From assembly GCF_910593785.1 (NCBI RefSeq), contig NZ_CAJVAP010000003.1, positions 71,522-135,521 of the forward strand: 64,000 bases of DNA. The letters are read 5' to 3'. The translations under genes and the position numbers were made by a program. The stretch comes from Leucobacter soli (GTDB lineage: Bacteria > Actinomycetota > Actinomycetes > Actinomycetales > Microbacteriaceae). Positions 1-64,000 of this stretch are shown piece after piece; the stretch's first letter is position 1, and every line of letters begins with the position of its first letter. The notes below the pieces were generated by a model that saw nothing but the letters and a program-made list of their open reading frames with translations, had not been told where the DNA came from and did no database searches.

Positions 1-81
1 CTTCTCCTGGGACGGCCTCGATCATGAAGGCTCTTCGGCCGCCGAGAGGTCGACACGCATCGACTCGCCGTCCGGCCGGAT

Positions 82-112
82 TTGGCGGCGACTCCGGCGT
101 CCGCGCTAGACT
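82..112 (+). promoter_or_regulatory. candidate promoter of the thiamine transporter operon
   Basis: A -10 box TAGACT lies at 107-112 and a weak -35 TTGGCG at 82-87 (19-base spacer). Transcription would start near 118-120, just upstream of the TPP riboswitch, so the aptamer would be the first structure in the leader. Only the -10 is convincing. In positions 1-81 I see nothing I can assign. Confidence 0.4.
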
Positions 113-124
113 GCATAACGCAAT

Positions 125-212
125 CCACGGGAGTCCGCACGCGGCGGGCTGAGAGGGAGCACGCGTGCTCCGACCGTTCAACCTGAACTGGATCATGCCA
201 GCGGAGGAAGGA
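125..212 (+). promoter_or_regulatory. TPP (THI-box) riboswitch
   Basis: The leader carries the conserved TPP aptamer blocks: an ACGGGAG segment near 127-133, CTGAGAGG at 149-156, and ACCTGAACTGGATCATGCCAG at about 181-201 followed by GCGGAGGAAGG. The final helix includes the GGAGGAAGG purine run (203-211), which is also the ribosome binding site of the gene starting at 218. Ligand binding would therefore hide the Shine-Dalgarno sequence, suggesting translational control. Its presence supports thiamine or a thiamine precursor as the cargo of the transporter that follows. Confidence 0.93.
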
Positions 213-217
213 ACCCT

Positions 218-1369
218 ATGCGCACGCATACCCGCACACCTCGTTCGTCGTTCGCGCTCCCGCGACTCTCCCGGAGGGCCGCGGCCGCGCTGCTCGCCAC
301 CGGCCTCGCGGTGGCCCTCCCCGCCTGCGCCGGTGATCCCGGCGCACCCGCCGGCGAGGGCGGCGGCACCGCGGAATCGACCGCGGTCACGCTCGTCGTC
401 CACGACAGCTTCGGCGATCCCGAGGCCTTCAGCGCCGCTGCGAGCGCGGCGACCGGATACGACGTCGAGGTCGTCACCGCCGGCGACGGCGGCGAGCTCA
501 CCAACAAGCTGGTGCTGACCAAGGGTGCGCCGATCGCCGACGCCTTCTTCGGCGTGGACGACACGTTCGCTTCCCGGTTGATCGACAACGGGGTGGTGGA
601 GTCGTTCCTGCCCGATCCGCTGCCCGCGCGCGCAGCCGAGCTCGGCGCCCAGCTGGTGCCCGGGCACACCGGCGACGCGGCGAGCGTCTCGGCCTTCCCG
701 ATGATCCCGATCGATCTCGGCGCAACCTGCATGAACATCGACAGCGGTTGGTTCGCGGAGAACGACCTGACGCCGCCGCAGAGCTATGAGGATCTGGCCG
801 ATGCGCGGTACCGGGGTCTCACGGTCGTGATCGATCCGACCGCCTCCTCGACCGGTGCGGCGTTCCTCACGGGCACCGTCGCCGCCTACGGGGAGACGGG
901 ATACCTCGACTACTGGAAGCGGCTCGTCGACAACGACGTGCGGATCGAGTCGGGCTGGACCGAGGCCTACAACGGCCAGTTCACGCAGGGCGGCGAGGGT
1001 GGTACCCACCCGGTCGTGCTCTCGTACAGCACCTCGCCGGCCTGGACGCTCAGCGAAGACGGCGAGACCTCGACGACCGAGGCGCTGCTCGGCACCTGCA
1101 CGACGCAGATCGAATACGCGGGCGTGCTCGCCGGCGCAGCGAACCCCGCGGGTGCGCAGGCCGTGGTCGAGTACCTCCTCTCTCCCGAATTCCAGGCCAC
1201 CATCCCCGAGACGATGTACATGTACCCGGTCGACGCCGACATCGAGCTGCCGGAGGAGTGGGAGCGCTTCGCCGCGCTGCCGACGGAGCCGCACGACCTG
1301 ACCCCGGCGCAGATCGGCGCCGACCGCGAGACGTGGCTCAAGGATTGGAGCGACGCCGTCGGATGGTGA
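218..1369 (+). CDS. thiB: thiamine ABC transporter substrate-binding lipoprotein
   Basis: This 383-residue extracytoplasmic solute-binding protein begins with an arginine-rich signal peptide ending in a lipobox (ALPAC, Cys37), so it should be a membrane-anchored lipoprotein. The mature part (NIDSGWF, then VIDPTASSTG) resembles the ThiB/iron-type solute-binding family. It should capture thiamine or a derivative and deliver it to the permease encoded next. The assignment rests on the TPP riboswitch directly upstream, the two-domain fused permease and the ThiQ-like ATPase. The start is fixed by the ATG at 218 behind GGAGGAAGG. Its end overlaps the permease start. Precursor (HMP) rather than thiamine uptake cannot be excluded. 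Confidence 0.88.
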   Translation: MRTHTRTPRSSFALPRLSRRAAAALLATGLAVALPACAGDPGAPAGEGGGTAESTAVTLVVHDSFGDPEAFSAAASAATGYDVEVVTAGDGGELTNKLVLTKGAPIADAFFGVDDTFASRLIDNGVVESFLPDPLPARAAELGAQLVPGHTGDAASVSAFPMIPIDLGATCMNIDSGWFAENDLTPPQSYEDLADARYRGLTVVIDPTASSTGAAFLTGTVAAYGETGYLDYWKRLVDNDVRIESGWTEAYNGQFTQGGEGGTHPVVLSYSTSPAWTLSEDGETSTTEALLGTCTTQIEYAGVLAGAANPAGAQAVVEYLLSPEFQATIPETMYMYPVDADIELPEEWERFAALPTEPHDLTPAQIGADRETWLKDWSDAVGW

Positions 1370-3123
1370 TCGAGCGGGACGGGCGGGCCGGCAGGCTGCA
1401 CGGCCGAGGCCGCCGGTTGCACGGCCGGGCGGCGGGCCGCCGGGTGCGATCCCGGCCGCTCGCCGTCGTCGCGTGGACGCTCGCCGTTGCCCTGCCGCTC
1501 GGCTTCCTGACACTGTTCTTCCTCTGGCCGGTGCTCGCCCTCGTCGCGACCGGGTTCACGGAGGGCACGGCGGAGGGCGCCCGTCTCGACCTCACCGGCA
1601 TCCCCGAAGTCTTCTCCGAGCCGCGCACCTGGCGGGTGATCGGCCAGACGCTCGCCCAGGCCGGCGCCGGGACGATCCTCTCGCTCCTGCTCGGTGTTCC
1701 GGCCGCGTTCGTGCTCTACCGCCTCCGATTCCCGGGCCGCGGCCCGCTGCGCGCGCTGCTGACGGTGCCGTTCGTGCTGCCGACCGTGGTCGTCGGCGTC
1801 GCCTTCGCCGCACTGCTCGGCCCGGGCGGCCCGCTCGCCTGGCTGGGCCTCGACCAGGGTTTCGTCGCGATCGTGCTCGCTCTCGCCTTCTTCAACGTCA
1901 CCGTCGTCATGCGCACCGTCGGCGGCTTCTGGGCGCAGCTCGATCCGCGCCCCGAGCAGGCCGCCCGCATGCTGGGCGCCGGGCCGGCCCGCGTCTGGTG
2001 GACCATCACCCTGCCCGCGTTGACACCCGCGATCGCGTCGGCCGCGGCGCTCGTGTTCCTCTTCTGCGCCACCTCCTTCGCCGTCGTGCTCGTGCTGGGC
2101 GGGCGCCGCTTCTCGACCGTCGAGACGGAGATCTACCGCCTGACGATGCAGTTCCTGGATCTGCGTTCGGCGGCCGTGCTCGCACTCGTCCAGTTCGCCA
2201 TCGTCGCGCTGGCGATGGTCGTCTCCTCCGGCCTCCGCCGACGGCGGGAACGGGCGATCGCGATGAGCTTCCGCGGCCTGCGAGCGGCGCGGCCGCGACT
2301 CGCGCACCTGCCCGTCATCCTCTGCTTCGCCGCCACCGTCCTGCTGCTCCACGCGCTGCCGGTGCTCACGCTCGTCGCGCGTTCGCTCCGAGATACCGCC
2401 GGACGATGGACTCTGGCCCATTACCGGCACCTGTTCGCCCCGCCCGAGGGCAGCGCGCTGCAGGGCGGCGTGCTCGACGCGATCCTCCTCTCGCTCCGGT
2501 TCGCCGCGGTCGCGACGCTCCTCGCCGTCGTGCTCGGCGCGCTCACCGCGCTGGTCCTCTCGCGCCGCCCGCGGAGCCGCACGCTGCGCCGCGGGATCGA
2601 GTTCCTCGACGGCGCGGTCATGCTGCCGCTCGGAGTCTCGGCCGTGACGCTCGGCTTCGGCCTGCTGCTCACGATGCATCGGCCGCTCGGCATCGGTTTC
2701 GACCTGCGCACCTCGATCGTGCTGATCCCGATAGCCCAGGCGCTCGTCGCGCTGCCGCTCGTGCTGCGCACCCTGCTGCCCGCACTCCGCGGCATCGATC
2801 CCCGTCTGCGGGACGCGGCGGCGATGCTCGGCGCCTCTCCGCTCCGAGTGCTCGCGACGATCGACCTGCCGATGCTGGGTCGTTCAGCGGGACTGGCACT
2901 CGGTTTTGCGGCGGCCGCAGCACTCGGGGAGTTCGGGGCCACATCGTTCCTGGTGCGGCCCGGGGCGCAGACGCTGCCGGTCGCGATCGGCGATCTGATA
3001 GGCCGGCAGGGAGCGGACAACTACGGGATGGCGCTCGCCGCGGCGGTGCTGCTCGGGGTGATGGTCACGGGTATCATGCTGCTGGCCGAGCGCTGGCGGG
3101 GGACGGGAGTCAGCGAATGGTGA
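1363..3123 (+). CDS. thiP: thiamine ABC transporter permease, two fused domains
   Basis: This 586-residue integral membrane protein carries two consecutive permease domains, as in ThiP and FbpB-type permeases. Each has an EAA-type loop that contacts the ATPase: AARMLGAGPARVWWTITLPAL near residues 197-220 and AAAMLGASPLRVLATIDLPML near 483-505. The ATG at 1363 overlaps the thiB stop (ATGGTGA), so translation is coupled; a GTG at 1366 is an alternative start. The basic N-terminal 30 residues precede the first membrane span. One polypeptide forms both halves of the channel, so no second permease gene is needed. Confidence 0.88.
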   Translation: MVIERDGRAGRLHGRGRRLHGRAAGRRVRSRPLAVVAWTLAVALPLGFLTLFFLWPVLALVATGFTEGTAEGARLDLTGIPEVFSEPRTWRVIGQTLAQAGAGTILSLLLGVPAAFVLYRLRFPGRGPLRALLTVPFVLPTVVVGVAFAALLGPGGPLAWLGLDQGFVAIVLALAFFNVTVVMRTVGGFWAQLDPRPEQAARMLGAGPARVWWTITLPALTPAIASAAALVFLFCATSFAVVLVLGGRRFSTVETEIYRLTMQFLDLRSAAVLALVQFAIVALAMVVSSGLRRRRERAIAMSFRGLRAARPRLAHLPVILCFAATVLLLHALPVLTLVARSLRDTAGRWTLAHYRHLFAPPEGSALQGGVLDAILLSLRFAAVATLLAVVLGALTALVLSRRPRSRTLRRGIEFLDGAVMLPLGVSAVTLGFGLLLTMHRPLGIGFDLRTSIVLIPIAQALVALPLVLRTLLPALRGIDPRLRDAAAMLGASPLRVLATIDLPMLGRSAGLALGFAAAAALGEFGATSFLVRPGAQTLPVAIGDLIGRQGADNYGMALAAAVLLGVMVTGIMLLAERWRGTGVSEW

Positions 3124-3827
3124 GCGAGCAGGATCCGCGCGTGCGGCGCGGTCTGCGCGTCGACGGCGCGACGGTCCGGTACGAGGCCGGACCCGGGCGC
3201 GGCAGTCGGGGCGGGGCGGAACCCGCGCTACCCGCCGTCGACGGGGTCTCCTTCGCCGTCAGGCCCGGCGAGGTCGTCGCACTGACGGGCCCCAGCGGTT
3301 GCGGCAAGTCGACCCTGCTGCGAGCGATCGCCGGCCTGGAGCCGCTGGCCGGCGGCTCGGTCCACTGGGACGATGAGGATCTCGAACGCGTACCGCCGCA
3401 CCGCCGCGGCTTCGGGCTGATGTTCCAGGACGGGCAGCTCTTCGCCCACCGCAGCGTCGCTGAGAACATCGCCTACGGGCTGCGGGTGCAGCGCGCGGCT
3501 CGTGGGGAGCGCGAGGCGAGGGTCGCCGAACTGCTCGCGCTCGTCGAGCTGCCCGACGCCGGTTCCCGCCCGGTGACGGCGCTCTCCGGGGGCGAACGGC
3601 AGCGCGTGGCGCTCGCTCGCTCGCTCGCGCCGCGGCCGCGGCTGCTGCTGCTCGACGAACCGCTCTCGGCGCTCGACCGGGAGCTGCGTGAGCGCCTCGC
3701 ACTCGACCTCGCCCGTCTGCTCCGGCAGACGGGCACGACCGCCATCCTCGTCACTCACGACGAGTCGGAGGCCGAGGCCGTCGCCGATCGCGCCCTGCGG
3801 ATGCGCTCCGGAAGGCTGCTCCCGTGA
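3117..3827 (+). CDS. thiQ: thiamine ABC transporter ATP-binding protein
   Basis: This 236-residue ABC ATPase has Walker A GPSGCGKST near residue 57, a Q-loop in FQDGQLF, the signature LSGGERQRV near 155, Walker B LLLLDEP followed by a D-loop SALD near 177, and an H-loop VTHD near 213. It powers the permease encoded just upstream. The ATG at 3117 overlaps the thiP stop; a GTG at 3120 is also possible. The length matches ThiQ, which lacks the C-terminal regulatory extension of MalK-type ATPases. It is the third gene of the riboswitch-controlled operon. Confidence 0.88.
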   Translation: MVSEQDPRVRRGLRVDGATVRYEAGPGRGSRGGAEPALPAVDGVSFAVRPGEVVALTGPSGCGKSTLLRAIAGLEPLAGGSVHWDDEDLERVPPHRRGFGLMFQDGQLFAHRSVAENIAYGLRVQRAARGEREARVAELLALVELPDAGSRPVTALSGGERQRVALARSLAPRPRLLLLDEPLSALDRELRERLALDLARLLRQTGTTAILVTHDESEAEAVADRALRMRSGRLLP

Positions 3828-4399
3828 GCGCGGGGAACCCGGGTGCGCGCCTGCGCGCCCGCCTGAGCGGGAACCTCGGCGCGGGTGAGCCCGGGGTCGT
3901 GCTGATCGACGGGCGCTCGGGGTCCGGCAAGACCACTTTCGCCGCGCAGCTGGCCGAGGAGTCGGGGGCGCAGATCCTCCATCTCGAGGATCTCTATCCG
4001 GGATGGGACGGGCTCGCCGCCGGCTCGCGCGCCGTGGCCGACGTGCTGCGGGCGGGGGAGTATCGCGGCTACGACTGGCTCGCCGGCGACTTCGGCGACG
4101 GGTGGGTCGCGCTCGATCCCGCACGCCCCCTGGTCATCGAGGGCTGCGGCGCCGTGACGGCGAGGAACCTCCGGGCCGTGCGCGACTTCATCGCGTCGGC
4201 CGGCTCGACGGTCGCCCGGACACCGGCCCCGGTGCGCAGCCTCTGGCTCGAGTGCCCGGCTCCGCTCCGCCGGCAACGGGCCCTCGCACGCGACGGCGAG
4301 ATCTTCGCGCCCCACTGGGACAGCTGGGCGGCTCAGGAGGAGACGCAGATCGCCGCGGAGCGCCCGATCGCCCTGGTCGACGAGATCGTGCACACCTGA
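3824..4399 (+). CDS. P-loop nucleotide kinase-like ATP-binding protein
   Basis: This is a 191-residue soluble protein with a P-loop DGRSGSGKTT at residues 29-38 near its N terminus, like the uridine-kinase/AAA_18 class of small kinases. A later HLEDLYPGWDGL segment resembles the substrate/lid region of that class. The GTG start at 3824 overlaps the thiQ stop (GTGA), so it is translationally coupled to the thiamine transporter and shares its riboswitch-controlled transcript. A role in phosphorylating an imported thiamine-related compound would be tempting, but nothing in the sequence fixes the substrate. Confidence 0.6.
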   Translation: MSAGNPGARLRARLSGNLGAGEPGVVLIDGRSGSGKTTFAAQLAEESGAQILHLEDLYPGWDGLAAGSRAVADVLRAGEYRGYDWLAGDFGDGWVALDPARPLVIEGCGAVTARNLRAVRDFIASAGSTVARTPAPVRSLWLECPAPLRRQRALARDGEIFAPHWDSWAAQEETQIAAERPIALVDEIVHT

Positions 4400-4417
4400 T
4401 CCCATCCGGCACGACGG

Positions 4418-4430
4418 TAGACTGTACGGG
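4418..4430 (+). promoter_or_regulatory. -10 box and leaderless start of purN
   Basis: A TAGACT hexamer occupies 4418-4423 and the GTG start codon of purN begins at 4430, so transcription would begin at or beside the start codon. There is no Shine-Dalgarno sequence in the 30 bases between the preceding stop and this GTG. This is the pattern of a leaderless actinobacterial mRNA. Confidence 0.6.
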
Positions 4431-5029
4431 TGCTGAACGTCTGCGTGCTGATCTCCGGGAGCGGCAGCAACCTCAAAGCCCTGCTCGATGCGGCGGCGGA
4501 TCCCGCCTACCCGGCCCGGATCGTCGCCGTGGGCTCCGACACCGAGGCGCCCGGGCTCGCGCATGCGACGGCCGCCGGGGTGCCCACGTTCATCGTGCGG
4601 CCGCAGGACTACGACGACCGCGAGGAGTGGGGGCAGGTCCTCGCCGCCGCGATCCAGGAGCACGGCGTCGGCACGGGCCCGGATTCGGGGCTCGTCGTGA
4701 GCGCCGGACTCATGCGGATCCTGCCCGCCGGCTTCGTGCACGAGTTCTCGCCGCGCCTCATCAACACCCATCCCGCGCTGCTGCCCCTCCACCCCGGAGC
4801 CCACGCGGTGCGCGACGCGCTCGCCGCCGGCGCGACCGAGACCGGTGTCACCGTTCACGTCATCGACGAAGGCGTCGACACCGGGCCGGTGCTGCGCCAG
4901 GCCCGCGTCGAGATCCGTCCCGGCGAGGGCGAGAACGAGCTGCACGAGCGCATCAAGCAGGTGGAGCGTCCCCTGCTCGTCGACACGGTGCGCGCGATCG
5001 CGACCGGCGAACTGCAGCTCTCCGACTGA
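4430..5029 (+). CDS. purN: phosphoribosylglycinamide formyltransferase
   Basis: This 199-residue enzyme transfers a formyl group from 10-formyl-tetrahydrofolate to glycinamide ribonucleotide, the third step of purine synthesis. Family hallmarks are the N-terminal phosphate-binding SGSGSNL (residues 9-15), the catalytic NTHPALLP segment near residue 112, and [10 protein letters not shown] near 144-153 with the catalytic Asp. The start is a GTG seven bases after a -10 box, suggesting a leaderless transcript. It is followed after 99 bases by purH, the usual actinobacterial arrangement. Confidence 0.95.
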
Positions 5030-5128
5030 GGCCATAGCGTCGCCACCGAGCAGCAGAGCACACGAGCAGAGCCCCGCGCCGAGATACCCGCCAGAACCTA
5101 CGCCAGAACACCGAGGAGACCGACCCGC

Positions 5129-6805
5129 ATGGCAGTACAGAGCCACGACCCCAGCCTCTACGAGCACCGCGATCTGATCCCGGTGCGACGCGCACTGATC
5201 TCGGTGAGCGACAAGACGAGGCTGCTCGAGCTGGCGGAGGCGCTCGTCGCGGCCGGCGTCGAGATCGTCTCGACCGGCTCGACCGCCGCGACCATCCGCG
5301 ACGCCGGGCATCCCGTGGTCGAAGCGGCCGAGGTCACCGGCTTCCCCGAGGTGCTCGACGGCCGGGTGAAGACGCTGCACCCGGCGATCCACTCGGGGCT
5401 GCTCGCCGACCTGCGCCTCGCCTCGCACCGCGACCAGCTCGACGAACTCGGCTTCGCGCCCTTCGAGCTCGTCGTCGTGAACCTCTACCCGTTCGAGCAG
5501 ACCGTCGCCGCGGGCAAGCCGGCGGCCGACGTGATCGAGAACGTCGACATCGGCGGCCCGGCCATGGTGCGGGCCACCGCGAAGAACCACGCCAACGCCG
5601 CGATCGTCGTCTCGCCCGCCCGATACGACGAGGTCATCGCCGCGGTCGCGGTCGGCGGCACCTCGCTCGCACTGCGCCGCTCGCTCGCCACCGACGCCTT
5701 CGTGCATACGGCCCAGTACGATGCCGCCGTCGCGAACTGGTTCCTGGAACAGGAGGAGCTCGACTGGAGCGAGGCCCCGGCCGACGCGACCGACGAGCAG
5801 GACGATTCGATCGATGCGATCTTCGAAGCCCCGGCCGACGGCTCGTTGAGCGCGACAACGCTCGGCTTCGAGATCTTCGGGCTGCGCGAGGCCGTGCTGC
5901 GCTACGGCGAGAACAGCCACCAGCGCGCCGCGCTCTTCACGGAGGGCGAAGGATCCGGCATCGCCCAGGCCGCGCAGCTGCACGGCAAGGAGATGTCCTA
6001 CAACAACTACGTCGATGCGGACGCGGCGCTGCGCGCCGCCAACGACCACGAGCGCCCGGCCGTGGCGATCATCAAGCATGCGAACCCGTGCGGAATCGCC
6101 GTCGCACCCGAGGGTGCGGCCGATCCCATCGCCGAGGCGCACCGTCTGGCGCACGCCTGCGACCCGGTCTCCGCGTTCGGCGGAGTCATCGCGGCGAACC
6201 GCACGGTGACGAAGGGCATGGCGGAGGCCGTGGCCGAGATCTTCACCGAGGTGATCGTCGCCCCCGGGTTCGAGCCGGAGGCGCTGGCGATCCTCACGCA
6301 GAAGAAGAACGTGCGCTTGCTGGTGCTGCCCGTCGACTTCGCGCCGAACCCGCTGGAGCTGCGTCAGGTCTCCGGAGGGTTCCTGCTGCAGGACGCCGAC
6401 CGCTCCTTCGCCCCTGTCGGGGAGTGGACGCTCGCCGCGGGCGAGCCGGCCGACGCGGCGACGCTGGCAGAGCTCGAGTTCGCCTGGCGGGCCTGCCGCG
6501 CCGTGAAGTCGAACGGGATCCTGCTGACGAGCGGTGGAGCCTCCGTCGGCGTCGGCATGGGGCAGGTGAACCGCGTCGACTCGTGCCGACTCGCCGTGTC
6601 GCGCGCAGGGGAGCGGGCTTCGGGCTCCGTCGCCGCCTCGGACGCGTTCTTCCCGTTCGCCGACGGCCTTCAGGTGCTGCTCGACGCGGGCGTGCGCGCG
6701 GTGGTGCAGCCCGGCGGATCGGTGCGCGACGCGGAGGTCGTCGCGGCGGCCGCGGCGGCCGGCGCGACCATGTACTTCACCGGGGAGCGCCACTTCTTCC
6801 ACTGA
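5129..6805 (+). CDS. purH: bifunctional AICAR transformylase/IMP cyclohydrolase
   Basis: This 558-residue protein performs the last two steps of IMP synthesis. The N-terminal MGS-like IMP cyclohydrolase domain begins around [13 protein letters not shown] and includes [13 protein letters not shown] near residues 75-87. The C-terminal AICAR transformylase domain carries the catalytic KHANPCG near residue 315 and ends [10 protein letters not shown]. The ATG at 5129 is preceded by GAGGAG (5113-5118). A short acidic linker ([14 protein letters not shown]) near residue 225 is longer than in many homologues. It forms a purine unit with purN. Confidence 0.96.
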
Positions 6806-6808
6806 CCC

Positions 6809-6834
6809 GATGGGCCTCCCGTCGACGTCCCATC
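6809..6834 (+). terminator. weak hairpin after purH
   Basis: GATGGG (6809-6814) can pair with CCCATC (6829-6834) across a 14-base loop just after the purH stop. There is no T-run, so termination by this hairpin alone would be weak. Confidence 0.3.
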
Positions 6835-6896
6835 ATCTGATGTGACCCAGCCTGCCCTTCTTTGCGCCCGCCTCGCTCGACCGGGAGAATGAGGCT

Positions 6897-7250
6897 ATGG
6901 AAATCGTCAAGGGGATTCTGGTCGTTCTGCACATCGTCGGCTTCGCCGCCGTGTTCGGAAGCGTCATGGCGCAGATGTCGAAGGTCAAGGCCGGCGCGGC
7001 GGTGATCACGAACGGGGTGCTGCACGGGCTCTCCACGATGTTCGTGACGGGTCTCCTGCTGGTCGCGATGCGCTACATGCTCGACGAGCCGGTCGACAAC
7101 CTCAAGATCACGCTCAAGATGGTGGTGCTGATCGTGATGATCGTGATCGTGCTGCTGAACCGCAAGAAGGAGAGCGTGCCCGCGGGTGTGCTCGGCGCGG
7201 TGGCCGGCCTCGGCGTGCTGAACGTCGCGCTCGCGGTGCTCTGGAACTGA
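6897..7250 (+). CDS. small four-helix membrane protein of unknown function
   Basis: This 117-residue protein is almost wholly hydrophobic, with about four predicted membrane helices: near residues 5-25 (VVLHIVGFAAVFGSVMAQM), 40-60 (LSTMFVTGLLLVAMRYML), 72-88 (KMVVLIVMIVIVLL) and 96-115. A short basic loop NRKKES separates the last two. Small conserved membrane proteins of this size occur in many Actinobacteria without known function. The ATG at 6897 is preceded by GGGAGAATGAGGCT, a modest ribosome binding site. It stands alone between purH and a convergent aldehyde dehydrogenase gene. Confidence 0.75.
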   Translation: MEIVKGILVVLHIVGFAAVFGSVMAQMSKVKAGAAVITNGVLHGLSTMFVTGLLLVAMRYMLDEPVDNLKITLKMVVLIVMIVIVLLNRKKESVPAGVLGAVAGLGVLNVALAVLWN

Positions 7251-7256
7251 TCGTCA

Positions 7257-7276
7257 GGCGCTGAAGCCTCAGCGCC
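7257..7276. terminator. bidirectional terminator hairpin between convergent genes
   Basis: A perfect 8-base-pair stem GGCGCTGA (7257-7264) and TCAGCGCC (7269-7276) closes a four-base loop. The right arm contains the stop codon and last codons of the minus-strand aldehyde dehydrogenase gene, so the hairpin is partly coding. It can serve both the membrane protein gene and the convergent dehydrogenase; no T-run is seen. Confidence 0.6.
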
Positions 7277-8789
7277 AGCGCGCGCCCCACTGCGGGGACT
7301 CGCCGGCCGGCGAGAAGGCCTGCGGCACGCCCAGCGGGTTGTCGTCGCGCAGCGCGGCCGGGAGGAACGCCGCGGGGGCGTTCTGGTAGGCCACCGGGCG
7401 CTGGAAGCGCGCGATGGCCGCCGTGCCGACCGAAGTGCTGCTGTCGTTGGTGGTCGCCGGCCAGGGGCCGCCGTGCTGCTGGGCGGGGGTCACCGCGACA
7501 CCCGTGGACCAGCCGTTGAAGAGCACCCGGCCGACCTGCCGGCTGATGGCCGAGACCAGCGCGCGCAGCTCGCCGGCGTTCTCGGTCTCACCGGTCGCCT
7601 CGCGCTCGCTCAGGTGCAGGGTTCCGGTGAGGTTGCCCTCGTAGAACTCGGGCATGAGCGCGGCGAGGTCGGTGCCGGCCGGCACCTCGACCAGGATCGA
7701 AAGCGGGCCGAAGGCCTCTTCGACCAGTGCTTCGCGCCCGGAGCGGAAGTCGTCGAGGGAGACGGCGACGACGGTCGGCGTCGCCCAGCCCTGACCGTCC
7801 TCGTCGAAGCGGATCGCGCCCGCGAGCACGGGGCGCACGCCGGTGCTCGCGAGGATCGCGTCGCGTCGATCCGCGAAGCTCTGCGCGATGCGCGGGCCGA
7901 GCAGGCGATGCTCGGGCAGGTCGGTGCCGGTGGTCGCGATCGCGGCGGGAAGCGCGCTGCCCTCGGGGATGAACACGAACCCCGGCTTGGTGCACAGCTG
8001 ACCCGCGGATCCGGAGACGCTGGTGAGGTAGCCGGAGGCGATCGCGTCGGCCCGCTCGGCGATGGCGTCGGCCGTGATGAACACGGGGTTGACGCTGCCG
8101 AGCTCGCCGTAGAACGGGATCGGCGCCGGCCGGGCGGCGGCGATGTCGGCGAGCAGACGGCCGATGCCGATCGATCCGGTGAAGGATCCCGCCTTGATGC
8201 GCGGATCCTTCAGGATCTCGACGCCCGCGTCGCGGCCGTGCACGAGCTGGAAGATCCCGTCGGGCATGCCGGTGCCGCGCAGAGCCGCGAGCGCGACCTC
8301 GGCCGTCGCGTCGCTCAGCTCGGGGTGCCCCGAGTGCGCCTTGACGATGAGCGGGCAGCCGGCGGCGAGGATCGCGGCGGAGTCGCCGCCGAGCACCGAG
8401 AACGCGAACGGGAAGTTCGAGGCCGAGAAGTTGATGACCGGCCCGAGCGGCAGATGGGTGCGCCGCACGTCCGGTCGGGGGCCGAGCACGAAGTCGGGGT
8501 CCGCAGGGTCGATGCGGGCGTCCAGGTAGGCGCCGTCGACCAGGGTGTCGGCGAAGAGGCGGAGCTGCACGGCGGTGCGGGTGACCTCGCCATTGAGGCG
8601 AGCCTCGGTGAGGCCCGTCTCGCGCATGGCGATCTCCACGAGCCGCGCCTTGGCGGCCTCGAGCGCGTCGGCGATCGCGACGATCGCGCCGGCGCGATCC
8701 TCTGGGCGGGTGGCTGCGAAGGAGGCGGCGGAAGCCTCCGCCGCGGCGACGACGGCTTCGAGCTCGGGGGAGAGGGCGGACTCGGTCAT
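7269..8789 (-). CDS. aldehyde dehydrogenase (NADP+), alpha-ketoglutaric-semialdehyde type
   Basis: This 506-residue ALDH-superfamily enzyme resembles the KGSADH branch in its LGPRPDVRR..LPLGPVINFSASNFPFAFSVLGGD segment. The oxyanion Asn is Asn125 (SASNFPF), the general-base Glu is Glu229 (YGELGSVNP) and the catalytic Cys is Cys266 (SAGQLCTKPG), all present. It should oxidise a semialdehyde to the acid with NAD(P)+. It lies 59 bases after the agmatine deiminase gene on the same strand, so the two are probably co-transcribed. In this amine-catabolic setting, amine-derived aldehydes are likely substrates; the exact one is not shown. Confidence 0.88.
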   Translation of the reverse strand: MTESALSPELEAVVAAAEASAASFAATRPEDRAGAIVAIADALEAAKARLVEIAMRETGLTEARLNGEVTRTAVQLRLFADTLVDGAYLDARIDPADPDFVLGPRPDVRRTHLPLGPVINFSASNFPFAFSVLGGDSAAILAAGCPLIVKAHSGHPELSDATAEVALAALRGTGMPDGIFQLVHGRDAGVEILKDPRIKAGSFTGSIGIGRLLADIAAARPAPIPFYGELGSVNPVFITADAIAERADAIASGYLTSVSGSAGQLCTKPGFVFIPEGSALPAAIATTGTDLPEHRLLGPRIAQSFADRRDAILASTGVRPVLAGAIRFDEDGQGWATPTVVAVSLDDFRSGREALVEEAFGPLSILVEVPAGTDLAALMPEFYEGNLTGTLHLSEREATGETENAGELRALVSAISRQVGRVLFNGWSTGVAVTPAQQHGGPWPATTNDSSTSVGTAAIARFQRPVAYQNAPAAFLPAALRDDNPLGVPQAFSPAGESPQWGARWR

Positions 8790-8848
8790 GTTGTGGATCC
8801 TCGGTGGTGCTGTGGCGGGTGGAAGGCCGTGGAGCAGGCGTCCGCGAG

Positions 8849-9874
8849 TCAGACGGCGGGCTGCTGCTGGGTGATGCAGTGGATGCCGCCGCCTCGGGCG
8901 AAGAGCGGTCGAGCGTCGAGGCCGATCACCTCGCGCCCGGGATAGAACTCGCGCAGCACGCCGAGGGCGAGGTCGTCGGCCGGGTCGTCGAAGGCGCAGG
9001 CGAGCACCGCCCCGTTGATGACGACGTGGTTGACGTAGCTGTAGTCCACGAATCCTTCGTCGTCGCGCAGCGTCTCGGGTGCGGGCAGGTCGAGGATGTC
9101 GAAGGCGGCGCCGTTGTCGTCTCGGTAGCGCTCGGCCGTCGCACGGTTGACCCGGGCGATCTCGTGGTCGGGGTGCGAGGCGGAGTCCTGCCGGTGCATG
9201 AGCAGCACGTCGGGGGTCGGGAAGACGGCGAGGATGTCACTGTGGCCCCGGGTGCCGAAGCGCTCGTGGTCGCGGCTGAGTCCGCGCGGCAGCCAGAGGG
9301 CGCTCGTCGTACCGATGGTCCGCTCCAGCTCGGCCTCGACGCGCTCCTTCGTCCAGCCGGGGTTGCGGCCGGGATCGAGCTGCACGGTCTCGGTGAGGAC
9401 GACGCGACCCGTGCCGTCGACCTGGATCCCGCCGCCCTCGTTCGTCATCTCGCTGTCGATGAGCTCCGCGCCGGAGGCCTCGGCCACGATCCGACCGATG
9501 TGCCGGTCCTTGTCCCAGTGCGCCCAGTCCTGGCCGCCCCAGCCGTTGAAGACGAAGTTCACGGCGCCGAGACGTCCGTCGTCGCCGATCACGAAGCTCG
9601 GCCCGATGTCCCGCATCCAGGCGTCGTCGAGCGGCGCGACGAGCTGTTCGATGCCGCCGGCCAGGTACCGGCGGGCGATGCTCTCGTCGCCGGGGTTGAC
9701 CACGACGGTCACCGCCTGGAACTCGCTCGCCGCGTTCGCGACGGACGCCCAGGTGCGCCGCGCCTCTTCGACCTCCGCCTCTGACTCGCCGAGGGCATAG
9801 CCCTCGGTCGGCCAGGCGAGCCAGAGGCGCTCCTGCGGATGTCCCTCGATCGGCATGCGCCAGCTCGTCATCAT
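8849..9874 (-). CDS. aguA: agmatine deiminase / peptidylarginine-deiminase family
   Basis: This 341-residue enzyme should hydrolyse agmatine to N-carbamoylputrescine and ammonia. Visible family signatures are RMPIEGHPQERLWLAWP at the N terminus, the substrate Asp in MRDIGP (residues 87-92), NEGGGI (145-150), the catalytic His in RGHSDI (His211) and the nucleophile Cys333 in GGGIHCITQQ. Length matches the family. Two adjacent ATG codons (9874 and 9871) are possible starts. No N-carbamoylputrescine amidase gene is nearby, so the next step must be elsewhere or the substrate may differ. Confidence 0.88.
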   Translation of the reverse strand: MMTSWRMPIEGHPQERLWLAWPTEGYALGESEAEVEEARRTWASVANAASEFQAVTVVVNPGDESIARRYLAGGIEQLVAPLDDAWMRDIGPSFVIGDDGRLGAVNFVFNGWGGQDWAHWDKDRHIGRIVAEASGAELIDSEMTNEGGGIQVDGTGRVVLTETVQLDPGRNPGWTKERVEAELERTIGTTSALWLPRGLSRDHERFGTRGHSDILAVFPTPDVLLMHRQDSASHPDHEIARVNRATAERYRDDNGAAFDILDLPAPETLRDDEGFVDYSYVNHVVINGAVLACAFDDPADDLALGVLREFYPGREVIGLDARPLFARGGGIHCITQQQPAV

Positions 9875-9912
9875 CGACCTCGTCTCTCATCGCGCGGTGT
9901 GCGGCTCGACTC

Positions 9913-9943
9913 AGTCTACGAGGGTGCCGGGCGAGAAATCTCG
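9913..9943 (-). promoter_or_regulatory. aguA promoter with overlapping palindrome
   Basis: On the minus strand a -10 TAGACT (complement of 9913-9918) would start transcription about 35 bases before the aguA start codon. The perfect 12-base palindrome CGAGAAATCTCG (9932-9943) covers the -35 position, where no good -35 hexamer exists. This fits an operator for an activator or repressor. Confidence 0.45.
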
Positions 9944-9983
9944 TGGTCCGGAAGGGCGCGTCGAAATATTCATTGATCGGTAG

Positions 9984-9992
9984 AAGATATAT
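9984..9992. promoter_or_regulatory. AAGATATAT motif, copy 1 (candidate operator)
   Basis: AAGATATAT sits in an AT-rich patch midway between the divergent aguA and permease promoters. The same nonamer, inverted, sits midway between the divergent fprA and P450 promoters (14518-14526). In a 70% GC background this is a plausible shared binding site for the locus regulator. Confidence 0.4.
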
Positions 9993-10034
9993 TTTCACGG
10001 CGTCCCGGATGGGCAGATTCATCGGCCTGGCTTA

Positions 10035-10063
10035 TTGCAAACTAAAACATCTATGTGTAGGTT
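10035..10063 (+). promoter_or_regulatory. promoter of the amine/amino acid permease gene
   Basis: TTGCAA (10035-10040) and TAGGTT (10058-10063) are separated by exactly 17 bases, a good sigma-70-type promoter in an AT-rich patch. The start codon follows at 10128, leaving a leader of about 55 bases. Confidence 0.6.
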
Positions 10064-10127
10064 GATTCGTGACCGGGCTGCAGTCGGCACGCCCGGCGGG
10101 GAATGAGTACGAGGGAGTACCCGGACC

Positions 10128-11720
10128 ATGAATGATCAGTCGACCACGGCTGTCGAGCACGACGAGGATGCCGCCCACCTGGCATCGCTCGGCTACAGCT
10201 ACGACACTACGTTCAAGCGCGAGATGAGTTTCTGGGGGAACGTCTCGCTCGGCTTCACCTACCTATCGCCCATCGCGGGCATCTACGCGATGTTCGCCTT
10301 CTCGTTCATGGCCGCCGGCCCGCCCATGGCCTGGGCGCTGGTCATCGCCCTCGTCGGCCAGTTCTTCGTGGCGCTCATCTTCGGCGAGGTCGTCTCGAAC
10401 TACCCGGTCGCGGGTGGCGTCTACCCGTGGTCGCGGCGACTCTGGGGACGCAAGTGGGCGTGGATGAACGGCTGGATCTACGTCGTCGCCCTCGTCGGCA
10501 CCATCGCGGCGGTCGCCTACAGCGTCGCGCCGTTCCTGATCGACGCCTTCCTGGGGTACGACGAGGCGCGCCCTGCGCCCACCGCGGGAGTCACGGTGCT
10601 GGTCGCCCTCGGCGTCCTGCTCGTCGCATCCGTGCTGAACTACTCGGGGACCAAGGTGCTGAGCCTCGCGGCCACGGTCGGCCTCATCGCCGAGATGATC
10701 GGCTCGGTCGCCATCGGCGTGTACCTGATCATCCGCAACTTCGTGTTCCTGGCCGGCAACGACCCCGAGCACCCCGGCCACTCCTTCTCGGTCTTCTTCA
10801 CGAACGAGATCACCGCGGCCGATGGCACGGTGACCGCGATCGGTGCCGATGGACCCTTCGGCAGCGGCGTCGGCGGCTACTTCGGCGCCTTCGCATGGGC
10901 TGCGCTGATCGGCATGTACGCCTACTACGGCTTCGAGGCCAACGGCGACGTCGCCGAAGAGGTGAAGGATCCCGGCCGCCAGGTGCCGAAGTCGATGCGC
11001 ATGACGCTCTACGTCGGCGGCCTCACCGCGAACCTGCTGGTGTTCGCGCTCGTGCTCGCCGTGCCGGACTACTCCAAGGTCGCCGACGGCACCGTGGCGA
11101 ACCCGATCAGCGCCGCGATCAGCGACGCCTTCGGCCCGGTCTTCCCGATCGTCATGATCATCGTGTGCATCGCCTTCATCTCGTGCGTCACGAGCCTCCA
11201 GGCGGCCGCGAGCCGACTGCTCTTCTCGATGGGCCGCGACGGGTTCCTCCCGGCCTCGCGGTGGCTGGCCCACCACACGCCGCGACGCGGCGTGCCGAGC
11301 AACGCGGTGATCACCGCGGCCGTGTTCCCGGCGCTGGCGATCCTGCTCTCGCTGTTCGCCGAGAACGCGCTCACCGCGCTCATCGCCTTCGGCACCGTCG
11401 GCATCTACATCGGCTTCCAGATGGTGGTGCTGGCCGCGCTGCGCGCCAGGATCAAGGGCTGGAAGCCGGCGGGCAAGTTCAAGCTCGGCGCGTGGGCGTA
11501 TCCGATCAACATCCTCGCCCTCCTCTGGGGCGTGCTGGCCATCGTGAACATCTCGTTCCCGTGGCCGGTGAACGACAACACCTTCCTCGACTGGGCCGTG
11601 CTGATCGTGCTGCTCATCGTGCTGGTGATCGGCTTCGTCTACATGCTGGCCACGAAGGCGCACCTCCGCGGCGACGCCCCCGCGGGCGACGCCAGCGGAG
11701 CGATCAAGACCGTCGTCTGA
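10128..11720 (+). CDS. APC-superfamily amino acid/polyamine permease
   Basis: This 530-residue membrane transporter has roughly 12-14 hydrophobic helices and APC-family features: a first helix region GNVSLGFTYLSPIAGIYAMFAFS and the consensus YYGFEANGDVAEEVKDPGRQVPKSM near residues 265-290. It resembles the GABA/amine permease branch. It should import an amine or amino acid across the inner membrane. It is divergent from aguA and followed by a gamma-glutamyl-amine hydrolase gene after a terminator-like hairpin. The specific substrate (putrescine, agmatine, GABA or a cyclic amine) is inferred from context only. Confidence 0.88.
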   Translation: MNDQSTTAVEHDEDAAHLASLGYSYDTTFKREMSFWGNVSLGFTYLSPIAGIYAMFAFSFMAAGPPMAWALVIALVGQFFVALIFGEVVSNYPVAGGVYPWSRRLWGRKWAWMNGWIYVVALVGTIAAVAYSVAPFLIDAFLGYDEARPAPTAGVTVLVALGVLLVASVLNYSGTKVLSLAATVGLIAEMIGSVAIGVYLIIRNFVFLAGNDPEHPGHSFSVFFTNEITAADGTVTAIGADGPFGSGVGGYFGAFAWAALIGMYAYYGFEANGDVAEEVKDPGRQVPKSMRMTLYVGGLTANLLVFALVLAVPDYSKVADGTVANPISAAISDAFGPVFPIVMIIVCIAFISCVTSLQAAASRLLFSMGRDGFLPASRWLAHHTPRRGVPSNAVITAAVFPALAILLSLFAENALTALIAFGTVGIYIGFQMVVLAALRARIKGWKPAGKFKLGAWAYPINILALLWGVLAIVNISFPWPVNDNTFLDWAVLIVLLIVLVIGFVYMLATKAHLRGDAPAGDASGAIKTVV

Positions 11721-11728
11721 TCCGCGTT

Positions 11729-11760
11729 CGGGCGCCGGCTCCCTCGCCGGCCGCCCGTTC
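11729..11760 (+). terminator. GC-rich hairpin after the permease gene
   Basis: CGGGCGCCGGC (11729-11739) pairs with GCCGGCCGCCCG (11746-11757, one bulged C) around a six-base loop, followed by TTCGTC. It may terminate or attenuate the permease transcript before the downstream hydrolase gene. Confidence 0.5.
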
Positions 11761-11798
11761 GTCTGCCCGGGATCAGCGGAGAAGAAGGAGGAGCGAGC

Positions 11799-12584
11799 GT
11801 GACAGATCTAGTCGTCGACCCCGAACGTTTCATCCACGGCGAGGAGGATCCCGCCGGCCCGCTCATCCCCGTAGTGGTGTCGCTGACCTTCCCCGGGATG
11901 AACCGCAGCGCCCACGACCTCGCGCTCGACCTCACGGTCACGGCGTTCGACGAGGTGCGACGCGCCGGCGGCCGACCCCGGCTGGTGGACTCCGCCGCGG
12001 CGGCTCCCCCGGAGAGCGCGGCCGTGTGCGACGAGGCCGACGCCGTGCTGTTCCTCGGGGGCGGAGACGTCGACGTCCGCTGCTACGGGTACACGGGCCC
12101 CGAGCCGCGCGGCTACTACGGAGTCGATGCGGATGCGGATCGCTTCTGCCTCGATCTCATCCGCGAGAGCGTCCGGCGCGACCTGCCCGTGCTCGCGCTC
12201 TGCCGAGGCTCGCAATTGCTCAACGTCGCCTACGGCGGCACGCTGATCCCCGACATCGAGGACTGGCGGATCCACCGCGGGCCGGGCGGCGACGAACTGA
12301 TGATCGACGAGGCGTTGACGCTCGAGCCCGATTCCCGCATCGCGGCGATCCTCGGCCGGACCGAGGCGATCGTGCGCAACGGGCATCACCAGGCGGTGGA
12401 CCGGGTCGGCGAGGAGCTCCGCCCGGTCGCGTTCGCGGCGGACGGCATCGTCGAGGCCACCGAGCATCGGTCGGCGAGCTGGGTCGTCGGCGTGCAGTGG
12501 CACCCGGAGGAGGCCGGAGCCGACGTGGCCGATCGGCATCGGATTTTCGACGCGTTCGTGGAACAGGGGCGCGGCGACCGCTGA
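11799..12584 (+). CDS. gamma-glutamyl-gamma-aminobutyrate hydrolase-like class I amidotransferase (first copy)
   Basis: This 261-residue protein belongs to the peptidase C26/PuuD group. The nucleophile is Cys135 in LALCRGSQLLN, and the dyad His235 and Glu237 lie in GVQWHPEE. In the Puu pathway such an enzyme frees GABA from gamma-glutamyl-GABA, or more broadly removes the glutamyl tag from a gamma-glutamylated amino acid. The GTG start at 11799 follows GAAGAAGGAGGAG. A second, divergent homologue lies at 18052, at the other end of the P450/GS operon. The pair brackets the locus and may handle different gamma-glutamyl products. Confidence 0.85.
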   Translation: MTDLVVDPERFIHGEEDPAGPLIPVVVSLTFPGMNRSAHDLALDLTVTAFDEVRRAGGRPRLVDSAAAAPPESAAVCDEADAVLFLGGGDVDVRCYGYTGPEPRGYYGVDADADRFCLDLIRESVRRDLPVLALCRGSQLLNVAYGGTLIPDIEDWRIHRGPGGDELMIDEALTLEPDSRIAAILGRTEAIVRNGHHQAVDRVGEELRPVAFAADGIVEATEHRSASWVVGVQWHPEEAGADVADRHRIFDAFVEQGRGDR

Positions 12585-12599
12585 GCCGGTCGGGGCCCT

Positions 12600-12620
12600 C
12601 CCCGCGCGGGTTACGCGGGG
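12600..12620. terminator. hairpin between convergent hydrolase and flavodoxin genes
   Basis: CCCCGCG (12600-12606) and CGCGGGG (12614-12620) form a perfect 7-base-pair stem with a seven-base loop. The loop's TTA (12611-12613) is the minus-strand stop codon of the flavodoxin gene. It is a likely bidirectional terminator, without a T-run. Confidence 0.45.
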
Positions 12621-13075
12621 ACCGAGAGCCCGGCTACCTCGAGCACGCCCGGCAGCCACTCGAGCGCGATGTCGCTCGGCAGATCCCACGACGAGGCGTC
12701 GTGGCGGCCGTAGTCGCCGACCCGCTCGGCGCCCTGCGCGGCGAAGCGGCGATCGATGTGCTCGCTGCCCTGGCTGTAGGTCTCCTCGTAGAAGCTGTCG
12801 CCCAGGCCGAACATGGCGTAACGGACACCGCTGAGGTCGGGCAGCGCGGCGTCGAAGGCCTCCGCGAAGGGCAGCGCCGTGTTCGGGAGCTCGCCGTCGC
12901 CGTGGGTCGAGCAGATCACCAGGTAGAAGGTGTCGGCCCGGAGGTCGTTCGGGTCGAAGTTCTGCAGGTCGAAGACCTCGACCTCGTCGTGGGTCTCGCG
13001 CAGCTTCGCTCCGAGGTCGTCGGCGATCAGCTCGCTGTTGCCGGATTCGGTGCCGTAGAGGACGGTGATCTTCAC
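12611..13075 (-). CDS. flavodoxin (CysJ/cindoxin-like FMN protein), P450 redox partner
   Basis: This 154-residue single-domain flavodoxin has the FMN phosphate loop GTESGNSE (residues 8-15), the second FMN loop STHGDGELPNTA (56-67) and LGDSFYEE near 90. The STHGDGELPN loop resembles FMN domains of sulfite reductase and P450 reductases and cindoxin rather than classical short flavodoxins. The GTG start at 13075 is chosen because it begins the conserved KITVLYGT strand and follows AAGGACC at good distance; a longer frame upstream lacks family features. It lies 79 bases after an FprA-type reductase on the same strand and next to a divergent P450, so it likely carries electrons from NADPH via FprA to the P450. 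Confidence 0.88.
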   Translation of the reverse strand: MKITVLYGTESGNSELIADDLGAKLRETHDEVEVFDLQNFDPNDLRADTFYLVICSTHGDGELPNTALPFAEAFDAALPDLSGVRYAMFGLGDSFYEETYSQGSEHIDRRFAAQGAERVGDYGRHDASSWDLPSDIALEWLPGVLEVAGLSVPA

Positions 13076-13154
13076 TGTGGGTGGTCCTTTCGAAGTGGTG
13101 CCGCAGCGCGGTGTTCGGGCGCCGTGGTCGGATCGTGAGTCGGGGTGGGCCCGC

Positions 13155-14423
13155 TCAGGGTTCTTCTCGGGCGATGGCGACCATCGCCTCGTGGTCGGTG
13201 AGCTTGCGGCGGGCGCGGTCGTCCGGCGCGAGCTCGCGCTCGTGCTGTTCGAGCCGCAGCCACTGCTCGTAGGAGACGGCGCGCTCGTGCACGGTGCCGG
13301 GCAGGCCGTCGTAGCCGGGTTTGGGGTCGCCATCGAGCGTACCCGAGGCGAGGTCGGCGAGGATCTCGTCGGCTACGGACTTGGCGCACGCGCGGTTCTC
13401 GGGAATGGCGCCCCGAGGCCCGCGCTTCGCCCATCCGGTGCGGTAGAGTCCGGGGCGGATCCGGCCGGTCTCGGACGCCTGCTCCACCAGTTCGGCGAGC
13501 GCGTCGTCGGTGCGGGTGAACCCGATCGCGGTGAGCACGGAGCTCGCCGGGATCAGCTCCACGCCGGCCGCCGTGGTGATCTCGACGCCCTCGACCTTCC
13601 CTTCGCCGACGATGCGCAGCGGGGTGGAGCCGAAGCGGAGCGCGACCTCCGGACCGTCGTGGTGCGGGCGATCGGCGCTGACGAGGTCGGCGAGAGCGGC
13701 GAGCCGCGCGGTGGCGATTCGATCCCCGTCGACCGGCGACGTATCGCCGAGTTCGGGGGCCGAGTACCGCGCGCGGGGGAGCGCCGCGAGCTCCTTCAGC
13801 ATCTGGGGGTCGCTCTTCGCAGCGGCCGGTGCGGACCGGTTCAGGAGGGTCACGCGCTCGGCCGGTGCGGAGAGGTAGGCGTCGAGCGCGTGGTCGGCGA
13901 TGTCGCTGTCGATGTAGCCCGATCGATCCTTGACCAGGAAGCGGAGGAGGTCGATGGCGACGTTGCCGCCGCCGATGATGACCACGTCGTCGCCGAGCGC
14001 CGGCAGGAACGGGCGTTCGCCGGGGTGCGAGTTGAGCACGCGCGTGATGGTCCCGGATCCGTAGATGCCCGGGAGGTCCTCGCCGGGGATCCCGATGCGG
14101 GCGTCGTCGCTCAGCCCGGTGGCGAGCACCACGACGTCGAAGGCCGCGCACAGCTCGTCGAGGCCGAGGTCGCGCCCCACCTCGATGTCGCCGGCGAAGC
14201 GCACGGCCGGGTCGGCGAAGAGGCGATCGAACTGGCGGGTGATGGTCTTCGTGCTCTGGTGATCCGCGGCGACGCCGTATCGGATCAGGCCGTACGGGGA
14301 GGGGAGGCGGTCGAAGACGGTGATCTCGATCTCCTGCGCTCCGCGCAGCATCGCCTGCGCCAGGTAGCAGCCGGCCGGCCCGCTGCCGAGCACGGCGAGG
14401 CGTAGCGGTGATGGATGCGGCAT
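13155..14423 (-). CDS. ferredoxin/flavodoxin-NADP+ reductase, FprA (adrenodoxin reductase) type
   Basis: This 422-residue flavoprotein has the N-terminal FAD dinucleotide loop LGSGPAGCYLA (residues 12-22), the conserved DRLPSPYGLIRYGVAADH segment near 38-55, and a second NADP-binding loop GGGNVAIDLLR near 151-161. C-terminal conserved pieces include TGWAKRGPRGAIPENR. This class passes electrons from NADPH to a small carrier, here most likely the flavodoxin encoded downstream. The ATG at 14423 follows a strong GAAGGAG site. The gene is divergent from the P450 operon across an AT-rich 211-base regulatory region. Confidence 0.9.
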   Translation of the reverse strand: MPHPSPLRLAVLGSGPAGCYLAQAMLRGAQEIEITVFDRLPSPYGLIRYGVAADHQSTKTITRQFDRLFADPAVRFAGDIEVGRDLGLDELCAAFDVVVLATGLSDDARIGIPGEDLPGIYGSGTITRVLNSHPGERPFLPALGDDVVIIGGGNVAIDLLRFLVKDRSGYIDSDIADHALDAYLSAPAERVTLLNRSAPAAAKSDPQMLKELAALPRARYSAPELGDTSPVDGDRIATARLAALADLVSADRPHHDGPEVALRFGSTPLRIVGEGKVEGVEITTAAGVELIPASSVLTAIGFTRTDDALAELVEQASETGRIRPGLYRTGWAKRGPRGAIPENRACAKSVADEILADLASGTLDGDPKPGYDGLPGTVHERAVSYEQWLRLEQHERELAPDDRARRKLTDHEAMVAIAREEP

Positions 14424-14456
14424 GTCGGCTCCTTCGCAGTCAGCGTCGCGTGATCC

Positions 14457-14485
14457 AGTGTACCCATAAAGATTTAATTAGTGAA
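14457..14485 (-). promoter_or_regulatory. promoter of the fprA-flavodoxin operon
   Basis: On the minus strand TTCACT (complement of 14480-14485) and TACACT (complement of 14457-14462) are 17 bases apart. The start codon lies about 34 bases after the -10. The region is AT-rich in contrast to its surroundings. Confidence 0.55.
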
Positions 14486-14517
14486 TGTATAAATTCGCCG
14501 AGTATCAAGGCTGCAGG

Positions 14518-14526
14518 ATATATCTT
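14518..14526. promoter_or_regulatory. ATATATCTT motif, copy 2 of the shared candidate operator
   Basis: This nonamer is the reverse complement of the AAGATATAT at 9984-9992. It contains the palindrome GATATATC (14517-14524) and lies between the divergent fprA and P450 promoters, where one regulator could control both operons. Confidence 0.4.
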
Positions 14527-14544
14527 GAGAATTCGCTGGAGCGC

Positions 14545-14573
14545 TTGCGTCGTAAAAGATTCACGTATAGCGT
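14545..14573 (+). promoter_or_regulatory. promoter of the P450/GS-like operon
   Basis: TTGCGT (14545-14550) and TAGCGT (14568-14573) are separated by 17 bases. Transcription would start near 14580, about 55 bases before the P450 start codon, which has an AAGGGAG site at 14623-14629. Confidence 0.6.
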
Positions 14574-14634
14574 ATTTCTTGATAGGGCTCATGCGAGGTC
14601 GCGCGAGCCACGGATCTTCGACAAGGGAGTACGA

Positions 14635-15852
14635 ATGACCGCAACGATCGACGAGGTCCCCTACCTCGACATCTCGGCCCCCGACTTCGCCATGAGTTCG
14701 GAGCAGGTGCGCGACGCGCGCGAGCGCAGCTGGTATGCGCGCACGAACTACGGCGTCGCGGTACTGCGCTACCAAGAGGTCACCGAGCTGCTGAAGCACC
14801 CGAGCCTCAACCAGGGCAGCGCCAAGTGGCCCGAGCACCACGGCGTCCACAGCGGCCTCTTCTACGACTGGTGGAGCAAGAACCTCCTCGTGCTCGAGGG
14901 CGACGAGCACCACCGCATCCGGCGGCTGCTCAACCCGGCCTTCTCGCCGCGCGTCGCCGAATCCCTGAAGCCCGAGTTCGCCGACATCGCGCTCGAACTG
15001 ATCGAGAACATGAAGGCCAAGCAGGCGCGCGGCGAGCAGGTCGAGTACGTCGCCGACTTCTCCGAGCCCTTCGCCACCCGCGCCCTCTGCGCCATGATGG
15101 GCCTCTCGCACGAGCACTGGCCGTTCATCGCCGACCGGGCGAACACAGTGGGATACGCGCTGAGCGTCAGCATCAAGGAGGACATCGACCGGATCGACCG
15201 CGCCGTGCACGAGTTGTACGACTTCGTCGATACGCTCATCCAGGAGCGCACCGCCGAGCCCGGCGAGGACGTCGTCTCGCGCCTCATCGGCTTCACCGCG
15301 CACGGTGACAAGCTGAGCGACGCCGAGCTGCGCAACGCCCTCGTGCTGATGCTCTTCGGCGGTATGGACACCACTCGGAACCAGCTCGGGCTCATCGTCC
15401 AGACCTACATCCGGAACCCCGAGCAGTGGGAACTGCTCGCGCAGGATCCCGAGGGCCTCGCGAAGCCCGCGCTCGAGGAGGCGCTGCGCGTCAACCCGAC
15501 CACGCGGTGGGTCACGCGCGAGGCAAACGAGGACTTCGAGTACAACGGCCTGCAGATCGAGAAGGGCACCACGGTGCACCTCTTCACCATGGCGAGCGGC
15601 ACCGACCCGGAGGCCTACCCCGATCCCGAGATCGATCTGCTCGCCAAGGATCGCAAGCCCCATCACACCTTCGGCGGAGGCGTGCACCACTGCCTGGGCC
15701 ACTACATCGCCCGCGCCGATATGAGCATCGCCCTGCCGCTGCTGGCGCAGCACTTCACCGATCTCTCCTGCCCCGGCGGAGACGAATGGCTGCCGGACTC
15801 CGGCAACACCGGACCCGTTCGCTACCCGCTCGACTTCAGCGTCCGCAGCTGA
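14635..15852 (+). CDS. cytochrome P450 (candidate cyclic-amine hydroxylase)
   Basis: This 405-residue soluble bacterial P450 has the oxygen-activating I-helix motif FGGMDTT (residues 241-247), the K-helix ExxR as Glu282-Ala-Leu-Arg285, and the heme loop FGGGVHHCLGH with Cys353 as thiolate ligand. The ATG at 14635 follows AAGGGAG; the frame is open upstream but lacks family features. It is the first gene of an operon with a glutamine-synthetase-like ligase, and a flavodoxin and reductase are encoded divergently. The mycobacterial PipA/MorA P450s that open piperidine, pyrrolidine or morpholine rings lie beside comparable ligases and a GntR regulator, so a secondary-amine substrate is likely but unproven. 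Confidence 0.9.
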   Translation: MTATIDEVPYLDISAPDFAMSSEQVRDARERSWYARTNYGVAVLRYQEVTELLKHPSLNQGSAKWPEHHGVHSGLFYDWWSKNLLVLEGDEHHRIRRLLNPAFSPRVAESLKPEFADIALELIENMKAKQARGEQVEYVADFSEPFATRALCAMMGLSHEHWPFIADRANTVGYALSVSIKEDIDRIDRAVHELYDFVDTLIQERTAEPGEDVVSRLIGFTAHGDKLSDAELRNALVLMLFGGMDTTRNQLGLIVQTYIRNPEQWELLAQDPEGLAKPALEEALRVNPTTRWVTREANEDFEYNGLQIEKGTTVHLFTMASGTDPEAYPDPEIDLLAKDRKPHHTFGGGVHHCLGHYIARADMSIALPLLAQHFTDLSCPGGDEWLPDSGNTGPVRYPLDFSVRS

Positions 15853-15883
15853 CCCCACCGTCAGAGACGACGAAAGGAAACCC

Positions 15884-17317
15884 ATGACCGAGACCAGCAC
15901 CGGCGGGCGCTTCGGCGCGGCCCTGCGCGAGATCCTCGCCGACGACACCGCCTTCGACCGGCACCGCGAGGCGAACCTGCGCCCCGAGACGGTCGAGGCG
16001 CTCGGCGCCAAGATCCGCGAGTCGGGTGTGAAGTTCATCTACTACATGCTGCCGACGCTCGGCAGCCGGACGGTGGCGAAAGTGGTGCCGGCCGAGCTCT
16101 ACGAGCGCATGCTGAAGAAGGGCATCGCCTTCCACCGCACCGCGCTGACGGATCTGCAGACCAGCCGAGAGGGCGAGCTCATCGGCGGCGGCGTCGACGC
16201 GCACGAGTTCTGGGGTCTGCCCGATCCGGAGACCTTCCAGGTGCTTCCCTGGGACACCGAAGTCGGCCGCATCTTCTGCACGGCGTACGATCCGCCCCAT
16301 CTCGGCGCAGCGGGCGGCCGGCTCGTCGCGCTCGACACCCGCGCTCTGTTCAAAGCCTCGATGGCCGGATTCACCGAGCGCACGGGCCTCGAGCTGCGCT
16401 CGGGCCTCGAGCCGGAGATGACCTGGACCGGACCCGGTATCGAGGTGATCTCGAAGGACGACCAGAGCCCGGCCTACCAGGTCGAGAACCTCGAGAAGAT
16501 GCGCCCCGTGTTCAAGAAGGTCATCGGCTACGGCCAGGCCCTCGACTTCACGATGATCCAGGGCGACTACGAGGACGACGGCCAGATCGAGCTCAACTGG
16601 GAGTACGACCGCTCCGACCGAACCGCCGAGCGCATGACCACGTACCGTCAGATCTGCAAGCAGGTCGCACGCGAGCTCGGCCTCCAGGCGAGCTTCATGG
16701 CGAAGCCCTACAACGGCAAGATGGGCAACGGCTGCCACCACAACCTCAGCCTCTGGCGGGTCGGCGACGGCGACGCGGTGAACGTGATCGAGGACGGCCG
16801 CGTCGAGCTGCACGCGACCGAGACCGCGCGCCACGCGATGGGCGGCATGCTGCTGCACACGCCCGGCTCGATGCTCGTCATGGCCTCGACCGTCAACTCC
16901 TACAAGCGCTTCTGGGATGCGGGCCAGTTCGCCCCGTCCGGCGCCGACTGGGGCCTCGACACCCGAGGCGTCGCGATCCGCATCTCGGCGAACGGCCGCA
17001 TGGAGTACCGACTGCCCGACGCGAGCGTCAACCCGTACCTCTCGCACCTCTACCTGCTCGCGGCGATCGAGCACGGCCTCGAGGCGCAGATCGACCCGGG
17101 CGAGCCGGGCGAGCTGAGCGACGCGGCGAACGGAGGCACGGTGCCCAACACGCTCGGCGCCGCGATCGAGGCGTTCGAATCGGACGAGTACCTGATGAAC
17201 GCCATGCCGGAGGAGCTGACCCGGATCTTCCTTCAGCTCAAGCGCGACGAGTGGGCCCGCTATTGTGGTCAGATCACGCAGTGGGAATTCGATCAGTACT
17301 GGGAGGCGATTCCGTGA
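15884..17317 (+). CDS. glutamine-synthetase-like gamma-glutamyl-amine ligase (PuuA/GlnT/PipC-like)
   Basis: This 477-residue GS-fold ligase keeps the metal and substrate motifs: EPEMTW near residue 180, GQIELNWEYDR near 230, the NGCHHNLSLW loop near 285, FAPSGADWGLDTRG near 347 and RMEYRLPDASVNPY near 372. It should activate glutamate with ATP and join it to an amine. The LPD and NGCHHN variants differ from housekeeping glutamine synthetase and fit the gamma-glutamyl-polyamine or methylamide group. It follows the P450 by 31 bases and overlaps the next gene. Together with two PuuD-like hydrolases it suggests glutamyl-tagging of an amine or amino-aldehyde released by the P450. Confidence 0.85.
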   Translation: MTETSTGGRFGAALREILADDTAFDRHREANLRPETVEALGAKIRESGVKFIYYMLPTLGSRTVAKVVPAELYERMLKKGIAFHRTALTDLQTSREGELIGGGVDAHEFWGLPDPETFQVLPWDTEVGRIFCTAYDPPHLGAAGGRLVALDTRALFKASMAGFTERTGLELRSGLEPEMTWTGPGIEVISKDDQSPAYQVENLEKMRPVFKKVIGYGQALDFTMIQGDYEDDGQIELNWEYDRSDRTAERMTTYRQICKQVARELGLQASFMAKPYNGKMGNGCHHNLSLWRVGDGDAVNVIEDGRVELHATETARHAMGGMLLHTPGSMLVMASTVNSYKRFWDAGQFAPSGADWGLDTRGVAIRISANGRMEYRLPDASVNPYLSHLYLLAAIEHGLEAQIDPGEPGELSDAANGGTVPNTLGAAIEAFESDEYLMNAMPEELTRIFLQLKRDEWARYCGQITQWEFDQYWEAIP

Positions 17318-18033
17318 GCACCGCGAACGACGCGCGCATCATCCGTCTGGCATGCATCGACTCGGCCGCGCTGCCGCTGTTCGACAAGAGCCCCGACGGC
17401 GCGACCCGCGCCGGCTACGAGCCGGAGGCGGCGGCACTCGTCGCCTCCCGGCTCCCCGGCGGGGCCGCCGAGATCGAATGGGTCATGCTGCCCTGGGAGG
17501 ACATGATCCCCGCCGTGCGCCGCGGCGATGCCGATGCCGTGTGGTGCGGCCAGGGGATGACCGAGGAGCGCGCCGCACTCGTCGACTTCACGCGCCCCTA
17601 CGCCGTGTTCAACGAGACCCTCATCGTGCGCGCCGACGACCCGGCGCGCTCGCCCGAGCAGCTCGCCGGCTACCGGATCGGCGCCATCGCCAACTCGACG
17701 AACATGAAGCTGGCCGAGACCTTCCCGGGTGTCGAGCTCGTGAGCTTCGGCGCCAGCGACGACGTCTTCAGCGACATGATCGAGGCGACTCGTTCGGGCG
17801 AGGTCGACGGCTTCGTCGACGACGACGTCGTGATGATCCCGCTCGGGCAGGAGGACCCCGATTTCGTCGAGGCCTTCACCGTGCCGACCGGCAACCGGTG
17901 GGGGATCGGGGTCGCGCCGGGGGCCGACGCCCTGCGCGAGGAGATCGACACCGCGCTCGCCGCAGTGATCGCTGACGGCTCGCTTGAGGAGGTCTGGAAG
18001 AAGTGGATGCCGCTGCTGGCGTTTCCCCTATGA
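17314..18033 (+). CDS. solute-binding family 3 protein without signal peptide
   Basis: This 239-residue protein has the type-II periplasmic binding fold of amino acid ABC transporters: RLACIDSAALPLFDKSPDG, then VDFTRPYAVFNETLIVRADD, then YRIGAIANSTNMKLAETFPG. Unlike transporter proteins, it starts directly with the fold; no signal peptide, twin-arginine motif or lipobox is visible. The GTG start at 17314 overlaps the ligase stop (GTGA), so it is translationally coupled. No ABC permease or ATPase gene is adjacent. It may act in the cytoplasm as a ligand sensor, chaperone or enzyme. Confidence 0.78.
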   Translation: MSTANDARIIRLACIDSAALPLFDKSPDGATRAGYEPEAAALVASRLPGGAAEIEWVMLPWEDMIPAVRRGDADAVWCGQGMTEERAALVDFTRPYAVFNETLIVRADDPARSPEQLAGYRIGAIANSTNMKLAETFPGVELVSFGASDDVFSDMIEATRSGEVDGFVDDDVVMIPLGQEDPDFVEAFTVPTGNRWGIGVAPGADALREEIDTALAAVIADGSLEEVWKKWMPLLAFPL

Positions 18034-18051
18034 AGTCGAGGAAGCCGATCG

Positions 18052-18783
18052 ATGAGCACTGAAATGCAGAGCGGGCGTCGGATGCCGCGCATCGCAGTCA
18101 CCGGCATGTGGTCGAACCAGATCCACGGGTTGCGCTTCGACGGCAGCGCCGTCGCCGCGGCCGTCCTTCGCTCGGTCGTGCGGGCCGGCGGCGACCCGCT
18201 GACGCTGTTCGCCGAGCACCCGGCGCCCGCGGCCGAGCGCCTGCACGGATTCGACGCGCTCCTCGTACCCGGTGGTTACGACGTGGATCCGCGCCGCTAC
18301 GGGGAGGAGCCGCTCGAGACGACCGTGCCGGCCGACTTCTCGGCGCAGGACGACTTCGAGGCCGGGATGATCGCCGCGGCCGTAGAGCAGGGGATCCCCG
18401 TGCTCGCGATCTGCCGCGGGTTCCAGCTGCTCAACGTCGAACGGGGCGGCACGCTGGTCCAGGATCTCGAGGCGGACAGCCCCCATCGCAACAGCGTCCA
18501 CGAGGTGGTGCTCGCGGAGGATTCGCGACTGGCCACGGTTCTGGGGGCCGAGCAGCTGTCGGTCTCGTCGTACCACCACCAGGCCGTCGGCCGCGTCGGC
18601 GCCGGGCTGCGCGCGGTCGGCACGGCGCCCGACGGCATCGTCGAGGCGCTCGAGTTCGAGGATCCGGCCATCGAGCTGCTCGCGGTGCAGTGGCACCCCG
18701 AGGACTCGGCCGCGGACGACCCGCGCCAGCACGCGCTCTTCGCCTGGCTGGTCGAACGGGCCTCCCAGCACGCGGCTCAGTAG
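18052..18783 (+). CDS. gamma-glutamyl-gamma-aminobutyrate hydrolase-like class I amidotransferase (second copy)
   Basis: This 243-residue PuuD-like peptidase C26 protein has nucleophile Cys121 in LAICRGFQLLN and His215/Glu217 in AVQWHPED. Other family features are LLVPGGYDVDPRRYGEEP and SSYHHQAVGRVG. It should remove the gamma-glutamyl group from the product made after the P450/ligase steps. The ATG at 18052 follows CGAGGA. It is the last gene of the P450 operon and overlaps the convergent Cache-type gene by seven bases. It differs clearly from the copy at 11799, so the two are paralogues rather than a recent duplication. Confidence 0.85.
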   Translation: MSTEMQSGRRMPRIAVTGMWSNQIHGLRFDGSAVAAAVLRSVVRAGGDPLTLFAEHPAPAAERLHGFDALLVPGGYDVDPRRYGEEPLETTVPADFSAQDDFEAGMIAAAVEQGIPVLAICRGFQLLNVERGGTLVQDLEADSPHRNSVHEVVLAEDSRLATVLGAEQLSVSSYHHQAVGRVGAGLRAVGTAPDGIVEALEFEDPAIELLAVQWHPEDSAADDPRQHALFAWLVERASQHAAQ

Positions 18784-19505
18784 ACCGGGTGCTCCCGTAC
18801 CAGGATGTGGACGCCGTCCGTGGCTTCGGAGAGGGGCTCGAAGCGGGTGCCCTCCGGGGGTACCGCCACGCGATCGCCGGGCAGGTAGTCGACCGAGTTG
18901 CTGAGCAGGACGTTGCCCCGCCGGCTCAGCAGTGCGATCTCCGTGTCGCAGGCGAGCAGTGTCGGCAGCAGGGCGCGCTCGAGGTCGTCGATCTGGATAT
19001 CGGTACCGACCGCGCCGACGCGCCGACCGCCGACCACGGCCGGAACGGTCAGCGTCATGATGTACATCTCGACACCGAGGTAGTCGATGAACGGGCCCAC
19101 GGCCGCGCTCCGCCCCTCCGAGAAGGAGCGCGTGAACCACTCGTGCTGCTCGTAGTCGTAGTAGCGGTCCGCACCGGGCACGACGCCGAAGGAGTAGCGT
19201 GCGAATCGGGACTCGTCCTCGCGCACCCACCATTCGAGGCGGCCGCTGTCCGTACCGAGCGCCGAATGCGCGAAGATGAGCCCGCAGCCGTCGACGACCG
19301 GGTGCTCGGCGAGGAACCGGGCGGCGGCGGCTTTCATGCCGCGTCGTGCGGCCGAGGGGAGTTCGAGGGTGCCGGCCTCATCGAAGCCCAGCCCGGAGAT
19401 CAGCTCCTCTCCGAGCTCCGCGAGATGCACGAAACGATCGTCGAACCACGCGCTCAGCGCGGCGATCGTCTGCTCTGCGTCCACCTTCTCCGCGTGAGGG
19501 TTCAC
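18777..19505 (-). CDS. Cache/PDC-domain sensor-like protein
   Basis: This 242-residue protein lacks membrane helices and catalytic motifs I can name. Its middle (WWVREDESRFARYSFGVVPGADRYYDYEQHEWFTRSF, then YIMTLTVPAVVGGRRVGAVGTDIQIDDLE) is typical of Cache/PDC ligand-binding domains, normally the extracellular part of chemoreceptors and kinases. Here it is free-standing and cytoplasmic. Its GTG start at 19505 overlaps the GntR regulator stop (GTGA), so both are made together. A likely role is ligand sensing for the locus; a direct link to the regulator is inference. Confidence 0.72.
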   Translation of the reverse strand: MNPHAEKVDAEQTIAALSAWFDDRFVHLAELGEELISGLGFDEAGTLELPSAARRGMKAAAARFLAEHPVVDGCGLIFAHSALGTDSGRLEWWVREDESRFARYSFGVVPGADRYYDYEQHEWFTRSFSEGRSAAVGPFIDYLGVEMYIMTLTVPAVVGGRRVGAVGTDIQIDDLERALLPTLLACDTEIALLSRRGNVLLSNSVDYLPGDRVAVPPEGTRFEPLSEATDGVHILVREHPVY

Positions 19506-20299
19506 AGTTTGCTCCTCGAGTTGGCGGCCCGCCCGGTCTCCTCGATGCCCTGGAGCGACTCGGGCAGTGCGAGCTTCGCCGCGACGATCGCCCGGATGTT
19601 GCTCATGATGTGCGCCTCGGCGACCCGCCAGGCATCGTCCGCCCGGCCCTGCTCGATCGCCATGACGAGCGCGAGATGATCGGTGAACGCGTCGTGCGCC
19701 GAGACCCGGGCCAGCCCCTCGCTCCAGAGGAGCGGGGTGATCTCCGACTGCAGGCGCTGCTCGGCCGTGAGCAGGCGCTGCGACTGGCTGAGCACGGCGA
19801 TCTCGATGTGGAAGCGGCTGTCGCTCAGCGTGAGATCCTGCGCGCCGCGCGCCTCTCTGGCGCGGAACGCCAACTCCGCGAGACGCGTCGGCCGGGCGGG
19901 CGAGGAGCGGAGCGCGGCGAGCCTCGCGGCCGAGGCCGAGATCGCGGCGTGCTCGTCGGCGAGATCGCGCAGCGCGACGATGCTCGTGGTCGCGAGCGCC
20001 TGGCGCAGCGAGTGCTGGCTCGGGAACGGGGCCTTCACGACGAAGGTGCCGCCGTTGCGCCCCCGTCGCGTCTCCACGATCCCCTGCGCGCGCAGGCTGG
20101 CGAGCGCCTTGCGCAGGGTCGCCACTGCGACGCCGAACTGATTCGCCAGCTCGATCTCCGCCGGCAATCGCTCGCCGACGGCCAGCATGCCGAGCGAGAT
20201 CGCCGAAGCGATCCGCTCGGCGATCCCGCCGACCTGCTGGCCCGACACCTCATCGGCGTCCGCGGCGACCGCGGAGCTCGACAGGATCGGGGAGCGCAT
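19502..20299 (-). CDS. GntR-family (FCD) transcriptional regulator
   Basis: This 265-residue regulator has an N-terminal winged helix-turn-helix (about residues 25-92: IAERIASAISLGMLAVGERLPAE, then NQFGVAVATLRKALASLRAQGIVETRRGRNGGTFV). It is followed by an all-helical FCD effector domain whose potential metal-binding residues lie in DSRFHIEIAVLS and AEAHIM. It likely controls the amine locus in response to a catabolite; the motif at 9984 and 14518 is a candidate target. It lies 10 bases after kgd on the same strand and has no obvious own promoter, so it may be read through from kgd. In mycobacteria a GntR regulator (PipR) controls the comparable P450 gene. Confidence 0.85.
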   Translation of the reverse strand: MRSPILSSSAVAADADEVSGQQVGGIAERIASAISLGMLAVGERLPAEIELANQFGVAVATLRKALASLRAQGIVETRRGRNGGTFVVKAPFPSQHSLRQALATTSIVALRDLADEHAAISASAARLAALRSSPARPTRLAELAFRAREARGAQDLTLSDSRFHIEIAVLSQSQRLLTAEQRLQSEITPLLWSEGLARVSAHDAFTDHLALVMAIEQGRADDAWRVAEAHIMSNIRAIVAAKLALPESLQGIEETGRAANSRSKL

Positions 20300-20309
20300 G
20301 ATCGGTCGC

Positions 20310-23300
20310 CTACTCGGTGCCGAAGCTGAGCGCCTCGGCGATCAGCTTCTCCTGCTCGAACGCGTGCACCTTCGCGGAGCCGGTCGACGGCGCGGCCGAG
20401 GCCTTGCGCGAGACCACGCGGATCTTGTCGTTGTCGAGGCGCTTCGCGAGCACGAGCGAGATGAACGGCCAGGCGCCCTGGTTCTCGGGTTCGTCCTGCA
20501 CCCACACGAGCTCGGCGCCCGGGTAGTTCGCCAGCACGCGCGCAAGTTCGAGCGCGGGCAACGGGTAGTACTGCTCGACGCGCACGAGCGCGACGCGCGG
20601 ATCCGGCTTCTTCTCGAGCGCGACGCGCAGATCGTAGTAGACCTTGCCGGAGGTCAGGATGACCCGGGTCACCTCGCTCGGGCTGGCCTGCGCATCGTCG
20701 ATCACGGGCTGGAAGGAACCGCTCGTGAAGTCCTCGACCGAGGAGGTCGCGCCGCGCAGGCGGAGCATCGACTTCGGGGTGAACACGATCAGCGGCTTGC
20801 GCGGGCGCGCATAGGCCTGGCGGCGCAGCAGATGGAAGTAGTTCGCCGGAGTCGAGGGCCGGGTGACGACCATGTTGTTCTCGGCGCAGAGCTGCAGATA
20901 GCGCTCGATGCGCGCCGAGGAGTGATCCGGCCCCTGCCCCTCGTAGCCGTGCGGCAGCAGCAGCACCACGGAGGACTGCTGACCCCACTTCTGCTCGGCC
21001 GCGGCGATGTACTCGTCGATCACGCTCTGCGCCCCGTTCGCGAAGTCGCCGAACTGGGCCTCCCACAGCACGAGCGCGTCCTCCCGCTGCAGCGAATAGC
21101 CGTACTCGAAGCCGAGCGCGGCGTACTCGGAGAGGAAGGAGTCGTAGATCCAGAACCTCCCCTGGTCCTCCGAGAGGTTCAGCAGCGGGAACCATTCCTG
21201 GCCGTTCGCGCGGTCGTGGAACACGGCGTGGCGCTGCGCGAACGTCCCGCGGCGGGCGTCCTGCCCCGAGAAGCGCACGGCCGTACCCTCCATGAGCAGC
21301 GAGCCGAGCGCCAGCAGCTCGCCGAAGCCCCAGTCGATGCCGCCCTCGCGGCTCATCTCGACGCGCTTGTTCAGCAGCTGCTGCAGCTTCGGATGCACGG
21401 TGAACCCGGCGGGCGGGTTGCCGTGCGCCTCGCCGACGCGCTCGATCACGCTGCGATCCACCGCGGTGGCGACGTCGGAGATGACGGGCAGCTCGGTTGT
21501 GGCTGGCGAGGCGATCCCGCTCCGGTCGACGACCGGGATCGAACCGGTCTGCGCGGCGTGAGTCTCGAGGAACGCCTGCTCGAGCCGGCTCTGGAAGTCC
21601 TGCTTCGCCTTGTCGTACTCTTCCTCGGTGATGTCGCCGCGGCCGACCAGGCCCTCGGTGTAGAGCCGACGGGTCGAGCGCTTGGCCTCGATCAGGTCGT
21701 ACATCAGCGGCTGGGTCATCGAGGGGTCGTCGCCCTCGTTGTGCCCGCGGCGCCGGTAGCAGATCAGGTCGATGATCACGTCCTTGTGGAAGCGCTGGCG
21801 GAACTCGTACGCGAGCTGCGCCACGCGGACCACCGACTCCGGGTCGTCGCCGTTGACGTGGAAGATCGGCGACTGCACGACCTTGCCCACATCGGTCGAG
21901 TAGACGGCGGACCGGGAATCCTGCGGCAGCGTCGTGAAGCCGACCTGGTTGTTGATGACGACGTGGATGGTGCCGCCGGTGCGGTACCCGCGCAGCTGCG
22001 ACATCTGCAGCGTCTCGTAGACCACGCCCTGCCCGGCCATGGCCGCGTCGCCGTGGACCAGGATCGGCAGGGTGGTGAAGGATCCGATCGGCTTGAGATC
22101 CTGCTTCGCGCGGACGATGCCCTCGAGCACGCCGTCGACGGTCTCGAGATGCGAGGGGTTCGCGGCGAGGTGGATCGGCACCTGCGTGCCGTTCGGGGCG
22201 GTGAAGACGCCCGAGGTGCCGAGATGGTACTTCACGTCGCCGGAGCCCGTCTTCTGCGCGGTCCCCTCGAACTCGCGGAAGATCTGGCCGTAGGTCTTGC
22301 CGGCGATGTTCGAGAGCACGTTCAGACGGCCGCGGTGCGCCATGCCGATATCGACGCTGTCGACCCCGTCCTCGGCGGCGTCGATGAGCATCGCGTCGAT
22401 CAGCGGGATGACCGATTCGCCGCCCTCGAGGCTGAAGCGCTTCTGGCCCACGTACTTGGTCTGCAGGAAGGTCTCGAACGCTTCGGCCTCGTTGAGCTTC
22501 TCGAGGATGCGCATCTGCTCGTCGCGGGTCGGCTTGGCGTAGGGCACCTCGACCTGCTCCCGGATCCAGGCCCGCTGCTCGGGGTCCTGGATGTGCATGT
22601 ACTCGATGCCGATCTTGCGGCAGTACGAGTCGCGCAGCACGCCGAGGATGTCGCGCAGCGACATGGTGGGAGTGCCTCCCATGCCTCCGGTCGGGAACTG
22701 GCGCTCGAGGTCCCAGAACGTGAGGCCGTGCGACTCGATCTCCAAGTCGGGGTGGGAGCGCTGCACGTACTCCAGCGGATCGACGTCCGCCATGAGGTGG
22801 CCGCGCACGCGGAACGCGTTGATGAGCTCCTGCACCCGCGCCGACTTGTCCACCGCGCCGGTGAGGTCGACGTGGATGTCGTTCGCCCACTGGATCGGCT
22901 TGTAGGGGATGCGCAGCGCGGCGAAGATCCCCTCGTAGAAGCCGTGCCCGCCGATCAACCGCTCGTGCACCTGCTTCAGGAACTCGCCGCTGCCGGCGCC
23001 CTGGATCACGCGGTGATCGTAGGTGCTCGTGAGCGTGATCGTCTTCGAGATGCCCAGCCGGTTGAGCGTCTCGGGCGCCGCGCCCTGGAACTCCGCCGGG
23101 TACTCGAGCGCCCCGGCGCCGATGATGGATCCCTGGCCCTGCATGAGGCGCGGCACCGAGTGCACCGTGCCGATGCCGCCCGGGTTGGTCAGCGAGATGG
23201 TGGTGCCCTGGAAATCGGCGGCCGAGAGCTTGCCCTCCCGGGTGCGCTTGACCAGATCCTCGTAGGCGGCGAGGAACTCGTTGAAATCGAGGGTCTCCGC

Positions 23301-24056
23301 GCGCTTGATCGATGGGACCATGAGCGCTCGGGTGCCGTCGGGCTTCGGCAGGTCGATCGCGATGCCCAGGCCGATGTGCGCCGGGGCCACGATCGAGGGC
23401 TTCCCGTCGACCTCGGCGTAGGCGACGTTCTGGCTCGGGAACTCCTTGAGCGTCTGGATGAGGGCCCAGCCGATCATGTGGGTGAACGAGACCTTGCCGC
23501 CGCGGCTCCGCCGCAGGTTGCTGTTGATGACGAGGCGGTTGTCGATGAGCAGCTTCGCCGGGATCGTGCGCACGCTCGTCGCCGTCGGCACCGAGAGGCT
23601 CTCGTCCATGTTCTTGGAGAGGGTCCGCGCCATGCCCTTGAGCGGGGTGACCGCGTCCTCAGCGGCCTGCTCCGGGATCGCGCCCGTAGCGGGTGCGGTG
23701 CGCGGCGCGTCGGCGGGGATCGGCGCCTGGCGCGGGGCGACGTTGGTCGTGCGCGAGGGTTGGATGGGGGTGCTCGTCGTGGTCGGGGGGAGCGTCGTAC
23801 CGGTGCCGTTGGCAGCCGCCGCCGGTGCCGCATGCGCCGGTGCCGCCGGAGCGGTCGCGGCCGCCGGCGCGGCCGCACTGCCTCCGGCACCTCCGTCGGC
23901 GCCGCTCGCATACTTCTCGAGCACCGGCCACCAGGACCGATCTACCGAGGCGGGGTCGGCGACGTACTGCTTGTACATCTCGTCGACCAGCCAGGCGTTG
24001 GCGCCGAAATCCGAAGTGTCGTTGAGTCCTGCGGAGCCTTCGTTGCCCTCAGCCAA
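20310..24056 (-). CDS. kgd: multifunctional 2-oxoglutarate decarboxylase/dehydrogenase (fused E2-E1)
   Basis: This protein of about 1248 residues fuses the succinyltransferase (E2o) catalytic domain to the thiamine-diphosphate E1o, as in actinobacterial Kgd/OdhA. After an E1-type N terminus (FGANAWLVDEMYKQYVAD) and an Ala/Pro-rich linker, the E2 domain ends with the catalytic DHRV near residue 348. The ThDP motif starts at HGDAAMAGQGVVYE near residue 673, and the E1 C terminus follows. It performs the 2-oxoglutarate step of the TCA cycle. I prefer the TTG start at 24056 because AGAGGA lies six bases upstream; an ATG at 24071 is the alternative but has no ribosome site. The GntR gene follows directly. 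Confidence 0.93.
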   Translation of the reverse strand: MAEGNEGSAGLNDTSDFGANAWLVDEMYKQYVADPASVDRSWWPVLEKYASGADGGAGGSAAAPAAATAPAAPAHAAPAAAANGTGTTLPPTTTSTPIQPSRTTNVAPRQAPIPADAPRTAPATGAIPEQAAEDAVTPLKGMARTLSKNMDESLSVPTATSVRTIPAKLLIDNRLVINSNLRRSRGGKVSFTHMIGWALIQTLKEFPSQNVAYAEVDGKPSIVAPAHIGLGIAIDLPKPDGTRALMVPSIKRAETLDFNEFLAAYEDLVKRTREGKLSAADFQGTTISLTNPGGIGTVHSVPRLMQGQGSIIGAGALEYPAEFQGAAPETLNRLGISKTITLTSTYDHRVIQGAGSGEFLKQVHERLIGGHGFYEGIFAALRIPYKPIQWANDIHVDLTGAVDKSARVQELINAFRVRGHLMADVDPLEYVQRSHPDLEIESHGLTFWDLERQFPTGGMGGTPTMSLRDILGVLRDSYCRKIGIEYMHIQDPEQRAWIREQVEVPYAKPTRDEQMRILEKLNEAEAFETFLQTKYVGQKRFSLEGGESVIPLIDAMLIDAAEDGVDSVDIGMAHRGRLNVLSNIAGKTYGQIFREFEGTAQKTGSGDVKYHLGTSGVFTAPNGTQVPIHLAANPSHLETVDGVLEGIVRAKQDLKPIGSFTTLPILVHGDAAMAGQGVVYETLQMSQLRGYRTGGTIHVVINNQVGFTTLPQDSRSAVYSTDVGKVVQSPIFHVNGDDPESVVRVAQLAYEFRQRFHKDVIIDLICYRRRGHNEGDDPSMTQPLMYDLIEAKRSTRRLYTEGLVGRGDITEEEYDKAKQDFQSRLEQAFLETHAAQTGSIPVVDRSGIASPATTELPVISDVATAVDRSVIERVGEAHGNPPAGFTVHPKLQQLLNKRVEMSREGGIDWGFGELLALGSLLMEGTAVRFSGQDARRGTFAQRHAVFHDRANGQEWFPLLNLSEDQGRFWIYDSFLSEYAALGFEYGYSLQREDALVLWEAQFGDFANGAQSVIDEYIAAAEQKWGQQSSVVLLLPHGYEGQGPDHSSARIERYLQLCAENNMVVTRPSTPANYFHLLRRQAYARPRKPLIVFTPKSMLRLRGATSSVEDFTSGSFQPVIDDAQASPSEVTRVILTSGKVYYDLRVALEKKPDPRVALVRVEQYYPLPALELARVLANYPGAELVWVQDEPENQGAWPFISLVLAKRLDNDKIRVVSRKASAAPSTGSAKVHAFEQEKLIAEALSFGTE

Positions 24057-24198
24057 GGCGATTCCTCTCATCGTGGATAGACGCAGCAGCGGGCGGCACG
24101 GCTCCTCTGCGGACTCCGGGCTCGCCCTGGATACCAGCCTACGCCTTTTCGCAAGCCGATACGGCATGGTTCTCGGCCCGATCCGAGCCGGGCTTTGC

Positions 24199-24204
24199 TA
24201 CAGT
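24199..24204 (+). promoter_or_regulatory. -10 box upstream of the CNNM gene pair
   Basis: TACAGT at 24199-24204 matches the TAnnnT pattern; no clear -35 is seen. It would give a leader of about 130 bases containing the two repeat hairpins at 24241-24288. Confidence 0.35.
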
Positions 24205-24240
24205 TGTGCCGATCATGGATTCACCGAGTCGAAGACCCGC

Positions 24241-24288
24241 GGAGGCCGCCGAGCCTCCGAGCGCCAGCGAGGCCGCCGAGCCTCCGAG
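24241..24288 (+). repeat. two 20-base direct repeats forming hairpins in the CNNM leader
   Basis: The 20-base sequence at 24242-24261 recurs exactly at 24269-24288 (27-base period). Each copy can fold as GAGGC-loop-GCCTC; in the first copy the stem extends to GGAGGC/GCCTCC. The repeats lie between divergent kgd and the CNNM genes and outside any convincing reading frame. They could form two small leader hairpins or protein-binding sites. Confidence 0.6.
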
Positions 24289-24342
24289 TCCCAGCCGCGC
24301 ATCCGCGCGGCCCTTCGCACCGTCACCCGGCGGGCCCCACCG

Positions 24343-25767
24343 ATGAACGAGTGGTGGCTGCTGGCAATCGGCCTGATCCTCACGTTCGGCACCGGCGTCT
24401 TCGTCGCCGCCGAGTTCTCGCTCGTCGCCCTCGACCGGCATGAGCTCGAACGGCGCCGCGACGCCGGGGAATCCGGGCTCGACCGCGTCATCGCCGGTCT
24501 GCGGATCACCTCGACGCACCTCTCGAGCGCGCAGCTCGGCATCACCATCACGACGCTGCTCGCCGGGTACACCCTGGAGCCGGCGTTCAGCGCCATGCTC
24601 GAGGGTCCGCTCGCGGGACTGGGCATCCCGGAAGGCGTCCGCCGGCCGATCGCCGTGCTCGTCGCCGTCGCGGCGGCGACGCTGCTCTCGATGGTGATCG
24701 GCGAGCTGGTGCCCAAGAACTTCGCCATCGCGAAGCCGCTGCCCACCGCGCAGGTGGTCATGCCGCTGCAGCATGCCTTCACCGCCGTGTTCCGGCCCGC
24801 CATCGTCGTCCTCAACGGCAGCGCGAACGGGCTGCTCCGCGCCATAGGCATCGAGCCGAAGGAGGAGCTCTCGGGTGCGCGGACTGCTGAGGAGCTCTCC
24901 TCGCTCGTGCGCCACTCGGCGAGCGCCGGGCTGCTCGAGGCCGATACGGCGACGCTCCTCGATCGCACGCTGCGCTTCGCCGAGCACACGGCCGTCGACG
25001 TGATGACCCCGCGCACGCGGATCGAGAGCATCCACCGGCTCGAGCCGGCCTCGGCCGTGCTCGAGCTCGCCGGTCGCACCGGCTTCTCGAGGTTCCCGGT
25101 GATCGACGAGGACCGCGACGACGTCGTCGGCGTCGTGCACGTGAAGCAGGCCGTGGCCGTGCCCCGTGCGAAGCGGTCCGAGGTGCCGGTCGCCGCGCTC
25201 ATGGAGGAGCCCGTGCGAGTACCCGAGACGATGCACCTCGACCAGCTGCTCGAAGACCTGCGCACGCAGGGGTTCCAGCTCGCGATCGTGGTCGACGAGT
25301 ACGGCGGCACGGCCGGGCTCGTCACCCTCGAGGACCTCGTGGAGGAGATCGTGGGAGAGGTCGCCGACGAGCACGACCGCGCGCGCGCAGGCGTCGTCGG
25401 CACCGCCTCCGAGATGACGCTCCCGGCGGATCTGCGGCCCGACGAGGTGCGCGAGCAGACGGGCATCGAGATCCCCGACGGCGACGACTACGACACGATC
25501 GCGGGCTATGTGCTGCTCGAGCTCGGGCGCATCCCGGTGGTCGGCGACGAAGTCGCGCTGCACGGTCCCGACGGCACCGACGGCGGGACCCTGCGCGTCG
25601 AGCGCATGGAGGGACGCAGGATCGCGCGTCTGCGCTACCTGGGTCCGCCCGTCGAGGGGATCGCGGACGAGGCCGCAGCCGCCGGATCGGACACCGGAAG
25701 GGCCGATGCGGCCGATCCCTCCCGCCTTCGAGGCCCTGGGCGCGACGCAGAGGGAGGTGCGCGATGA
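24343..25767 (+). CDS. CNNM/CBS-domain membrane protein (HlyC/CorC family), first of a pair
   Basis: This 474-residue protein has an N-terminal CNNM (DUF21) membrane domain with about four helices (MNEWWLLAIGLILTFGTGVFVAAEFSLVAL, then SSAQLGITITTLLAGYTLEPAF). A cytoplasmic CBS pair follows (VMTPRTRIESIH; LAIVVDEYGGTAGLVTLEDLVEEIVGEVADEHD near residues 305-345) and a C-terminal CorC/HlyC transporter-associated domain. Relatives are linked to magnesium, sodium or cobalt efflux. The ATG at 24343 begins the conserved membrane domain; the ribosome site is poor. Its stop overlaps the start of a second, shorter CNNM gene, the usual paired layout in Actinobacteria. Confidence 0.9.
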   Translation: MNEWWLLAIGLILTFGTGVFVAAEFSLVALDRHELERRRDAGESGLDRVIAGLRITSTHLSSAQLGITITTLLAGYTLEPAFSAMLEGPLAGLGIPEGVRRPIAVLVAVAAATLLSMVIGELVPKNFAIAKPLPTAQVVMPLQHAFTAVFRPAIVVLNGSANGLLRAIGIEPKEELSGARTAEELSSLVRHSASAGLLEADTATLLDRTLRFAEHTAVDVMTPRTRIESIHRLEPASAVLELAGRTGFSRFPVIDEDRDDVVGVVHVKQAVAVPRAKRSEVPVAALMEEPVRVPETMHLDQLLEDLRTQGFQLAIVVDEYGGTAGLVTLEDLVEEIVGEVADEHDRARAGVVGTASEMTLPADLRPDEVREQTGIEIPDGDDYDTIAGYVLLELGRIPVVGDEVALHGPDGTDGGTLRVERMEGRRIARLRYLGPPVEGIADEAAAAGSDTGRADAADPSRLRGPGRDAEGGAR

Positions 25768-26810
25768 GCGACTGGCTCGGCATCGTCTGGCTCGTGCTCC
25801 TGCTCGTCGCCAACGCCTTCTTCGTCGCCGCCGAGTTCGCGGTGATCTCGGCGCGCCGCTCCCAGATCGAGCCGCGGGCGGAGGCCGGCTCCAAGCGGGC
25901 CAGGACCGCGCTCTACGCGATGGAGCATGCGACCCTGATGCTCGCCACCAGCCAGCTGGGCATCACCGTCTGCTCGCTGCTGATCCTGAACGTCTCCGAG
26001 CCTGCGATCCACCACCTGCTCGAGGGGCCGCTCGAATGGACCGGCCTCTCGGCGGAGGTCGTCTCGGTGGCGGCGTTCGTCATCACGCTGCTGCTCGTCT
26101 CCTACCTGCACGTCGTCTTCGGCGAGATGGTGCCGAAGAACGCGGCGTTCTCGATGCCCGATCAGGCCGTGCTGCTGCTCGCACCGCCGCTCGTGTGGGT
26201 CTCCCGGCTGTTCCGGCACGTCATCGCCGGGCTGAACGCCATCGCCAACGGCGTGCTGCGGATCTTCGGCGTCGAACCGAAATCTGAGGCGAACGCCACC
26301 TACACGCTCGACGAGGTCGCGAACATCGTGAGCCACTCGACCCGGGAGGGAGTGCTCGAGGATCGCAGCGGCGCAGTGAGCGCCGCCTTCGAGTTCACCA
26401 CGAAACGGGCGATCGACCTGGTGGTGCCGCGGGAGAAGCTCCTGGTGCTGCCCGTCGGAGCGACGCCGGAGGACGTCGAGGCCGAAGTGGCGCGCCACGG
26501 CTACTCGCGCTACCCGATCGGCGACGCCGCCGGAGCTCTGGCGGGATACGTGCACGTGAAGGATCTGCTGCGCATCTCCGCGGATCGGATCGCGGAGCCG
26601 ATCCCGCCGAAGCGCATCCGCGAGATGCTCACCCTGCGCCTCGACACCGACCTCGAGGACGTCCTCGCGCGGATGCAGGCCCGCGGCGTGCATCTCGCCC
26701 GCGTCGTCGACGCCTCGGGCGCCGAGCTCGGCGTGGTGTTCCTCGAGGACGTGCTCGAGGAGCTGGTCGGGGAGATACACGACGCGACCCGTCGGCAGCG
26801 GTACGAGTAG
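25764..26810 (+). CDS. CNNM/CBS-domain membrane protein, second of a pair
   Basis: This 348-residue protein has the CNNM membrane domain (LGIVWLVLLLVANAFFVAAEFAVISARRSQIE; TSQLGITVCSLLILNVSEPAI; FGEMVPKNAAFS) and a CBS pair, but stops after it (RVVDASGAELGVVFLEDVLEELVGEIHD), lacking the C-terminal CorC domain of its partner. The ATG overlaps the preceding stop (ATGA), so the two are translationally coupled and may form a heteromeric transporter. It ends 14 bases before the convergent metX gene. Confidence 0.9.
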   Translation: MSDWLGIVWLVLLLVANAFFVAAEFAVISARRSQIEPRAEAGSKRARTALYAMEHATLMLATSQLGITVCSLLILNVSEPAIHHLLEGPLEWTGLSAEVVSVAAFVITLLLVSYLHVVFGEMVPKNAAFSMPDQAVLLLAPPLVWVSRLFRHVIAGLNAIANGVLRIFGVEPKSEANATYTLDEVANIVSHSTREGVLEDRSGAVSAAFEFTTKRAIDLVVPREKLLVLPVGATPEDVEAEVARHGYSRYPIGDAAGALAGYVHVKDLLRISADRIAEPIPPKRIREMLTLRLDTDLEDVLARMQARGVHLARVVDASGAELGVVFLEDVLEELVGEIHDATRRQRYE

Positions 26811-26824
26811 CGCCGCCGCCCGGC

Positions 26825-28030
26825 CTACGCCGTCAGGAGGCGTGCGAGCTCCGCGCCGACACGGGCGTGCTCGATCAGGAACGCGTCGTGACCGAACGGC
26901 GAGTCGAGCCGTGTCGCGAGATCGCCGTCGAGGCTGCCCGGCACGTGCGCCGCGATGACATCCTGCCCGTCGAGGGTGAACAGGCGATCGCTCGGGATCC
27001 CTATCACGAGCGTCGGGAGCGTCAGCCCGCCGAGCGCCTCCGCGACCCCTCCGCGCCCCCGTCCCACATCGTGCGAGTTCATCGCCTGCACGAGCGTCAG
27101 GTAGCTATTGGCGTCGAAGCGTCGTGTGAACTTGTTGCCGTGGAAGTCGAGGTAGCTCTCGACTGCGAAGCGTCCGCCGCCGCCCAGCGGGCTCACCGCG
27201 GACTGCCAGGCGCGCCCGAAGCGCTCGTCGAGCTCGGTGTTGCTGCGGTAGTTCAGCAGGGCGAGCCGCCGGGCCGTCGCCAGCCCGTGGTGCGGGCCCA
27301 CGCCGTCGGGGGCGTCGTAGTAGTTGCCGCCGCGCCAGGCGGGATCGGAACGGATCGCCTCGAGCTGCACGAGGTTCAGGCCGATCTGATCCGCCGTCGT
27401 CACCGGCGGTGCCGCGATCACGGCGAGGCGATCCACTCGCTCCGGGTGCATGATGGCCCACTCCAGCGTGTGCATGCCGCCCATCGAACCGCCGATCACG
27501 GCCGCGAAGCGGTCGATGCCGAGCTCGTCGGCGAACGCCGCGGTGGCCGCCACCTGATCGCGGATGGTGAGGTACGGGAAGCGCGCGCCCCACTCGTGCC
27601 CGTCGGGATCGAGGCTGGCCGGTCCTGTCGTCCCCTGACAGCCTCCGAGCACGTTGGGCGCGATGACGCAGTAGCGATCCGTGTCGAGCGCCTTGCCCGG
27701 GCCGACCAGCTCGGACCACCAGCCGTCGGTCGAATGGCCGGGGCCGGCCCGGCCGACCAGATGGCTGTCGCCGGTCAGCGCGTGGAAGACGAGGATCGCG
27801 TTGTCGCGCCGCTCGTTCAACTCGCCGAAGGCCTCGTAGGCGAAGCGCACGTGGGGAATCTCCGCGCCGGCCTCCGTCGTGAACCGGCCGATGCTCGCGA
27901 AACGGCGCTCGCCGACGGGGTCGCCGTCGCGCCAACCGCCGCTGATCGGCGGCCGGCCGATGATCGCCCGCAGCTGGGCGTCGGTGATGAAGTCGGTCGG
28001 GGCCGAGTCCTCGGGCGTCTGCCAGTCCAT
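26825..28030 (-). CDS. metX: homoserine O-acetyltransferase
   Basis: This 401-residue alpha/beta-hydrolase-fold enzyme acetylates homoserine, the activation step of methionine synthesis. The nucleophile Ser lies in IGGSMGGMHTLEW near residue 180; upstream are HALTGDSHLVGRAG and NVLGGCQGTTGP, typical of MetX, and the C-terminal His lies in SPFGHDAFLIEH. The ATG at 28030 starts the protein. metY, the next enzyme, lies on the same strand but separated by two opposite-strand genes, unlike the frequent metX-metY pairing. Confidence 0.93.
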   Translation of the reverse strand: MDWQTPEDSAPTDFITDAQLRAIIGRPPISGGWRDGDPVGERRFASIGRFTTEAGAEIPHVRFAYEAFGELNERRDNAILVFHALTGDSHLVGRAGPGHSTDGWWSELVGPGKALDTDRYCVIAPNVLGGCQGTTGPASLDPDGHEWGARFPYLTIRDQVAATAAFADELGIDRFAAVIGGSMGGMHTLEWAIMHPERVDRLAVIAAPPVTTADQIGLNLVQLEAIRSDPAWRGGNYYDAPDGVGPHHGLATARRLALLNYRSNTELDERFGRAWQSAVSPLGGGGRFAVESYLDFHGNKFTRRFDANSYLTLVQAMNSHDVGRGRGGVAEALGGLTLPTLVIGIPSDRLFTLDGQDVIAAHVPGSLDGDLATRLDSPFGHDAFLIEHARVGAELARLLTA

Positions 28031-28079
28031 AGCTGACTATTCTGCCCGGCACGGGCGCCTCGCGCAGGTTTGTTACGGG

Positions 28080-28093
28080 TAGAGTGCTGCCGA
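28080..28093 (+). promoter_or_regulatory. -10 box and leaderless start of the EamA gene
   Basis: TAGAGT at 28080-28085 is followed seven bases later by the ATG at 28093, the spacing of a leaderless transcript. This favours ATG 28093 over the in-frame GTG at 28084, which overlaps the -10 box. Confidence 0.55.
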
Positions 28094-28959
28094 TGGCCAG
28101 CGATCCCACCCGCCGCGCGCCCGCGAGTCTGCTCGCGGTCGCCGCGATCTTCAGCGTGCAGTTCGGCAATGCGGTCGTCGGCTCGCTGTTCGACCGGGTC
28201 GGGCCGCTCGGCGCCGCCACCCTGCGCCTCGGCCTCGCCGCGCTGATCCTGCTCGTGCTGATCCGGCCCCGGACGCGCGGCTGGACCGGCCGCACCTGGC
28301 TCGGCGTCGTCATGCTCGGAGTCGGCATGGCGGCCATGAACGTGTGCATCTACCTCGCGATCGAGGAGATCCCGCTCGGGATCGCCGTCACGATCGAGCT
28401 GATGGGTCCGCTCGCCGTCGCAGCGGCGGGGATCCGGCGCCCGCTCGACGCCGGCTGGGTGCTCCTCGCCGTCGGCGGCATCCTGCTGCTCGGTCTGCAG
28501 CGCGGAGACTCGGGCAGCGGCGGACTCGCGCTCACCGGGGTGCTGTTCGCGGCGGCGGCGGGAGGATTCTGGGCGCTGTACATCCTCGCCTCCGCGCGGC
28601 TGGGGCCGCGCGTGCGCGGGATCGACGGGCTCGTCGCGGCGATCGCGGTCGGCGCGCTGCTCGTCCTGCCCTTCGGCGCGGGCGAGGCAGTGGACGCGGT
28701 AGGGCGCGCACCCTCCCTGCTCGTGGCCTTCCTCGGGGTGGCGCTGCTCACCTCCGTCACTCCGTACGCCCTCGAGTTCACCGCGCTCAAACGCATGTCG
28801 ACGCGCGTCTTCGGCGTGCTCTCGAGCCTCGGTCCGGCGGTGGCGGCCCTCGCCGGGCTCGTCGTGCTGCAGCAGCGGCTCGGGCTGTGGCAGGTGCTCG
28901 CGATCCTGCTCGTCGTCTGCGCGAGCGCCGGTGTGGTCGCCACCTCCCGCCGCGCGTGA
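28093..28959 (+). CDS. EamA/DMT-family exporter (RhtA-like)
   Basis: This 288-residue protein has about ten hydrophobic helices in two EamA repeats (first around SLLAVAAIFSVQFGNAVVGSLFDRVGPLGAATLRLGLAALIL, second around LTGVLFAAAAGGFWALYILASARLG). The sequence VTPYALEFTALKRMSTRVFGVLSSLGPAVAALAGLVVLQQ is typical of RhtA-like exporters of threonine/homoserine and other amino acids. The position between metX and metY fits homoserine export, but this is inference. The start is set by a leaderless -10 box. Confidence 0.85.
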   Translation: MASDPTRRAPASLLAVAAIFSVQFGNAVVGSLFDRVGPLGAATLRLGLAALILLVLIRPRTRGWTGRTWLGVVMLGVGMAAMNVCIYLAIEEIPLGIAVTIELMGPLAVAAAGIRRPLDAGWVLLAVGGILLLGLQRGDSGSGGLALTGVLFAAAAGGFWALYILASARLGPRVRGIDGLVAAIAVGALLVLPFGAGEAVDAVGRAPSLLVAFLGVALLTSVTPYALEFTALKRMSTRVFGVLSSLGPAVAALAGLVVLQQRLGLWQVLAILLVVCASAGVVATSRRA

Positions 28960-28978
28960 CCCGGTTCGCGCCCGGGCG

Positions 28979-28991
28979 TATGCTCGAGGCA
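28979..28991 (+). promoter_or_regulatory. -10 box and leaderless start of the AlkD-like gene
   Basis: TATGCT at 28979-28984 lies six bases before the ATG at 28991, with no Shine-Dalgarno sequence between. The spacing indicates a leaderless transcript independent of the exporter gene, which ends at 28959. Confidence 0.55.
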
Positions 28992-29659
28992 TGACCGGGA
29001 CATTCACCGTCGCGACCGTGCAGCAGCGCCTGGCGGAACTCGAGGATCCGAAGATGCGCGCCGTCAACGAGCGGCACGGCGACGACCACGGCGTCAACCT
29101 GACGAAGCTTCGCGCCCTCGCCAAGGAGATCAAGACCGACCAGCCGCTGGCGCTCGAGCTGTGGGCGACGGGCGACACGGCGACGCGGCTCGTCGCGCTC
29201 CTGATCGCCCGGCCGCGCGAGTTCGATCGGGAGCAGCTCGACGCGATGCTGCGGGAGGCGCGCGTGCCGAAGGTGCACGACTGGCTCGTGAACTACATCG
29301 TGAAGAAGTCGAAGCACGCCGAGGAGCTGCGCGCGGAGTGGCTCGAGGATCCCGACCCCGTCATCGCCAGCGCGGGCTGGGCTCTCACCACCGAACGGGT
29401 CATCAAGTCTCCCGACGGTCTCGACCTCGCCGGCCTGCTCGACGCCGTCGACGCGGAGATCCTGGATGCGCCGGAGCGCCTCCAATGGGCGATGAACTAC
29501 ACGATGGGCGAGATCGGCATCCGGCACGCCGAGCACCGCGAGCGCGTCCTCGAGATGGGGGAACGTCTCGGCGTGCTGCGGGACTACCCCACGCCGCCCG
29601 GTTGCGTCTCGCCGTTCGTGCCGCTGTGGGTGCCCGAGATGGTGCGCCGGCAGGGCTGA
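28991..29659 (+). CDS. DNA alkylation repair-like (AlkD/HEAT-repeat) protein
   Basis: This 222-residue all-helical protein resembles the AlkD-like HEAT-repeat family: TVQQRLAELEDPKMRAVNERHGDDHGVNLTKLRALAKEIK near the N terminus and ELWATGDTATRLVALLIARP, then VHDWLVNYIVKKSKHAEELRAEWLEDPDPVIASAGWAL. AlkD enzymes remove 3- and 7-alkylpurines by wrapping DNA. Whether catalytic residues are retained cannot be judged by eye, so glycosylase activity is uncertain. The start follows a leaderless -10 box. Confidence 0.75.
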   Translation: MTGTFTVATVQQRLAELEDPKMRAVNERHGDDHGVNLTKLRALAKEIKTDQPLALELWATGDTATRLVALLIARPREFDREQLDAMLREARVPKVHDWLVNYIVKKSKHAEELRAEWLEDPDPVIASAGWALTTERVIKSPDGLDLAGLLDAVDAEILDAPERLQWAMNYTMGEIGIRHAEHRERVLEMGERLGVLRDYPTPPGCVSPFVPLWVPEMVRRQG

Positions 29660-29697
29660 AGCGGCCGGCCCGGGCGTACCGGGCGCGGCCGCTTCCT
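29660..29697. terminator. strong bidirectional terminator between AlkD-like gene and metY
   Basis: AGCGGCCGGCCCGG (29660-29673) pairs with CCGGGC-G-CGGCCGCT (29679-29693, one bulged G) around the loop GCGTA, followed by TCCTTCC on the plus strand. With about 14 pairs it is the strongest hairpin between convergent genes in this part of the window. Confidence 0.72.
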
Positions 29698-29714
29698 TCC
29701 CGCGGCGGTGGCGG

Positions 29715-31037
29715 TCAGACGCGCGCGGCGGCGACGACCGCCCGCGCGGCGGCGAAGCCGGCCTCGAGGTCGGCCTTGATGTCGTCGATGTGCTCCAGGC
29801 CCACCGAGAGGCGGACGAGACCCGGGGTCACGCCGGCCGTCAGCTGCTGCTCGGGCGTCAGCTGCGAGTGCGTGGTCGACGCGGGGTGGATCACCAGCGA
29901 GCGGACATCGCCGATGTTCGCGACGTGGCTGAAGAGCTGCAGGCTGTCGACGAAGGCCTTGCCGGCGTCGACGCCGCCCTTGAGCTCGAACGAGAGCACC
30001 GCGCCGACGCCCTTGGGGGCGTAGGTGTTGGCGACCGCGTACCACGGCGACGTCGGCAGGCCCGAGTACGACACCGAGGCGACGTCGGCGTGCGAGTCGA
30101 GCCACTCGGCCACCTCCTGCGCGTTCTGAACGTGGCGCTCCATGCGCAGCGAGAGCGTCTCGATGCCCTGCAGGATCTGCCAGGCGCTCTGCGGCGCGAT
30201 GGCCGAGCCGAGGTCGCGCAGCAGCTGCACGCGCGCCTTGATGATGAAGGCGATCGCGTCGCCCACCGCCGCGGTGTAGACGACGCCGTTGTACGAGTCG
30301 TCGGGGGTGTTCAGCCCGGGGAAGCGGTCGGCGTGCTCCGACCACGGGAAGCTGCCGCCGTCGACGATGACGCCGCCGAGCGTCGTGCCGTGGCCGCCGA
30401 GGAACTTCGTGGCCGAGTGCAGCACGATATCGGCGCCGTGCTCGAGCGGGCGCACGAGGTAGGGGCTCGCGACGGTGTTGTCGATGATGAGCGGCACGCC
30501 GTTCTCGTGCGCCACATCGGCGACGGCGCGGATGTCGAGCACGTTCGAGCGGGGGTTCGCGATCGACTCGGCGAAGAACAGCTTGGTGTTCGGGCGCACG
30601 GCGCGCTGCCAGGCCGCCGGGTCGTCCTGATCCTCGACGAAGGTGACCTCGATGCCGAGCTTCGCGAGCGAGAACTTGAAGAGGTTGTAGGTGCCGCCGT
30701 AGATCGAGCTCGACGAGACGATGTGGTCGCCCGCGTTGGCGATGTTCAGCACGGAGTAGGTCGAGGCCGCCTGGCCGCTCGCGAGGAACAGCGCCGCGAC
30801 GCCCCCCTCGAGCGCGGCGATGCGCTCCTCGGCGACCGCCTGGGTCGGGTTCGTGATGCGGGTGTAGATGGGGCCGAGCTCGGCGAGGGCGAAGCGGTTG
30901 GCCGCCTGCTCGGTGCTGTCGAAGACGAAGGCGGTGGTCTGGTGGATCGGCAGCGCCCGAGCGCCGGTGCTCGGGTCGGGCTGCTGGCCCGCATGGATCT
31001 GCTTGGTCTCGAACTGCCAGTTCTGCTGGTCGGTCAT
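29715..31037 (-). CDS. metY: O-acetylhomoserine sulfhydrylase
   Basis: This 440-residue PLP enzyme converts O-acetylhomoserine and sulfide to homocysteine. Family features are [31 protein letters not shown] at the N terminus, YTRITNPT near residue 58, the [13 protein letters not shown] segment and the PLP lysine in [11 protein letters not shown] near residue 209. The start ATG at 31037 follows a strong AAGGAG; longer frames upstream have no support. It is expressed from its own promoter (31081-31109), divergent from ung, and ends at a strong terminator. Confidence 0.94.
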
Positions 31038-31080
31038 GATGTCTCCTTGAAGGGGTCGATGGCGTGAGGCATTGAGAGAG

Positions 31081-31109
31081 AGCGTAAGAGGTGGTTTCGT
31101 CGAAGGCAA
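31081..31109 (-). promoter_or_regulatory. metY promoter
   Basis: On the minus strand TTGCCT (complement of 31104-31109) and TACGCT (complement of 31081-31086) are exactly 17 bases apart. The leader is about 40 bases and ends in AAGGAG before the ATG at 31037. Confidence 0.65.
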
Positions 31110-31121
31110 CGGAACCCGACA

Positions 31122-31171
31122 CGACGCGTCACATTCACAGCCGACGCGTCGAGAGGCGGAGCCGACGCGCT
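31122..31171. repeat. three helically phased CGACGCG repeats upstream of metY
   Basis: CGACGCGTC occurs at 31122-31130 and 31142-31150, and the variant CGACGCGCT at 31163-31171. Spacings of 20 and 21 bases equal two helical turns, so all copies face the same side of DNA, just upstream of the metY -35. This is the layout of a cooperative regulator site. Confidence 0.5.
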
Positions 31172-31189
31172 GAATGCGCAGCCAACCGG

Positions 31190-31195
31190 TAATCT
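31190..31195 (+). promoter_or_regulatory. -10 box upstream of ung
   Basis: TAATCT at 31190-31195 matches the TAnnnT consensus, giving a leader of about 35 bases before the ung ATG at 31238. No convincing -35 is seen. Confidence 0.4.
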
Positions 31196-31237
31196 ACCGG
31201 GGAACGAACGGGATGCGGAAACGGCGATGGTGGAACG

Positions 31238-31930
31238 ATGGCGATGACCCTGCAGGAGCTGGCCGCGCACGGCCATCTCGCCGAGGACTGGGCCGAGGCC
31301 CTCGCCCCGATGGGGGATCGGCTGGCCGAGCTCGGCCGCTTCCTGAACGCCGAGCGGGCCGCCGGGCAGCGCGTGCTGCCGGCCGGCGACCGGATTCTCG
31401 CCGCCTTCCAGCGGCCGATGCGCGAGGTGCGCGTGCTGATCGTGGGGCAGGATCCCTACCCGACCCCGGGGCACCCGATCGGGCTCTCGTTCGCGACGGC
31501 GCCCGAGGTGCGGCCGATCCCGCGCAGCCTGCAGAACATCTACCGCGAGCTGCACGATGACCTGGGCATCCCGCCCGCCCCGCACGGCGACCTCTCGGCA
31601 TGGGCCGACCACGGCGTCATGCTGCTGAACCGCGTGCTCACGGTGCGCGCCGGGACTCCGGCCTCGCATCGCGGCAAGGGCTGGGAGGCCTTCACCGAAC
31701 TGGCGATCCGCGCGCTCGTGGATCGCGGCGGGCCGCTCGTCGCGATCCTCTGGGGCAACGATGCGCGGTCGCTCGCGCCGATGCTCGGCGATGTTCCGCG
31801 GATCGAGAGCCCGCACCCGTCGCCGCTCTCCGCATCGCGCGGTTTCTTCGGGTCGAAGCCGTTCAGCCGGGCCGACGCCGCGCTCGCGGCGCAGGGCTCC
31901 CCCGCGGTGGACTGGCGTCTCGCGAACTGA
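31238..31930 (+). CDS. ung: uracil-DNA glycosylase, family 1
   Basis: This 230-residue base-excision repair enzyme removes uracil from DNA. The catalytic water-activating Asp72 lies in GQDPYPTPG (residues 70-78), [11 protein letters not shown] follows near 129, the uracil-recognition Asn is in ILWGNDA near 170, and the DNA-inserting loop with His193 is [14 protein letters not shown]. Length and motif order match family 1. Two ATG codons (31238 and 31244) could start; the first is used. It is divergent from metY. Confidence 0.93.
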
Positions 31931-32014
31931 CGGCGCACCCGGCGACTCAACACTTGCCCAATCAGCGGCATTCCCGTCGTGCGCTTCGACGATGCCGCCC
32001 GCCGAGCCCGTGAA

Positions 32015-32020
32015 TACGCT
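32015..32020 (+). promoter_or_regulatory. -10 box of the first HpaB-type gene
   Basis: TACGCT at 32015-32020 fits TAnnnT and would start transcription near 32027, right at the perfect palindrome 32028-32045. The -35 region is poor, consistent with a regulated promoter. Confidence 0.4.
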
Positions 32021-32027
32021 GTCGAAA

Positions 32028-32045
32028 GGGCACGTCGACGTGCCC
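32028..32045. promoter_or_regulatory. perfect 18-base palindrome, candidate operator
   Basis: GGGCACGTCGACGTGCCC is perfectly self-complementary and lies 30 bases before the first HpaB-type start codon, directly after the candidate -10. As DNA it is a good dimeric repressor site; as RNA it could form a leader hairpin. No regulator gene is adjacent. Confidence 0.55.
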
Positions 32046-32075
32046 CGATCACCGCATTCGGAGGACAGGGACAGC

Positions 32076-33614
32076 ATGGAGCACTCGGAAGCCGTCGGCT
32101 CGACGGCAGCACGTCAACGACCGCAGACCGGCGCGGAATTCCTCGAGAGCCTGCGCGATGACCGGGAGGTCTGGATCTACGGCGAGCGGGTCGACGACGT
32201 GACCGCGCATCCGGCCTTCCGCAATTCGGCTCGCTCGCTCGCCGAGCTCTACGACGCGTTCGACGACCCCCGGCACAGCGGGAAGCTGCTCGTGCCGACC
32301 GACACCGGGAGCGGGGGATCGACCCACGCCTTCTTCCGCGCCGCACGCAGCCAGGAGGACCTGCGCGCCGGGCGGGATGCCACCGAGGTCTGGCAGCGGC
32401 TCGGCTTCGGCTGGCTGGGCCGCACGCCCGACTACAAAGCCGCGCTGATCACGGGCTTCGGCACCAATCCCGACTGGTTCGGGGAGTTCGCGGACAACGC
32501 CAGGTACTGGTACCGCCGCACGCAGGAGGAAGTCCTGCACGTGGGTCACGCGATCGTGCACCCCCCGGTGGATCGCAGCAAGGGGCCGGAGCAGGTCCGC
32601 GACGTGTTCGTGCACGTGGAGCGCGAGACCGATGCCGGGCTCATCATCAGCGGAGCGAAGGTCGTCGCGACCGGCTCGCCGCTCACCCAGTACGTCTATG
32701 TCTCGCACTTCGGCGTGCCCCTCGACGGCAAGGACTTCTCGGTCGTCTTCCTCGCCCCGACCAACGCGCCCGGGGTGAAGATGTTCGCGCGCGCTTCGTA
32801 CGAGGAGGTGGCCGCACGCACCGCGAACCCGATGATGCACCCGCTCTCGAGCCGGCTCGACGAGAACGACGCCATCCTCGTCTTCGACGAGGCCCTCATC
32901 CCGTGGGAGAACGTGCTCGTCTACGACCCGAAGAAGGCGAACGAGCTCGACGGCGCCAGCCGCCGCCAGACGCGCGGCATCTTCCAGGCCGCCACGCGAC
33001 TGGGGGTGAAGCTCGAGTTCCTCGCCGGGGCGCTGAGCAAGGCGCTCGACGTGACCGGCACGGGATCGTTCCGCGGCGTACAGGCAGCGCTCGGCGAGGT
33101 GATCGGCGCCCGCCACGTGGTCGCGGGCCTGCGCGACGGCATGATCGAGCGCGCCGAGCCCGGTTGGGGCGACGGCGTCGACCCGAACTTCGGCTACGGC
33201 ATCGCCTACGCCGCGCTCGCGCCGAAGCTCTACAGCCGTGCCCGGGCGATCATCGAGGAGGTCGTGGCGTCCGGGCTCGTGGAGCACGCCATCAGCGCGA
33301 CGGAGCTCGACGATCCGGAGCTCGCGCCGCTCGTGGAGCGCTACCTGCGGGGCAGCGCGGGCAGCACCGCGCTCGACCGGTCGAAGATCATGCACCTGCT
33401 CTGGGACGCGATCGGCTCGGAGTTCGGCGCCCGTCACGAGCTCTACGAGCTGAACTACTTCGGCTCGCCCGAGGCGAATCACCTCGGCACCCTCGCCATC
33501 GCGAAGAACGACGGCTCGCTCGACGAGATGCGCGGGCTGGTCGAGGAGTGCATGAGCCAGTATGACATCGGGGGATGGGTGGACGACCGATTCTTCACCG
33601 GTGTGAAGGCCTGA
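32076..33614 (+). CDS. HpaB-type FADH2-dependent monooxygenase (paralogue 1)
   Basis: This 512-residue protein matches the large component of 4-hydroxyphenylacetate 3-monooxygenase (E. coli HpaB, 520 residues) along its whole length: GAEFLESLRDDREVWIYGERVDDVTAHPAFRNSARS, LVPTDTGSGG, LGRTPDYKAAL with substrate-contacting Arg/Tyr, GHAIVHPPVDRS with the active-site His, and PLSSRLDENDAILVFDEALIPWENVLVYD for flavin. It should ortho-hydroxylate a phenol using FADH2 from a separate reductase; the only one here is at 47424. The ATG at 32076 follows GAGGACAGGG. It stands alone, unlike the other two copies. Its true substrate is unknown. Confidence 0.85.
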   Translation: MEHSEAVGSTAARQRPQTGAEFLESLRDDREVWIYGERVDDVTAHPAFRNSARSLAELYDAFDDPRHSGKLLVPTDTGSGGSTHAFFRAARSQEDLRAGRDATEVWQRLGFGWLGRTPDYKAALITGFGTNPDWFGEFADNARYWYRRTQEEVLHVGHAIVHPPVDRSKGPEQVRDVFVHVERETDAGLIISGAKVVATGSPLTQYVYVSHFGVPLDGKDFSVVFLAPTNAPGVKMFARASYEEVAARTANPMMHPLSSRLDENDAILVFDEALIPWENVLVYDPKKANELDGASRRQTRGIFQAATRLGVKLEFLAGALSKALDVTGTGSFRGVQAALGEVIGARHVVAGLRDGMIERAEPGWGDGVDPNFGYGIAYAALAPKLYSRARAIIEEVVASGLVEHAISATELDDPELAPLVERYLRGSAGSTALDRSKIMHLLWDAIGSEFGARHELYELNYFGSPEANHLGTLAIAKNDGSLDEMRGLVEECMSQYDIGGWVDDRFFTGVKA

Positions 33615-33622
33615 GCCGGCCG

Positions 33623-33658
33623 GTCGGACTCCGCCGCGTCGTTCGCCCGGGGTCCGAC
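33623..33658. terminator. terminator hairpin after HpaB-type paralogue 1
   Basis: GTCGGAC (33623-33629) pairs with GTCCGAC (33652-33658); the long loop has further CCG/CGG pairing. A second hairpin, GGGCGCTG (33695-33702) with CAGCGCCC (33714-33721), overlaps the end of the convergent dehydrogenase gene and can serve that side. Confidence 0.5.
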
Positions 33659-33707
33659 TTCGCCGTCTCCGGGAGGGGCTGCTTCTTCAGGGCAGGGCGC
33701 TGTGCTG

Positions 33708-34703
33708 TCAGCCCAGCGCCCGGTACCGCAGCGGCGGCAGGTCCGAGAGGGTGTGGAGCCCGGGCTCCACGTTCAGCGCGTCCTCGATCCTCGCGACCAT
33801 CTGGGTGGCCGTGCTGACGAGCCCCTGGGCGGCGCTCGCGCGCAGCTCGACGTCGGGCGAACCGGAGACCCGCCAGTGCTCGGTGGAGTGGGCGCCGACG
33901 CGCGCCACATCGTGCAGCACGAGCGCGACGCCCGCCGAGGTCTCGAGCTCGACGGTGCGTGTCGACCCGGCGATCGTGCCCGGGGCGATTCGCCGCTCGC
34001 CGTCGGGGAGCTGCACGACGAGCTCCTGCTCCGCGATGGCGGCCGTGACGGTGCTGCGGGCACGGAGCACCGTCAGGCCCATGCCGCGGGCGATGGCGTG
34101 CAACGAGCTGAACGCGGCTCCGGCGCCGGGGTCGCCGCTGCGTTCGACCGGGTAGCGCTCCACGGGCGCACCGAGCAGCCCGCTCACGCCGGCGTTGCTC
34201 GACCGGGCGACGGCGAAGGGTCGCGTGCACTCGCCCTCGAGCCGGTCGAGGTGCGTGACGATGCCGGCGAGCGTCAGCGGGAGGTGCACCCAGAGCGCAT
34301 CGACGTGGCCGCTCGCCAGGACCGAGACCCCGTGCTCGCGGGCCGCCGCGTCGATGACGTCGGAGCGACCCGGATCGCTCGCCCACGGGGCGAGCAGCTC
34401 CTCGCCCGCGCTGATCACGCCGGCCCCCGCACGGATGCAGGAGAGCAGATCGGCCTCCGTGGCCGCGAGCGTCGACGCGGTCGACATCAGGACCACGTCC
34501 GGCCGGGTGTCGGCGAGGGCGGCGTCGATGTCGTCGCGGACGGCGACGCCGAGGGGCGTCCCGCCGGCCAGTTCGCCGATGTCCTGCCCGACGGCGGCCC
34601 CTCGCCCGATCGCCGCGACGATGCGGTGGCCGCGCTCGTGCAGGCGCGGCACCAGCAGGCGGCCCACCTGGCCGGCGCCGACCAGCGCGACGCGCGCGCT
34701 CAT
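33708..34703 (-). CDS. dihydrodipicolinate-reductase-like / 2,4-diaminopentanoate dehydrogenase-like oxidoreductase
   Basis: This 331-residue protein starts with a Rossmann NAD(P) loop VALVGAGQVGRLLVPRL (residues 5-21), followed by DVVLMSTASTLAA and GAGVISAGEELLAPW, the order seen in amino-acid dehydrogenases of the DapB-N/Ord group. The C-terminal part (GHVDALWVHLPLTLAGIVTHLDRLEGE) resembles the 2,4-diaminopentanoate dehydrogenase fold. It probably reduces an imine or oxidatively deaminates an amino compound with NAD(P). The ATG at 34703 overlaps the VOC gene stop (ATGA). It is the last gene of a PucR-VOC-dehydrogenase operon. Confidence 0.68.
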   Translation of the reverse strand: MSARVALVGAGQVGRLLVPRLHERGHRIVAAIGRGAAVGQDIGELAGGTPLGVAVRDDIDAALADTRPDVVLMSTASTLAATEADLLSCIRAGAGVISAGEELLAPWASDPGRSDVIDAAAREHGVSVLASGHVDALWVHLPLTLAGIVTHLDRLEGECTRPFAVARSSNAGVSGLLGAPVERYPVERSGDPGAGAAFSSLHAIARGMGLTVLRARSTVTAAIAEQELVVQLPDGERRIAPGTIAGSTRTVELETSAGVALVLHDVARVGAHSTEHWRVSGSPDVELRASAAQGLVSTATQMVARIEDALNVEPGLHTLSDLPPLRYRALG

Positions 34704-35545
34704 CCTTCCGACCCCACCGCGCCGATCGCACCCGGCTCGCCCTGCTCCGCGAGCTCCTCAGAGCTCAGGAACCTGCCGTGGACCCGGCTGAAGCTGCCGA
34801 AGACGCCGCCGACCCGCGGCTGCTCCCGCATGCCGAACGTCGCCCCCGTGGGGTCGGTGAGGGTGGCGTACCGAGTGTCGAAGAAGGACTCGTCGATGGG
34901 CACGGTGACTCGCGCCCCGTACGCGACGGAGGTCTCGACGGCGCGCTCGATGTCGTCGACCTGGAAGTACGGGATCCAGTGCGAGACGGTCGTCTCGCGG
35001 AAGAAGGTGGTCATGTCGACGGCCCCCGCGATACCGATGTCGTTCGAGAAGAGCACGCGGTAGCTGTACGGGTCGCCGGGCACCGGAATCTGGGTGAGGT
35101 CGAGGACCCTGGAGTAGAAGCCGCACGAGGCGTCGATCTCGCGCGTGCAGAGCTCGAGCATCACGCGCAGCTCGCGGGCGAGGGCCGGCTCCCCGGGCGC
35201 ACGCTCCGTGATGATGATCTGGGACTGATCGGGGGCCGTGACGAGCATGCTCTCGAACAGCGCGGCCTCGCGGCAGATGGTCCCGCCGGCATCGTGCACC
35301 CGCTCCTGCACGGAGGCGAGGTCGTCGGAGACCGCGTGCGGGAGCCATTGCGAGCCGGCCTCGGCCGGGGCGGGCAGGATGATGCCCCAGGTCTGCTCGT
35401 CGGCGCCGGGCTGCTCGGTCCCGAGCACGGTGGCCCGATCCCCGAGCACACCGTTGTAGAAGTCGCGCGCGAGCTCCGGCCTGGTGGATCGCAGAATCGG
35501 GGTGCGCAGCTCGGTGAGCAGGCGTGACTGTGGTGTGCAGTTCAT
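34700..35545 (-). CDS. two-domain VOC (glyoxalase/extradiol-dioxygenase-fold) protein
   Basis: This 281-residue protein has two VOC modules: one from about residue 15 (RTPILRSTRPELARDFYNGVLGDRATVLG) and one from about 125 (RVMLELCTREIDASCGFYSRVLDLTQIPVP) to about 250 (PIDESFFDTRYATLTDPTGATFGMRE). Such tandem modules occur in extradiol dioxygenases and isomerases but also in non-enzymatic binders; the metal ligands cannot be assigned safely by eye. The ATG at 35545 overlaps the PucR stop, and its stop overlaps the dehydrogenase start. The role may be ring cleavage or binding of a hydroxylated product. Confidence 0.75.
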   Translation of the reverse strand: MNCTPQSRLLTELRTPILRSTRPELARDFYNGVLGDRATVLGTEQPGADEQTWGIILPAPAEAGSQWLPHAVSDDLASVQERVHDAGGTICREAALFESMLVTAPDQSQIIITERAPGEPALARELRVMLELCTREIDASCGFYSRVLDLTQIPVPGDPYSYRVLFSNDIGIAGAVDMTTFFRETTVSHWIPYFQVDDIERAVETSVAYGARVTVPIDESFFDTRYATLTDPTGATFGMREQPRVGGVFGSFSRVHGRFLSSEELAEQGEPGAIGAVGSEG

Positions 35546-36744
35546 GAGCGTGCCTCGGGTCGGATCGTCGGGGTGTGGATGTCGGGGTCGAGTGCGTGCA
35601 GCGATTCGAGGTAGTCCGCCTGCGGCTCCGCCTGCGCGCCCGACCCGATCACCGCCACCCAGAAGTGCATCTTGTTCTGGAAGGAGGAGAGCGAGCGGCC
35701 GGTCAGGGATTCGATCTGCGTCAGGCGGTAACGAAGGGTGTTGCGGTGCACGAAGAGCTCGGCCGCGGTGCGCTGGCTCGAGCAGTCGAGCCGGAGGAAC
35801 GTGGCGAGCGTGAGGACGAGGTCGCCGTGGTTCTGGGCGTCGTATTCGACGAGCGGCGCGAGGACTTCGTCGCTCAGCGTCTTCAGCGGGAGGTCGAGGT
35901 TCGCGAGCAGCAGCAGCGAGCCGAGGTTCAGGTGCATCCCGTCGCTGATCCCCGGAGAGCTCACCGCGGAGGTCCGCGCGTGGTAGTAGCTCAGCCGGAG
36001 CCCGGAGAGCCCCTTGAAGACGTTGCCGATCCCGACCCGGGGATCCTGGCCGAGACGGGTGAGCCGCTCGTGCGCGACCTCGGCGATGACCCGGGCCGGT
36101 GCGGCGGCCGGGACCACCAGTACGACGTTGCCGTCGATCAGCGCGCGGATGTACGGGTCGCGACCGCTGCCGACGAGGGTGTGCAGGTTCCAGGGGAAGG
36201 ATCGCAGGCGCTCCGGGGGCGCGTCGACGATGCCGCAGATCACCCGGTGGTCGGTGCCGGGATCGATGCCGATCTCGGCGAGCCGGCGGGCCGCGTCCTC
36301 CTCCGGGAGCCGCGCGGCGAAGAAGTCCTCGAGGACCTGGGCCACCAGTTCGCGCTTCCCCTCCAGGCGGGCGTTCATGCGCGAGAGGTACATCGAGATG
36401 AGGTCGGCCGCGAACTGGCAGACGCCGCCCGGGTCGTGATCGAGCCGCGCCGAGAGGAACGCCACGGTCTCGCCCTCCACGATCAGCGGGTGGACGACGA
36501 GGCCGTCTCCGACGATCTCGGCGGTACGGGTCAGTATCTCGTCGGCGTCCCATTCCGCGCGGCTGGGCGTCGACGCGAGGAAGCTGCCGCGCGTGTCGAT
36601 GACGCAGACCGGGGTCTGCGCGGCGGCGGAGAGCACCGACACGATGCTGCTGAAGTCGAACTCCGTGCGCCCCGCGCGGGCGAGGCGCCGCAGCGTCTCC
36701 GCGGTCCAGCGGGCATCCCGCCCGTGCTCTGCCGCTGCGTCCAT
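35542..36744 (-). CDS. PucR/CdaR-family transcriptional regulator
   Basis: This 400-residue regulator has an N-terminal sensor-like region, a central GGDEF-like CdaR domain (residues about 150-290, including VICGIVDAPPERLRSF and RVGIGNVFKGLSGLRLSYYHAR) and the C-terminal PucR helix-turn-helix RTAAELFVHRNTLRYRLTQIESLTGRSL. PucR proteins usually activate catabolic operons for nitrogen compounds. It heads its own operon (overlap with the VOC gene) and is divergent from the peptide/opine-type ABC operon, so it is the likely regulator of both. Confidence 0.87.
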   Translation of the reverse strand: MDAAAEHGRDARWTAETLRRLARAGRTEFDFSSIVSVLSAAAQTPVCVIDTRGSFLASTPSRAEWDADEILTRTAEIVGDGLVVHPLIVEGETVAFLSARLDHDPGGVCQFAADLISMYLSRMNARLEGKRELVAQVLEDFFAARLPEEDAARRLAEIGIDPGTDHRVICGIVDAPPERLRSFPWNLHTLVGSGRDPYIRALIDGNVVLVVPAAAPARVIAEVAHERLTRLGQDPRVGIGNVFKGLSGLRLSYYHARTSAVSSPGISDGMHLNLGSLLLLANLDLPLKTLSDEVLAPLVEYDAQNHGDLVLTLATFLRLDCSSQRTAAELFVHRNTLRYRLTQIESLTGRSLSSFQNKMHFWVAVIGSGAQAEPQADYLESLHALDPDIHTPTIRPEARS

Positions 36745-36794
36745 AAGTACTCAGTATCGTGATCCGTTCGGGGCGGGGCAAGCGCGCAGAGCCT

Positions 36795-36811
36795 CGAAGC
36801 GCTGTGCTTCG
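36795..36811. promoter_or_regulatory. inverted repeat between pucR-type gene and transporter operon
   Basis: CGAAGC (36795-36800) and GCTTCG (36806-36811) flank five bases in the divergent 179-base region. It is a candidate site for the PucR-type regulator; no clear promoter hexamers pair with it. Confidence 0.35.
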
Positions 36812-36884
36812 GCATGGCCTGCGATTCGACGATTGTGCAGATGCCGCATGCGCGAGGCGGCGAGGTGCGTCATTGTTGTTTTTC

Positions 36885-36910
36885 AAGAGCTGAATCGGCT
36901 CTTAAAGGAG
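36885..36910 (+). promoter_or_regulatory. leader hairpin adjoining the dppB-like ribosome binding site
   Basis: AAGAGC (36885-36890) and GCTCTT (36898-36903) form a perfect 6-pair stem with a seven-base loop, directly followed by AAAGGAG (36904-36910). An upstream T-run (36879-36883) could pair with the A's of the ribosome site, so the hairpin might modulate translation of the transporter operon. It could instead be a DNA operator. Confidence 0.4.
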
Positions 36911-36923
36911 AACGGCGACCGGA

Positions 36924-37928
36924 ATGGCCGCCGGACTCCGCAAGACATCGATGTCCACAGCGGGAGGCACACGCGTGATCAGACGGATAGCGGTACTGCT
37001 GGGCCTCGGGGCACTGACCCTGCTCGCCATCTCCGTGATCGTGTTCGGCGCGACGCAGGCCCTCCCCGGCGACATCACCGTCCAGCTCCTCGGCGTGCAG
37101 GCCACCCCCGAGGCCGCCGAGCAGCTCAAGCAGCAGCTCGGCCTCGACCGCCCCGTCGTCGTGCAGTACTTCGCCTGGATCCTGGGCGTGCTGCAGGGCG
37201 ACTTCGGCACTTCCCTCGCCAATCAGCTGCCCGTGGCCGAGCTGATGCGCGCCCGACTGCTCAACACGCTCGTGCTCGCCGGCATCTCGCTCGCCATCAC
37301 CGTGCCCCTCTCGATCCTCGTGGGCACCATCGCCGCGCGCTACCGGGACTCCTGGTTCGACCGCGCCCTCGTCGCGGTGACGACCATCATCTCCGGCATC
37401 CCCGAGTTCGTGATCGGCATCCTGCTGGTCTCGATCGTGCTCTTCCTGAAGCTCACCGCGATCCCGCCGGTCTCGACCCTCGACCCGACGCGGACCATCT
37501 GGGAGCAGAGCAGCATGCTGATCCTCCCGGTCGTGACGCTGGTGCTGACCGCAGTTCCGCTGCTCTCGCGCATGGTGCGCAGCACCGTGGTCGAGCAGTT
37601 GGACGCCGAGTACATCGTGATGGGCCGCCTCAACGGGCTGCCCACCCGGGACCTCGTCCTGCGCCAGGCGCTGCCCAACGCCTTCCCGCCGCTCATCCAA
37701 TCGGTCGCGCTCGTCACCCGCTACCTGGTGGCCGGCGTCGTGATGGTCGAAGTCGTGTTCGGCTTCCCCGGGATGGGCACCGCGCTCATCGACTCGGTCG
37801 CCCTGCGGGATCTGCCGACCGTGCAGTTCGTTGCGCTCGCGCTCGCCGCCGTCATCGTCGCGGCGAACATCCTGGCCGACATCTTCGCGACGCTCGCGAC
37901 CCCGAAACTGAGGACGGCAATCGCATGA
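36924..37928 (+). CDS. peptide/opine/nickel-type ABC transporter permease (DppB-like)
   Basis: This 334-residue permease has about six membrane helices and the BPD_transp_1 domain. The N-terminal IRRIAVLLGLGALTLLAISVIVFGATQALPGDI and the GLDRPVVVQYFAWILGVLQGDFGTSL stretch are typical of DppB. The EAA-type loop lies near residues 225-250 (VEQLDAEYIVMGRLNGLPTRDLVLRQALPN). The ATG at 36924 follows AAAGGAG at a somewhat long distance; ATG 36951 is an alternative. It is the first gene of the seven-gene transporter/enzyme operon 36924-45057. Confidence 0.87.
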   Translation: MAAGLRKTSMSTAGGTRVIRRIAVLLGLGALTLLAISVIVFGATQALPGDITVQLLGVQATPEAAEQLKQQLGLDRPVVVQYFAWILGVLQGDFGTSLANQLPVAELMRARLLNTLVLAGISLAITVPLSILVGTIAARYRDSWFDRALVAVTTIISGIPEFVIGILLVSIVLFLKLTAIPPVSTLDPTRTIWEQSSMLILPVVTLVLTAVPLLSRMVRSTVVEQLDAEYIVMGRLNGLPTRDLVLRQALPNAFPPLIQSVALVTRYLVAGVVMVEVVFGFPGMGTALIDSVALRDLPTVQFVALALAAVIVAANILADIFATLATPKLRTAIA

Positions 37929-38809
37929 CCACGACGCAGATGGCGGTGCTTCCGCGCACGCAGACCACCTCCTCGGCGAAGCGCCTGCTGCTCCGCACGC
38001 TCTCCTACCCCCGCACGGTGGTCGGGCTGGTGCTCGCCCTCGCCGTGGTGCTCGTCGCCGTGGTCGGGCCGCTGCTCGCCCCGAACGACCCCAACGCCAT
38101 GCTCACGATGCCGGGGAGCCCGCCCGCCGAGGGCTTCCCGCTCGGCGCGGACGTGCTCGGCCGCGACGTGCTCTCGCGCTTCCTCGCCGGCGGCGCGATG
38201 ATCCTCGCGATCAGCGCACTGGCGACGCTCGTCGGCAGCGTGGTGGGCGTGGTCATCGGGCTCTTCGTAGGAGCCGGCAGCAGCAAGAGCGGAACCGTGC
38301 TCTCCTGGGTCACCGACGTGCTGCTCTCGTTCCCGCAGATCGTCCTCCCGCTGCTCTTCATCGCTCGCTTCGGCCCCGAGCCCTGGCTGCTCGTGCTCGT
38401 CGTCGCCCTGAACCAGTTCCCGCAGACCACTCGGCTCGTGAAGTCGATCACGGCCGAGGTCTACGAGCGCGACTTCGTGAAGGTCGCGGAGGCCGTCGGG
38501 ATGCCGAAACGGCGGATCCTCTTCCGCGAGGTGCTCCCGAACATCCTCTCGCCGATCCTCGTGGACATCGCGTTCCGCTTCTCGTACGCGATCGCCCTGG
38601 TCGCCTCGCTCAGCTTCATCGGCTTCGGCGCCCAGCCGCCGGATCCCGACTGGGGCCGGATGATCTACGAGAACAAGGGATTCTTCTCGATGCAGCCGTG
38701 GGGCGTGCTCGCCCCTATGTTCGCCGTGCTGGTGCTGACCCTCGGCGCGCACCTCGTCTCCGACGGTCTCGCCCGCGCGCTCGGCAAGGACGACGGCTCG
38801 AAGCCCTGA
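37925..38809 (+). CDS. peptide/opine/nickel-type ABC transporter permease (DppC-like)
   Basis: This 294-residue second permease has the DppC layout: an N-terminal helix (TVVGLVLALAVVLVAVVGPLLAPNDPNAM), then FPLGADVLGRDVLSRFLAGG, and an EAA loop EVYERDFVKVAEAVGMPKRRILFREVLPNILSPI near residues 178-211. The ATG overlaps the dppB-like stop (ATGA). With DppB it forms the membrane channel. Confidence 0.88.
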   Translation: MTTTQMAVLPRTQTTSSAKRLLLRTLSYPRTVVGLVLALAVVLVAVVGPLLAPNDPNAMLTMPGSPPAEGFPLGADVLGRDVLSRFLAGGAMILAISALATLVGSVVGVVIGLFVGAGSSKSGTVLSWVTDVLLSFPQIVLPLLFIARFGPEPWLLVLVVALNQFPQTTRLVKSITAEVYERDFVKVAEAVGMPKRRILFREVLPNILSPILVDIAFRFSYAIALVASLSFIGFGAQPPDPDWGRMIYENKGFFSMQPWGVLAPMFAVLVLTLGAHLVSDGLARALGKDDGSKP

Positions 38810-38877
38810 CCTCCCGCACCCCATCGACCCAACCACCGAACCGAACACTCACCCACGATTGACTGGAGAAACCCGAC

Positions 38878-40452
38878 ATGTCACCTTCGAACGCTTCGTT
38901 CCTGACGTCGCCGATGAGTCGCCGCGCGCTCCTCGGCGGAACGGGTGCACTGGCAGCAACGTCGCTGCTCGCATCCTGCTCGAGCCCCGCGCCCTCGACC
39001 GGCGGCGGGGGAGCCGCGCCGATCACCGGCGGCACGCTGCGGATCGGCTACCTCGGCGGCTCCGGAGCCGACCAGATCGACCCGATCCTCTCGTCGAGCA
39101 GCGTCGACGCGATCCGCATGGCACAGGTCTACAGCCGACTCATGGTCTACAGCGAGGACGGCCAGGTCGTACCGCACCTCGCCGAGGAGTTCACGCAGGA
39201 GGACGTGACGACCTGGACGGTGCGTCTGCGCGAGGGCGTCACCTTCCACAACGGCAAGACGCTCGACGCCGACGACCTGATCTTCTCGATCCAGCGCACC
39301 CTCGATTCGAAGAACGCCGCGACGCTCGGCATGATCGACGGGAAGAACATCGAGAAGCTCGATGAGCGCACCGTCCGGCTGAATCTGAGCAGCCCCGCCT
39401 ACTACCTGCCCGAGGCGTTCACGCAGGTATCGGTATCCGTCGTGCCCGTCGGATTCGACCCCGAGAATCCGGTCGGCACGGGACCCTTCACGCTCAAGTC
39501 GTTCACGCCGGGAGAGCTCGTCACGTTCGAGCGCTTCGACGACTTCTGGAACGGTGCGGCGAACCTCGATGGGATCTCCGTTCAGACGTTCAAGGACGAG
39601 GCCGCGCGCGTCGCGGCGCTGCAGGGCGGTCAGATCGATCACGCCCCGCTGCTCGCGGCGCCGTTCATCAGCACCGTGCAGAGCGCGAGCAACCTCAAAC
39701 TGCACAACTACGAGAGCGGCCGATTCGAGAACATCGTGCTGCAGACCACGAGTCCGCAGTTCAAGGACCCTGAGGTCCGCCGGGCGATGCGCATGCTGGT
39801 CGACCGCCAGCAGATCGTGGATCAGGTCTACGGCGGCTTCGCCAAGATCGGCAACGACATCGCCGAACCGTCGAGCGTCTACTACAACTCGGAGCTGCCG
39901 CAGTGGGAGCACGACGTCGACGAGGCGATGTCGATCCTGAAGAGCGCCGGCGCCGCCGACATGCAGGTCGAGTTCGTGGCGACCGAGCTGACGCCGACGA
40001 CGATCAACCTGGCGCAGGCCTACACGCAGCAGCTGGTCGAGGCGGGCATCGACGCGAAGATGTCGCAGATCGAGGCGGGCAGCTACTACAGCCCGGAGTC
40101 GGGCTTCGCTTCGCCCGAGCGCGCCCTGTCGCTCGACATCTGGGGCGGCTGGTCGTTCGCGACGTTCACGAACCTGTCGCAGCTGCCCGGCGCCGGCTTC
40201 AACGAGAGCAGCTGGGAGAACGAGCAGTTCCTCTCCTCGTACCAGGCGGCGAGCAACACCGTGGACGAGGCCGAGCGCAAGCAGCACCTCTGGGACGCGC
40301 AGGAGATCATGCACAGCGAGAGCGGCACGATCATCCCGGCGTTCCTCGACGTGCTCGACGTCTACGCCAGCAATGTCGAGGGCTACAAGACCGATCCGCT
40401 GGGGCTCGGCGGCGGTGACTTCGACTACACCGGCATCCAGTTCACCAGCTGA
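38878..40452 (+). CDS. ABC transporter substrate-binding lipoprotein, family 5
   Basis: This 524-residue solute-binding protein has a combined export signal: twin arginines in MSRRALLGG (residues 13-21) and a lipobox LLASC with Cys34, suggesting Tat-exported lipoprotein. The body is SBP_bac_5 type (AEEFTQEDVTTWTVRLREGVTFHNGKTLDADDLIFSIQRTLD; NPVGTGPFTLKSF; FNESSWENEQF). Family members bind peptides, opines, glutathione or nickel. The two enzymes encoded next suggest a proline-like or amino-acid-derived ligand rather than a plain peptide. Confidence 0.88.
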   Translation: MSPSNASFLTSPMSRRALLGGTGALAATSLLASCSSPAPSTGGGGAAPITGGTLRIGYLGGSGADQIDPILSSSSVDAIRMAQVYSRLMVYSEDGQVVPHLAEEFTQEDVTTWTVRLREGVTFHNGKTLDADDLIFSIQRTLDSKNAATLGMIDGKNIEKLDERTVRLNLSSPAYYLPEAFTQVSVSVVPVGFDPENPVGTGPFTLKSFTPGELVTFERFDDFWNGAANLDGISVQTFKDEAARVAALQGGQIDHAPLLAAPFISTVQSASNLKLHNYESGRFENIVLQTTSPQFKDPEVRRAMRMLVDRQQIVDQVYGGFAKIGNDIAEPSSVYYNSELPQWEHDVDEAMSILKSAGAADMQVEFVATELTPTTINLAQAYTQQLVEAGIDAKMSQIEAGSYYSPESGFASPERALSLDIWGGWSFATFTNLSQLPGAGFNESSWENEQFLSSYQAASNTVDEAERKQHLWDAQEIMHSESGTIIPAFLDVLDVYASNVEGYKTDPLGLGGGDFDYTGIQFTS

Positions 40453-40487
40453 ACTCCGGTCGGAGAATTAGAGGAAACGGAGATCCG

Positions 40488-41558
40488 ATGACCCAGGGAG
40501 CGCGCCCCGCGACAGTGCTCGAGGTGCTCGACACGCATGTAGCCGGCGAGCCCGCACGGCTCGTGCTGAACGCCGCGGCACTGCTGCGGGGCGCGACTCC
40601 CGCCGAGCGACGAGAGGATCTGCTCGCCCGGCAGTCGTGGATGCGCACGGGGCTGATGCGGGAGCCGCGCGGCCATCGGGACATGTTCGGCGTGGTCGTC
40701 GTGCCGCCCAGTGGCCCGGCGGCCGACGTCGGCGCGGTCTTCATGGAGCACGACGGCGCCCCGATGAGCTGCGGGCACGGCACGATCGGGCTCGTCTCGG
40801 CGATCGTCGACCGGGGCATCGTGCCCGGTCTCGACGGCGCGACCACGGTGCGGGTGGAGACCCCGTCGGGGATCGTTCCCGTCGAGGTGAACCGCGACGA
40901 GCGCGGAGCCCTCGCATCGGTCGTGCTGCACCAGCCCGCGATGCGCGTCGCGGCGCGGATCGTGCTCCCGCACCCCGGGCGCGCGGGCGGTGCGGTCGAC
41001 GCCGTGCTGGTGGGCGGCTCCACCTGGGTGCTCCTGGTCGACGAGGCCGGGCTCGGCGTCGAGATCGCGACGACGGACTCGGAGGACCTGCTCGCACTCG
41101 TGCGCGGCCTGCGCGCGGAGGTGCTCGCCTGGCTCCGCGGCAGCCCCGCGGAACTGGGCGCCGCCGCAGACGAGGCCGCCCGACATCTCGCCGGTTCGCC
41201 CATCGCCATCGTCGGGCGGCCCGCCCGGGAGGACTGCGAGGTCCGCACTTTCGTCGGGTTCGGCGAGCGCTCGATCGACCGATCGCCCTGCGGCACCGCC
41301 GTCTCGGCGCTGATCGCGCTGCGGGCGACGGACCGACTGCTGCAGCCGGGGCAGTGGCTGGCGATCGAAGGCGTGAGCGGAGAGCGCTTCGATGCGTCGA
41401 TCGCTCCCGCAGCAGCCGATGGGGCGGATGATGGCGACGACGATCGCGCGGAAGACGGCCGGGTCTCGGCACTGATCCGCGGCCGCGGCTTCGTCACCGG
41501 TGTGGCGGCCTACGAGTTCGACGCGGCCGATCCGTTCGCGGCGGGGTTCGCGGTGTGA
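40488..41558 (+). CDS. proline racemase / hydroxyproline epimerase family enzyme
   Basis: This 356-residue protein has both catalytic cysteines of the family: Cys95 in MSCGHGTIG and about Cys268 in DRSPCGTAVSA. Retention of both indicates a racemase or 2-epimerase rather than a trans-3-hydroxyproline dehydratase, where one Cys is Thr. The N terminus TVLEVLDTHVAGEPARLV is family typical. It lies between the substrate-binding protein and an oxygenase gene in a transporter operon, so it probably inverts the alpha-carbon of the imported compound. An acidic insert near residue 308 (ADGADDGDDDRAEDG) is unusual. Confidence 0.83.
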   Translation: MTQGARPATVLEVLDTHVAGEPARLVLNAAALLRGATPAERREDLLARQSWMRTGLMREPRGHRDMFGVVVVPPSGPAADVGAVFMEHDGAPMSCGHGTIGLVSAIVDRGIVPGLDGATTVRVETPSGIVPVEVNRDERGALASVVLHQPAMRVAARIVLPHPGRAGGAVDAVLVGGSTWVLLVDEAGLGVEIATTDSEDLLALVRGLRAEVLAWLRGSPAELGAAADEAARHLAGSPIAIVGRPAREDCEVRTFVGFGERSIDRSPCGTAVSALIALRATDRLLQPGQWLAIEGVSGERFDASIAPAAADGADDGDDDRAEDGRVSALIRGRGFVTGVAAYEFDAADPFAAGFAV

Positions 41559-41649
41559 CGCGCGGCGGTCGGATGGACCGGCATCGATCATCGGCGCCGC
41601 AGTCGCCGCGCATACAGATTCAACGAAGGATGAAGGACAGAGGGCAACG

Positions 41650-42963
41650 GTGTCACGAGCAATAGTGGATGAGAGTCGAGCCTCGCGCGAAGGCCGCGCG
41701 GCGACGGAGATCCGGGAGCCGGGGCTCGACGGGCACGGCTCCGTCGCGCTGGCGGTGGAGATCGATCCGCGCGTGCAGGGCATCCTCGAGGGTCTCCTCG
41801 AGCGGGCCCGGGAGATCCGCCCGGTGCTGCGCGCCGATCAGGCCGAGACCGAGCGGCGCGGCGTGTACTCGGAGCAGGTGCACGAGTTCTTCCTCGAGCA
41901 CGGCTTCTACCGGATGCTCATGCCGCTGAAGTTCGGCGGTTCGGAGCTGACGGTGAGCGCCTTCTACCAGGTGATCGCGGAGGTGTCGCGCGGTTGCCCG
42001 TCGACCGGCTGGTGCCTCTCGCTCGCGGCCGGGCACTCCCTGACGCTGGGCTCCTACTGGCCGGAGGACGCGCAGCGGGAGGTCTTCGGCCTGCACGGCT
42101 ACATGATCTCGCCGGCGAGCGGCGGCGGTCCCGACGCCGAGCTGACCCGAGTGGACGGCGGATGGCGTGTGAGCGGCACCTGGCGCTACAGCTCCGGCGC
42201 CCCGTACTCGACCCACTTCATGCCGACGCTGCTGCTCCCCGACGGCGAGGGCGGCACGGTCCGCCACTGGGCGGTGATCCCGCGCGCCGACTTCGAGGTG
42301 CTCCCCGATTGGGGGCGCATAATGGGCATGCGAGGCAGCGGATCCAATAGCATCCGGATCGACGACGCGTTCGTGCCGGACCACCTGATCGTGCGTCAGG
42401 ATTGGGCGCACGAGCTCTCGGAGCCGACGGTCGGCTTCCGGATCCACGGCAACCCGCTCTACTCCGGCACGTTCACGGCGTTCGCCGAGGGCGAGGTCGC
42501 CGCGACCTCGGTGGGGCTCGGCTACGCGATGGCCGACGAGTACGAGCGGATCATCCTGACGGCCGCCCACCCGTACGTGCGCGACGGCAGCACCCGAGCC
42601 GAGTACGCCGACTGGCAGCGGAACCTCGGCCTCGCGCTGAGCCGGATCGATGCGGCGGCCGCGATCCTGGCCCGCGGCGGCCAGCTCTACGGCGCGCACG
42701 CCGCGCGACTCGTCGAGGGCGTGGAGCCCTTCACGATGTCGAGGTCGACGCGACTGAGCGGCAGCTACTTCGTGGTCGAGGAGCTGATCTGGGAGGCCGT
42801 CGAGATGCTCTTCCGCACGGCCGGATCCCGCTACTCGGCCGATGGCGAGACGCTGCAGCGCTACTTCCGCGACATGATCGCGACGCGCACGCGCACCGAC
42901 CAGTGGGAGTTCGTGGCCGCCCCGACGGCGACGGCGTTCCTCCGCGCGCGGGGAGAGCTGTGA
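41650..42963 (+). CDS. acyl-CoA-dehydrogenase-fold flavin-dependent monooxygenase (HsaA/DszC-like)
   Basis: This 437-residue protein has the group D flavin monooxygenase fold rather than a true acyl-CoA dehydrogenase: FFLEHGFYRMLMPLKFGGSELTVSAFYQVIAEVSRGCPSTGWCLSLAAGHS, then SGTWRYSSGAPYSTHFMPT and MGMRGSGSNSIRIDDAFVPDHLIV. HsaA- and DszC-like members hydroxylate aromatic rings with reduced flavin from a partner reductase. The GTG at 41650 is the start that best fits the family; it follows AGAGGGCAACG. Its stop overlaps the ABC ATPase start by one base. Confidence 0.8.
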   Translation: MSRAIVDESRASREGRAATEIREPGLDGHGSVALAVEIDPRVQGILEGLLERAREIRPVLRADQAETERRGVYSEQVHEFFLEHGFYRMLMPLKFGGSELTVSAFYQVIAEVSRGCPSTGWCLSLAAGHSLTLGSYWPEDAQREVFGLHGYMISPASGGGPDAELTRVDGGWRVSGTWRYSSGAPYSTHFMPTLLLPDGEGGTVRHWAVIPRADFEVLPDWGRIMGMRGSGSNSIRIDDAFVPDHLIVRQDWAHELSEPTVGFRIHGNPLYSGTFTAFAEGEVAATSVGLGYAMADEYERIILTAAHPYVRDGSTRAEYADWQRNLGLALSRIDAAAAILARGGQLYGAHAARLVEGVEPFTMSRSTRLSGSYFVVEELIWEAVEMLFRTAGSRYSADGETLQRYFRDMIATRTRTDQWEFVAAPTATAFLRARGEL

Positions 42964-44609
42964 TGGTCGCCACCGAGCCGCAGCCGGGCCTCGACGGCGG
43001 GGCGGCCGGCCCCGATCCCATCGTCGAGGTGTCCGGGCTGCGGGTCGGTATCGCCTCGGGCCGCACGATCGTGGAGGATGTGGAGTTCTCGATCAGACCG
43101 GGCGAGATCCTCGGGGTCGTGGGCGAGTCCGGCAGCGGGAAGACGACGGTCGGCATGACCCTGCTCGGCTACGTGCGGGACGGAGCCCGCGTGACCGCGG
43201 GCTCGGTGCGGCTCGACGGTCGGGAGCTCGTCGGCGCAGAGGAGTCCGCCCTCCGCGAACTGCGCGGCCATCGCGTCTCCTACGTCTCGCAGGATCCGAG
43301 CGCGGCCTTCAACCCGGCCCTCAGGATCCGCAAGCAGCTCCTCGCCTTCATGCGCGTGCACGACCGGGAGGCCTCGACCGAGGAGCTCGGCGCCCGCATC
43401 GACGAGGTCTTCGACGAGGTCGCGCTGCCGGCCGATCGCGAGTTCCAGAACCGCTACCCGCACCAGCTCTCGGGCGGGCAGCTGCAGCGGGTCGCGATCG
43501 CGGTGGCGCTGCTGCTGAAGCCGCCGCTCATCGTGCTCGACGAGCCGACCACCGGTCTCGACGTCACCAGCCAGGAGAAGATCCTGCGCCTGGTGCGCGA
43601 TCTCTGCACTCGTCACGAGATCGCGGCGCTCTACGTGACCCACGACCTCGCGGTCGTCGCCGACATCGCGGACACGGTGATGGTGATGCGCTTCGGCCGT
43701 GTCGTCGAGCGCGCCCCGGCGCGGGACATCTTCTGCTCGCCGAAGGCCGAGTACACGCGCGAGCTGATCGCCGCGGCGCCCGATCTGGTGGTCGGCGATG
43801 CGACCGACTCCGCGGAGCGCCGGCCGATCGATCCGTCCGCGGCGCTGTCGGTCCGCGGGCTCAGCGCGCGCTACGGTTCGCGCACCGTGATCCGCGACAT
43901 CGACTTCGATCTGCACCGGGGCGAGTGCCTGGCGCTGGTGGGGGAGTCGGGATCGGGGAAGAGCACCCTCTCCAAGGCGCTGATCGGCCTGCACGCCGAC
44001 TACAGCGGCTCGGTGGCCCTCGAGGGCCAGGAGATCCCGAACCGCGCGATCCGGCGACCGCTCGCGGCGCGCCGCGAGATGCAGTACATCTTCCAGAGCC
44101 CCCACACCTCCCTGAACCCGCGGCGCACGGTCGCCGAGTCGGTCGGGCTCGTCCACGCGGCCGTGGGCGGAGCCAGGCGGACGCGGGAGGACGACATCCG
44201 CGAGGTGCTCGACAAGGTCGGCCTCGAGGATCGCCATGCGGTGGCGCTGCCCTGGCAGCTCTCGGGCGGCGAACGGCAGCGCGCGTCGATCGCCCGTGCG
44301 CTGGTGGCGAAGCCGAAGGTGCTGATCTGCGATGAGGTCACGAGCGCACTCGACGTGATCGTGCAGGATCAGATCCTCGAGCTCCTGCGGCGCCTGCAGT
44401 CGGAGGAGCATCTCTCGATGGTGTTCGTGACCCACAACCTCGCGGTCGTGAGCGAGCTCGCCGACCGCATCATGGTGATGCAGCACGGGAGCATCGTCGA
44501 GGAGGGGGAAGCGCATCAGGTGCTGCACCGCCCGGAGCACGAGTACACCCGGCAGCTCGTCGGCAACACGCTTTCGATCCAGGCCGTGCGCGAGGAGCGC
44601 TGGGTCTGA
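42963..44609 (+). CDS. fused two-domain ABC ATPase (DppD-DppF type)
   Basis: This 548-residue protein contains two complete ATPase domains. Domain 1 has Walker A GESGSGKTT near residue 55, LSGGQLQRV near 170 and Walker B IVLDEPTTGLD near 188. Domain 2 has Walker A GESGSGKST near 327, LSGGERQRA near 436 and LICDEVTSALD near 457. Each carries the peptide-transporter C-terminal extension (PKAEYTRELIAAAPD; PEHEYTRQLVGNTLS). One protein supplies both motor subunits for the DppB/DppC-like channel. Domain 2 has CDEV instead of LDEP, also seen in some DppF proteins. Confidence 0.9.
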   Translation: MVATEPQPGLDGGAAGPDPIVEVSGLRVGIASGRTIVEDVEFSIRPGEILGVVGESGSGKTTVGMTLLGYVRDGARVTAGSVRLDGRELVGAEESALRELRGHRVSYVSQDPSAAFNPALRIRKQLLAFMRVHDREASTEELGARIDEVFDEVALPADREFQNRYPHQLSGGQLQRVAIAVALLLKPPLIVLDEPTTGLDVTSQEKILRLVRDLCTRHEIAALYVTHDLAVVADIADTVMVMRFGRVVERAPARDIFCSPKAEYTRELIAAAPDLVVGDATDSAERRPIDPSAALSVRGLSARYGSRTVIRDIDFDLHRGECLALVGESGSGKSTLSKALIGLHADYSGSVALEGQEIPNRAIRRPLAARREMQYIFQSPHTSLNPRRTVAESVGLVHAAVGGARRTREDDIREVLDKVGLEDRHAVALPWQLSGGERQRASIARALVAKPKVLICDEVTSALDVIVQDQILELLRRLQSEEHLSMVFVTHNLAVVSELADRIMVMQHGSIVEEGEAHQVLHRPEHEYTRQLVGNTLSIQAVREERWV

Positions 44610-44667
44610 GCCGGCGGAACGCCGTGCGTCCGAGGCCCTCAGAACCACGAAAGAGAAGGAAGAAGAA

Positions 44668-45057
44668 ATGGTGACGAACGACGTCGAATGGTTCCCCATC
44701 CCCGGCAAGGAGGAGCTGAACCTGCCGCTGTCGCAGGGCGCGGCCTCCGGCAACCTGGTCGTGATGACGCAGGTCCCGCAGCAGGAGGACGGCACGATGA
44801 ACCTCGGCACGATCGAGGAGCAGACCCGGCAGGTGCTGAGCAACTTCAAGACGGAGCTCGAGAAGGTCGGGAGCGGGCTCGACAAGGTCCTGACGATCAC
44901 CGTCTACGTCACCGATATCGAGGAGTTCCCCGGTGTGGCGAAGGTCTGGGGCGAGTTCTACCAGGGGCGCGGCCCGGGACGCGCGACCGTCGCCGTCGCC
45001 GGACTCACGCCGCCCGGCCTGAAGGTCGAGATGACGGCGTTCGCGGTGCGCGGCTAG
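44668..45057 (+). CDS. RidA family (YjgF/YER057c) protein
   Basis: This 129-residue protein of the Rid family has the key Arg105 in GRGPGRATVAVAGL and an acidic residue at Glu121 (LKVEMTAF), the pair that marks imine/enamine deaminases. Such proteins hydrolyse reactive enamines/imines such as 2-aminoacrylate, and RutC in the pyrimidine pathway belongs here. It ends the transporter operon (start after GAGAAGGAAGAAG) and would fit clean-up of an imine made from the imported compound. Confidence 0.85.
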   Translation: MVTNDVEWFPIPGKEELNLPLSQGAASGNLVVMTQVPQQEDGTMNLGTIEEQTRQVLSNFKTELEKVGSGLDKVLTITVYVTDIEEFPGVAKVWGEFYQGRGPGRATVAVAGLTPPGLKVEMTAFAVRG

Positions 45058-45073
45058 AGAGCGGCCCGGTCCG

Positions 45074-45646
45074 TCAGCCGAGCTCGATGAGCCGGCTGAC
45101 GGCGGGTTCGACCTCCTCGGCGGTGATCTCCGCCTGACCGAGGACGACCTGGGTGAGCATGCCCTCGAGCAGGAACGCGATCGATCGTGCGGCCCTGGGC
45201 GGGCAGTACCGGCTGATGAGCTGCTCCATCGTCCAGTTCGCGACCACGGAGCGCAGGTTCTGCTGCGAGAAGGTGCTGACGTACACTCCGTAGCCCTCGA
45301 ACAGCGACTCCCGCCAGTCGGTCGTGACTTCCTCCATCATCCGTGCGATGCCGCCGGCGACGCCGTGCTCCGGCACGTTCGCCGCGAGCGACTCCTCGAA
45401 ATGCGCGTCGCTCTTGGCCCGCAGCGACGAGATGGTCGAGACGAGCAGGTCGTCCTTGTCGGTGAAGTAGTACGTCGTCGACCCGAGCGGTACCCCCGCC
45501 TCGGAGGCGACCGCTCGGAACGTGACCGCTCCGATGCCCTCCCGTCCGATGATGCGGGCCGTCGCATCGATGATGCGCTGCCGCCGGTGGGGGTCGTTCT
45601 TGGACCGGGTTCTCGCCGGACGGGCGGGCCGGACGGGGGTGCTCAT
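45074..45646 (-). CDS. TetR-family transcriptional regulator
   Basis: This 190-residue regulator has an N-terminal TetR helix-turn-helix (RRQRIIDATARIIGREGIGAVTFRAVASEAGVPLGSTTYYFTDKDDLL, residues about 20-67) and a helical ligand domain. It is divergent from the second HpaB-type gene and probably controls it and itself. The ATG at 45646 is preferred over an in-frame GTG at 45655, since a TAGGGT -10 box (minus strand) ends seven bases before the ATG, suggesting a leaderless message. Confidence 0.87.
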   Translation of the reverse strand: MSTPVRPARPARTRSKNDPHRRQRIIDATARIIGREGIGAVTFRAVASEAGVPLGSTTYYFTDKDDLLVSTISSLRAKSDAHFEESLAANVPEHGVAGGIARMMEEVTTDWRESLFEGYGVYVSTFSQQNLRSVVANWTMEQLISRYCPPRAARSIAFLLEGMLTQVVLGQAEITAEEVEPAVSRLIELG

Positions 45647-45653
45647 GCGATCC

Positions 45654-45659
45654 ACCCTA
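45654..45659 (-). promoter_or_regulatory. -10 box of the leaderless tetR-type gene
   Basis: On the minus strand TAGGGT (complement of 45654-45659) lies seven bases before the ATG at 45646. No Shine-Dalgarno sequence separates them. The -35 region is weak and abuts the palindrome 45682-45697. Confidence 0.45.
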
Positions 45660-45681
45660 GTCAGTGATCGCCGCGCAACGA

Positions 45682-45697
45682 GTTCACTTTACTGAAC
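45682..45697. promoter_or_regulatory. candidate TetR operator
   Basis: GTTCA (45682-45686) and TGAAC (45693-45697) form an inverted repeat with a six-base centre, between the tetR-type gene and the HpaB-type gene. It lies just upstream of the -35 boxes of both divergent promoters, a usual place for autorepression. Confidence 0.5.
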
Positions 45698-45709
45698 GCC
45701 TCGAGCATC

Positions 45710-45738
45710 TTGCGATACGCGGAAAATGTGATTATCAT
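45710..45738 (+). promoter_or_regulatory. promoter of HpaB-type paralogue 2 and flavin reductase
   Basis: TTGCGA (45710-45715) and TATCAT (45733-45738) are 17 bases apart, among the best promoters in the window, in an AT-rich patch. A weak inverted repeat GTAC-AACC-GTAC (45747-45758) lies at the predicted start of transcription. Confidence 0.65.
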
Positions 45739-45839
45739 CAAAACGTGTACAACCGTACGTAAATTTTTTCTCCATCCGCATGGGTTCGACGGGGTTCCGT
45801 GTCCGAGGTGATGGCGCCGAGAGAAGGAAGAGACAGAAG

Positions 45840-47399
45840 ATGACCGAGACAGCAGCAGTGAAGGCGGGATCCCGCGTGCAGTCGGGGGACGAGTTCCTGG
45901 AGAGCCTGCGGGACGGCCGCAGCGTCTGGAGCTATGGGGAGCGCGTCGACGACGTCACCACGCACCCCGGCTTCCGGAACTCGGCGCGGTCGCTCGCCGA
46001 GCTCTACGACATGATGCATGCGCCCGAGACCTTCGACGTGATGAACGCGCCGACAGACACCGGCAGCGGCGGCACGACCCACCCCTTCTTCAAGGTCGCC
46101 CGGAGCCAGGACGATCTCCGCGCGAGCCGGAACGCGATCACCTGCTGGCAGGAACGGGTCTTCGGATGGATGGGCCGCACGCCCGACTACAAGGCCTCCC
46201 TCATCACGACGCTCGGCGACAACCCGGAGTACTTCGGCGAATACGCCGACAACGCCCGGTTCTGGTACAAGGAGGTGCAGGAGCGCGTGCTGCACATCGG
46301 GCACGCGATCGTGAACCCGCCGGTCGACCGCTCCAAGCCGATCTCCGAGACCAAGGACGTCTTCGTCCACGTGGATCGCGAGACCGACAACGGCCTGATC
46401 GTGAGCGGAGCGAAGGTCGTCGCGACCGGTTCGCCGACGACGCAGTACGTCTACATCTCGAAGAGCGGCGGGCCGCCCGTCACCGACAAGAGCATGGCGC
46501 TGACGTTCATCGCCCCGGTCTCGGGCCCGGGCATCAGCATGATCAGCCGCGCCTCATACGAGAACGTCGCGGCCCGGGCGGCGAGCCCGTTCGACTACCC
46601 GCTGAGCTCGCGCCTCGACGAGAACGACACCGTGCTGGTGTTCGACGAGGCGCTGATCCCGTGGGAGAACGTGCTCGTCTACGACGTGGATCGGATCAAC
46701 GAGTTCGAGGACGCCTCGGGCTGGCTCTCCCGCGCCATCTTCCAGGCCTCGACCCGGATGGGCGTCAAGCTCGACTTCCTCGTCGGCGCGGTGTCGAAGG
46801 CGCTCGAGATCACGGGCTCGGGCGGCTTCCGCGGCGTGCAGGCGGGCCTCGGCGAGATCATCTCGTACCGGCATGCGGTCCACGCGATCCGCGACGGGAT
46901 GATCGAGAGCGCGGAACCCGGATGGACCGAGGGCTCGGTGATCCCGGGCACCGCGTACGGCTTCGCCTACGCGGCGATGGCGCCCGGAATGTACCGGCGG
47001 ATCCGCGAGATCATCGAGACGATCGTGGCCTCCGGCCTCATCTATCTCAACTCGAACGCCGTCGACTTCGAGACGCCCGAGATCCGGCCGTTCCTCGACC
47101 GCTACCTGCGCGGATCGAACGGCAAGACGGCCCTCGACCGCTCGAAGACGATGAAGCTGCTGTGGGACGCGATCGGCAGCGAGTTCGGCGCCCGCCACGA
47201 GCTGTACGAGCTGAACTACTTCGGCCAGCCCGAGACCAACCACCTCGCCATCTCGCAGCTCTCGGCGGTCGACGGCACCCTCGACTACGCCCGCGATCTG
47301 GTGGAGCAGTGCATGAGCGAGTACGACCTGAAGGGCTGGACGAACTCGCGCTTCGTGACGCCGGATGACGTCAACTTCATCGCTCTGCGCAACAAGTGA
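45840..47399 (+). CDS. hpaB: HpaB-type FADH2-dependent monooxygenase (paralogue 2)
   Basis: This 519-residue protein is colinear with E. coli HpaB: SGDEFLESLRDGRSVWSYGERVDDVTTHPGFRNSARS, MGRTPDYKASLITTLGDNPEYFGEYADNARFWY, GHAIVNPPVDRS with the active-site His, PLSSRLDENDTVLVFDEALIPWENVLVYD and LLWDAIGSEFGARHELYELNYFG. It should hydroxylate a phenolic substrate at the ortho position. It is directly followed by the only flavin reductase gene (24 bases), making a complete two-component system, and is divergent from a TetR regulator. A 4-hydroxyphenylacetate substrate is possible but no ring-cleavage genes (hpaD and others) are nearby. Confidence 0.87.
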   Translation: MTETAAVKAGSRVQSGDEFLESLRDGRSVWSYGERVDDVTTHPGFRNSARSLAELYDMMHAPETFDVMNAPTDTGSGGTTHPFFKVARSQDDLRASRNAITCWQERVFGWMGRTPDYKASLITTLGDNPEYFGEYADNARFWYKEVQERVLHIGHAIVNPPVDRSKPISETKDVFVHVDRETDNGLIVSGAKVVATGSPTTQYVYISKSGGPPVTDKSMALTFIAPVSGPGISMISRASYENVAARAASPFDYPLSSRLDENDTVLVFDEALIPWENVLVYDVDRINEFEDASGWLSRAIFQASTRMGVKLDFLVGAVSKALEITGSGGFRGVQAGLGEIISYRHAVHAIRDGMIESAEPGWTEGSVIPGTAYGFAYAAMAPGMYRRIREIIETIVASGLIYLNSNAVDFETPEIRPFLDRYLRGSNGKTALDRSKTMKLLWDAIGSEFGARHELYELNYFGQPETNHLAISQLSAVDGTLDYARDLVEQCMSEYDLKGWTNSRFVTPDDVNFIALRNK

Positions 47400-47423
47400 C
47401 CCCGTCGATAGGAGAATGAGATC

Positions 47424-47948
47424 ATGGCTGAAAACGACATCGCCCAGGCAGATGATGCGCTGCTCGACCTGTTCCGCACGACCTTCCGCCGGCATGCCGG
47501 CGGCGTGGTCGTCCTGACCTCGATCGATCCGACCGGGGAACCCATCGGCTTCACTGCGACGTCGCTGGCGTCGCTGTCCGCGGTTCCGGCGCGCGCGACG
47601 TTCAACGTGATCAAGAAGACGAACGGCTACCGGGCCGCATTCGTCGGGAACCGTGTGGCGGTGAACTTCCTGGGTGCCGAGTCCGCCGAGCTCGGCAGCC
47701 TGTTCGCGGGTCCGTTCGAGCAGCGCTTCGTCGGGGATCACTGGCAGCTCGACGGCGGTGTGCCGGTGCTGCCCGCCGCGGGCGTCACGCTGATGACCGA
47801 GATCGTCAACGTGTACGACCAGGGCGAGAACGCGATCGTGGTGCTCGAGATCGTCGGTGGTCGCGTCGGCGACGAGCAGGAGCCGCTGCTCTACCACAAC
47901 CGCCGCTTCGGCACGGTGAGCCCGATCGAGGAGCGCGCCTTCGCCTGA
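47424..47948 (+). CDS. hpaC: flavin reductase component (HpaC-like)
   Basis: This 174-residue flavin-reductase-like protein has the fold's features: FRRHAGGVVVLTSIDPTGEPIGFTATSLASLSAVPARATFNVIKKT for flavin binding and a C-terminal LLYHNRRFGTVSPIEE. It should reduce FAD with NAD(P)H and hand FADH2 to the HpaB-type oxygenase encoded upstream. It is the only such reductase seen in the window and may also serve the other HpaB-type, ACAD-fold and LLM oxygenases. Confidence 0.87.
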   Translation: MAENDIAQADDALLDLFRTTFRRHAGGVVVLTSIDPTGEPIGFTATSLASLSAVPARATFNVIKKTNGYRAAFVGNRVAVNFLGAESAELGSLFAGPFEQRFVGDHWQLDGGVPVLPAAGVTLMTEIVNVYDQGENAIVVLEIVGGRVGDEQEPLLYHNRRFGTVSPIEERAFA

Positions 47949-47969
47949 GCGGTTGCCGGAGAATCAGGC
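47943..47969. terminator. hairpin overlapping both convergent stop codons
   Basis: GCCTGA (47943-47948) pairs with TCAGGC (47964-47969); each arm contains the stop codon of one of the two convergent genes. Stem length is only six pairs with a 15-base loop, so termination is likely weak. Confidence 0.4.
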
Positions 47970-49133
47970 CACCCGCGACCCCTTGGGCAGCTTCGCCGCC
48001 GGGGTGTCGAGGCGCCGGTAGCCGCCCCACAAGAGGCCGCCGGCGATCAGGACTTGCAGCCCGAGGCCGATCCACCAGACCGGGATGGTGCCGGCGAGCG
48101 GATCCTGCCCCGAATCGTTCGAGACGTACGGCGGACGAGTGGGGCAGTCGTCGTACTCGTAGGTGTCGACGTCCGCGGTCTGCAGCGTCCGCACGCCGTA
48201 GGAGACCATGCTGAACAGATCCTCGGGGCCTCGCTCGTCGTCGACGCGCACGGACACCATGTCGGCGACGATCACGTAGGGGTTCATCGCGAGGATCCAC
48301 CAGAAGCGGTCCGTCGGCGTGGAGCTGGCGACCATCGTCTCGGTGACGCATTCGACCGGCACGGCCTCCTGGCAGGCGAGGACCTCGACGCCGGCGCCCT
48401 CGCCATCGGGGTCGCACGCCCAGTACGCATCCCAGTACTCCTGCGAGAAGGTGCGGTACTCGACCTCGGTGTAGCGGGTCGCGACGCCGAGCGAGAGCCC
48501 GAACGCGATGAGCGTGCCGATGGAGAGCAGTGCGACGAGCAGATATGCGGTGACGATCGCGAAGAGCGGCGAGGAGATCATCGCCGAGAGACCGACGCCG
48601 AATGCCGTGAAGAGACCGATCTGCAGGGCGAGGGCGAGCACGGCCGTGAGCAGCTGCAGCGGCCCCGTCCGGGCGAGGACCAGGCTCAGGATGACGAAGG
48701 GCGAGGCGACGACGAGGAAGGCGAGCCCCGTCGCCCACGCCGCGAGAGCCTTGCCGAACAGAATCGACGACGTGCCGACCAGCGTGACCTGCGTCGTGGC
48801 AAGCGTGCCGCCGGTGCGCTCCGAGCTGATCGATCCCGCGGAGATCGCGGGGGCCACGAGCGTGCCGAAGAGCAGTACGAAGTAGACGATGATCGAGAAG
48901 AGCGGGTAGGCGTCGAACTCCTCGTCGTAGATGGTCGAGGAGAGCGAGAGCGTGGCCCACATGGCGACCGTCACGGCCCCGATGATCGCGAACCATACGA
49001 TGGCGAGCACCCAGAGGGTGCGGGAGCGCAGCCGCTGGCGCAGCTCGAGCGCGGCGATGCTGCCGGCTCCGCGCCAGAAGCCGGGGGCGCGCACCGCCGC
49101 CGGTGCGTCGAACGAGGAGATCGTCTCGGTCAC
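47964..49133 (-). CDS. ABC-2 type transporter permease
   Basis: This 389-residue membrane protein has a cytoplasmic N terminus, a helix near residues 40-60 (TLWVLAIVWFAIIGAVTVAMWATLSL), a cluster of helices from about 80 to 210 including LFGTLVAPAISAGSISSERTGGTLATTQVT, and a last helix near 355-375. A large extracytoplasmic insert (about 215-345) with several Cys is unusual. The layout is that of ABC-2/NatB-like exporters. The GTG start at 49133 overlaps the ATPase stop (GTGA). The exported substrate is unknown; this pair seems unrelated to the catabolic genes. Confidence 0.83.
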   Translation of the reverse strand: MTETISSFDAPAAVRAPGFWRGAGSIAALELRQRLRSRTLWVLAIVWFAIIGAVTVAMWATLSLSSTIYDEEFDAYPLFSIIVYFVLLFGTLVAPAISAGSISSERTGGTLATTQVTLVGTSSILFGKALAAWATGLAFLVVASPFVILSLVLARTGPLQLLTAVLALALQIGLFTAFGVGLSAMISSPLFAIVTAYLLVALLSIGTLIAFGLSLGVATRYTEVEYRTFSQEYWDAYWACDPDGEGAGVEVLACQEAVPVECVTETMVASSTPTDRFWWILAMNPYVIVADMVSVRVDDERGPEDLFSMVSYGVRTLQTADVDTYEYDDCPTRPPYVSNDSGQDPLAGTIPVWWIGLGLQVLIAGGLLWGGYRRLDTPAAKLPKGSRVA

Positions 49134-50110
49134 GGTGCCACCTCCGGGTTCGCGGGCGTCGGGGTATCGGGCGCAGGCGTCGGCGGATCCACGGCGCGGT
49201 GCGCGAGCTGCACGAAGGCCTGCTCGAGCGCGCCCGCGGCCGGGCCGAAGTCGACGATGCGCACGCCCTCGGCCACGAGGGCGGCGAGCAGTGCCGCCGC
49301 CTCGTCGTCGTTCGCGACCTCCACGGTGTGGAACGCTCCGCCGATCGAGGTGCGGCGGGTCGCCGGGATGCCGCGCCGGCCGAGCGCGGCGTCGAGGGCC
49401 GCCTCGTCGAGGGCGCGGAGGCGCCACTGCGTGCTCTGACGCAAGGCGGCGTCGACATCCTCCTGCGCCTCGGTGCGCCCGTCGCGCAGGAACACGACGT
49501 TCGCGGCGACCTCCTCGAGCTCGTCGAGCACATGGCTGGTGACGAGGACGGCGACGCCCCGGGCGGCGAGATCGGCGAGCATGCGGCGCTGCGTCAGCCG
49601 GGCCTCGGGGTCGAGGCCCGAGGCCGGCTCGTCGAGGAGCAGCACCCGCGGGCCGTGCACGAGGGCCCGAGCGAGGCTGAGCCGCTGCTTCTGGCCGCGC
49701 GACAGCGTGTTGCTGCGCTGATCCGCGAGCGCCTCGAGGCCGGCGAGGGCGAGCATCTCGCCGGTTCGAGCCGCGGCGGCCGCACCGCTGAGACCGTACA
49801 TGCCGCACACCGCGAGGATCGTCTCGCGCACGGTGAGCGTGGGCCACGCACCGAGCGTGTCGGGCATCCAGCCGAGCGCGGCGCGGGCGGCGCGCGCATC
49901 GGTCACCGCATCGTGTCCGCCGATGCGCACCGCGCCGGAATCGGGGCGGAGGAGGGTGGCGAGCATCAGCATGAGCGTGGTCTTACCGCTGCCGTTCGGC
50001 CCCACGAGCGCGGTGATCTCGCCCGGTGCGACGCGCAGGTTCGCGTCCCGTACGGCCGGGACGCCGGCGAAGGACCGCGAGAGGCCGACCGCTTCGATTG
50101 CTGCTTCCAT
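49130..50110 (-). CDS. ABC transporter ATP-binding protein (NatA/CcmA-like)
   Basis: This 326-residue ATPase has Walker A GPNGSGKTT near residue 37, signature LSRGQKQRL near 135, Walker B VLLLDEPASGLD near 157 and an H-loop SHVLDELEEVA near 190. The signature LSRGQ is usual for exporter ATPases of this class. The C-terminal 100 residues form the regulatory extension of ABC-2 exporters and end in a Pro/Thr-rich tail. It is the motor for the permease encoded next, with overlapping stop/start. Confidence 0.88.
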   Translation of the reverse strand: MEAAIEAVGLSRSFAGVPAVRDANLRVAPGEITALVGPNGSGKTTLMLMLATLLRPDSGAVRIGGHDAVTDARAARAALGWMPDTLGAWPTLTVRETILAVCGMYGLSGAAAAARTGEMLALAGLEALADQRSNTLSRGQKQRLSLARALVHGPRVLLLDEPASGLDPEARLTQRRMLADLAARGVAVLVTSHVLDELEEVAANVVFLRDGRTEAQEDVDAALRQSTQWRLRALDEAALDAALGRRGIPATRRTSIGGAFHTVEVANDDEAAALLAALVAEGVRIVDFGPAAGALEQAFVQLAHRAVDPPTPAPDTPTPANPEVAP

Positions 50111-50173
50111 GTGCAGAGTCTATGCGCGGGCACCGACGAACGGCGGACGACCGGCCGGGCCGCAGGGCTGCGG

Positions 50174-50205
50174 GGGAGCCGGATCGCCGATCCTGTCCGG
50201 CTCCC
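50174..50205. terminator. 10-pair hairpin in a divergent region
   Basis: GGGAGCCGGA (50174-50183) and TCCGGCTCCC (50196-50205) pair perfectly around 12 bases. It lies in a region where neighbours diverge (50110 minus, 50312 plus), where a terminator is not expected. It follows, on the minus strand, a stop codon at 50212-50214, suggesting the 3' end of a lost gene. Confidence 0.55.
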
Positions 50206-50311
50206 GAAGGGTCAGTCGGTGACGTCCCAGACCGCGGGCAGGTGCACGGCGGTGCCGGTATCCGAATCGACGTGAGCGCCTGAACCGCGACCCAGGTCTG
50301 AAGGAGACAGC

Positions 50312-51155
50312 ATGAGTAACGTGAACATGGACGACGTCGAGTTCATCGGATTCATCGATGCGGCCCGCACCGAACTCATCAAGATCGTGGTCAACGGCCC
50401 GCTGCCGGACGCGAACAAGAACCCGATCCGCCTCGCCGAGGAGATCGCCGCGGTGGACACGATCACCGGCAGCTCGCGGCCCAGAGGCGATACACGTACC
50501 AGAACGCGCTCTCGCCCTTCCCGGGGATGGTGAAGACGATGGGACGCTTCCGCGATCTCTGCCGCGAGGAGGGCTACGAGCCCGATCCGCGCCAGACCGC
50601 GGCGCTCTTCAACGTGCACGTCGCCGAGTCGGATGCCGAGGCCCGCCGAGAGGTCGAGAACCTCATCCTCTGGGACTACCAGAACTTCTTCCGCTCGGTC
50701 GCGCACGACAACTTCCCCCGGAATACGTGTCGGAGAAGTCGCTGCGCGCCATGCGCAGCGGCGGGTACCGCTCCATCGCACCCGAGGACATGAACTACGA
50801 CATGCTGATCGAGAACCGGTGGCTGATCGCGGGCTCGCCCGAGACGGTGCGCGAGCAGCTCCGCGACTCGATCGAGCAACTCGGAACCGGTCGAGTGATC
50901 CTCTCCTTCACCACGGGTGTGAAACCGCGGTGGATGGTGGACAAGACCCTGCAGCTGTTCTCCGAGCAGGTGCTGCCGCATTTCCGCGGCCGCGGCAGGG
51001 CGCTGGTCGACGAGGCGCCGCGCGCCGGCTACACGAACCGCCTGGAGTACGCGGTGAAGCGGCGCGAGGACGCCCCTGCGCCCTCCGCGATCAAGGACGG
51101 CGAGCTGGTCGACGTGACCCGAGCCCACCTCGATGGGGTCGACGCGCGGATCTGA
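50312..51155 (+). pseudogene. decayed LLM-class flavin-dependent monooxygenase
   Basis: Three frames together spell pieces of a luciferase-like monooxygenase related to the intact one at 54935. Frame 1 (50312 on) has a ribosome site GAAGGAG, a start and ELIKIVVNGPLPDANKNPIRLAEEIAAVDTI. After about 50480 the frame changes and continues as RYTYQNALSPFPGMVKTMGRFRDLCREEG up to DNFP. Near 50718 a missing C in a C-run shifts the frame again to PEYVSEKSLRAMRSGGYRS, then LIAGSPETVREQLRDSIEQLG, to the stop. Compared with the 440-residue relative, about 80 residues after the first 15 and about 100 in the middle are deleted, so it cannot be functional even allowing for one sequencing error. Confidence 0.82.
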
Positions 51156-51183
51156 GCGTGCTCCGGTCGGCGGCGCCCGCGAG

Positions 51184-51218
51184 CGCGTCCTCTCAAAAGA
51201 GAACGCGTGTTGTCTTCT
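51184..51218 (+). terminator. terminator after the LLM pseudogene
   Basis: CGCGTCCTCT (51184-51193) pairs with AGAGAACGCG (51198-51207, one C/A mismatch) around CAAA, followed by the T-rich TGTTGTCTTCT. It is one of few hairpins here with a T-rich tail, and isolates the downstream MFS gene. Confidence 0.6.
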
Positions 51219-51286
51219 GATGGCATCTCTGGTCTACTCGAGGGTAAGCCGTTCGATAGCGGTCCGACGAGCGAGACGGGTGTGAC

Positions 51287-52528
51287 GTGGGAAGCCATCG
51301 ACGCGGACGGTCGGCGCGCAGCAGTGAACCCCGGGTGACCCCGCTGCTGGTCGCCGCTCTCGGCTTCCTGTCGATGGGCTCGGCCTTCGCGACCGACACC
51401 TATCTGCCGGCGCTCCCGGACATCGCACTCGACCTGCGGACCTCGCCCGCGCTCGTGCAGGCGACGCTCACCGTCTTCGTCATCGCCCAGGCGGCCGGGA
51501 ACCTCGTCATCGGGCCGGTCTCCGACCGCTTCGGCCGATGGCGCCCGCTGCTCATCAGCACGATCGTGTTCGTGCTCGCGAGCGTCGGAGCGGCTCTGGC
51601 GCAGGACATCTGGATGCTCATCGCGATGCGGGCCGTGCAGGGCCTCGCCTCCGCCGCCGGGCCCGTGATCGCGCGGGCCGTCGTCGCGGACCTCACCCAC
51701 GGCGTCCAGGCGGCGAGGCTCTTCGGCATCCTCATGATGGTGTTCGGGATCGCGCCGGTGATCGCCCCCGTGATCGGCGGACCCCTCGCCGAACTCGGCG
51801 GCTGGCGGCTCGCGATGGGGGCGATCGTCGCCCTGGGCGTCGTCGGGGTGCTCGTCGCCCTCCGACTGCCCGAGAGCCTGCCGCGGGATCGTCGACGGGC
51901 CGTGCGCCTGCGGAGCGTCTTCGGCGACTACACCGGTCTCGTGCGCAACCGCACCTTCTTCGCCGGCTCCCTCGTGGTGATGGCGGCGTTCGGCATCATC
52001 ATGACCTGGCTCAGCAACTCCTCGTTCGTGCTTCAGGAGCACTACGGACTCTCGCCGACGGGGTACGCCGTGACCTTCGCGGCGAACTCGGCCGGTTTCG
52101 GCCTGGCGGCGATGCTCAACTCGGCGCTCCTGCGCCGCTTCCCACCCGCCGCCATCCTGCGCGGAACCATCTTCGTGAGCGTCGCCGTGACGGCCGCCGC
52201 GCTCGTCCTCGCCCTCGTCGACGCCCTCCCGCTCTGGACGCTGCTCGTGCTCGTGACGATCGCCTTCGGCTCGACGGCGCCGATCATGTCGAATGCGACG
52301 GCGGTGGCGCTCGCGGCGGTGCGTCCGACCGAGGTCGGCACAGCCTCGGCGTTCCTCGGCGCGCTCGAGTTCCTGCTCCCTGCGATCGTGGCACCCATGC
52401 TCGGGCTCTTCGGCAGCTCGCCGGAGCCGACGGCCATCGGATTCTTCGCCTACGCCCTGCTCGGTCTCGCTCTGTGGGCACGGCTCCGCGCGCTGCCGAT
52501 CCGCGCTCAGGTTTCACGGGGCGCATAG
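51287..52528 (+). CDS. MFS efflux transporter, Bcr/CflA family
   Basis: This 413-residue protein has about 12 membrane helices and the Bcr/CflA signature from the N terminus: LGFLSMGSAFATDTYLPALPDIALDLRTSPALVQATLTVFVIAQAAGNLVIGPVSDRFGRWRPLL (motif A, DRFGRWR), and AVQGLASAAGPVIARAVVADL. Members export drugs and some amino acids. The GTG at 51287 starts the protein; another GTG at 51282 is out of frame. It sits between the LLM pseudogene and the DAO operon and may export a toxic intermediate, which is speculation. Confidence 0.87.
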   Translation: MGSHRRGRSARSSEPRVTPLLVAALGFLSMGSAFATDTYLPALPDIALDLRTSPALVQATLTVFVIAQAAGNLVIGPVSDRFGRWRPLLISTIVFVLASVGAALAQDIWMLIAMRAVQGLASAAGPVIARAVVADLTHGVQAARLFGILMMVFGIAPVIAPVIGGPLAELGGWRLAMGAIVALGVVGVLVALRLPESLPRDRRRAVRLRSVFGDYTGLVRNRTFFAGSLVVMAAFGIIMTWLSNSSFVLQEHYGLSPTGYAVTFAANSAGFGLAAMLNSALLRRFPPAAILRGTIFVSVAVTAAALVLALVDALPLWTLLVLVTIAFGSTAPIMSNATAVALAAVRPTEVGTASAFLGALEFLLPAIVAPMLGLFGSSPEPTAIGFFAYALLGLALWARLRALPIRAQVSRGA

Positions 52529-52641
52529 GCCGCTGCGCGGGGTGTTCTTTGCGTGCATCCGATCAGCCGGTGCGTGCGGAGTTGAGCCGCGAATTCGAGT
52601 CAGCACAAGGGATCTCGGGGGTTTCGAGCCCGCCCGGGGTC

Positions 52642-52671
52642 TTGGCCGGGGACTGCACGGCTGCGTACACT
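52642..52671 (+). promoter_or_regulatory. promoter of the DAO-LLM-HpaB operon
   Basis: TTGGCC (52642-52647) and TACACT (52666-52671) are 18 bases apart, about 50 bases before the GTG at 52724. The -35 is weak, as expected for a regulated promoter. Confidence 0.5.
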
Positions 52672-52688
52672 TTGGGACGTTCGAAGTG

Positions 52689-52698
52689 GTCGTACGAC
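52689..52698. promoter_or_regulatory. palindrome GTCGTACGAC, candidate operator
   Basis: A perfect 10-base palindrome lies about 10-20 bases after the predicted transcription start of the DAO operon; bound protein there would block transcription. No dedicated repressor gene is adjacent. Confidence 0.4.
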
Positions 52699-52723
52699 GA
52701 CCGTTGATTCACAGGGATGTGAC

Positions 52724-54067
52724 GTGACTGTTTCTGAAACCGCAGCCGGCCCGCTGCCCGTGCGCATCGCGCCGCGCGTACCGGCCGAGCTTCCGCGAGA
52801 GCGGGACGCCGTCGTGATCGGCGGCGGGATCACCGGCCTCCTCACGGCGATCGAGTTGCGCACGCAGGGCCGCAGCGTGCTCCTGCTCGAGGCGCGCAAC
52901 ATCGGGAACGCGCAGTCCGGTCGCAACATGGGCTTCGTGCGCGAACAGGGGCGGGAATCCGTCGAGGGCGAGATCATGCGGCACGCCGCGGACCGCTGGC
53001 GCACGCTTGCCGAACGGTACGGGCAGCGCCTCGGTTGGACGGCCGGCGGGCACCTCTCGGTCGCACGGGACGAGGAGAGCCTCGACCGGGTCGCCTCGTG
53101 GGGCGGGATCGCCGAGCGGATCGGCACGCGCTTCGAGGTGCTCCGCGGCCGCGCGGCCGCCGAGCGCTTCCCCTGGCTCGCCCCCGGCATCGTCGGCATC
53201 GGCTGGACGCCGGACGACGGGCACGTGGATCCGGCCCCGGCGATGCGCACGATCGCGGAGCTCGCGCGCGAGGTCGGCGTGGAGATCGTCGAGGGTGCCG
53301 AGGTGGATCGGCTGGAGCTCGCCGGCGGGCGCATCGAGGGCGTCGCGGTGGGGGAGCGCACCGTCCGGTCGCCGCTCGTCGTGCTGGCCGCGGGCGTCTG
53401 GTCCTCCCGGCTGCTCCGCCGCGCGGGCATCGGACTGCCCCTGCATGTCGGGCGGAGCACGCTCTCGGTCACGAGGCCGGTCGCGCCGCTCACCCGATCG
53501 AGCGTCTGGGACGTCACCGGCGCCGGATTCCGGCAGTCGTCGGACGGCCGGATCGTGGTCGGCATGGGGGCGTTCGTCGACGTCGACGTGCGCTGGGAGG
53601 ATGTGCGCGCCTCGCTGAGCCTGCTGCCCGTGCTGTGGCAGAACCGTCGCACCATGCGGATCCACCCCGGCAGGCCGCTCGCGGGCGATCTCGCAGACCT
53701 GGTGACGGGCAAGGGGCTGCGACCCTTCGAATGGAGCGAGGCCGAGCCCAACGCCCGCACCGCGGCGGAGGGGGTGCGCCTCCTCGGCGAGCTGGTGCCC
53801 GCGCTCGCCGGCGTCGAGCTCGAGACCGCGTGGGCGGGGCTCATGGACAGCACCCCCGACTTCCTGCCGATCGCCGGTGCGTCCGGGGTCGACGGGCTGC
53901 TCCTCATCGCCGGCACGAGCGGCCACGGCCTGGGCATCGCGCCCGCGCTGGCGGACGGTGTGGCGGCACTCGTCGAGAGCGGCGAGGAATCGAGCCTGAT
54001 CTCCCCGTTCTCGTACCGGAGGTTCGCGAGGCGGGGTCACCCCGCCGAGCGGGCGACGACCGGATGA
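52724..54067 (+). CDS. FAD-dependent oxidoreductase, DAO family
   Basis: This 447-residue flavoprotein has an FAD dinucleotide fold VVIGGGITGLLTAIELRTQGRSVLLLEA (residues 30-57), the DAO-type NIGNAQSGRNMGFVREQG segment where many relatives have SG-G-N, and a C-terminal FAD region ETAWAGLMDSTPDFLPIAGAS then AGTSGHGLGIAPALADGVA. Members oxidise amino groups of amino acids, sarcosine or amines, releasing an imine and peroxide, or pass electrons to a carrier. The GTG at 52724 follows AGGGATGTGAC. It is the first gene of the long operon to 63461 and likely oxidises an amine in the pathway. Confidence 0.83.
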   Translation: MTVSETAAGPLPVRIAPRVPAELPRERDAVVIGGGITGLLTAIELRTQGRSVLLLEARNIGNAQSGRNMGFVREQGRESVEGEIMRHAADRWRTLAERYGQRLGWTAGGHLSVARDEESLDRVASWGGIAERIGTRFEVLRGRAAAERFPWLAPGIVGIGWTPDDGHVDPAPAMRTIAELAREVGVEIVEGAEVDRLELAGGRIEGVAVGERTVRSPLVVLAAGVWSSRLLRRAGIGLPLHVGRSTLSVTRPVAPLTRSSVWDVTGAGFRQSSDGRIVVGMGAFVDVDVRWEDVRASLSLLPVLWQNRRTMRIHPGRPLAGDLADLVTGKGLRPFEWSEAEPNARTAAEGVRLLGELVPALAGVELETAWAGLMDSTPDFLPIAGASGVDGLLLIAGTSGHGLGIAPALADGVAALVESGEESSLISPFSYRRFARRGHPAERATTG

Positions 54068-54113
54068 CCAGAGACCGAATACCAGCAGTCAAAGTGGATA
54101 GGAGTCCGAACCC

Positions 54114-54929
54114 ATGAGTGAATCGCTGCCCTGGCCGTTCTACACCGAGCCGAGCAAGGTCGACGTGAGAGGCCTCGACGTCGCCTATCGCCGCAAGGGC
54201 GAGGGCGAGCCGGTGCTCTACCTGCACGGCGCCGGTCTCACCCAGCGCTGGCTGCCGTTCCACGAGAAGATGTCGGAGCGCGTCGACCTCCTCGCGCCCG
54301 AGCATCCCGGCTTCGGCGACACCGAGATGCCCGAATGGCTCGACGGCTTCGACGATGTCGTCCTGCACTACGCCGACCTGCTCGACACGCTCGGCATCGA
54401 CCGGGTGCACGTGGTCGGCCATTCCTTCGGCGGCTGGATCGCTGCGGAGTTCGCCGTGTTCTTCCCCGAGCGCATCAAGTCGCTCCAGCTGATCGCCCCC
54501 GCAGGGCTGAAGGGCGCCGACCTGAACGACCCCTTCCGCCAGGAGGGCTTCGAGGCCTTCGAACGCGTCTTCAACGGGCGGGGCGAGGAGTTCCCCGACT
54601 ACATCGAGGAGGGCGACCCCGTCGAGGCGCTCGTGCAGGGCTACAAGGAGACCACGGCCCGGGCCCGACTCGCCTGGCAGCCGCGGCACGACCGGAAGCT
54701 GCCCCGTCGCCTCGGGCGCGTCACGGCGCCGACCCAGGTGCTGCTGGCGCAGGAGGACCGGGTCATGGACGTGAACGTCTCGGCGCAGTACGCCGACTAC
54801 ATCGAGGGCGCCACCGTGTCGGTCGTCGAATCGGACGGCATCCCCACCTCGCACGTGCCCTTCGTGCAGGCGCCCGAGGTGCTCGCCACCACCATCACCA
54901 ACTTCGTCGCTGAGCATTCGGAGGCCTGA
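54114..54929 (+). CDS. alpha/beta hydrolase
   Basis: This 271-residue hydrolase has the oxyanion segment LHGAGLTQRW (from residue 37), nucleophile Ser104 in VVGHSFGGWIA, an acid in QEDRVMDV near 222 and a His in SHVPFVQAPE near 245. The order fits meta-cleavage-product or carbamate/ester hydrolases; RutD of the pyrimidine pathway is also this fold. It precedes the LLM monooxygenase by five bases, so the two are likely consecutive steps: oxygenation then hydrolysis of a C-C, C-N or ester bond. Confidence 0.84.
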   Translation: MSESLPWPFYTEPSKVDVRGLDVAYRRKGEGEPVLYLHGAGLTQRWLPFHEKMSERVDLLAPEHPGFGDTEMPEWLDGFDDVVLHYADLLDTLGIDRVHVVGHSFGGWIAAEFAVFFPERIKSLQLIAPAGLKGADLNDPFRQEGFEAFERVFNGRGEEFPDYIEEGDPVEALVQGYKETTARARLAWQPRHDRKLPRRLGRVTAPTQVLLAQEDRVMDVNVSAQYADYIEGATVSVVESDGIPTSHVPFVQAPEVLATTITNFVAEHSEA

Positions 54930-54934
54930 TCAAG

Positions 54935-56257
54935 ATGAACAAGCTGGAATTCTACGTCGCCAACGGGGGCAAGTTCCCCTACATCCCGCGCCGGGACAAG
55001 ATCGGCAAGTCGATCTACATCTCGACCCCGAACGACTACTACGATCCGGTGCGCGGCCAGCGCATCCTCGAGGACTACCTCGGCCTCTTCGAGCTCGAGG
55101 AGAAGCTTGGCTACGACGGCGCCGTGATCCTCGAGCAGCACGGCGGGCCGAACTCGCTCGTGGGCCAGTCCATCGTGATGGCCGCCGCGGCGATCAGCCA
55201 CACGCGGGAGATGCGGATCGGCACGGTCGGCGCGATCCTCAACAGCTACCGCACCCCCATGCGCTACGCGGAGGAGGTCGCGACCCTCGACATCCTCTCG
55301 AACGGGCGCTATTTCTTCGGTCTGCCGATGGGCATCGGCGCGAACTACCACGGGCTCGGCGTGATGAACCCGACCTACGCCCGCGAGCAGTTCCGCGAGG
55401 GGCACGAGTTCCTCAAGCGCGCCTTCACCGAACGGGAGCCGTTCAGCTTCGACGGCAAGTTCTACCAGACGGAGTACGCGAACCTGTGGCCGCGGCCGCT
55501 GCAGGACCCGTATCCCGAGGCGTGGGTGCCGGCCGCCGGCTCGAAGGACTCGCTTTCCTTCGCCGCGCAGAACGGCTACACCTACCTCGCGGTGCTGGTG
55601 CCGTGGCCGATCCTGCTCAAGAACTGCCAGATCTTCCGCGATGCGGTGGAGGAGGCCGGGCAGGAGTGGGACCCGCGCCGCATCGTGGCGAACGCGCACG
55701 TCTACGTCGCCGAGACCGACAAGCAGGCCCGGCAGGAGGCGGAGGCGCACGTGATGTCGCTGCTGCAGAACTCGCTCGGTTCGCCGTTCCACGACTCGTT
55801 CCCGCCTGGCCACGTGACGATCCCCTCGCTGCGTGGCATGGCCGCCGGCGGCGGCTACCGCAGCAAGGACATCAGCACGACGACCTACGAGGAGGGGCTC
55901 GAGAGCGGTCAGTTCATCGTCGGCTCGCCCTCGACGGTGGCCGAGCGGATCGAGGAGATCACCACCAAGATGGGAGCCGGCCGCCTGAACCTGACCGGCG
56001 ACATGTGGACCATGCCCGACTGGATGGCCCGCAAGAACCTGACGATCTTCGCGGAGGAGGTCATGCCGCGCTTCCGCGAGCCGGGCGGCAAGCCCTCCTG
56101 GGACAAGAGCTCGCGCGCCGGCTACCGCACGGTCAGCGAGTACGGCGCCATCGCGGGGGAGCCCAAGTTCGTGCCGCAGTCGATCGTCGAGGGCGTCGGC
56201 CCGGTCGACATCCGCACCGCCCACATCCCCGAGCTGCGCGTCCCCGTCGAGGACTGA
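54935..56257 (+). CDS. LLM-class flavin-dependent monooxygenase
   Basis: This 440-residue protein has the bacterial luciferase-like fold: LEFYVANGGKFPYIPRRD, then ILEDYLGLFELEEKLGYDGAVILEQHGGPNSLVGQSIVMAAAAISHTREMRIGTVGAILNSYRTPMRYAEEVATLDILSNGR and FIVGSPSTVAERIEEI. It uses reduced flavin and oxygen for Baeyer-Villiger, N-oxidation or ring-opening chemistry and needs a reductase; the HpaC-like protein is a candidate. About 90 residues extend beyond the usual family end (RAGYRTVSEYGAI and on). The pseudogene at 50312 shares this extension, identifying a common subgroup. Confidence 0.87.
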   Translation: MNKLEFYVANGGKFPYIPRRDKIGKSIYISTPNDYYDPVRGQRILEDYLGLFELEEKLGYDGAVILEQHGGPNSLVGQSIVMAAAAISHTREMRIGTVGAILNSYRTPMRYAEEVATLDILSNGRYFFGLPMGIGANYHGLGVMNPTYAREQFREGHEFLKRAFTEREPFSFDGKFYQTEYANLWPRPLQDPYPEAWVPAAGSKDSLSFAAQNGYTYLAVLVPWPILLKNCQIFRDAVEEAGQEWDPRRIVANAHVYVAETDKQARQEAEAHVMSLLQNSLGSPFHDSFPPGHVTIPSLRGMAAGGGYRSKDISTTTYEEGLESGQFIVGSPSTVAERIEEITTKMGAGRLNLTGDMWTMPDWMARKNLTIFAEEVMPRFREPGGKPSWDKSSRAGYRTVSEYGAIAGEPKFVPQSIVEGVGPVDIRTAHIPELRVPVED

Positions 56258-56324
56258 CTCAGCCGAGGACCGACCCCGTCGAGCCGCAGCTCGCCCCACA
56301 CTCATACGCAATAGAAGGAGCACC

Positions 56325-56612
56325 ATGTCCATCATCGTCACCGTCCGCATCCCCGACGCCGACATCGAGCGCGTGCGTCAAGTCGACGCCGATTACCCCG
56401 AGCTCCGCGCCCAGCTGGGCGAGTCGCTCAAGCGCCACGGCAACATCTCGCATCGTCGCGTGTACCGCGGCAACGAGATCATGGACATCGACGAGTGGGA
56501 GTCGGAGGAGGGCCTCCGCGCCTTCCTCGCCGAGTCCGGCCCCGTCATCGCGCAGCTCGCGGAGCTGCGCGGCACGGGGAAGCCCAGCGACACCATCTGG
56601 TCGATCTACTGA
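56325..56612 (+). CDS. small dimeric alpha/beta-barrel-like protein of unknown function
   Basis: This 95-residue protein has alternating strands and helices (IVTVRIPDADIERVRQVDADYPELRAQLG; HGNISHRRVYRGNEIMDIDEWESEEGLRAFL) as in dimeric alpha-beta-barrel proteins of the ABM/EthD class. No catalytic residues can be named. The spacing of 67 bases from the LLM gene and 19 from the decarboxylase gene places it inside the operon. The ATG at 56325 follows AGAAGGAGC. It might be a monooxygenase partner, isomerase or binding protein. Confidence 0.7.
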   Translation: MSIIVTVRIPDADIERVRQVDADYPELRAQLGESLKRHGNISHRRVYRGNEIMDIDEWESEEGLRAFLAESGPVIAQLAELRGTGKPSDTIWSIY

Positions 56613-56631
56613 ACCGCCCGGGAGGCTGAAG

Positions 56632-58032
56632 GTGTCTGACGTGCAGGAGCAAACCGTGGCGCTCGACCCGGAGCTCGTCGATGCGATCGTGGAGCGCGCG
56701 CAGCAGCTGCTGCCGCTCGGCTCGCTCTGGGCGGCCGAGGGCGGTGCGGCTCGTGCCGACTCCCCGGCCGATGGCGGGAGCGACGCCGACGCGCGCGAGG
56801 CCCTGGCCGAGCTCGGCCGCCGGCTCGGCGAGATGTACCCCTACGGCGACGTGAGGTACATCGGTCAGATCCTCAAGCCCCCCCACCCGGTCGCGTGGGC
56901 GGCGAACGCCGTCACCGCCCTGATCAACCCCAACAACCACGCGCTCGACGGGGGGCCCGCCACGGCCCACCTCGAGAAGGAGGCGGTGGCCGATCTGGCG
57001 CGCATGTTCGGCATGCCGCAGCATCTCGGCCACCTCACCTCCTCGGGCACGATCGCCAATCTCGAGGCGCTGTTCGTCGCTCGGGAGCTCCGTCCCGAGG
57101 GGGTGGTGCTCTCGAGCGAGGCCGCGCACTACACGCACAAGCGGATGTGCGCGCTGCTGCGCATGGAGCACGAGACGGTGCCTCAGGACGAGGGCGGGCG
57201 CATGGACGTCGAGGCGCTCGAGCGGCGCCTCGAGCAGGGCGGGGTGTCGCTGGTCGTCGCGACGCTCGGGACGACGAGTCTCGGCGCGCTCGACCCGGTC
57301 CACCGCATTCTCGAGCTCGGCCGGCGCTACGGCGTGCGCGTGCACGTCGACGCCGCGTACGGCGGCTTCCACGTGCTGCTCGCGGGCGACGATCCGACCG
57401 TCGATCCGGCGCCGTTCCGCGCGCTCCCCGAGGCCGACTCGATCGTGGTCGATCCGCACAAGCACGGCCTGCAGGCCTTCGGCTGCGGCAGCGTGCTCTT
57501 CGCGGATCCCTCGGTCGGCAGCCTCTACCTGCACGACTCGCCCTACACCTACTTCACCTCGGACGAACTGCACCTCGGCGAGATCAGCCTGGAGTGCTCG
57601 CGACCCGGGGCACCCGCCGCGGCCTTCTGGGCCACCACGCGGGTGCTGGAGCTGACCTCCGGGGGACTCGGCGCCCAGCTGCGCCGGAGCCGGGAGGCCG
57701 CGACGCGCATCGCCGCCGGCCTCGCCGCGGGACGGAGCAGCCGCCTGGTGGTGGAGCCCGAGCTCGACATCGTCTGCTACTACCCGGCGGCCGAACGTGC
57801 GAGCGAGATCAGCCGCGCCTCGGACCGCGCCTTCGACCTGCTGGCCGAGCGCGGCTGGCACGTCGCGAAGCTCACGGTCGACGTCGATTGGCTGCGCCGG
57901 TCCGGCGCCGGCATCGAGGCGGACGCGGAGACGGTCACGGTGCTGCGCAGCTGCGTGATGAAGCCGGAGCACCTCGGCATCGTCGACGAGTTCGTCGAGA
58001 CCGTCGAAGAGGTGTTCAGCGGCCTCGTGTAA
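56632..58032 (+). CDS. PLP-dependent decarboxylase, group II
   Basis: This 466-residue enzyme belongs to the pyridoxal decarboxylase family that includes glutamate, tyrosine/DOPA and 2,4-diaminobutyrate decarboxylases. Landmarks are HYTHKRMCALLRME, LGTTSLGALDPV, VHVDAAYGGFHVL with the pyridine-N Asp, and the PLP lysine Lys277 in VVDPHKHGLQAFGCG. GGxHVL and PHKHGLQ resemble bacterial tyrosine/glutamate decarboxylase-like proteins, but the substrate is not fixed by sequence. The GTG at 56632 follows GGAGGCTGAAG. In the operon it would remove CO2 from an amino acid intermediate. Confidence 0.85.
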   Translation: MSDVQEQTVALDPELVDAIVERAQQLLPLGSLWAAEGGAARADSPADGGSDADAREALAELGRRLGEMYPYGDVRYIGQILKPPHPVAWAANAVTALINPNNHALDGGPATAHLEKEAVADLARMFGMPQHLGHLTSSGTIANLEALFVARELRPEGVVLSSEAAHYTHKRMCALLRMEHETVPQDEGGRMDVEALERRLEQGGVSLVVATLGTTSLGALDPVHRILELGRRYGVRVHVDAAYGGFHVLLAGDDPTVDPAPFRALPEADSIVVDPHKHGLQAFGCGSVLFADPSVGSLYLHDSPYTYFTSDELHLGEISLECSRPGAPAAAFWATTRVLELTSGGLGAQLRRSREAATRIAAGLAAGRSSRLVVEPELDIVCYYPAAERASEISRASDRAFDLLAERGWHVAKLTVDVDWLRRSGAGIEADAETVTVLRSCVMKPEHLGIVDEFVETVEEVFSGLV

Positions 58033-58070
58033 CCGAGACCGCTGGGAGACGAGGGAGCGAGGGAGCGACC

Positions 58071-58850
58071 ATGAGCACCGGCACGATGAACGACGACCAG
58101 GCGCGGGGCGGCGCGGCCGGCGACGGCTGGCACCGCTGGCAGGAGCTCGCCCGGCGCGAGGTCGTCGACCTGGCCCGCGAGGGCCTGGTCGTCGTCCCGC
58201 TCGGCGCGACGGAGCAGCACGGCCCGTTCCTGCCTACCGGCACCGACATCATGCTGTCGACGCGGGCGGTCGAGGGCGCGCTCGATCTCGCGGCGCCGGA
58301 ATGCGACCGACCGCTCATCCTGGCGCAGTTCCTCGGCATCGGCTGCTCGGCGCACCACCTGCCGTTCGGCGGCACGATCTCGCTGCCGCCCCAGGTGATG
58401 ATCGACGTGCTCGTGGCCTCCATGCTCAGCATGGCGGAGAGCGGCGTGAGCCGCATCGTGCTCGTGAACGGGCACGGCGGCAACACCGGGGTGTGCCACG
58501 CCGCGGCCTCCGAGGCGGCCTCGCGCAGCGATCTGACCATCGCGGCGCTCGACTACTGGGAGATGGCGTCGCCGCCGGATCCCGCCGCGCCCGGCCACGC
58601 CGGAGCGTTCGAGACCTCGCTGATGCTCGCCGTGCGGCCGGATCTCGTGGCCGCGGACCGAGAGCGGGCCGGCCGCGACGACGTCGCGCAGCCGGGGCGC
58701 GGCGTCTACGCACGGGACGTCTGGAGCGGCATTGACGGCTTCACCGATCATCCGGCCCGGGCCGACGCGACCCGCGGCGCCGAGACGCTCGGCGGTATCG
58801 AACGCAACCTGGCCGCCCGGCTGCTCGGGCTGGCGGAGAGCATGCCGTGA
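58071..58850 (+). CDS. creatininase-family amidohydrolase
   Basis: This 259-residue protein has the complete metal site of the creatininase family: Glu48 and His50 in GATEQHGPFLPTGTD, Asp59, His135 in NGHGGN and Glu181 in GAFETSLML. Relatives hydrolyse creatinine, formamides or small amide bonds in pyrimidine, flavin and peptide-derived compounds. The ATG at 58071 follows GAGGGAGCGA. Its stop overlaps the next gene start. In this operon it likely opens a lactam or cleaves an amide produced by the oxygenases. Confidence 0.86.
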   Translation: MSTGTMNDDQARGGAAGDGWHRWQELARREVVDLAREGLVVVPLGATEQHGPFLPTGTDIMLSTRAVEGALDLAAPECDRPLILAQFLGIGCSAHHLPFGGTISLPPQVMIDVLVASMLSMAESGVSRIVLVNGHGGNTGVCHAAASEAASRSDLTIAALDYWEMASPPDPAAPGHAGAFETSLMLAVRPDLVAADRERAGRDDVAQPGRGVYARDVWSGIDGFTDHPARADATRGAETLGGIERNLAARLLGLAESMP

Positions 58851-59821
58851 GCGAGCCGGTCCACCTCTCCCGGACCGACGTGCTGCGCCTCTCCGCGGGC
58901 GCATCCGGGCGCGCGCCCATCGACGTCGAAGCGGCGCTGCGGCGCGTGCTCGTCGAGGCCGAGCTGGGTGAGGCCGGGCAGCTGACCCGCACGGAACTCG
59001 CGCCCGAGGGTCTGCCGAGCGTGCTCGGCATCATGCCCGGCTACCGCTCCGCCGCACCGGCGGCATTCGCCGCCAAGATCGTCTGCGTGGTTCCCGGCAA
59101 TCCGGCCAAGGGCCTGCCCGCGCACCAGGGGCTGGTGCTGCTCTTCGACGCGGAGTCGGGCGCGCTGCTCGCCCTGGCGGATGCCGGGGCGGTCACCGAG
59201 ATCCGCACCGCCGCGCTCACCGCGCTCGCGACGCGCACGCTCGCCCGGCGCACGGAGGGCCGCTCGCTCGTGGTCGGCGGCGGTCATCAGGCCGTCGCCC
59301 ATCTCCGGGCGCTCGCACGCCTGCCGCACCCGCTCGCCGTCTGGGCGCGGCGGCCCGAGCAGGCCCTCGAGGCTGCCGCTGCGCTCGCCCTCGAGGGCGT
59401 CCGCGTCGACGCGGTGACCGACCTCGAGGGAGCCGTCCGCGAGGCGGACGTCGTGACGACGGTCACGGGGGCCCCGGAGCCGATCCTGCGCGACGAATGG
59501 CTCGCTCCCGGAACGCTGCTCAACGCGATCGGCTCGAGCACGCCGCGCGTCTGCGAGGTGCCCGAGGCGACGATCCGCAGCGCGTTCCTCGTCGCCGACG
59601 ACCCCGACGCCGCGCTCGCCCTCTCCGGAGAACTCTCCCGGCTCGCCCCGCCCGTGCCGCGCCCCCGATCGCTCGGCTCGCTGCTCCGATCGGGATCGCT
59701 CCCCGTCGAGTGCGAGAGCCGCCGGATCGTGTTCAAATCGGTCGGCGTCCCGCTCCAGGATCTGGCCCTCGCGTCCGCGCTCCATGAAGCGGCGCGCCAG
59801 GAGACGGGGATCTCCCCGTGA
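58847..59821 (+). CDS. ornithine cyclodeaminase/mu-crystallin family protein
   Basis: This 324-residue protein has the family layout: GIMPGYRSAAPAAFAAKIVCVVPGNPAKGLPAHQGLVLLFDAESGALLALADAGAVTEIRTAALTALAT, then the NAD-binding VVGGGHQAVAHLRALARL (GxGxQA type), and NAIGSSTPRVCEVPE. Members include ornithine cyclodeaminase, lysine cyclodeaminase, alanine dehydrogenase and ketimine reductases. It could form or reduce a cyclic imine. The GTG start overlaps the creatininase stop (GTGA). The family alone does not tell deaminase from reductase. Confidence 0.84.
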   Translation: MSEPVHLSRTDVLRLSAGASGRAPIDVEAALRRVLVEAELGEAGQLTRTELAPEGLPSVLGIMPGYRSAAPAAFAAKIVCVVPGNPAKGLPAHQGLVLLFDAESGALLALADAGAVTEIRTAALTALATRTLARRTEGRSLVVGGGHQAVAHLRALARLPHPLAVWARRPEQALEAAAALALEGVRVDAVTDLEGAVREADVVTTVTGAPEPILRDEWLAPGTLLNAIGSSTPRVCEVPEATIRSAFLVADDPDAALALSGELSRLAPPVPRPRSLGSLLRSGSLPVECESRRIVFKSVGVPLQDLALASALHEAARQETGISP

Positions 59822-59828
59822 ATGAGCA

Positions 59829-59844
59829 CCGCTCGGGCGAGCGG
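59829..59844 (+). terminator. hairpin between cyclodeaminase-like gene and HpaB paralogue 3
   Basis: CCGCTC (59829-59834) and GAGCGG (59839-59844) form a 6-pair stem with a GGGC loop eight bases after the stop codon. It may reduce read-through into the third HpaB-type gene. Confidence 0.4.
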
Positions 59845-59870
59845 ATCGTTCGGCGATGACCGGCGGGGCT

Positions 59871-59932
59871 GCGCTGCAGGTGCAGGATGCGGCGCTCGCT
59901 GCACAGCGCGGCCGCACCGAGAGTTCTAGCGT
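59871..59932 (+). promoter_or_regulatory. second promoter and repeats upstream of HpaB paralogue 3
   Basis: TAGCGT at 59927-59932 fits a -10 box for the gene at 59972; no good -35 is present. Upstream are an inverted repeat GCGCTG (59871-59876) / CAGCGC (59904-59909) and tandem TGCAGG units (59875-59886), possible AraC-type half-sites near the two AraC genes downstream. Confidence 0.3.
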
Positions 59933-59971
59933 GAAAAGCGAATCACCGAACACTGAGGAGAGGATCCGACG

Positions 59972-61525
59972 ATGACCGATTCGCAGCCCGTGCTGCCGTA
60001 CACCGGCGACGAGTATCTGGAGAGCCTGCGCGACGGGCGCAGCGTCTACATCTACGGGCAGAACGTGACGGATGTGACCACGCATCCGGCCTTCCGCAAC
60101 TCCGCGCGCATGATCGCGCGGATGTACGACGCCCTGCACGCCGACGACGCCGCGGAGCGCGGGCTTGTCGTGCCGACCGACACCGGGAACGGCGGATTCA
60201 CCCATCCCTTCTTTCGGGCGCCCAAGTCGGCCGAGGACCTGATCGCCTCCCGCGACGCGATCGCCGAGTGGGCGCGCGTCTCCCACGGCTGGATGGGGCG
60301 TTCCCCCGACTACAAGGCGACCTTCCTCGGCACGCTCGGCGTCAACCACGAGTACTACGCGCCGTTCGCGGAGAACGCCCGCCGCTGGTACCGGGAGTCG
60401 CAGGAGCGCGTGCTCTTCTGGAACCACGCGATCGTGAATCCGCCCATCGATCGCGATCTGCCGCCGGACGAGGTCGGCAACGTGGCGGTGCACGCGGTGC
60501 GCGAGACCGACGCCGGCATCTACCTCTCGGGCGCGAAGGTCGTCGCGACGAGCGCCGCCATCTCGAACGTGAACTTCATCGCCTACGCCGGGCCCCCGCT
60601 GAAGGACCCGCGCTACGCGGTCGTCTGCGCCATCCCGATGGACACTCCCGGCCTCAAGCTGATCTGCCGGCAGTCGTACTCCGTCGCCGCCCAGGCCGCG
60701 GGCACGCCCTTCGACTACCCGCTCTCCTCCCGGCTGGACGAGAACGACGCGATCCTCGTGCTCGACGAGGTGTTCGTGCCGTGGGAGAACGTCTTCGCCT
60801 ACGGCGACACCGAGAAGGTCTCCGGCTTCCTTTCGCAGTCGGGCATCGACAACCGGATCATGCTGCAGGGCTGCACCCGCCTGGCGGTGAAGCTCGACTT
60901 CCTCGCCGGCGTCTACATGAAGTCGTTGAAGATGACGGGGGCCGGCGAGTTCCGCGGAGTGCAGGCACGGCTCGGCGAGATCCTGGCCATCCGCAACCTG
61001 ATGTGGAGCACCACGGAGTCGATGATCCGCAACCCCGACCCGTGGCTGGACGGTCACGTGCAGCCGAATCGGCTGGCCGGCACCGTGTACAGCTGGTTCG
61101 CCGTGTCGCAGCACTCGCGCATCCGCGAGATCGTGCAGGAGGATCTCGGCTCCGCCCTGATCTACCTCCCGTCGCACGCGGAGGACTTCGCGAACGAGGA
61201 GCTGCGGCCGTATCTGGACCAGTACGTGCGCGGCTCGCGCGGCGCCGACTCCGTCGAGCGCGTCAAGGTGCTCAAGGCGATGTGGGACGCGACCGGGAGC
61301 GAGTTCGCGAGCCGGCACGAGCTCTACGAGCGGAACTATCAGGGGACCCGCGAGAACGCGCGCATCAAGATCCTGAAGGAGATGGAGCGGCGAGGCGACG
61401 TCGAGCGCCTGATCGGTCTCGCAGACGAGTTCCTCGCGGGCTACGATCTCAATGGATGGACCTCCGACGACCTCTTCGACGGGAAGGACGTCTCGGTCGT
61501 CCACGGGCTCGCGGGCACCGACTGA
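59972..61525 (+). CDS. HpaB-type FADH2-dependent monooxygenase (paralogue 3)
   Basis: This 517-residue HpaB-type hydroxylase looks closest of the three to E. coli HpaB in its N-terminal half: YTGDEYLESLRDGRSVYIYGQNVTDVTTHPAFRNSARM, GWMGRSPDYKATFLGTLGVN, FWNHAIVNPPIDRDLPPDE with the active-site His, and PLSSRLDENDAILVLDEVFVPWENVFAYGD. Relative to the others it has GRSPDYK in place of GRTPDYK and NGGF in place of GSGG. The ATG at 59972 follows GAGGAGAGGA. It precedes two AraC genes with tight spacing and has no own reductase gene. Confidence 0.86.
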   Translation: MTDSQPVLPYTGDEYLESLRDGRSVYIYGQNVTDVTTHPAFRNSARMIARMYDALHADDAAERGLVVPTDTGNGGFTHPFFRAPKSAEDLIASRDAIAEWARVSHGWMGRSPDYKATFLGTLGVNHEYYAPFAENARRWYRESQERVLFWNHAIVNPPIDRDLPPDEVGNVAVHAVRETDAGIYLSGAKVVATSAAISNVNFIAYAGPPLKDPRYAVVCAIPMDTPGLKLICRQSYSVAAQAAGTPFDYPLSSRLDENDAILVLDEVFVPWENVFAYGDTEKVSGFLSQSGIDNRIMLQGCTRLAVKLDFLAGVYMKSLKMTGAGEFRGVQARLGEILAIRNLMWSTTESMIRNPDPWLDGHVQPNRLAGTVYSWFAVSQHSRIREIVQEDLGSALIYLPSHAEDFANEELRPYLDQYVRGSRGADSVERVKVLKAMWDATGSEFASRHELYERNYQGTRENARIKILKEMERRGDVERLIGLADEFLAGYDLNGWTSDDLFDGKDVSVVHGLAGTD

Positions 61526-61545
61526 CCGCTGATCGACGGAGGCAG

Positions 61546-62517
61546 ATGAGGAGAGACGTCGCCTACTTCCCCCCGCGGGAGTACCGCGATCCCAGAGCTT
61601 GGGCGATCGCCGCACCGCGCCTGATCCAGGCGGCGGCGATCGCCCCCTTCGGCGCGGGCGAGGGGTTCCGGTTGCGCGCCGAGGCGGCCTCGCTGGGCGG
61701 GATCCGCCTCGCCCATCTGGAGTCGGGCCCCTACGTGCACGAGCGCGCCGGAAAGTCCGCCGAGTCCTCCGAACCCAGCTTCACGCTGACGCTCCAGCGG
61801 CGGGGCGTCAGCCGCATCGAGCAGGGCGGTCGCACGATCGAGCTCGCCCCCGACGATTTCACGATCACGGACTCCTCGCGGCCGTACCGGCGGGAGTACC
61901 CGACCGAGAACACCGTGCTCGTCATCCTCTTCCCGCAGCGGATGCTCGCGATCCCGCCCCGCTCGCTCGCGCATCTGGTCGGCACCTCCCTCTCCGGGAG
62001 GGAGGGGCTCGGCGCCATCGCCTCGCGGCTCCTGGGCGGGGTCGCCGACCATCTGGCGGCGCTGCGCGAACCGCTCGGGCTCGCCATGGTCGACTCGGTG
62101 CTCGACGTCGTGTCGACGCTGCTCGCGGCTCGCGCGCTCGGGGACGATCAGGCGGATGCTCCGGTCTGGCAGCTGCTCGAGATCCGCGACTACATCATGG
62201 ACCACCTCGACGATCCCGAGCTCGCGCCGGCGAGCATCGCTCGGGCCAACTTCATTTCCGAACGCCGGCTGCACCACCTGTTCCAGGGATCGGGAAGCAC
62301 CGTCGGCGCCTGGATCCGCGGCCGCCGACTCGAGATGTGCCGCCGGGATCTCACCGACCCCGCCGCCGCCTCGCGCACCGTTCGCGAGGTCGGAGAGCAG
62401 TGGGGATTCACCAACCAGACGCATTTCGCGCGCGCGTTCCGAGCGGCCTACGGCTGCTCGCCGAGCGAGGCGCGGGCCGCCGGTACGATCGCGCACGAGG
62501 GGGAATTCGAGCTATGA
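61546..62517 (+). CDS. AraC-family transcriptional regulator (tandem copy 1)
   Basis: This 323-residue regulator has an N-terminal AraC-binding-like sensor domain (FTLTLQRRGVSRIEQGGRTIELAPDDFTITDSSRPYRREYP near residues 80-125) and a C-terminal AraC DNA-binding domain of two helix-turn-helix units (LAPASIARANFISERRLHHLFQGSGSTVGAWIRGRRLEMCRRDL; VGEQWGFTNQTHFARAFRAAYGCSPSEARA). The ATG at 61546 follows GACGGAGG, 20 bases after the HpaB stop. This class typically activates aromatic-degradation genes such as feaR/andR. Its stop overlaps the second AraC gene. Confidence 0.88.
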   Translation: MRRDVAYFPPREYRDPRAWAIAAPRLIQAAAIAPFGAGEGFRLRAEAASLGGIRLAHLESGPYVHERAGKSAESSEPSFTLTLQRRGVSRIEQGGRTIELAPDDFTITDSSRPYRREYPTENTVLVILFPQRMLAIPPRSLAHLVGTSLSGREGLGAIASRLLGGVADHLAALREPLGLAMVDSVLDVVSTLLAARALGDDQADAPVWQLLEIRDYIMDHLDDPELAPASIARANFISERRLHHLFQGSGSTVGAWIRGRRLEMCRRDLTDPAAASRTVREVGEQWGFTNQTHFARAFRAAYGCSPSEARAAGTIAHEGEFEL

Positions 62518-63461
62518 CCAGGGACATCACCTATTTCCCTCCGCGGGAGTACCGGGATGCCAGAGCCTGGGCACTGGCATCGGACCAGCTGTTCCAGACC
62601 ACGCCGATCGTCCCCTCGGACACCGCCGGGAGTTTTCGGCTCCGCGCCGAGATGATGAAGCTCGGTCGCGTGCGGCTCGCGCACCTGGAATCGGGGCCGT
62701 ATCTCAACGAGCGGTTCCCCGTCGAGGGCCAGCAGGTGGACCCGATGTTCATCCTCGACCTGCAGCGCGTCGGTCGCAGCCGAATCGAGCAGCACGGGCA
62801 GATCACCGAGATCGGGCCGGGCGACTTCTCGATCACGGACGCGTCGCGACCCTATCGCCGGGAGTACCTGGAGGCCAGGAACCAGGTGCTGGTGATCCAG
62901 TTCCCGCAGCAGATGCTCACGCTGCCGCCGCGCGCGCTCGCCCACATCCTCGGCACCTCGTTCTCGGGGAGCGCGGGGCTCGCGGCCATCATGTCGCGGT
63001 TCCTCGACGGCATCGCCGACAACCTCGCCGCCCTCCAGGAACCCCTCGGCCTCACCATGATCGATTCCGTCATCGACGTCGTCTCGACACTGGTGACCGG
63101 CCGCACCTCGGTGGGCGGAGAAGCCGGGGACTCCGCCTGGCAGCTGCTCGAGATCCGCGACTACATCATGGAGCACCTGGGGGACCCGGATCTCACCCCC
63201 GAACGGATCGCCCGGGCGAACTACATCTCGCTCCGCCAGTTGCACGCGCTGTTCGCGAAGTCGGGGTCCACGGTGGCCGCCTGGATCCGGGACCGCCGGC
63301 TCGAGATGTGCCGACGGGAGCTCTCCGATCCTCGCGCCGCGAACCGAACCGTGCGCGAGATCAGCGATCGGTGGGGATTCAGCAACCAGACGTACTTCGC
63401 GAAGGTCTTCCGGGCGACGTACGGCTACTCGCCGACAGCAGCGCGCCGCAGGGAGCCCTGA
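62514..63461 (+). CDS. AraC-family transcriptional regulator (tandem copy 2)
   Basis: This 315-residue protein is a clear paralogue of the preceding regulator (shared YFPPREYRDARAWA N terminus, HLESGPY, the SRPYRREY sensor strand and WQLLEIRDYIM before the DNA-binding domain). The two helix-turn-helix units are LTPERIARANYISLRQLHALF and ISDRWGFSNQTYFAKVFRATYGYSP. It overlaps the first copy (ATGA). The pair probably arose by local duplication and may respond to different effectors or form heterodimers controlling the island. Confidence 0.88.
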   Translation: MTRDITYFPPREYRDARAWALASDQLFQTTPIVPSDTAGSFRLRAEMMKLGRVRLAHLESGPYLNERFPVEGQQVDPMFILDLQRVGRSRIEQHGQITEIGPGDFSITDASRPYRREYLEARNQVLVIQFPQQMLTLPPRALAHILGTSFSGSAGLAAIMSRFLDGIADNLAALQEPLGLTMIDSVIDVVSTLVTGRTSVGGEAGDSAWQLLEIRDYIMEHLGDPDLTPERIARANYISLRQLHALFAKSGSTVAAWIRDRRLEMCRRELSDPRAANRTVREISDRWGFSNQTYFAKVFRATYGYSPTAARRREP

Positions 63462-63477
63462 GGATCCCTGCGGCGCG
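63442..63477. terminator. strong bidirectional terminator enclosing a stop codon
   Basis: CGCGCCGCAGGGA (63442-63454) and TCCCTGCGGCGCG (63465-63477) form a perfect 13-pair stem; the ten-base loop holds the TGA stop of the second AraC gene (63459-63461). It ends the 52.7-63.5 kb operon and can also stop the convergent ABC ATPase transcript. No T-run follows. Confidence 0.75.
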
Positions 63478-63497
63478 AGAAGCCTGCCGGCCCGGCC

Positions 63498-64000
63498 TTA
63501 CAGCACGGCTGAGAGGAACGCCTTCGTGCGCTCGTTCCGGGGGTCGCCGATCACCTGCTCCGGCGGGCCGACCTCGACGACGCGACCGGCATCCATGAAC
63601 ACCACCCGGTCGGCGACCTCGCGGGCGAAGCCCATCTCGTGCGTGACCACGATCATGGTCATGTCCCCGGCGCGGGCGATGTCCTTGATGACCGCGAGGA
63701 CCTCGCCGACGAGTTCGGGATCGAGCGCACTGGTGGGCTCGTCGAACAGCATCAGCTTCGGCTGCATGGCGAGTGCGCGCGCGATGGCGACGCGCTGCTG
63801 CTGGCCGCCCGAGAGCTGCGACGGGTAGTGGCCGTCCTTGCCCGAGAGTCCGACGCGTTCGAGCAGATCGAGCGCGCGCGCCTTGACCTCGGACTTCGAC
63901 TCCTTCAGCACGACGACCGGGCCGAGCATGATGTTCTCGAGCGCCGTCATGTGGGGGAAGAGGTTGAAGTTCTGGAACACCATGCCCACGTCGACGCGCT
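63498..64000 (-). CDS. polar amino acid ABC transporter ATP-binding protein (GlnQ-like), 5' end outside window
   Basis: This is the C-terminal part (about 167 residues) of an ABC ATPase, open to the window edge. Visible are the Q-loop region [20 protein letters not shown], signature LSGGQQQRV, Walker [13 protein letters not shown] and H-loop [26 protein letters not shown], diagnostic of the GlnQ/HisP group. The Walker A part lies beyond 64000. It should drive uptake of a polar amino acid; permease and binding-protein genes are expected upstream on the same strand outside the window. Confidence 0.9.

Follow-up and report, generated by a model that had tools for sequence, protein, structure and literature searches.

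What does a run of ten Leucobacter soli genes degrade, when a luciferase-like flavin monooxygenase (LLM) and an HpaB-type oxygenase stand among a decarboxylase, an amine oxidase-type flavoprotein and a creatininase-family hydrolase? The run lies in a stretch of 64,000 nt (assembly GCF_910593785.1, NZ_CAJVAP010000003.1 positions 71,522-135,521, forward strand), which we analyzed whole and refer to as the window. The initial annotation proposed that it degrades an aromatic or N-heterocyclic amino acid derivative. Our analyses support the aromatic half of that proposal, as the families co-occur with an amino-acid-type importer and aromatic side-chain enzymes. Quite possibly, the cluster encodes a peripheral pathway that breaks down a tyrosine-type aromatic amino acid, or a derivative of one, and drains to homoprotocatechuate; we put this forward tentatively as the best explanation.

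Structure of the gene run

The open reading frames of the window bear out ten genes at 52724-63461, all on the plus strand (Table 1), and Pfam matches (DAO, Abhydrolase, Bac_luciferase, Pyridoxal_deC, Creatininase, OCD_Mu_crystall, HpaB and two AraC) agree with the enzyme families first assigned to them. The remaining product, a 95-aa protein, finds nothing in a Pfam search even at E 10, and a tRNA-Ala call inside its gene was taken as a false positive. None of the window's proteins passes the threshold of a listed NCBIfam family (for DAO and the alpha/beta hydrolase, ABH, the best 25 of 39 families), which counts against the tyrosine reading.

Table 1. Features of the gene run and its flanks (window coordinates).
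Feature	Position	Strand	Remarks
MFS transporter	51335..52528	+	upstream of run
DAO-type FAD amino acid / secondary amine oxidase	52724..54067	+	Pfam DAO 210.5 bits
Alpha/beta hydrolase (ABH)	54114..54929	+	Pfam Abhydrolase_6; motifs GHSFGG, EDR, TSH
Luciferase-like flavin monooxygenase (LLM)	54935..56257	+	Pfam Bac_luciferase 149.2 bits
95-aa protein	56325..56612	+	no Pfam match; found in every locus compared
Group II PLP decarboxylase	56632..58032	+	GTG start; motifs HVDAA, DPHKHG
Creatininase-family amidohydrolase	58071..58850	+	Pfam Creatininase 167 bits
OCD/mu-crystallin family, ketimine-reductase-like	58847..59821	+	Pfam 160.7 bits
HpaB, 4-hydroxyphenylacetate 3-hydroxylase-type oxygenase	59972..61525	+	HpaB_N 294, HpaB 199.7 bits
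AraC regulator 1	61546..62517	+	FeaR model, below cut-off
AraC regulator 2	62514..63461	+	FeaR model, below cut-off; 88% in L014
GC hairpin without T tract	63442..63477		16-nt arms, 4-nt loop; between convergent genes
ATPase of polar-amino-acid-type ABC importer	63498..63998	-	cut by window end

The small gaps and overlaps first described hold from DAO to OCD, a tightly packed block with gaps of -4 to 67 bp (DAO-ABH 46, ABH-LLM 5, LLM-95-aa 67, 95-aa-PLP decarboxylase 19, PLP decarboxylase-creatininase 38, creatininase-OCD -4) whose gene order is kept in a second Leucobacter, but not at the 150 bp between OCD and HpaB (HpaB-AraC1 20, AraC1-AraC2 -4). Because of this gap, HpaB and the two AraC genes may form a separate transcription unit. 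It is conceivable, if improbable, that two unrelated neighbors adjoin here, an LLM catabolic operon (52724-59821) and an hpaB-araC unit that serve different pathways. HpaB is also placed differently in the second Leucobacter (L014/L055), where the AraC2 orthologue directly follows OCD and the cognate HpaB (92%) lies about 6.7 kb past OCD, with an amine oxidase and a flavin reductase preceding it; and since the window holds three HpaB genes, HpaB would be common here. Nevertheless, the cognate HpaB is inside the same cluster in both Leucobacter, and HpaB at E <= 1e-120 occurs in only 7 of 149 relatives.

A strong terminator had been placed at the end of the run. A GC hairpin is indeed present, as a near-perfect 16-nt inverted repeat that overlaps the AraC2 stop, but it has no T tract, and a scan of 50000-64000 for intrinsic terminators found none. 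We conclude that the ten-gene run is a genuine, rare catabolic cluster.

The MFS gene keeps its position in L014, with a gap of 195 vs 193 bp. On the other side, the importer ATPase is 70% identical to an Agrobacterium ATPase annotated as part of an amino acid ABC transporter, and is followed (in L022) by the permease and an SBP_bac_3 family binding protein. Beyond the importer comes a plus-strand amine oxidase, truncated where the contig stops. An amine oxidase adjoins the importer in Leucobacter and Agrobacterium (PF01593) and, by similarity, in Rhizobium; the Leucobacter and Agrobacterium enzymes share only 30% identity. The amine oxidase is not specific to Leucobacter, an observation that counts against a tyrosine reading.

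A core shared by two phyla

The families do co-occur elsewhere, as the initial annotation had suggested checking. We compared six independent loci, two from Leucobacter and four alphaproteobacterial, and LLM, ABH and the 95-aa protein occur in every one, together with one or more parts of the amino-acid importer. A seventh locus (G860), a near-copy of that of Agrobacterium, was left out of the counts; it retains the three proteins and has lost the importer, and its ATPase match (34%), which sits among sugar-transport genes, was not counted as one. Orthologues in the other loci reach 58-88% for ABH, 62-90% for LLM and 50-86% for the 95-aa protein, and DAO is 65% identical in L014 and 44% in Agrobacterium. 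All six orthologues group together in the LLM tree (100/100), where Leucobacter is placed next to Rhodobacteraceae (92/94). Leucobacter also falls with Rhodobacteraceae in the ABH tree (81/92), which has no resolved node uniting all six loci. Two of the six loci, those of Rhizobium and Agrobacterium, are on plasmids. Apparently, the cluster has spread horizontally.

Around this core the gene content varies. OCD is found in four of the six loci and the creatininase-family gene in three, both being missing from Agrobacterium and Rhizobium. The PLP decarboxylase is present in both Leucobacter and in none of the four alphaproteobacterial stretches; an aromatic aminotransferase, a TPP enzyme and a phenylacetaldehyde-dehydrogenase-like enzyme are present in all four of the latter and in neither Leucobacter. 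HpaB is restricted to the two Leucobacter loci, and three of the four alphaproteobacterial loci have an unrelated FAD hydroxylase instead. The patchy occurrence of OCD, the creatininase-family gene and HpaB, like the lack of a uniting node in the ABH tree, weighs against the tyrosine reading. A flavin reductase lies at most three genes downstream of LLM in 4/4 alphaproteobacterial loci and beyond the importer in L014, a place that in the L. soli genome falls past the contig end. It is possible, though doubtful, that LLM, ABH and the 95-aa protein make up an undescribed module, common to Actinomycetota and Alphaproteobacteria, that cleaves an amino-acid-bearing aromatic by a flavin route and is accompanied by lineage-specific side-chain and hydroxylase sets.

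LLM enzymes open rings in the uracil, pyridine and trigonelline pathways, and the run had been likened to the oxidative opening of pyridine- or pyrimidine-type rings. LLM would then open a nitrogen ring, and ABH and the creatininase-like enzyme would hydrolyze the resulting amides. A creatininase family member and a cyclic-imine-type OCD are both present, and in Neorhizobium more distant LLM-ABH pairs lie near a xanthine-dehydrogenase-family gene and a succinate-semialdehyde dehydrogenase. We nevertheless consider N-heterocycle catabolism unlikely, and the likeness to ring opening found no specific support: the RutA model is absent from the 25 NCBIfam families that match LLM (E up to 0.001), and against the NtaA/DmoA model LLM scores 42.5 bits, far under the 279.7 cut-off. 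Moreover, creatininase is absent in half of the loci, and HpaB with its hpa context and the arylacetaldehyde-type enzymes suit a phenol ring. The published LLM-ABH pair that we consulted is, for its part, a proposed Baeyer-Villiger/hydrolase pair (PMC9836352).

The creatininase-family protein had been credited with a complete metal site. Its EQHG, TGTD and NGHGGN motifs are in place, but GHGGN replaces the GHYEN of true creatininase, whose Glu aligns with Gly, as in 3no4. Its top NCBIfam model is MftE (109 vs 172 bits) and the creatininase equivalog scores 74.7 vs 235 bits, both below cut-off. Plain tyrosine or tyramine needs no creatininase-like or ketimine-reductase-like enzyme, which counts against a tyrosine reading.

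Other substrates were considered and dropped. A histidine or histamine route, prompted by the creatininase and the decarboxylase, was set aside: the published histamine pathway uses other enzymes, the FAD monooxygenase HinF and amidases, and neither "luciferase" nor "creatinin" occurs in the text of the paper that discusses it (PMC6467879). For 3-nitrotyrosine, a search of open-licence papers found no match. An apparent arylformamidase beside a paralogous cassette in L018 matches hormone-sensitive lipase in NCBIfam. Searches of open-licence papers for the gene combination and for LLM ring-cleavage pathways found none on this combination.

The DAO and OCD families include enzymes acting on secondary amines and imines. 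The best PDB matches of DAO are 1y56, a sarcosine oxidase (118 bits), and 5fjm, an L-amino acid deaminase (111 bits, over residues 21-434), and that of OCD is thiomorpholine-carboxylate dehydrogenase (4bv8, 136 bits); OCD falls under the cut-off of all 15 NCBIfam families that it matches (best 153.4 vs 322 bits). Such family relations, the SBP_bac_3 binding protein and the plasmid location of two of the loci would suit a different role, in which an ordinary aromatic amino acid is released by the LLM module from a conjugate, such as an amide or an opine-like N-substituted amino acid. The C-N bond would be the target of DAO, OCD and LLM, and the remainder would be routine tyrosine degradation. 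As a whole we find this quite improbable: OCD is absent from the two Rhizobiaceae loci, gene lists looked through by eye revealed neither an acetyltransferase nor a peptidase shared among the loci, and nothing links this LLM with N-dealkylation.

A proposed route from an aromatic amino acid to homoprotocatechuate

In the aromatic amino-acid pathway that we favor, the neighboring ABC importer would take up the substrate. The PLP decarboxylase would convert the amino acid to the amine and the flavin amine oxidase the amine to an arylacetaldehyde, which would then yield the arylacetate. We infer these steps from the enzyme families, and also because the alphaproteobacterial loci carry the aminotransferase, TPP and dehydrogenase-like set that Leucobacter lacks. 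The top NCBIfam model of the decarboxylase is tyrosine decarboxylase MfnA (138.6 vs 299.4 bits, below cut-off). In RHB1, the aromatic amino acid transaminase model (496 vs 377) and the TPP enzyme PRK08266 (612 vs 571) are over cut-off, and the aldehyde dehydrogenase is nearest to phenylacetaldehyde dehydrogenase StyD, below cut-off (649 vs 800; Agrobacterium 619). The decarboxylase, the amine oxidase and the aminotransferase/TPP/dehydrogenase set are all compatible with conversion of an aromatic amino acid to an arylacetaldehyde. The two routes are no clean swap, because Agrobacterium and Rhizobium have both the amine oxidase and the aminotransferase set.

HpaB and a flavin reductase would next hydroxylate the phenol ring to homoprotocatechuate or an analogue. 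HpaB scores 622.3 against the TIGR02310 equivalog, below the 885.2 cut-off; its R110, Y114 and H152, which we take to be the active-site Arg, Tyr and His, are invariant across six aligned HpaB. Its nearest solved chains are 4oo2 (listed as chlorophenol-4-monooxygenase, presumably SgcC) and 4-HPA 3-monooxygenases. It is 66% identical to an HpaB in an hpa cluster of another genus of the family (L070), which adjoins an AraC gene and an HpaC-like reductase, with hpaD and hpaE/G-like genes a few kb away. The product would feed enzymes encoded elsewhere in the L. soli genome, on a contig where hpaD and hpaE are over cut-off, hpaG/I/H-like genes lie beside them and no HpaB was found. HpaD occurs in 70 of 149 relatives (48 of 54 same-genus genomes among those listed). 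Because Leucobacter genomes commonly have hpaD with or without the cluster, its presence is weak evidence, and its candidacy as a cluster-specific partner is weakened.

LLM, with reduced flavin, would oxygenate the substrate at its characteristic part, and ABH would hydrolyze the product. Judged by precedent, the pair is possibly a Baeyer-Villiger-like combination of flavin oxygenase and ester or lactone hydrolase. The creatininase-family hydrolase, OCD, DAO and the 95-aa protein might handle nitrogen-bearing fragments.

If this pathway is correct, LLM, ABH, the 95-aa protein and the importer are the conserved core of an aromatic amino-acid pathway, which two phyla pair with non-homologous enzymes for the neighboring steps. 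It would also provide a short list of substrates for LLM-hydrolase pairs, which are common in catabolic loci without an assigned substrate.

Comparison with known systems

Amine side chains are degraded by a route comprising FeaR, tyramine oxidase and phenylacetaldehyde dehydrogenase. Likewise, both AraC proteins here (62% identical to each other) match FeaR best, below its cut-off (120 and 113 vs 199 bits), and an amine oxidase is nearby; it is, however, a flavin rather than a copper enzyme, the decarboxylase is in the operon, and the LLM module is extra. The hpa pathway shares the HpaB-type oxygenase with an adjoining AraC gene, and its hpaD, hpaE and hpaG/I/H-like genes are in the same genome. 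In contrast to that pathway, hpaB here stands apart from the lower genes and clusters with LLM, ABH, creatininase and OCD, and its product is below the TIGR02310 cut-off. The Rut and trigonelline/pyridine pathways resemble the cluster in joining an LLM oxygenase with a hydrolase, and the Rut pathway differs in that LLM here has no RutA model match. A study of Sphingobium sp. AntQ-1 (PMC9836352) proposes an LLM and an alpha/beta hydrolase as a type II Baeyer-Villiger monooxygenase and a lactone hydrolase. The two genes are adjacent, as they are here, a likeness at the family level; the AntQ-1 substrate is anthraquinone, whereas the Leucobacter pair sits with an amino-acid-type importer and enzymes of amines and amino acids.

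Organization of the cluster and its flanks

The ten-gene set proposed in the initial annotation was borne out by gene calls and Pfam, which show a DAO oxidase, an alpha/beta hydrolase (ABH), a luciferase-like flavin monooxygenase (LLM), a 95-aa protein, a PLP decarboxylase, creatininase-family and OCD-family proteins, HpaB and two AraC regulators. A second Leucobacter genome (G002; record JAGQTL010000025.1, Leucobacter sp. isolate HKST-UBA32) has an identical order of MFS, DAO, ABH, LLM, 95-aa protein, PLP decarboxylase, creatininase, OCD and AraC2 genes, with neither HpaB nor AraC1 between OCD and AraC2. Its HpaB (92% identical) lies beyond the importer, after an amine oxidase and a flavin reductase. 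Because the second Leucobacter keeps the DAO-to-OCD order and places HpaB elsewhere, the first seven genes, judged from sequence layout, have the look of a single unit, and HpaB, though linked to the cluster, is a member whose position varies. We rate the cluster as genuine and conserved, a new combination of known enzyme families.

The suggestion that the operon ends in a strong terminator holds only in part: a hairpin with 16-nt arms does lie between the convergent cluster and importer units, but it lacks a T tract and a scan for intrinsic terminators found none there. The importer was typed from its binding protein (SBP_bac_3) and from the resemblance of its genes to Agrobacterium genes annotated as amino acid transporters. 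The broken LLM gene upstream has its closest matches among paralogous LLMs from other Leucobacter cassettes and stands farther from the cluster's own LLM.

Features of the window (G000:C3:71522-135521; genome size 2.87 Mb), of the same contig just beyond it (rest of the importer, amine oxidase) and, where an L-number is given, of stretches on other contigs of the same genome
Feature	Coordinates	Strand	Remarks
Flavodoxin, ferredoxin reductase, P450, glutamine-synthetase-like set	12611-17317		by eye from gene calls
Similar form of this set (by eye), contig C12	L081:1079-8741		
HpaB gene	32076-33614		
Dipeptide-type ABC importer genes (by eye), proline-racemase-family protein, HsaA-like acyl-CoA-dehydrogenase-fold monooxygenase (below cut-off), RidA-family protein	36975-45057		beside HpaB genes; most genes recur in second Leucobacter
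HpaB gene	45840-47948		followed by small protein resembling flavin reductase by eye, without NCBIfam match at E 1e-20
Broken LLM gene	50342-51134	+	upstream of MFS gene; pieces in three frames
MFS transporter		+	upstream of cluster
DAO, ABH, LLM, 95-aa protein, PLP decarboxylase, creatininase-family, OCD-family, HpaB, AraC1, AraC2	52724-63461	+	gaps in order: 46, 5, 67, 19, 38, -4, 150, 20, -4 bp
tRNA-Ala (ARAGORN)	56496-56598	-	within 95-aa gene; probably a false positive
Polar-amino-acid-type ABC importer: ATPase, permease, binding protein		-	downstream of cluster
Amine oxidase			past importer genes; runs off contig end
ABH-LLM cassette, contig C15	L018:7982-10138		paralogous; includes distant relative of 95-aa protein
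ABH-LLM cassette, contig C15	L019:7600-9798		paralogous

Distribution and descent

Besides the two Leucobacter genomes, LLM orthologues were found in a pair of MAGs with Rhodobacteraceae in their titles (RHB1, RHB2), in Rhizobium sp. 32-5/1, in Agrobacterium tumefaciens CFBP6625 (on plasmid pAtCFBP6625a) and in G860, whose locus nearly duplicates that of Agrobacterium. With a threshold of E <= 1e-130, the LLM turned up in one genome among 396 sampled across the order (L. soli itself), in two among 394 sampled across the Rhizobium's family (that Rhizobium and G860) and in one among 394 sampled across the family to which the first Rhodobacteraceae MAG belongs (that MAG itself). Among 120 relatives, nine matches at E <= 1e-60 fall in four genomes, two of them orthologues (L. 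soli and G002) and seven paralogues at 42-44% identity. G860 retains LLM and ABH and lacks the importer, RibB, aldehyde dehydrogenase, TPP enzyme and aminotransferase genes; a two-gene transposon-like element, recognized by eye, stands where these would be.

In the LLM tree all six independent orthologues fall into a single group (100/100), and the two Leucobacter sequences branch with the two from Rhodobacteraceae (92/94), not with the Rhizobiaceae pair. The ABH tree likewise places Leucobacter with Rhodobacteraceae (81/92), without a supported union with the Rhizobiaceae pair and with several long branches. This shared grouping suggests that the LLM-ABH pair moved between phyla. Since the GC content of the cluster stretch matches that of the window, there is no visible sign of recent arrival.

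Conserved core and probable substrate

Each of the six independent loci has the LLM, the ABH and the 95-aa protein together with one or more components of the amino-acid importer; in RHB1, which is known from a 19 kb contig, the binding protein is the only importer component visible. OCD occurs in four of the six and creatininase in three; DAO is clearly related between Leucobacter and Agrobacterium (44%) and only 31-33% identical in the other loci. The PLP decarboxylase is confined to the two Leucobacter loci. An aromatic aminotransferase, a TPP enzyme, an aldehyde dehydrogenase, a SnoaL-like protein and an LLM-proximal flavin reductase are limited to the four alphaproteobacterial loci, three of which also have an FAD hydroxylase; in the second Leucobacter (L014), a different flavin reductase adjoins the amine oxidase. 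RibB is present in Agrobacterium and Rhizobium. The RHB1 aminotransferase scores above the cut-off of an aromatic amino acid transaminase subfamily model, and the closest model for the aldehyde dehydrogenase, phenylacetaldehyde dehydrogenase StyD, scores below its cut-off. A PF01593 amine oxidase adjoins the importer in Leucobacter and Agrobacterium (30% identical) and was assigned by similarity in Rhizobium; no match was found in the RHB1 and RHB2 loci. Genes for maleylacetoacetate isomerase, fumarylacetoacetase and homogentisate dioxygenase follow the Agrobacterium cluster, and Rhizobium retains a short remnant of the last.

Together, the lineage-specific side-chain enzymes, the importer and the Agrobacterium neighbours point, on family knowledge, to the breakdown of an aromatic amino acid in which the side chain would be shortened to an arylacetaldehyde, by decarboxylase and amine oxidase in Leucobacter and by transaminase and keto-acid decarboxylase in the alphaproteobacteria. 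This is not a clean swap of routes, because the Rhizobiaceae also have an amine oxidase and the TPP enzyme family, PRK08266, carries the NCBIfam name 'hypothetical protein'. Plain tyrosine alone would not account for the creatininase-like and ketimine-reductase-like enzymes, which imply an intermediate that contains nitrogen, and the true substrate is therefore probably a derivative. The initial annotation had likened the LLM and amide hydrolase to oxidative opening of pyridine- or pyrimidine-type rings, and this heterocycle reading is a less likely alternative.

HpaB and a putative lower pathway

The nearest solved chain to the cluster HpaB is 4oo2 (listed as chlorophenol-4-monooxygenase), which we take to be SgcC, followed by 4-HPA 3-monooxygenases. 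The active-site residues Arg, Tyr and His are retained throughout the six aligned HpaB, that of the cluster included. The cluster HpaB shares 66% identity with one from G071, a member of another genus of the family. That HpaB adjoins genes for an AraC protein and an HpaC-like reductase, and within a few kb lie an hpaD that exceeds its cut-off, genes resembling hpaE and hpaG, and a DapA/HpaI-type aldolase. In L. soli, contig C9 carries hpaD and hpaE, both scoring above their cut-offs, along with genes resembling hpaG, hpaI and hpaH, the HpaH-like protein reaching 349 of 351.5 bits. None of the genome's four HpaB is on C9; the fourth is on C6. Across 149 relatives, however, HpaD is common, occurring in 70, and HpaB (E <= 1e-120) occurs in seven, six of which also carry HpaD (the exception is G022), a suggestive joint presence. 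Four HpaB places at E 1e-120 are seen only in L. soli, G002 and G070 among these relatives.

Comparison with other LLM-ABH pairs

An ABH adjoins the LLM at all nine LLM places from the search of 120 relatives. Matches to the LLM at E <= 1e-20 occur in 31 plasmid records; we inspected the neighbourhoods in eight of them, and each of these eight has an ABH near the LLM, adjacent or, in Haladaptatus, one gene off; several also have a flavin reductase, NAD(P)H-dependent oxidoreductase or riboflavin gene close by. The pair of the cluster resembles, at the level of gene families, one described for anthraquinone degradation. In PMC9836352, that LLM-ABH pair is proposed, from transcriptomics and metabolites, to carry out Baeyer-Villiger oxidation and then lactone hydrolysis.
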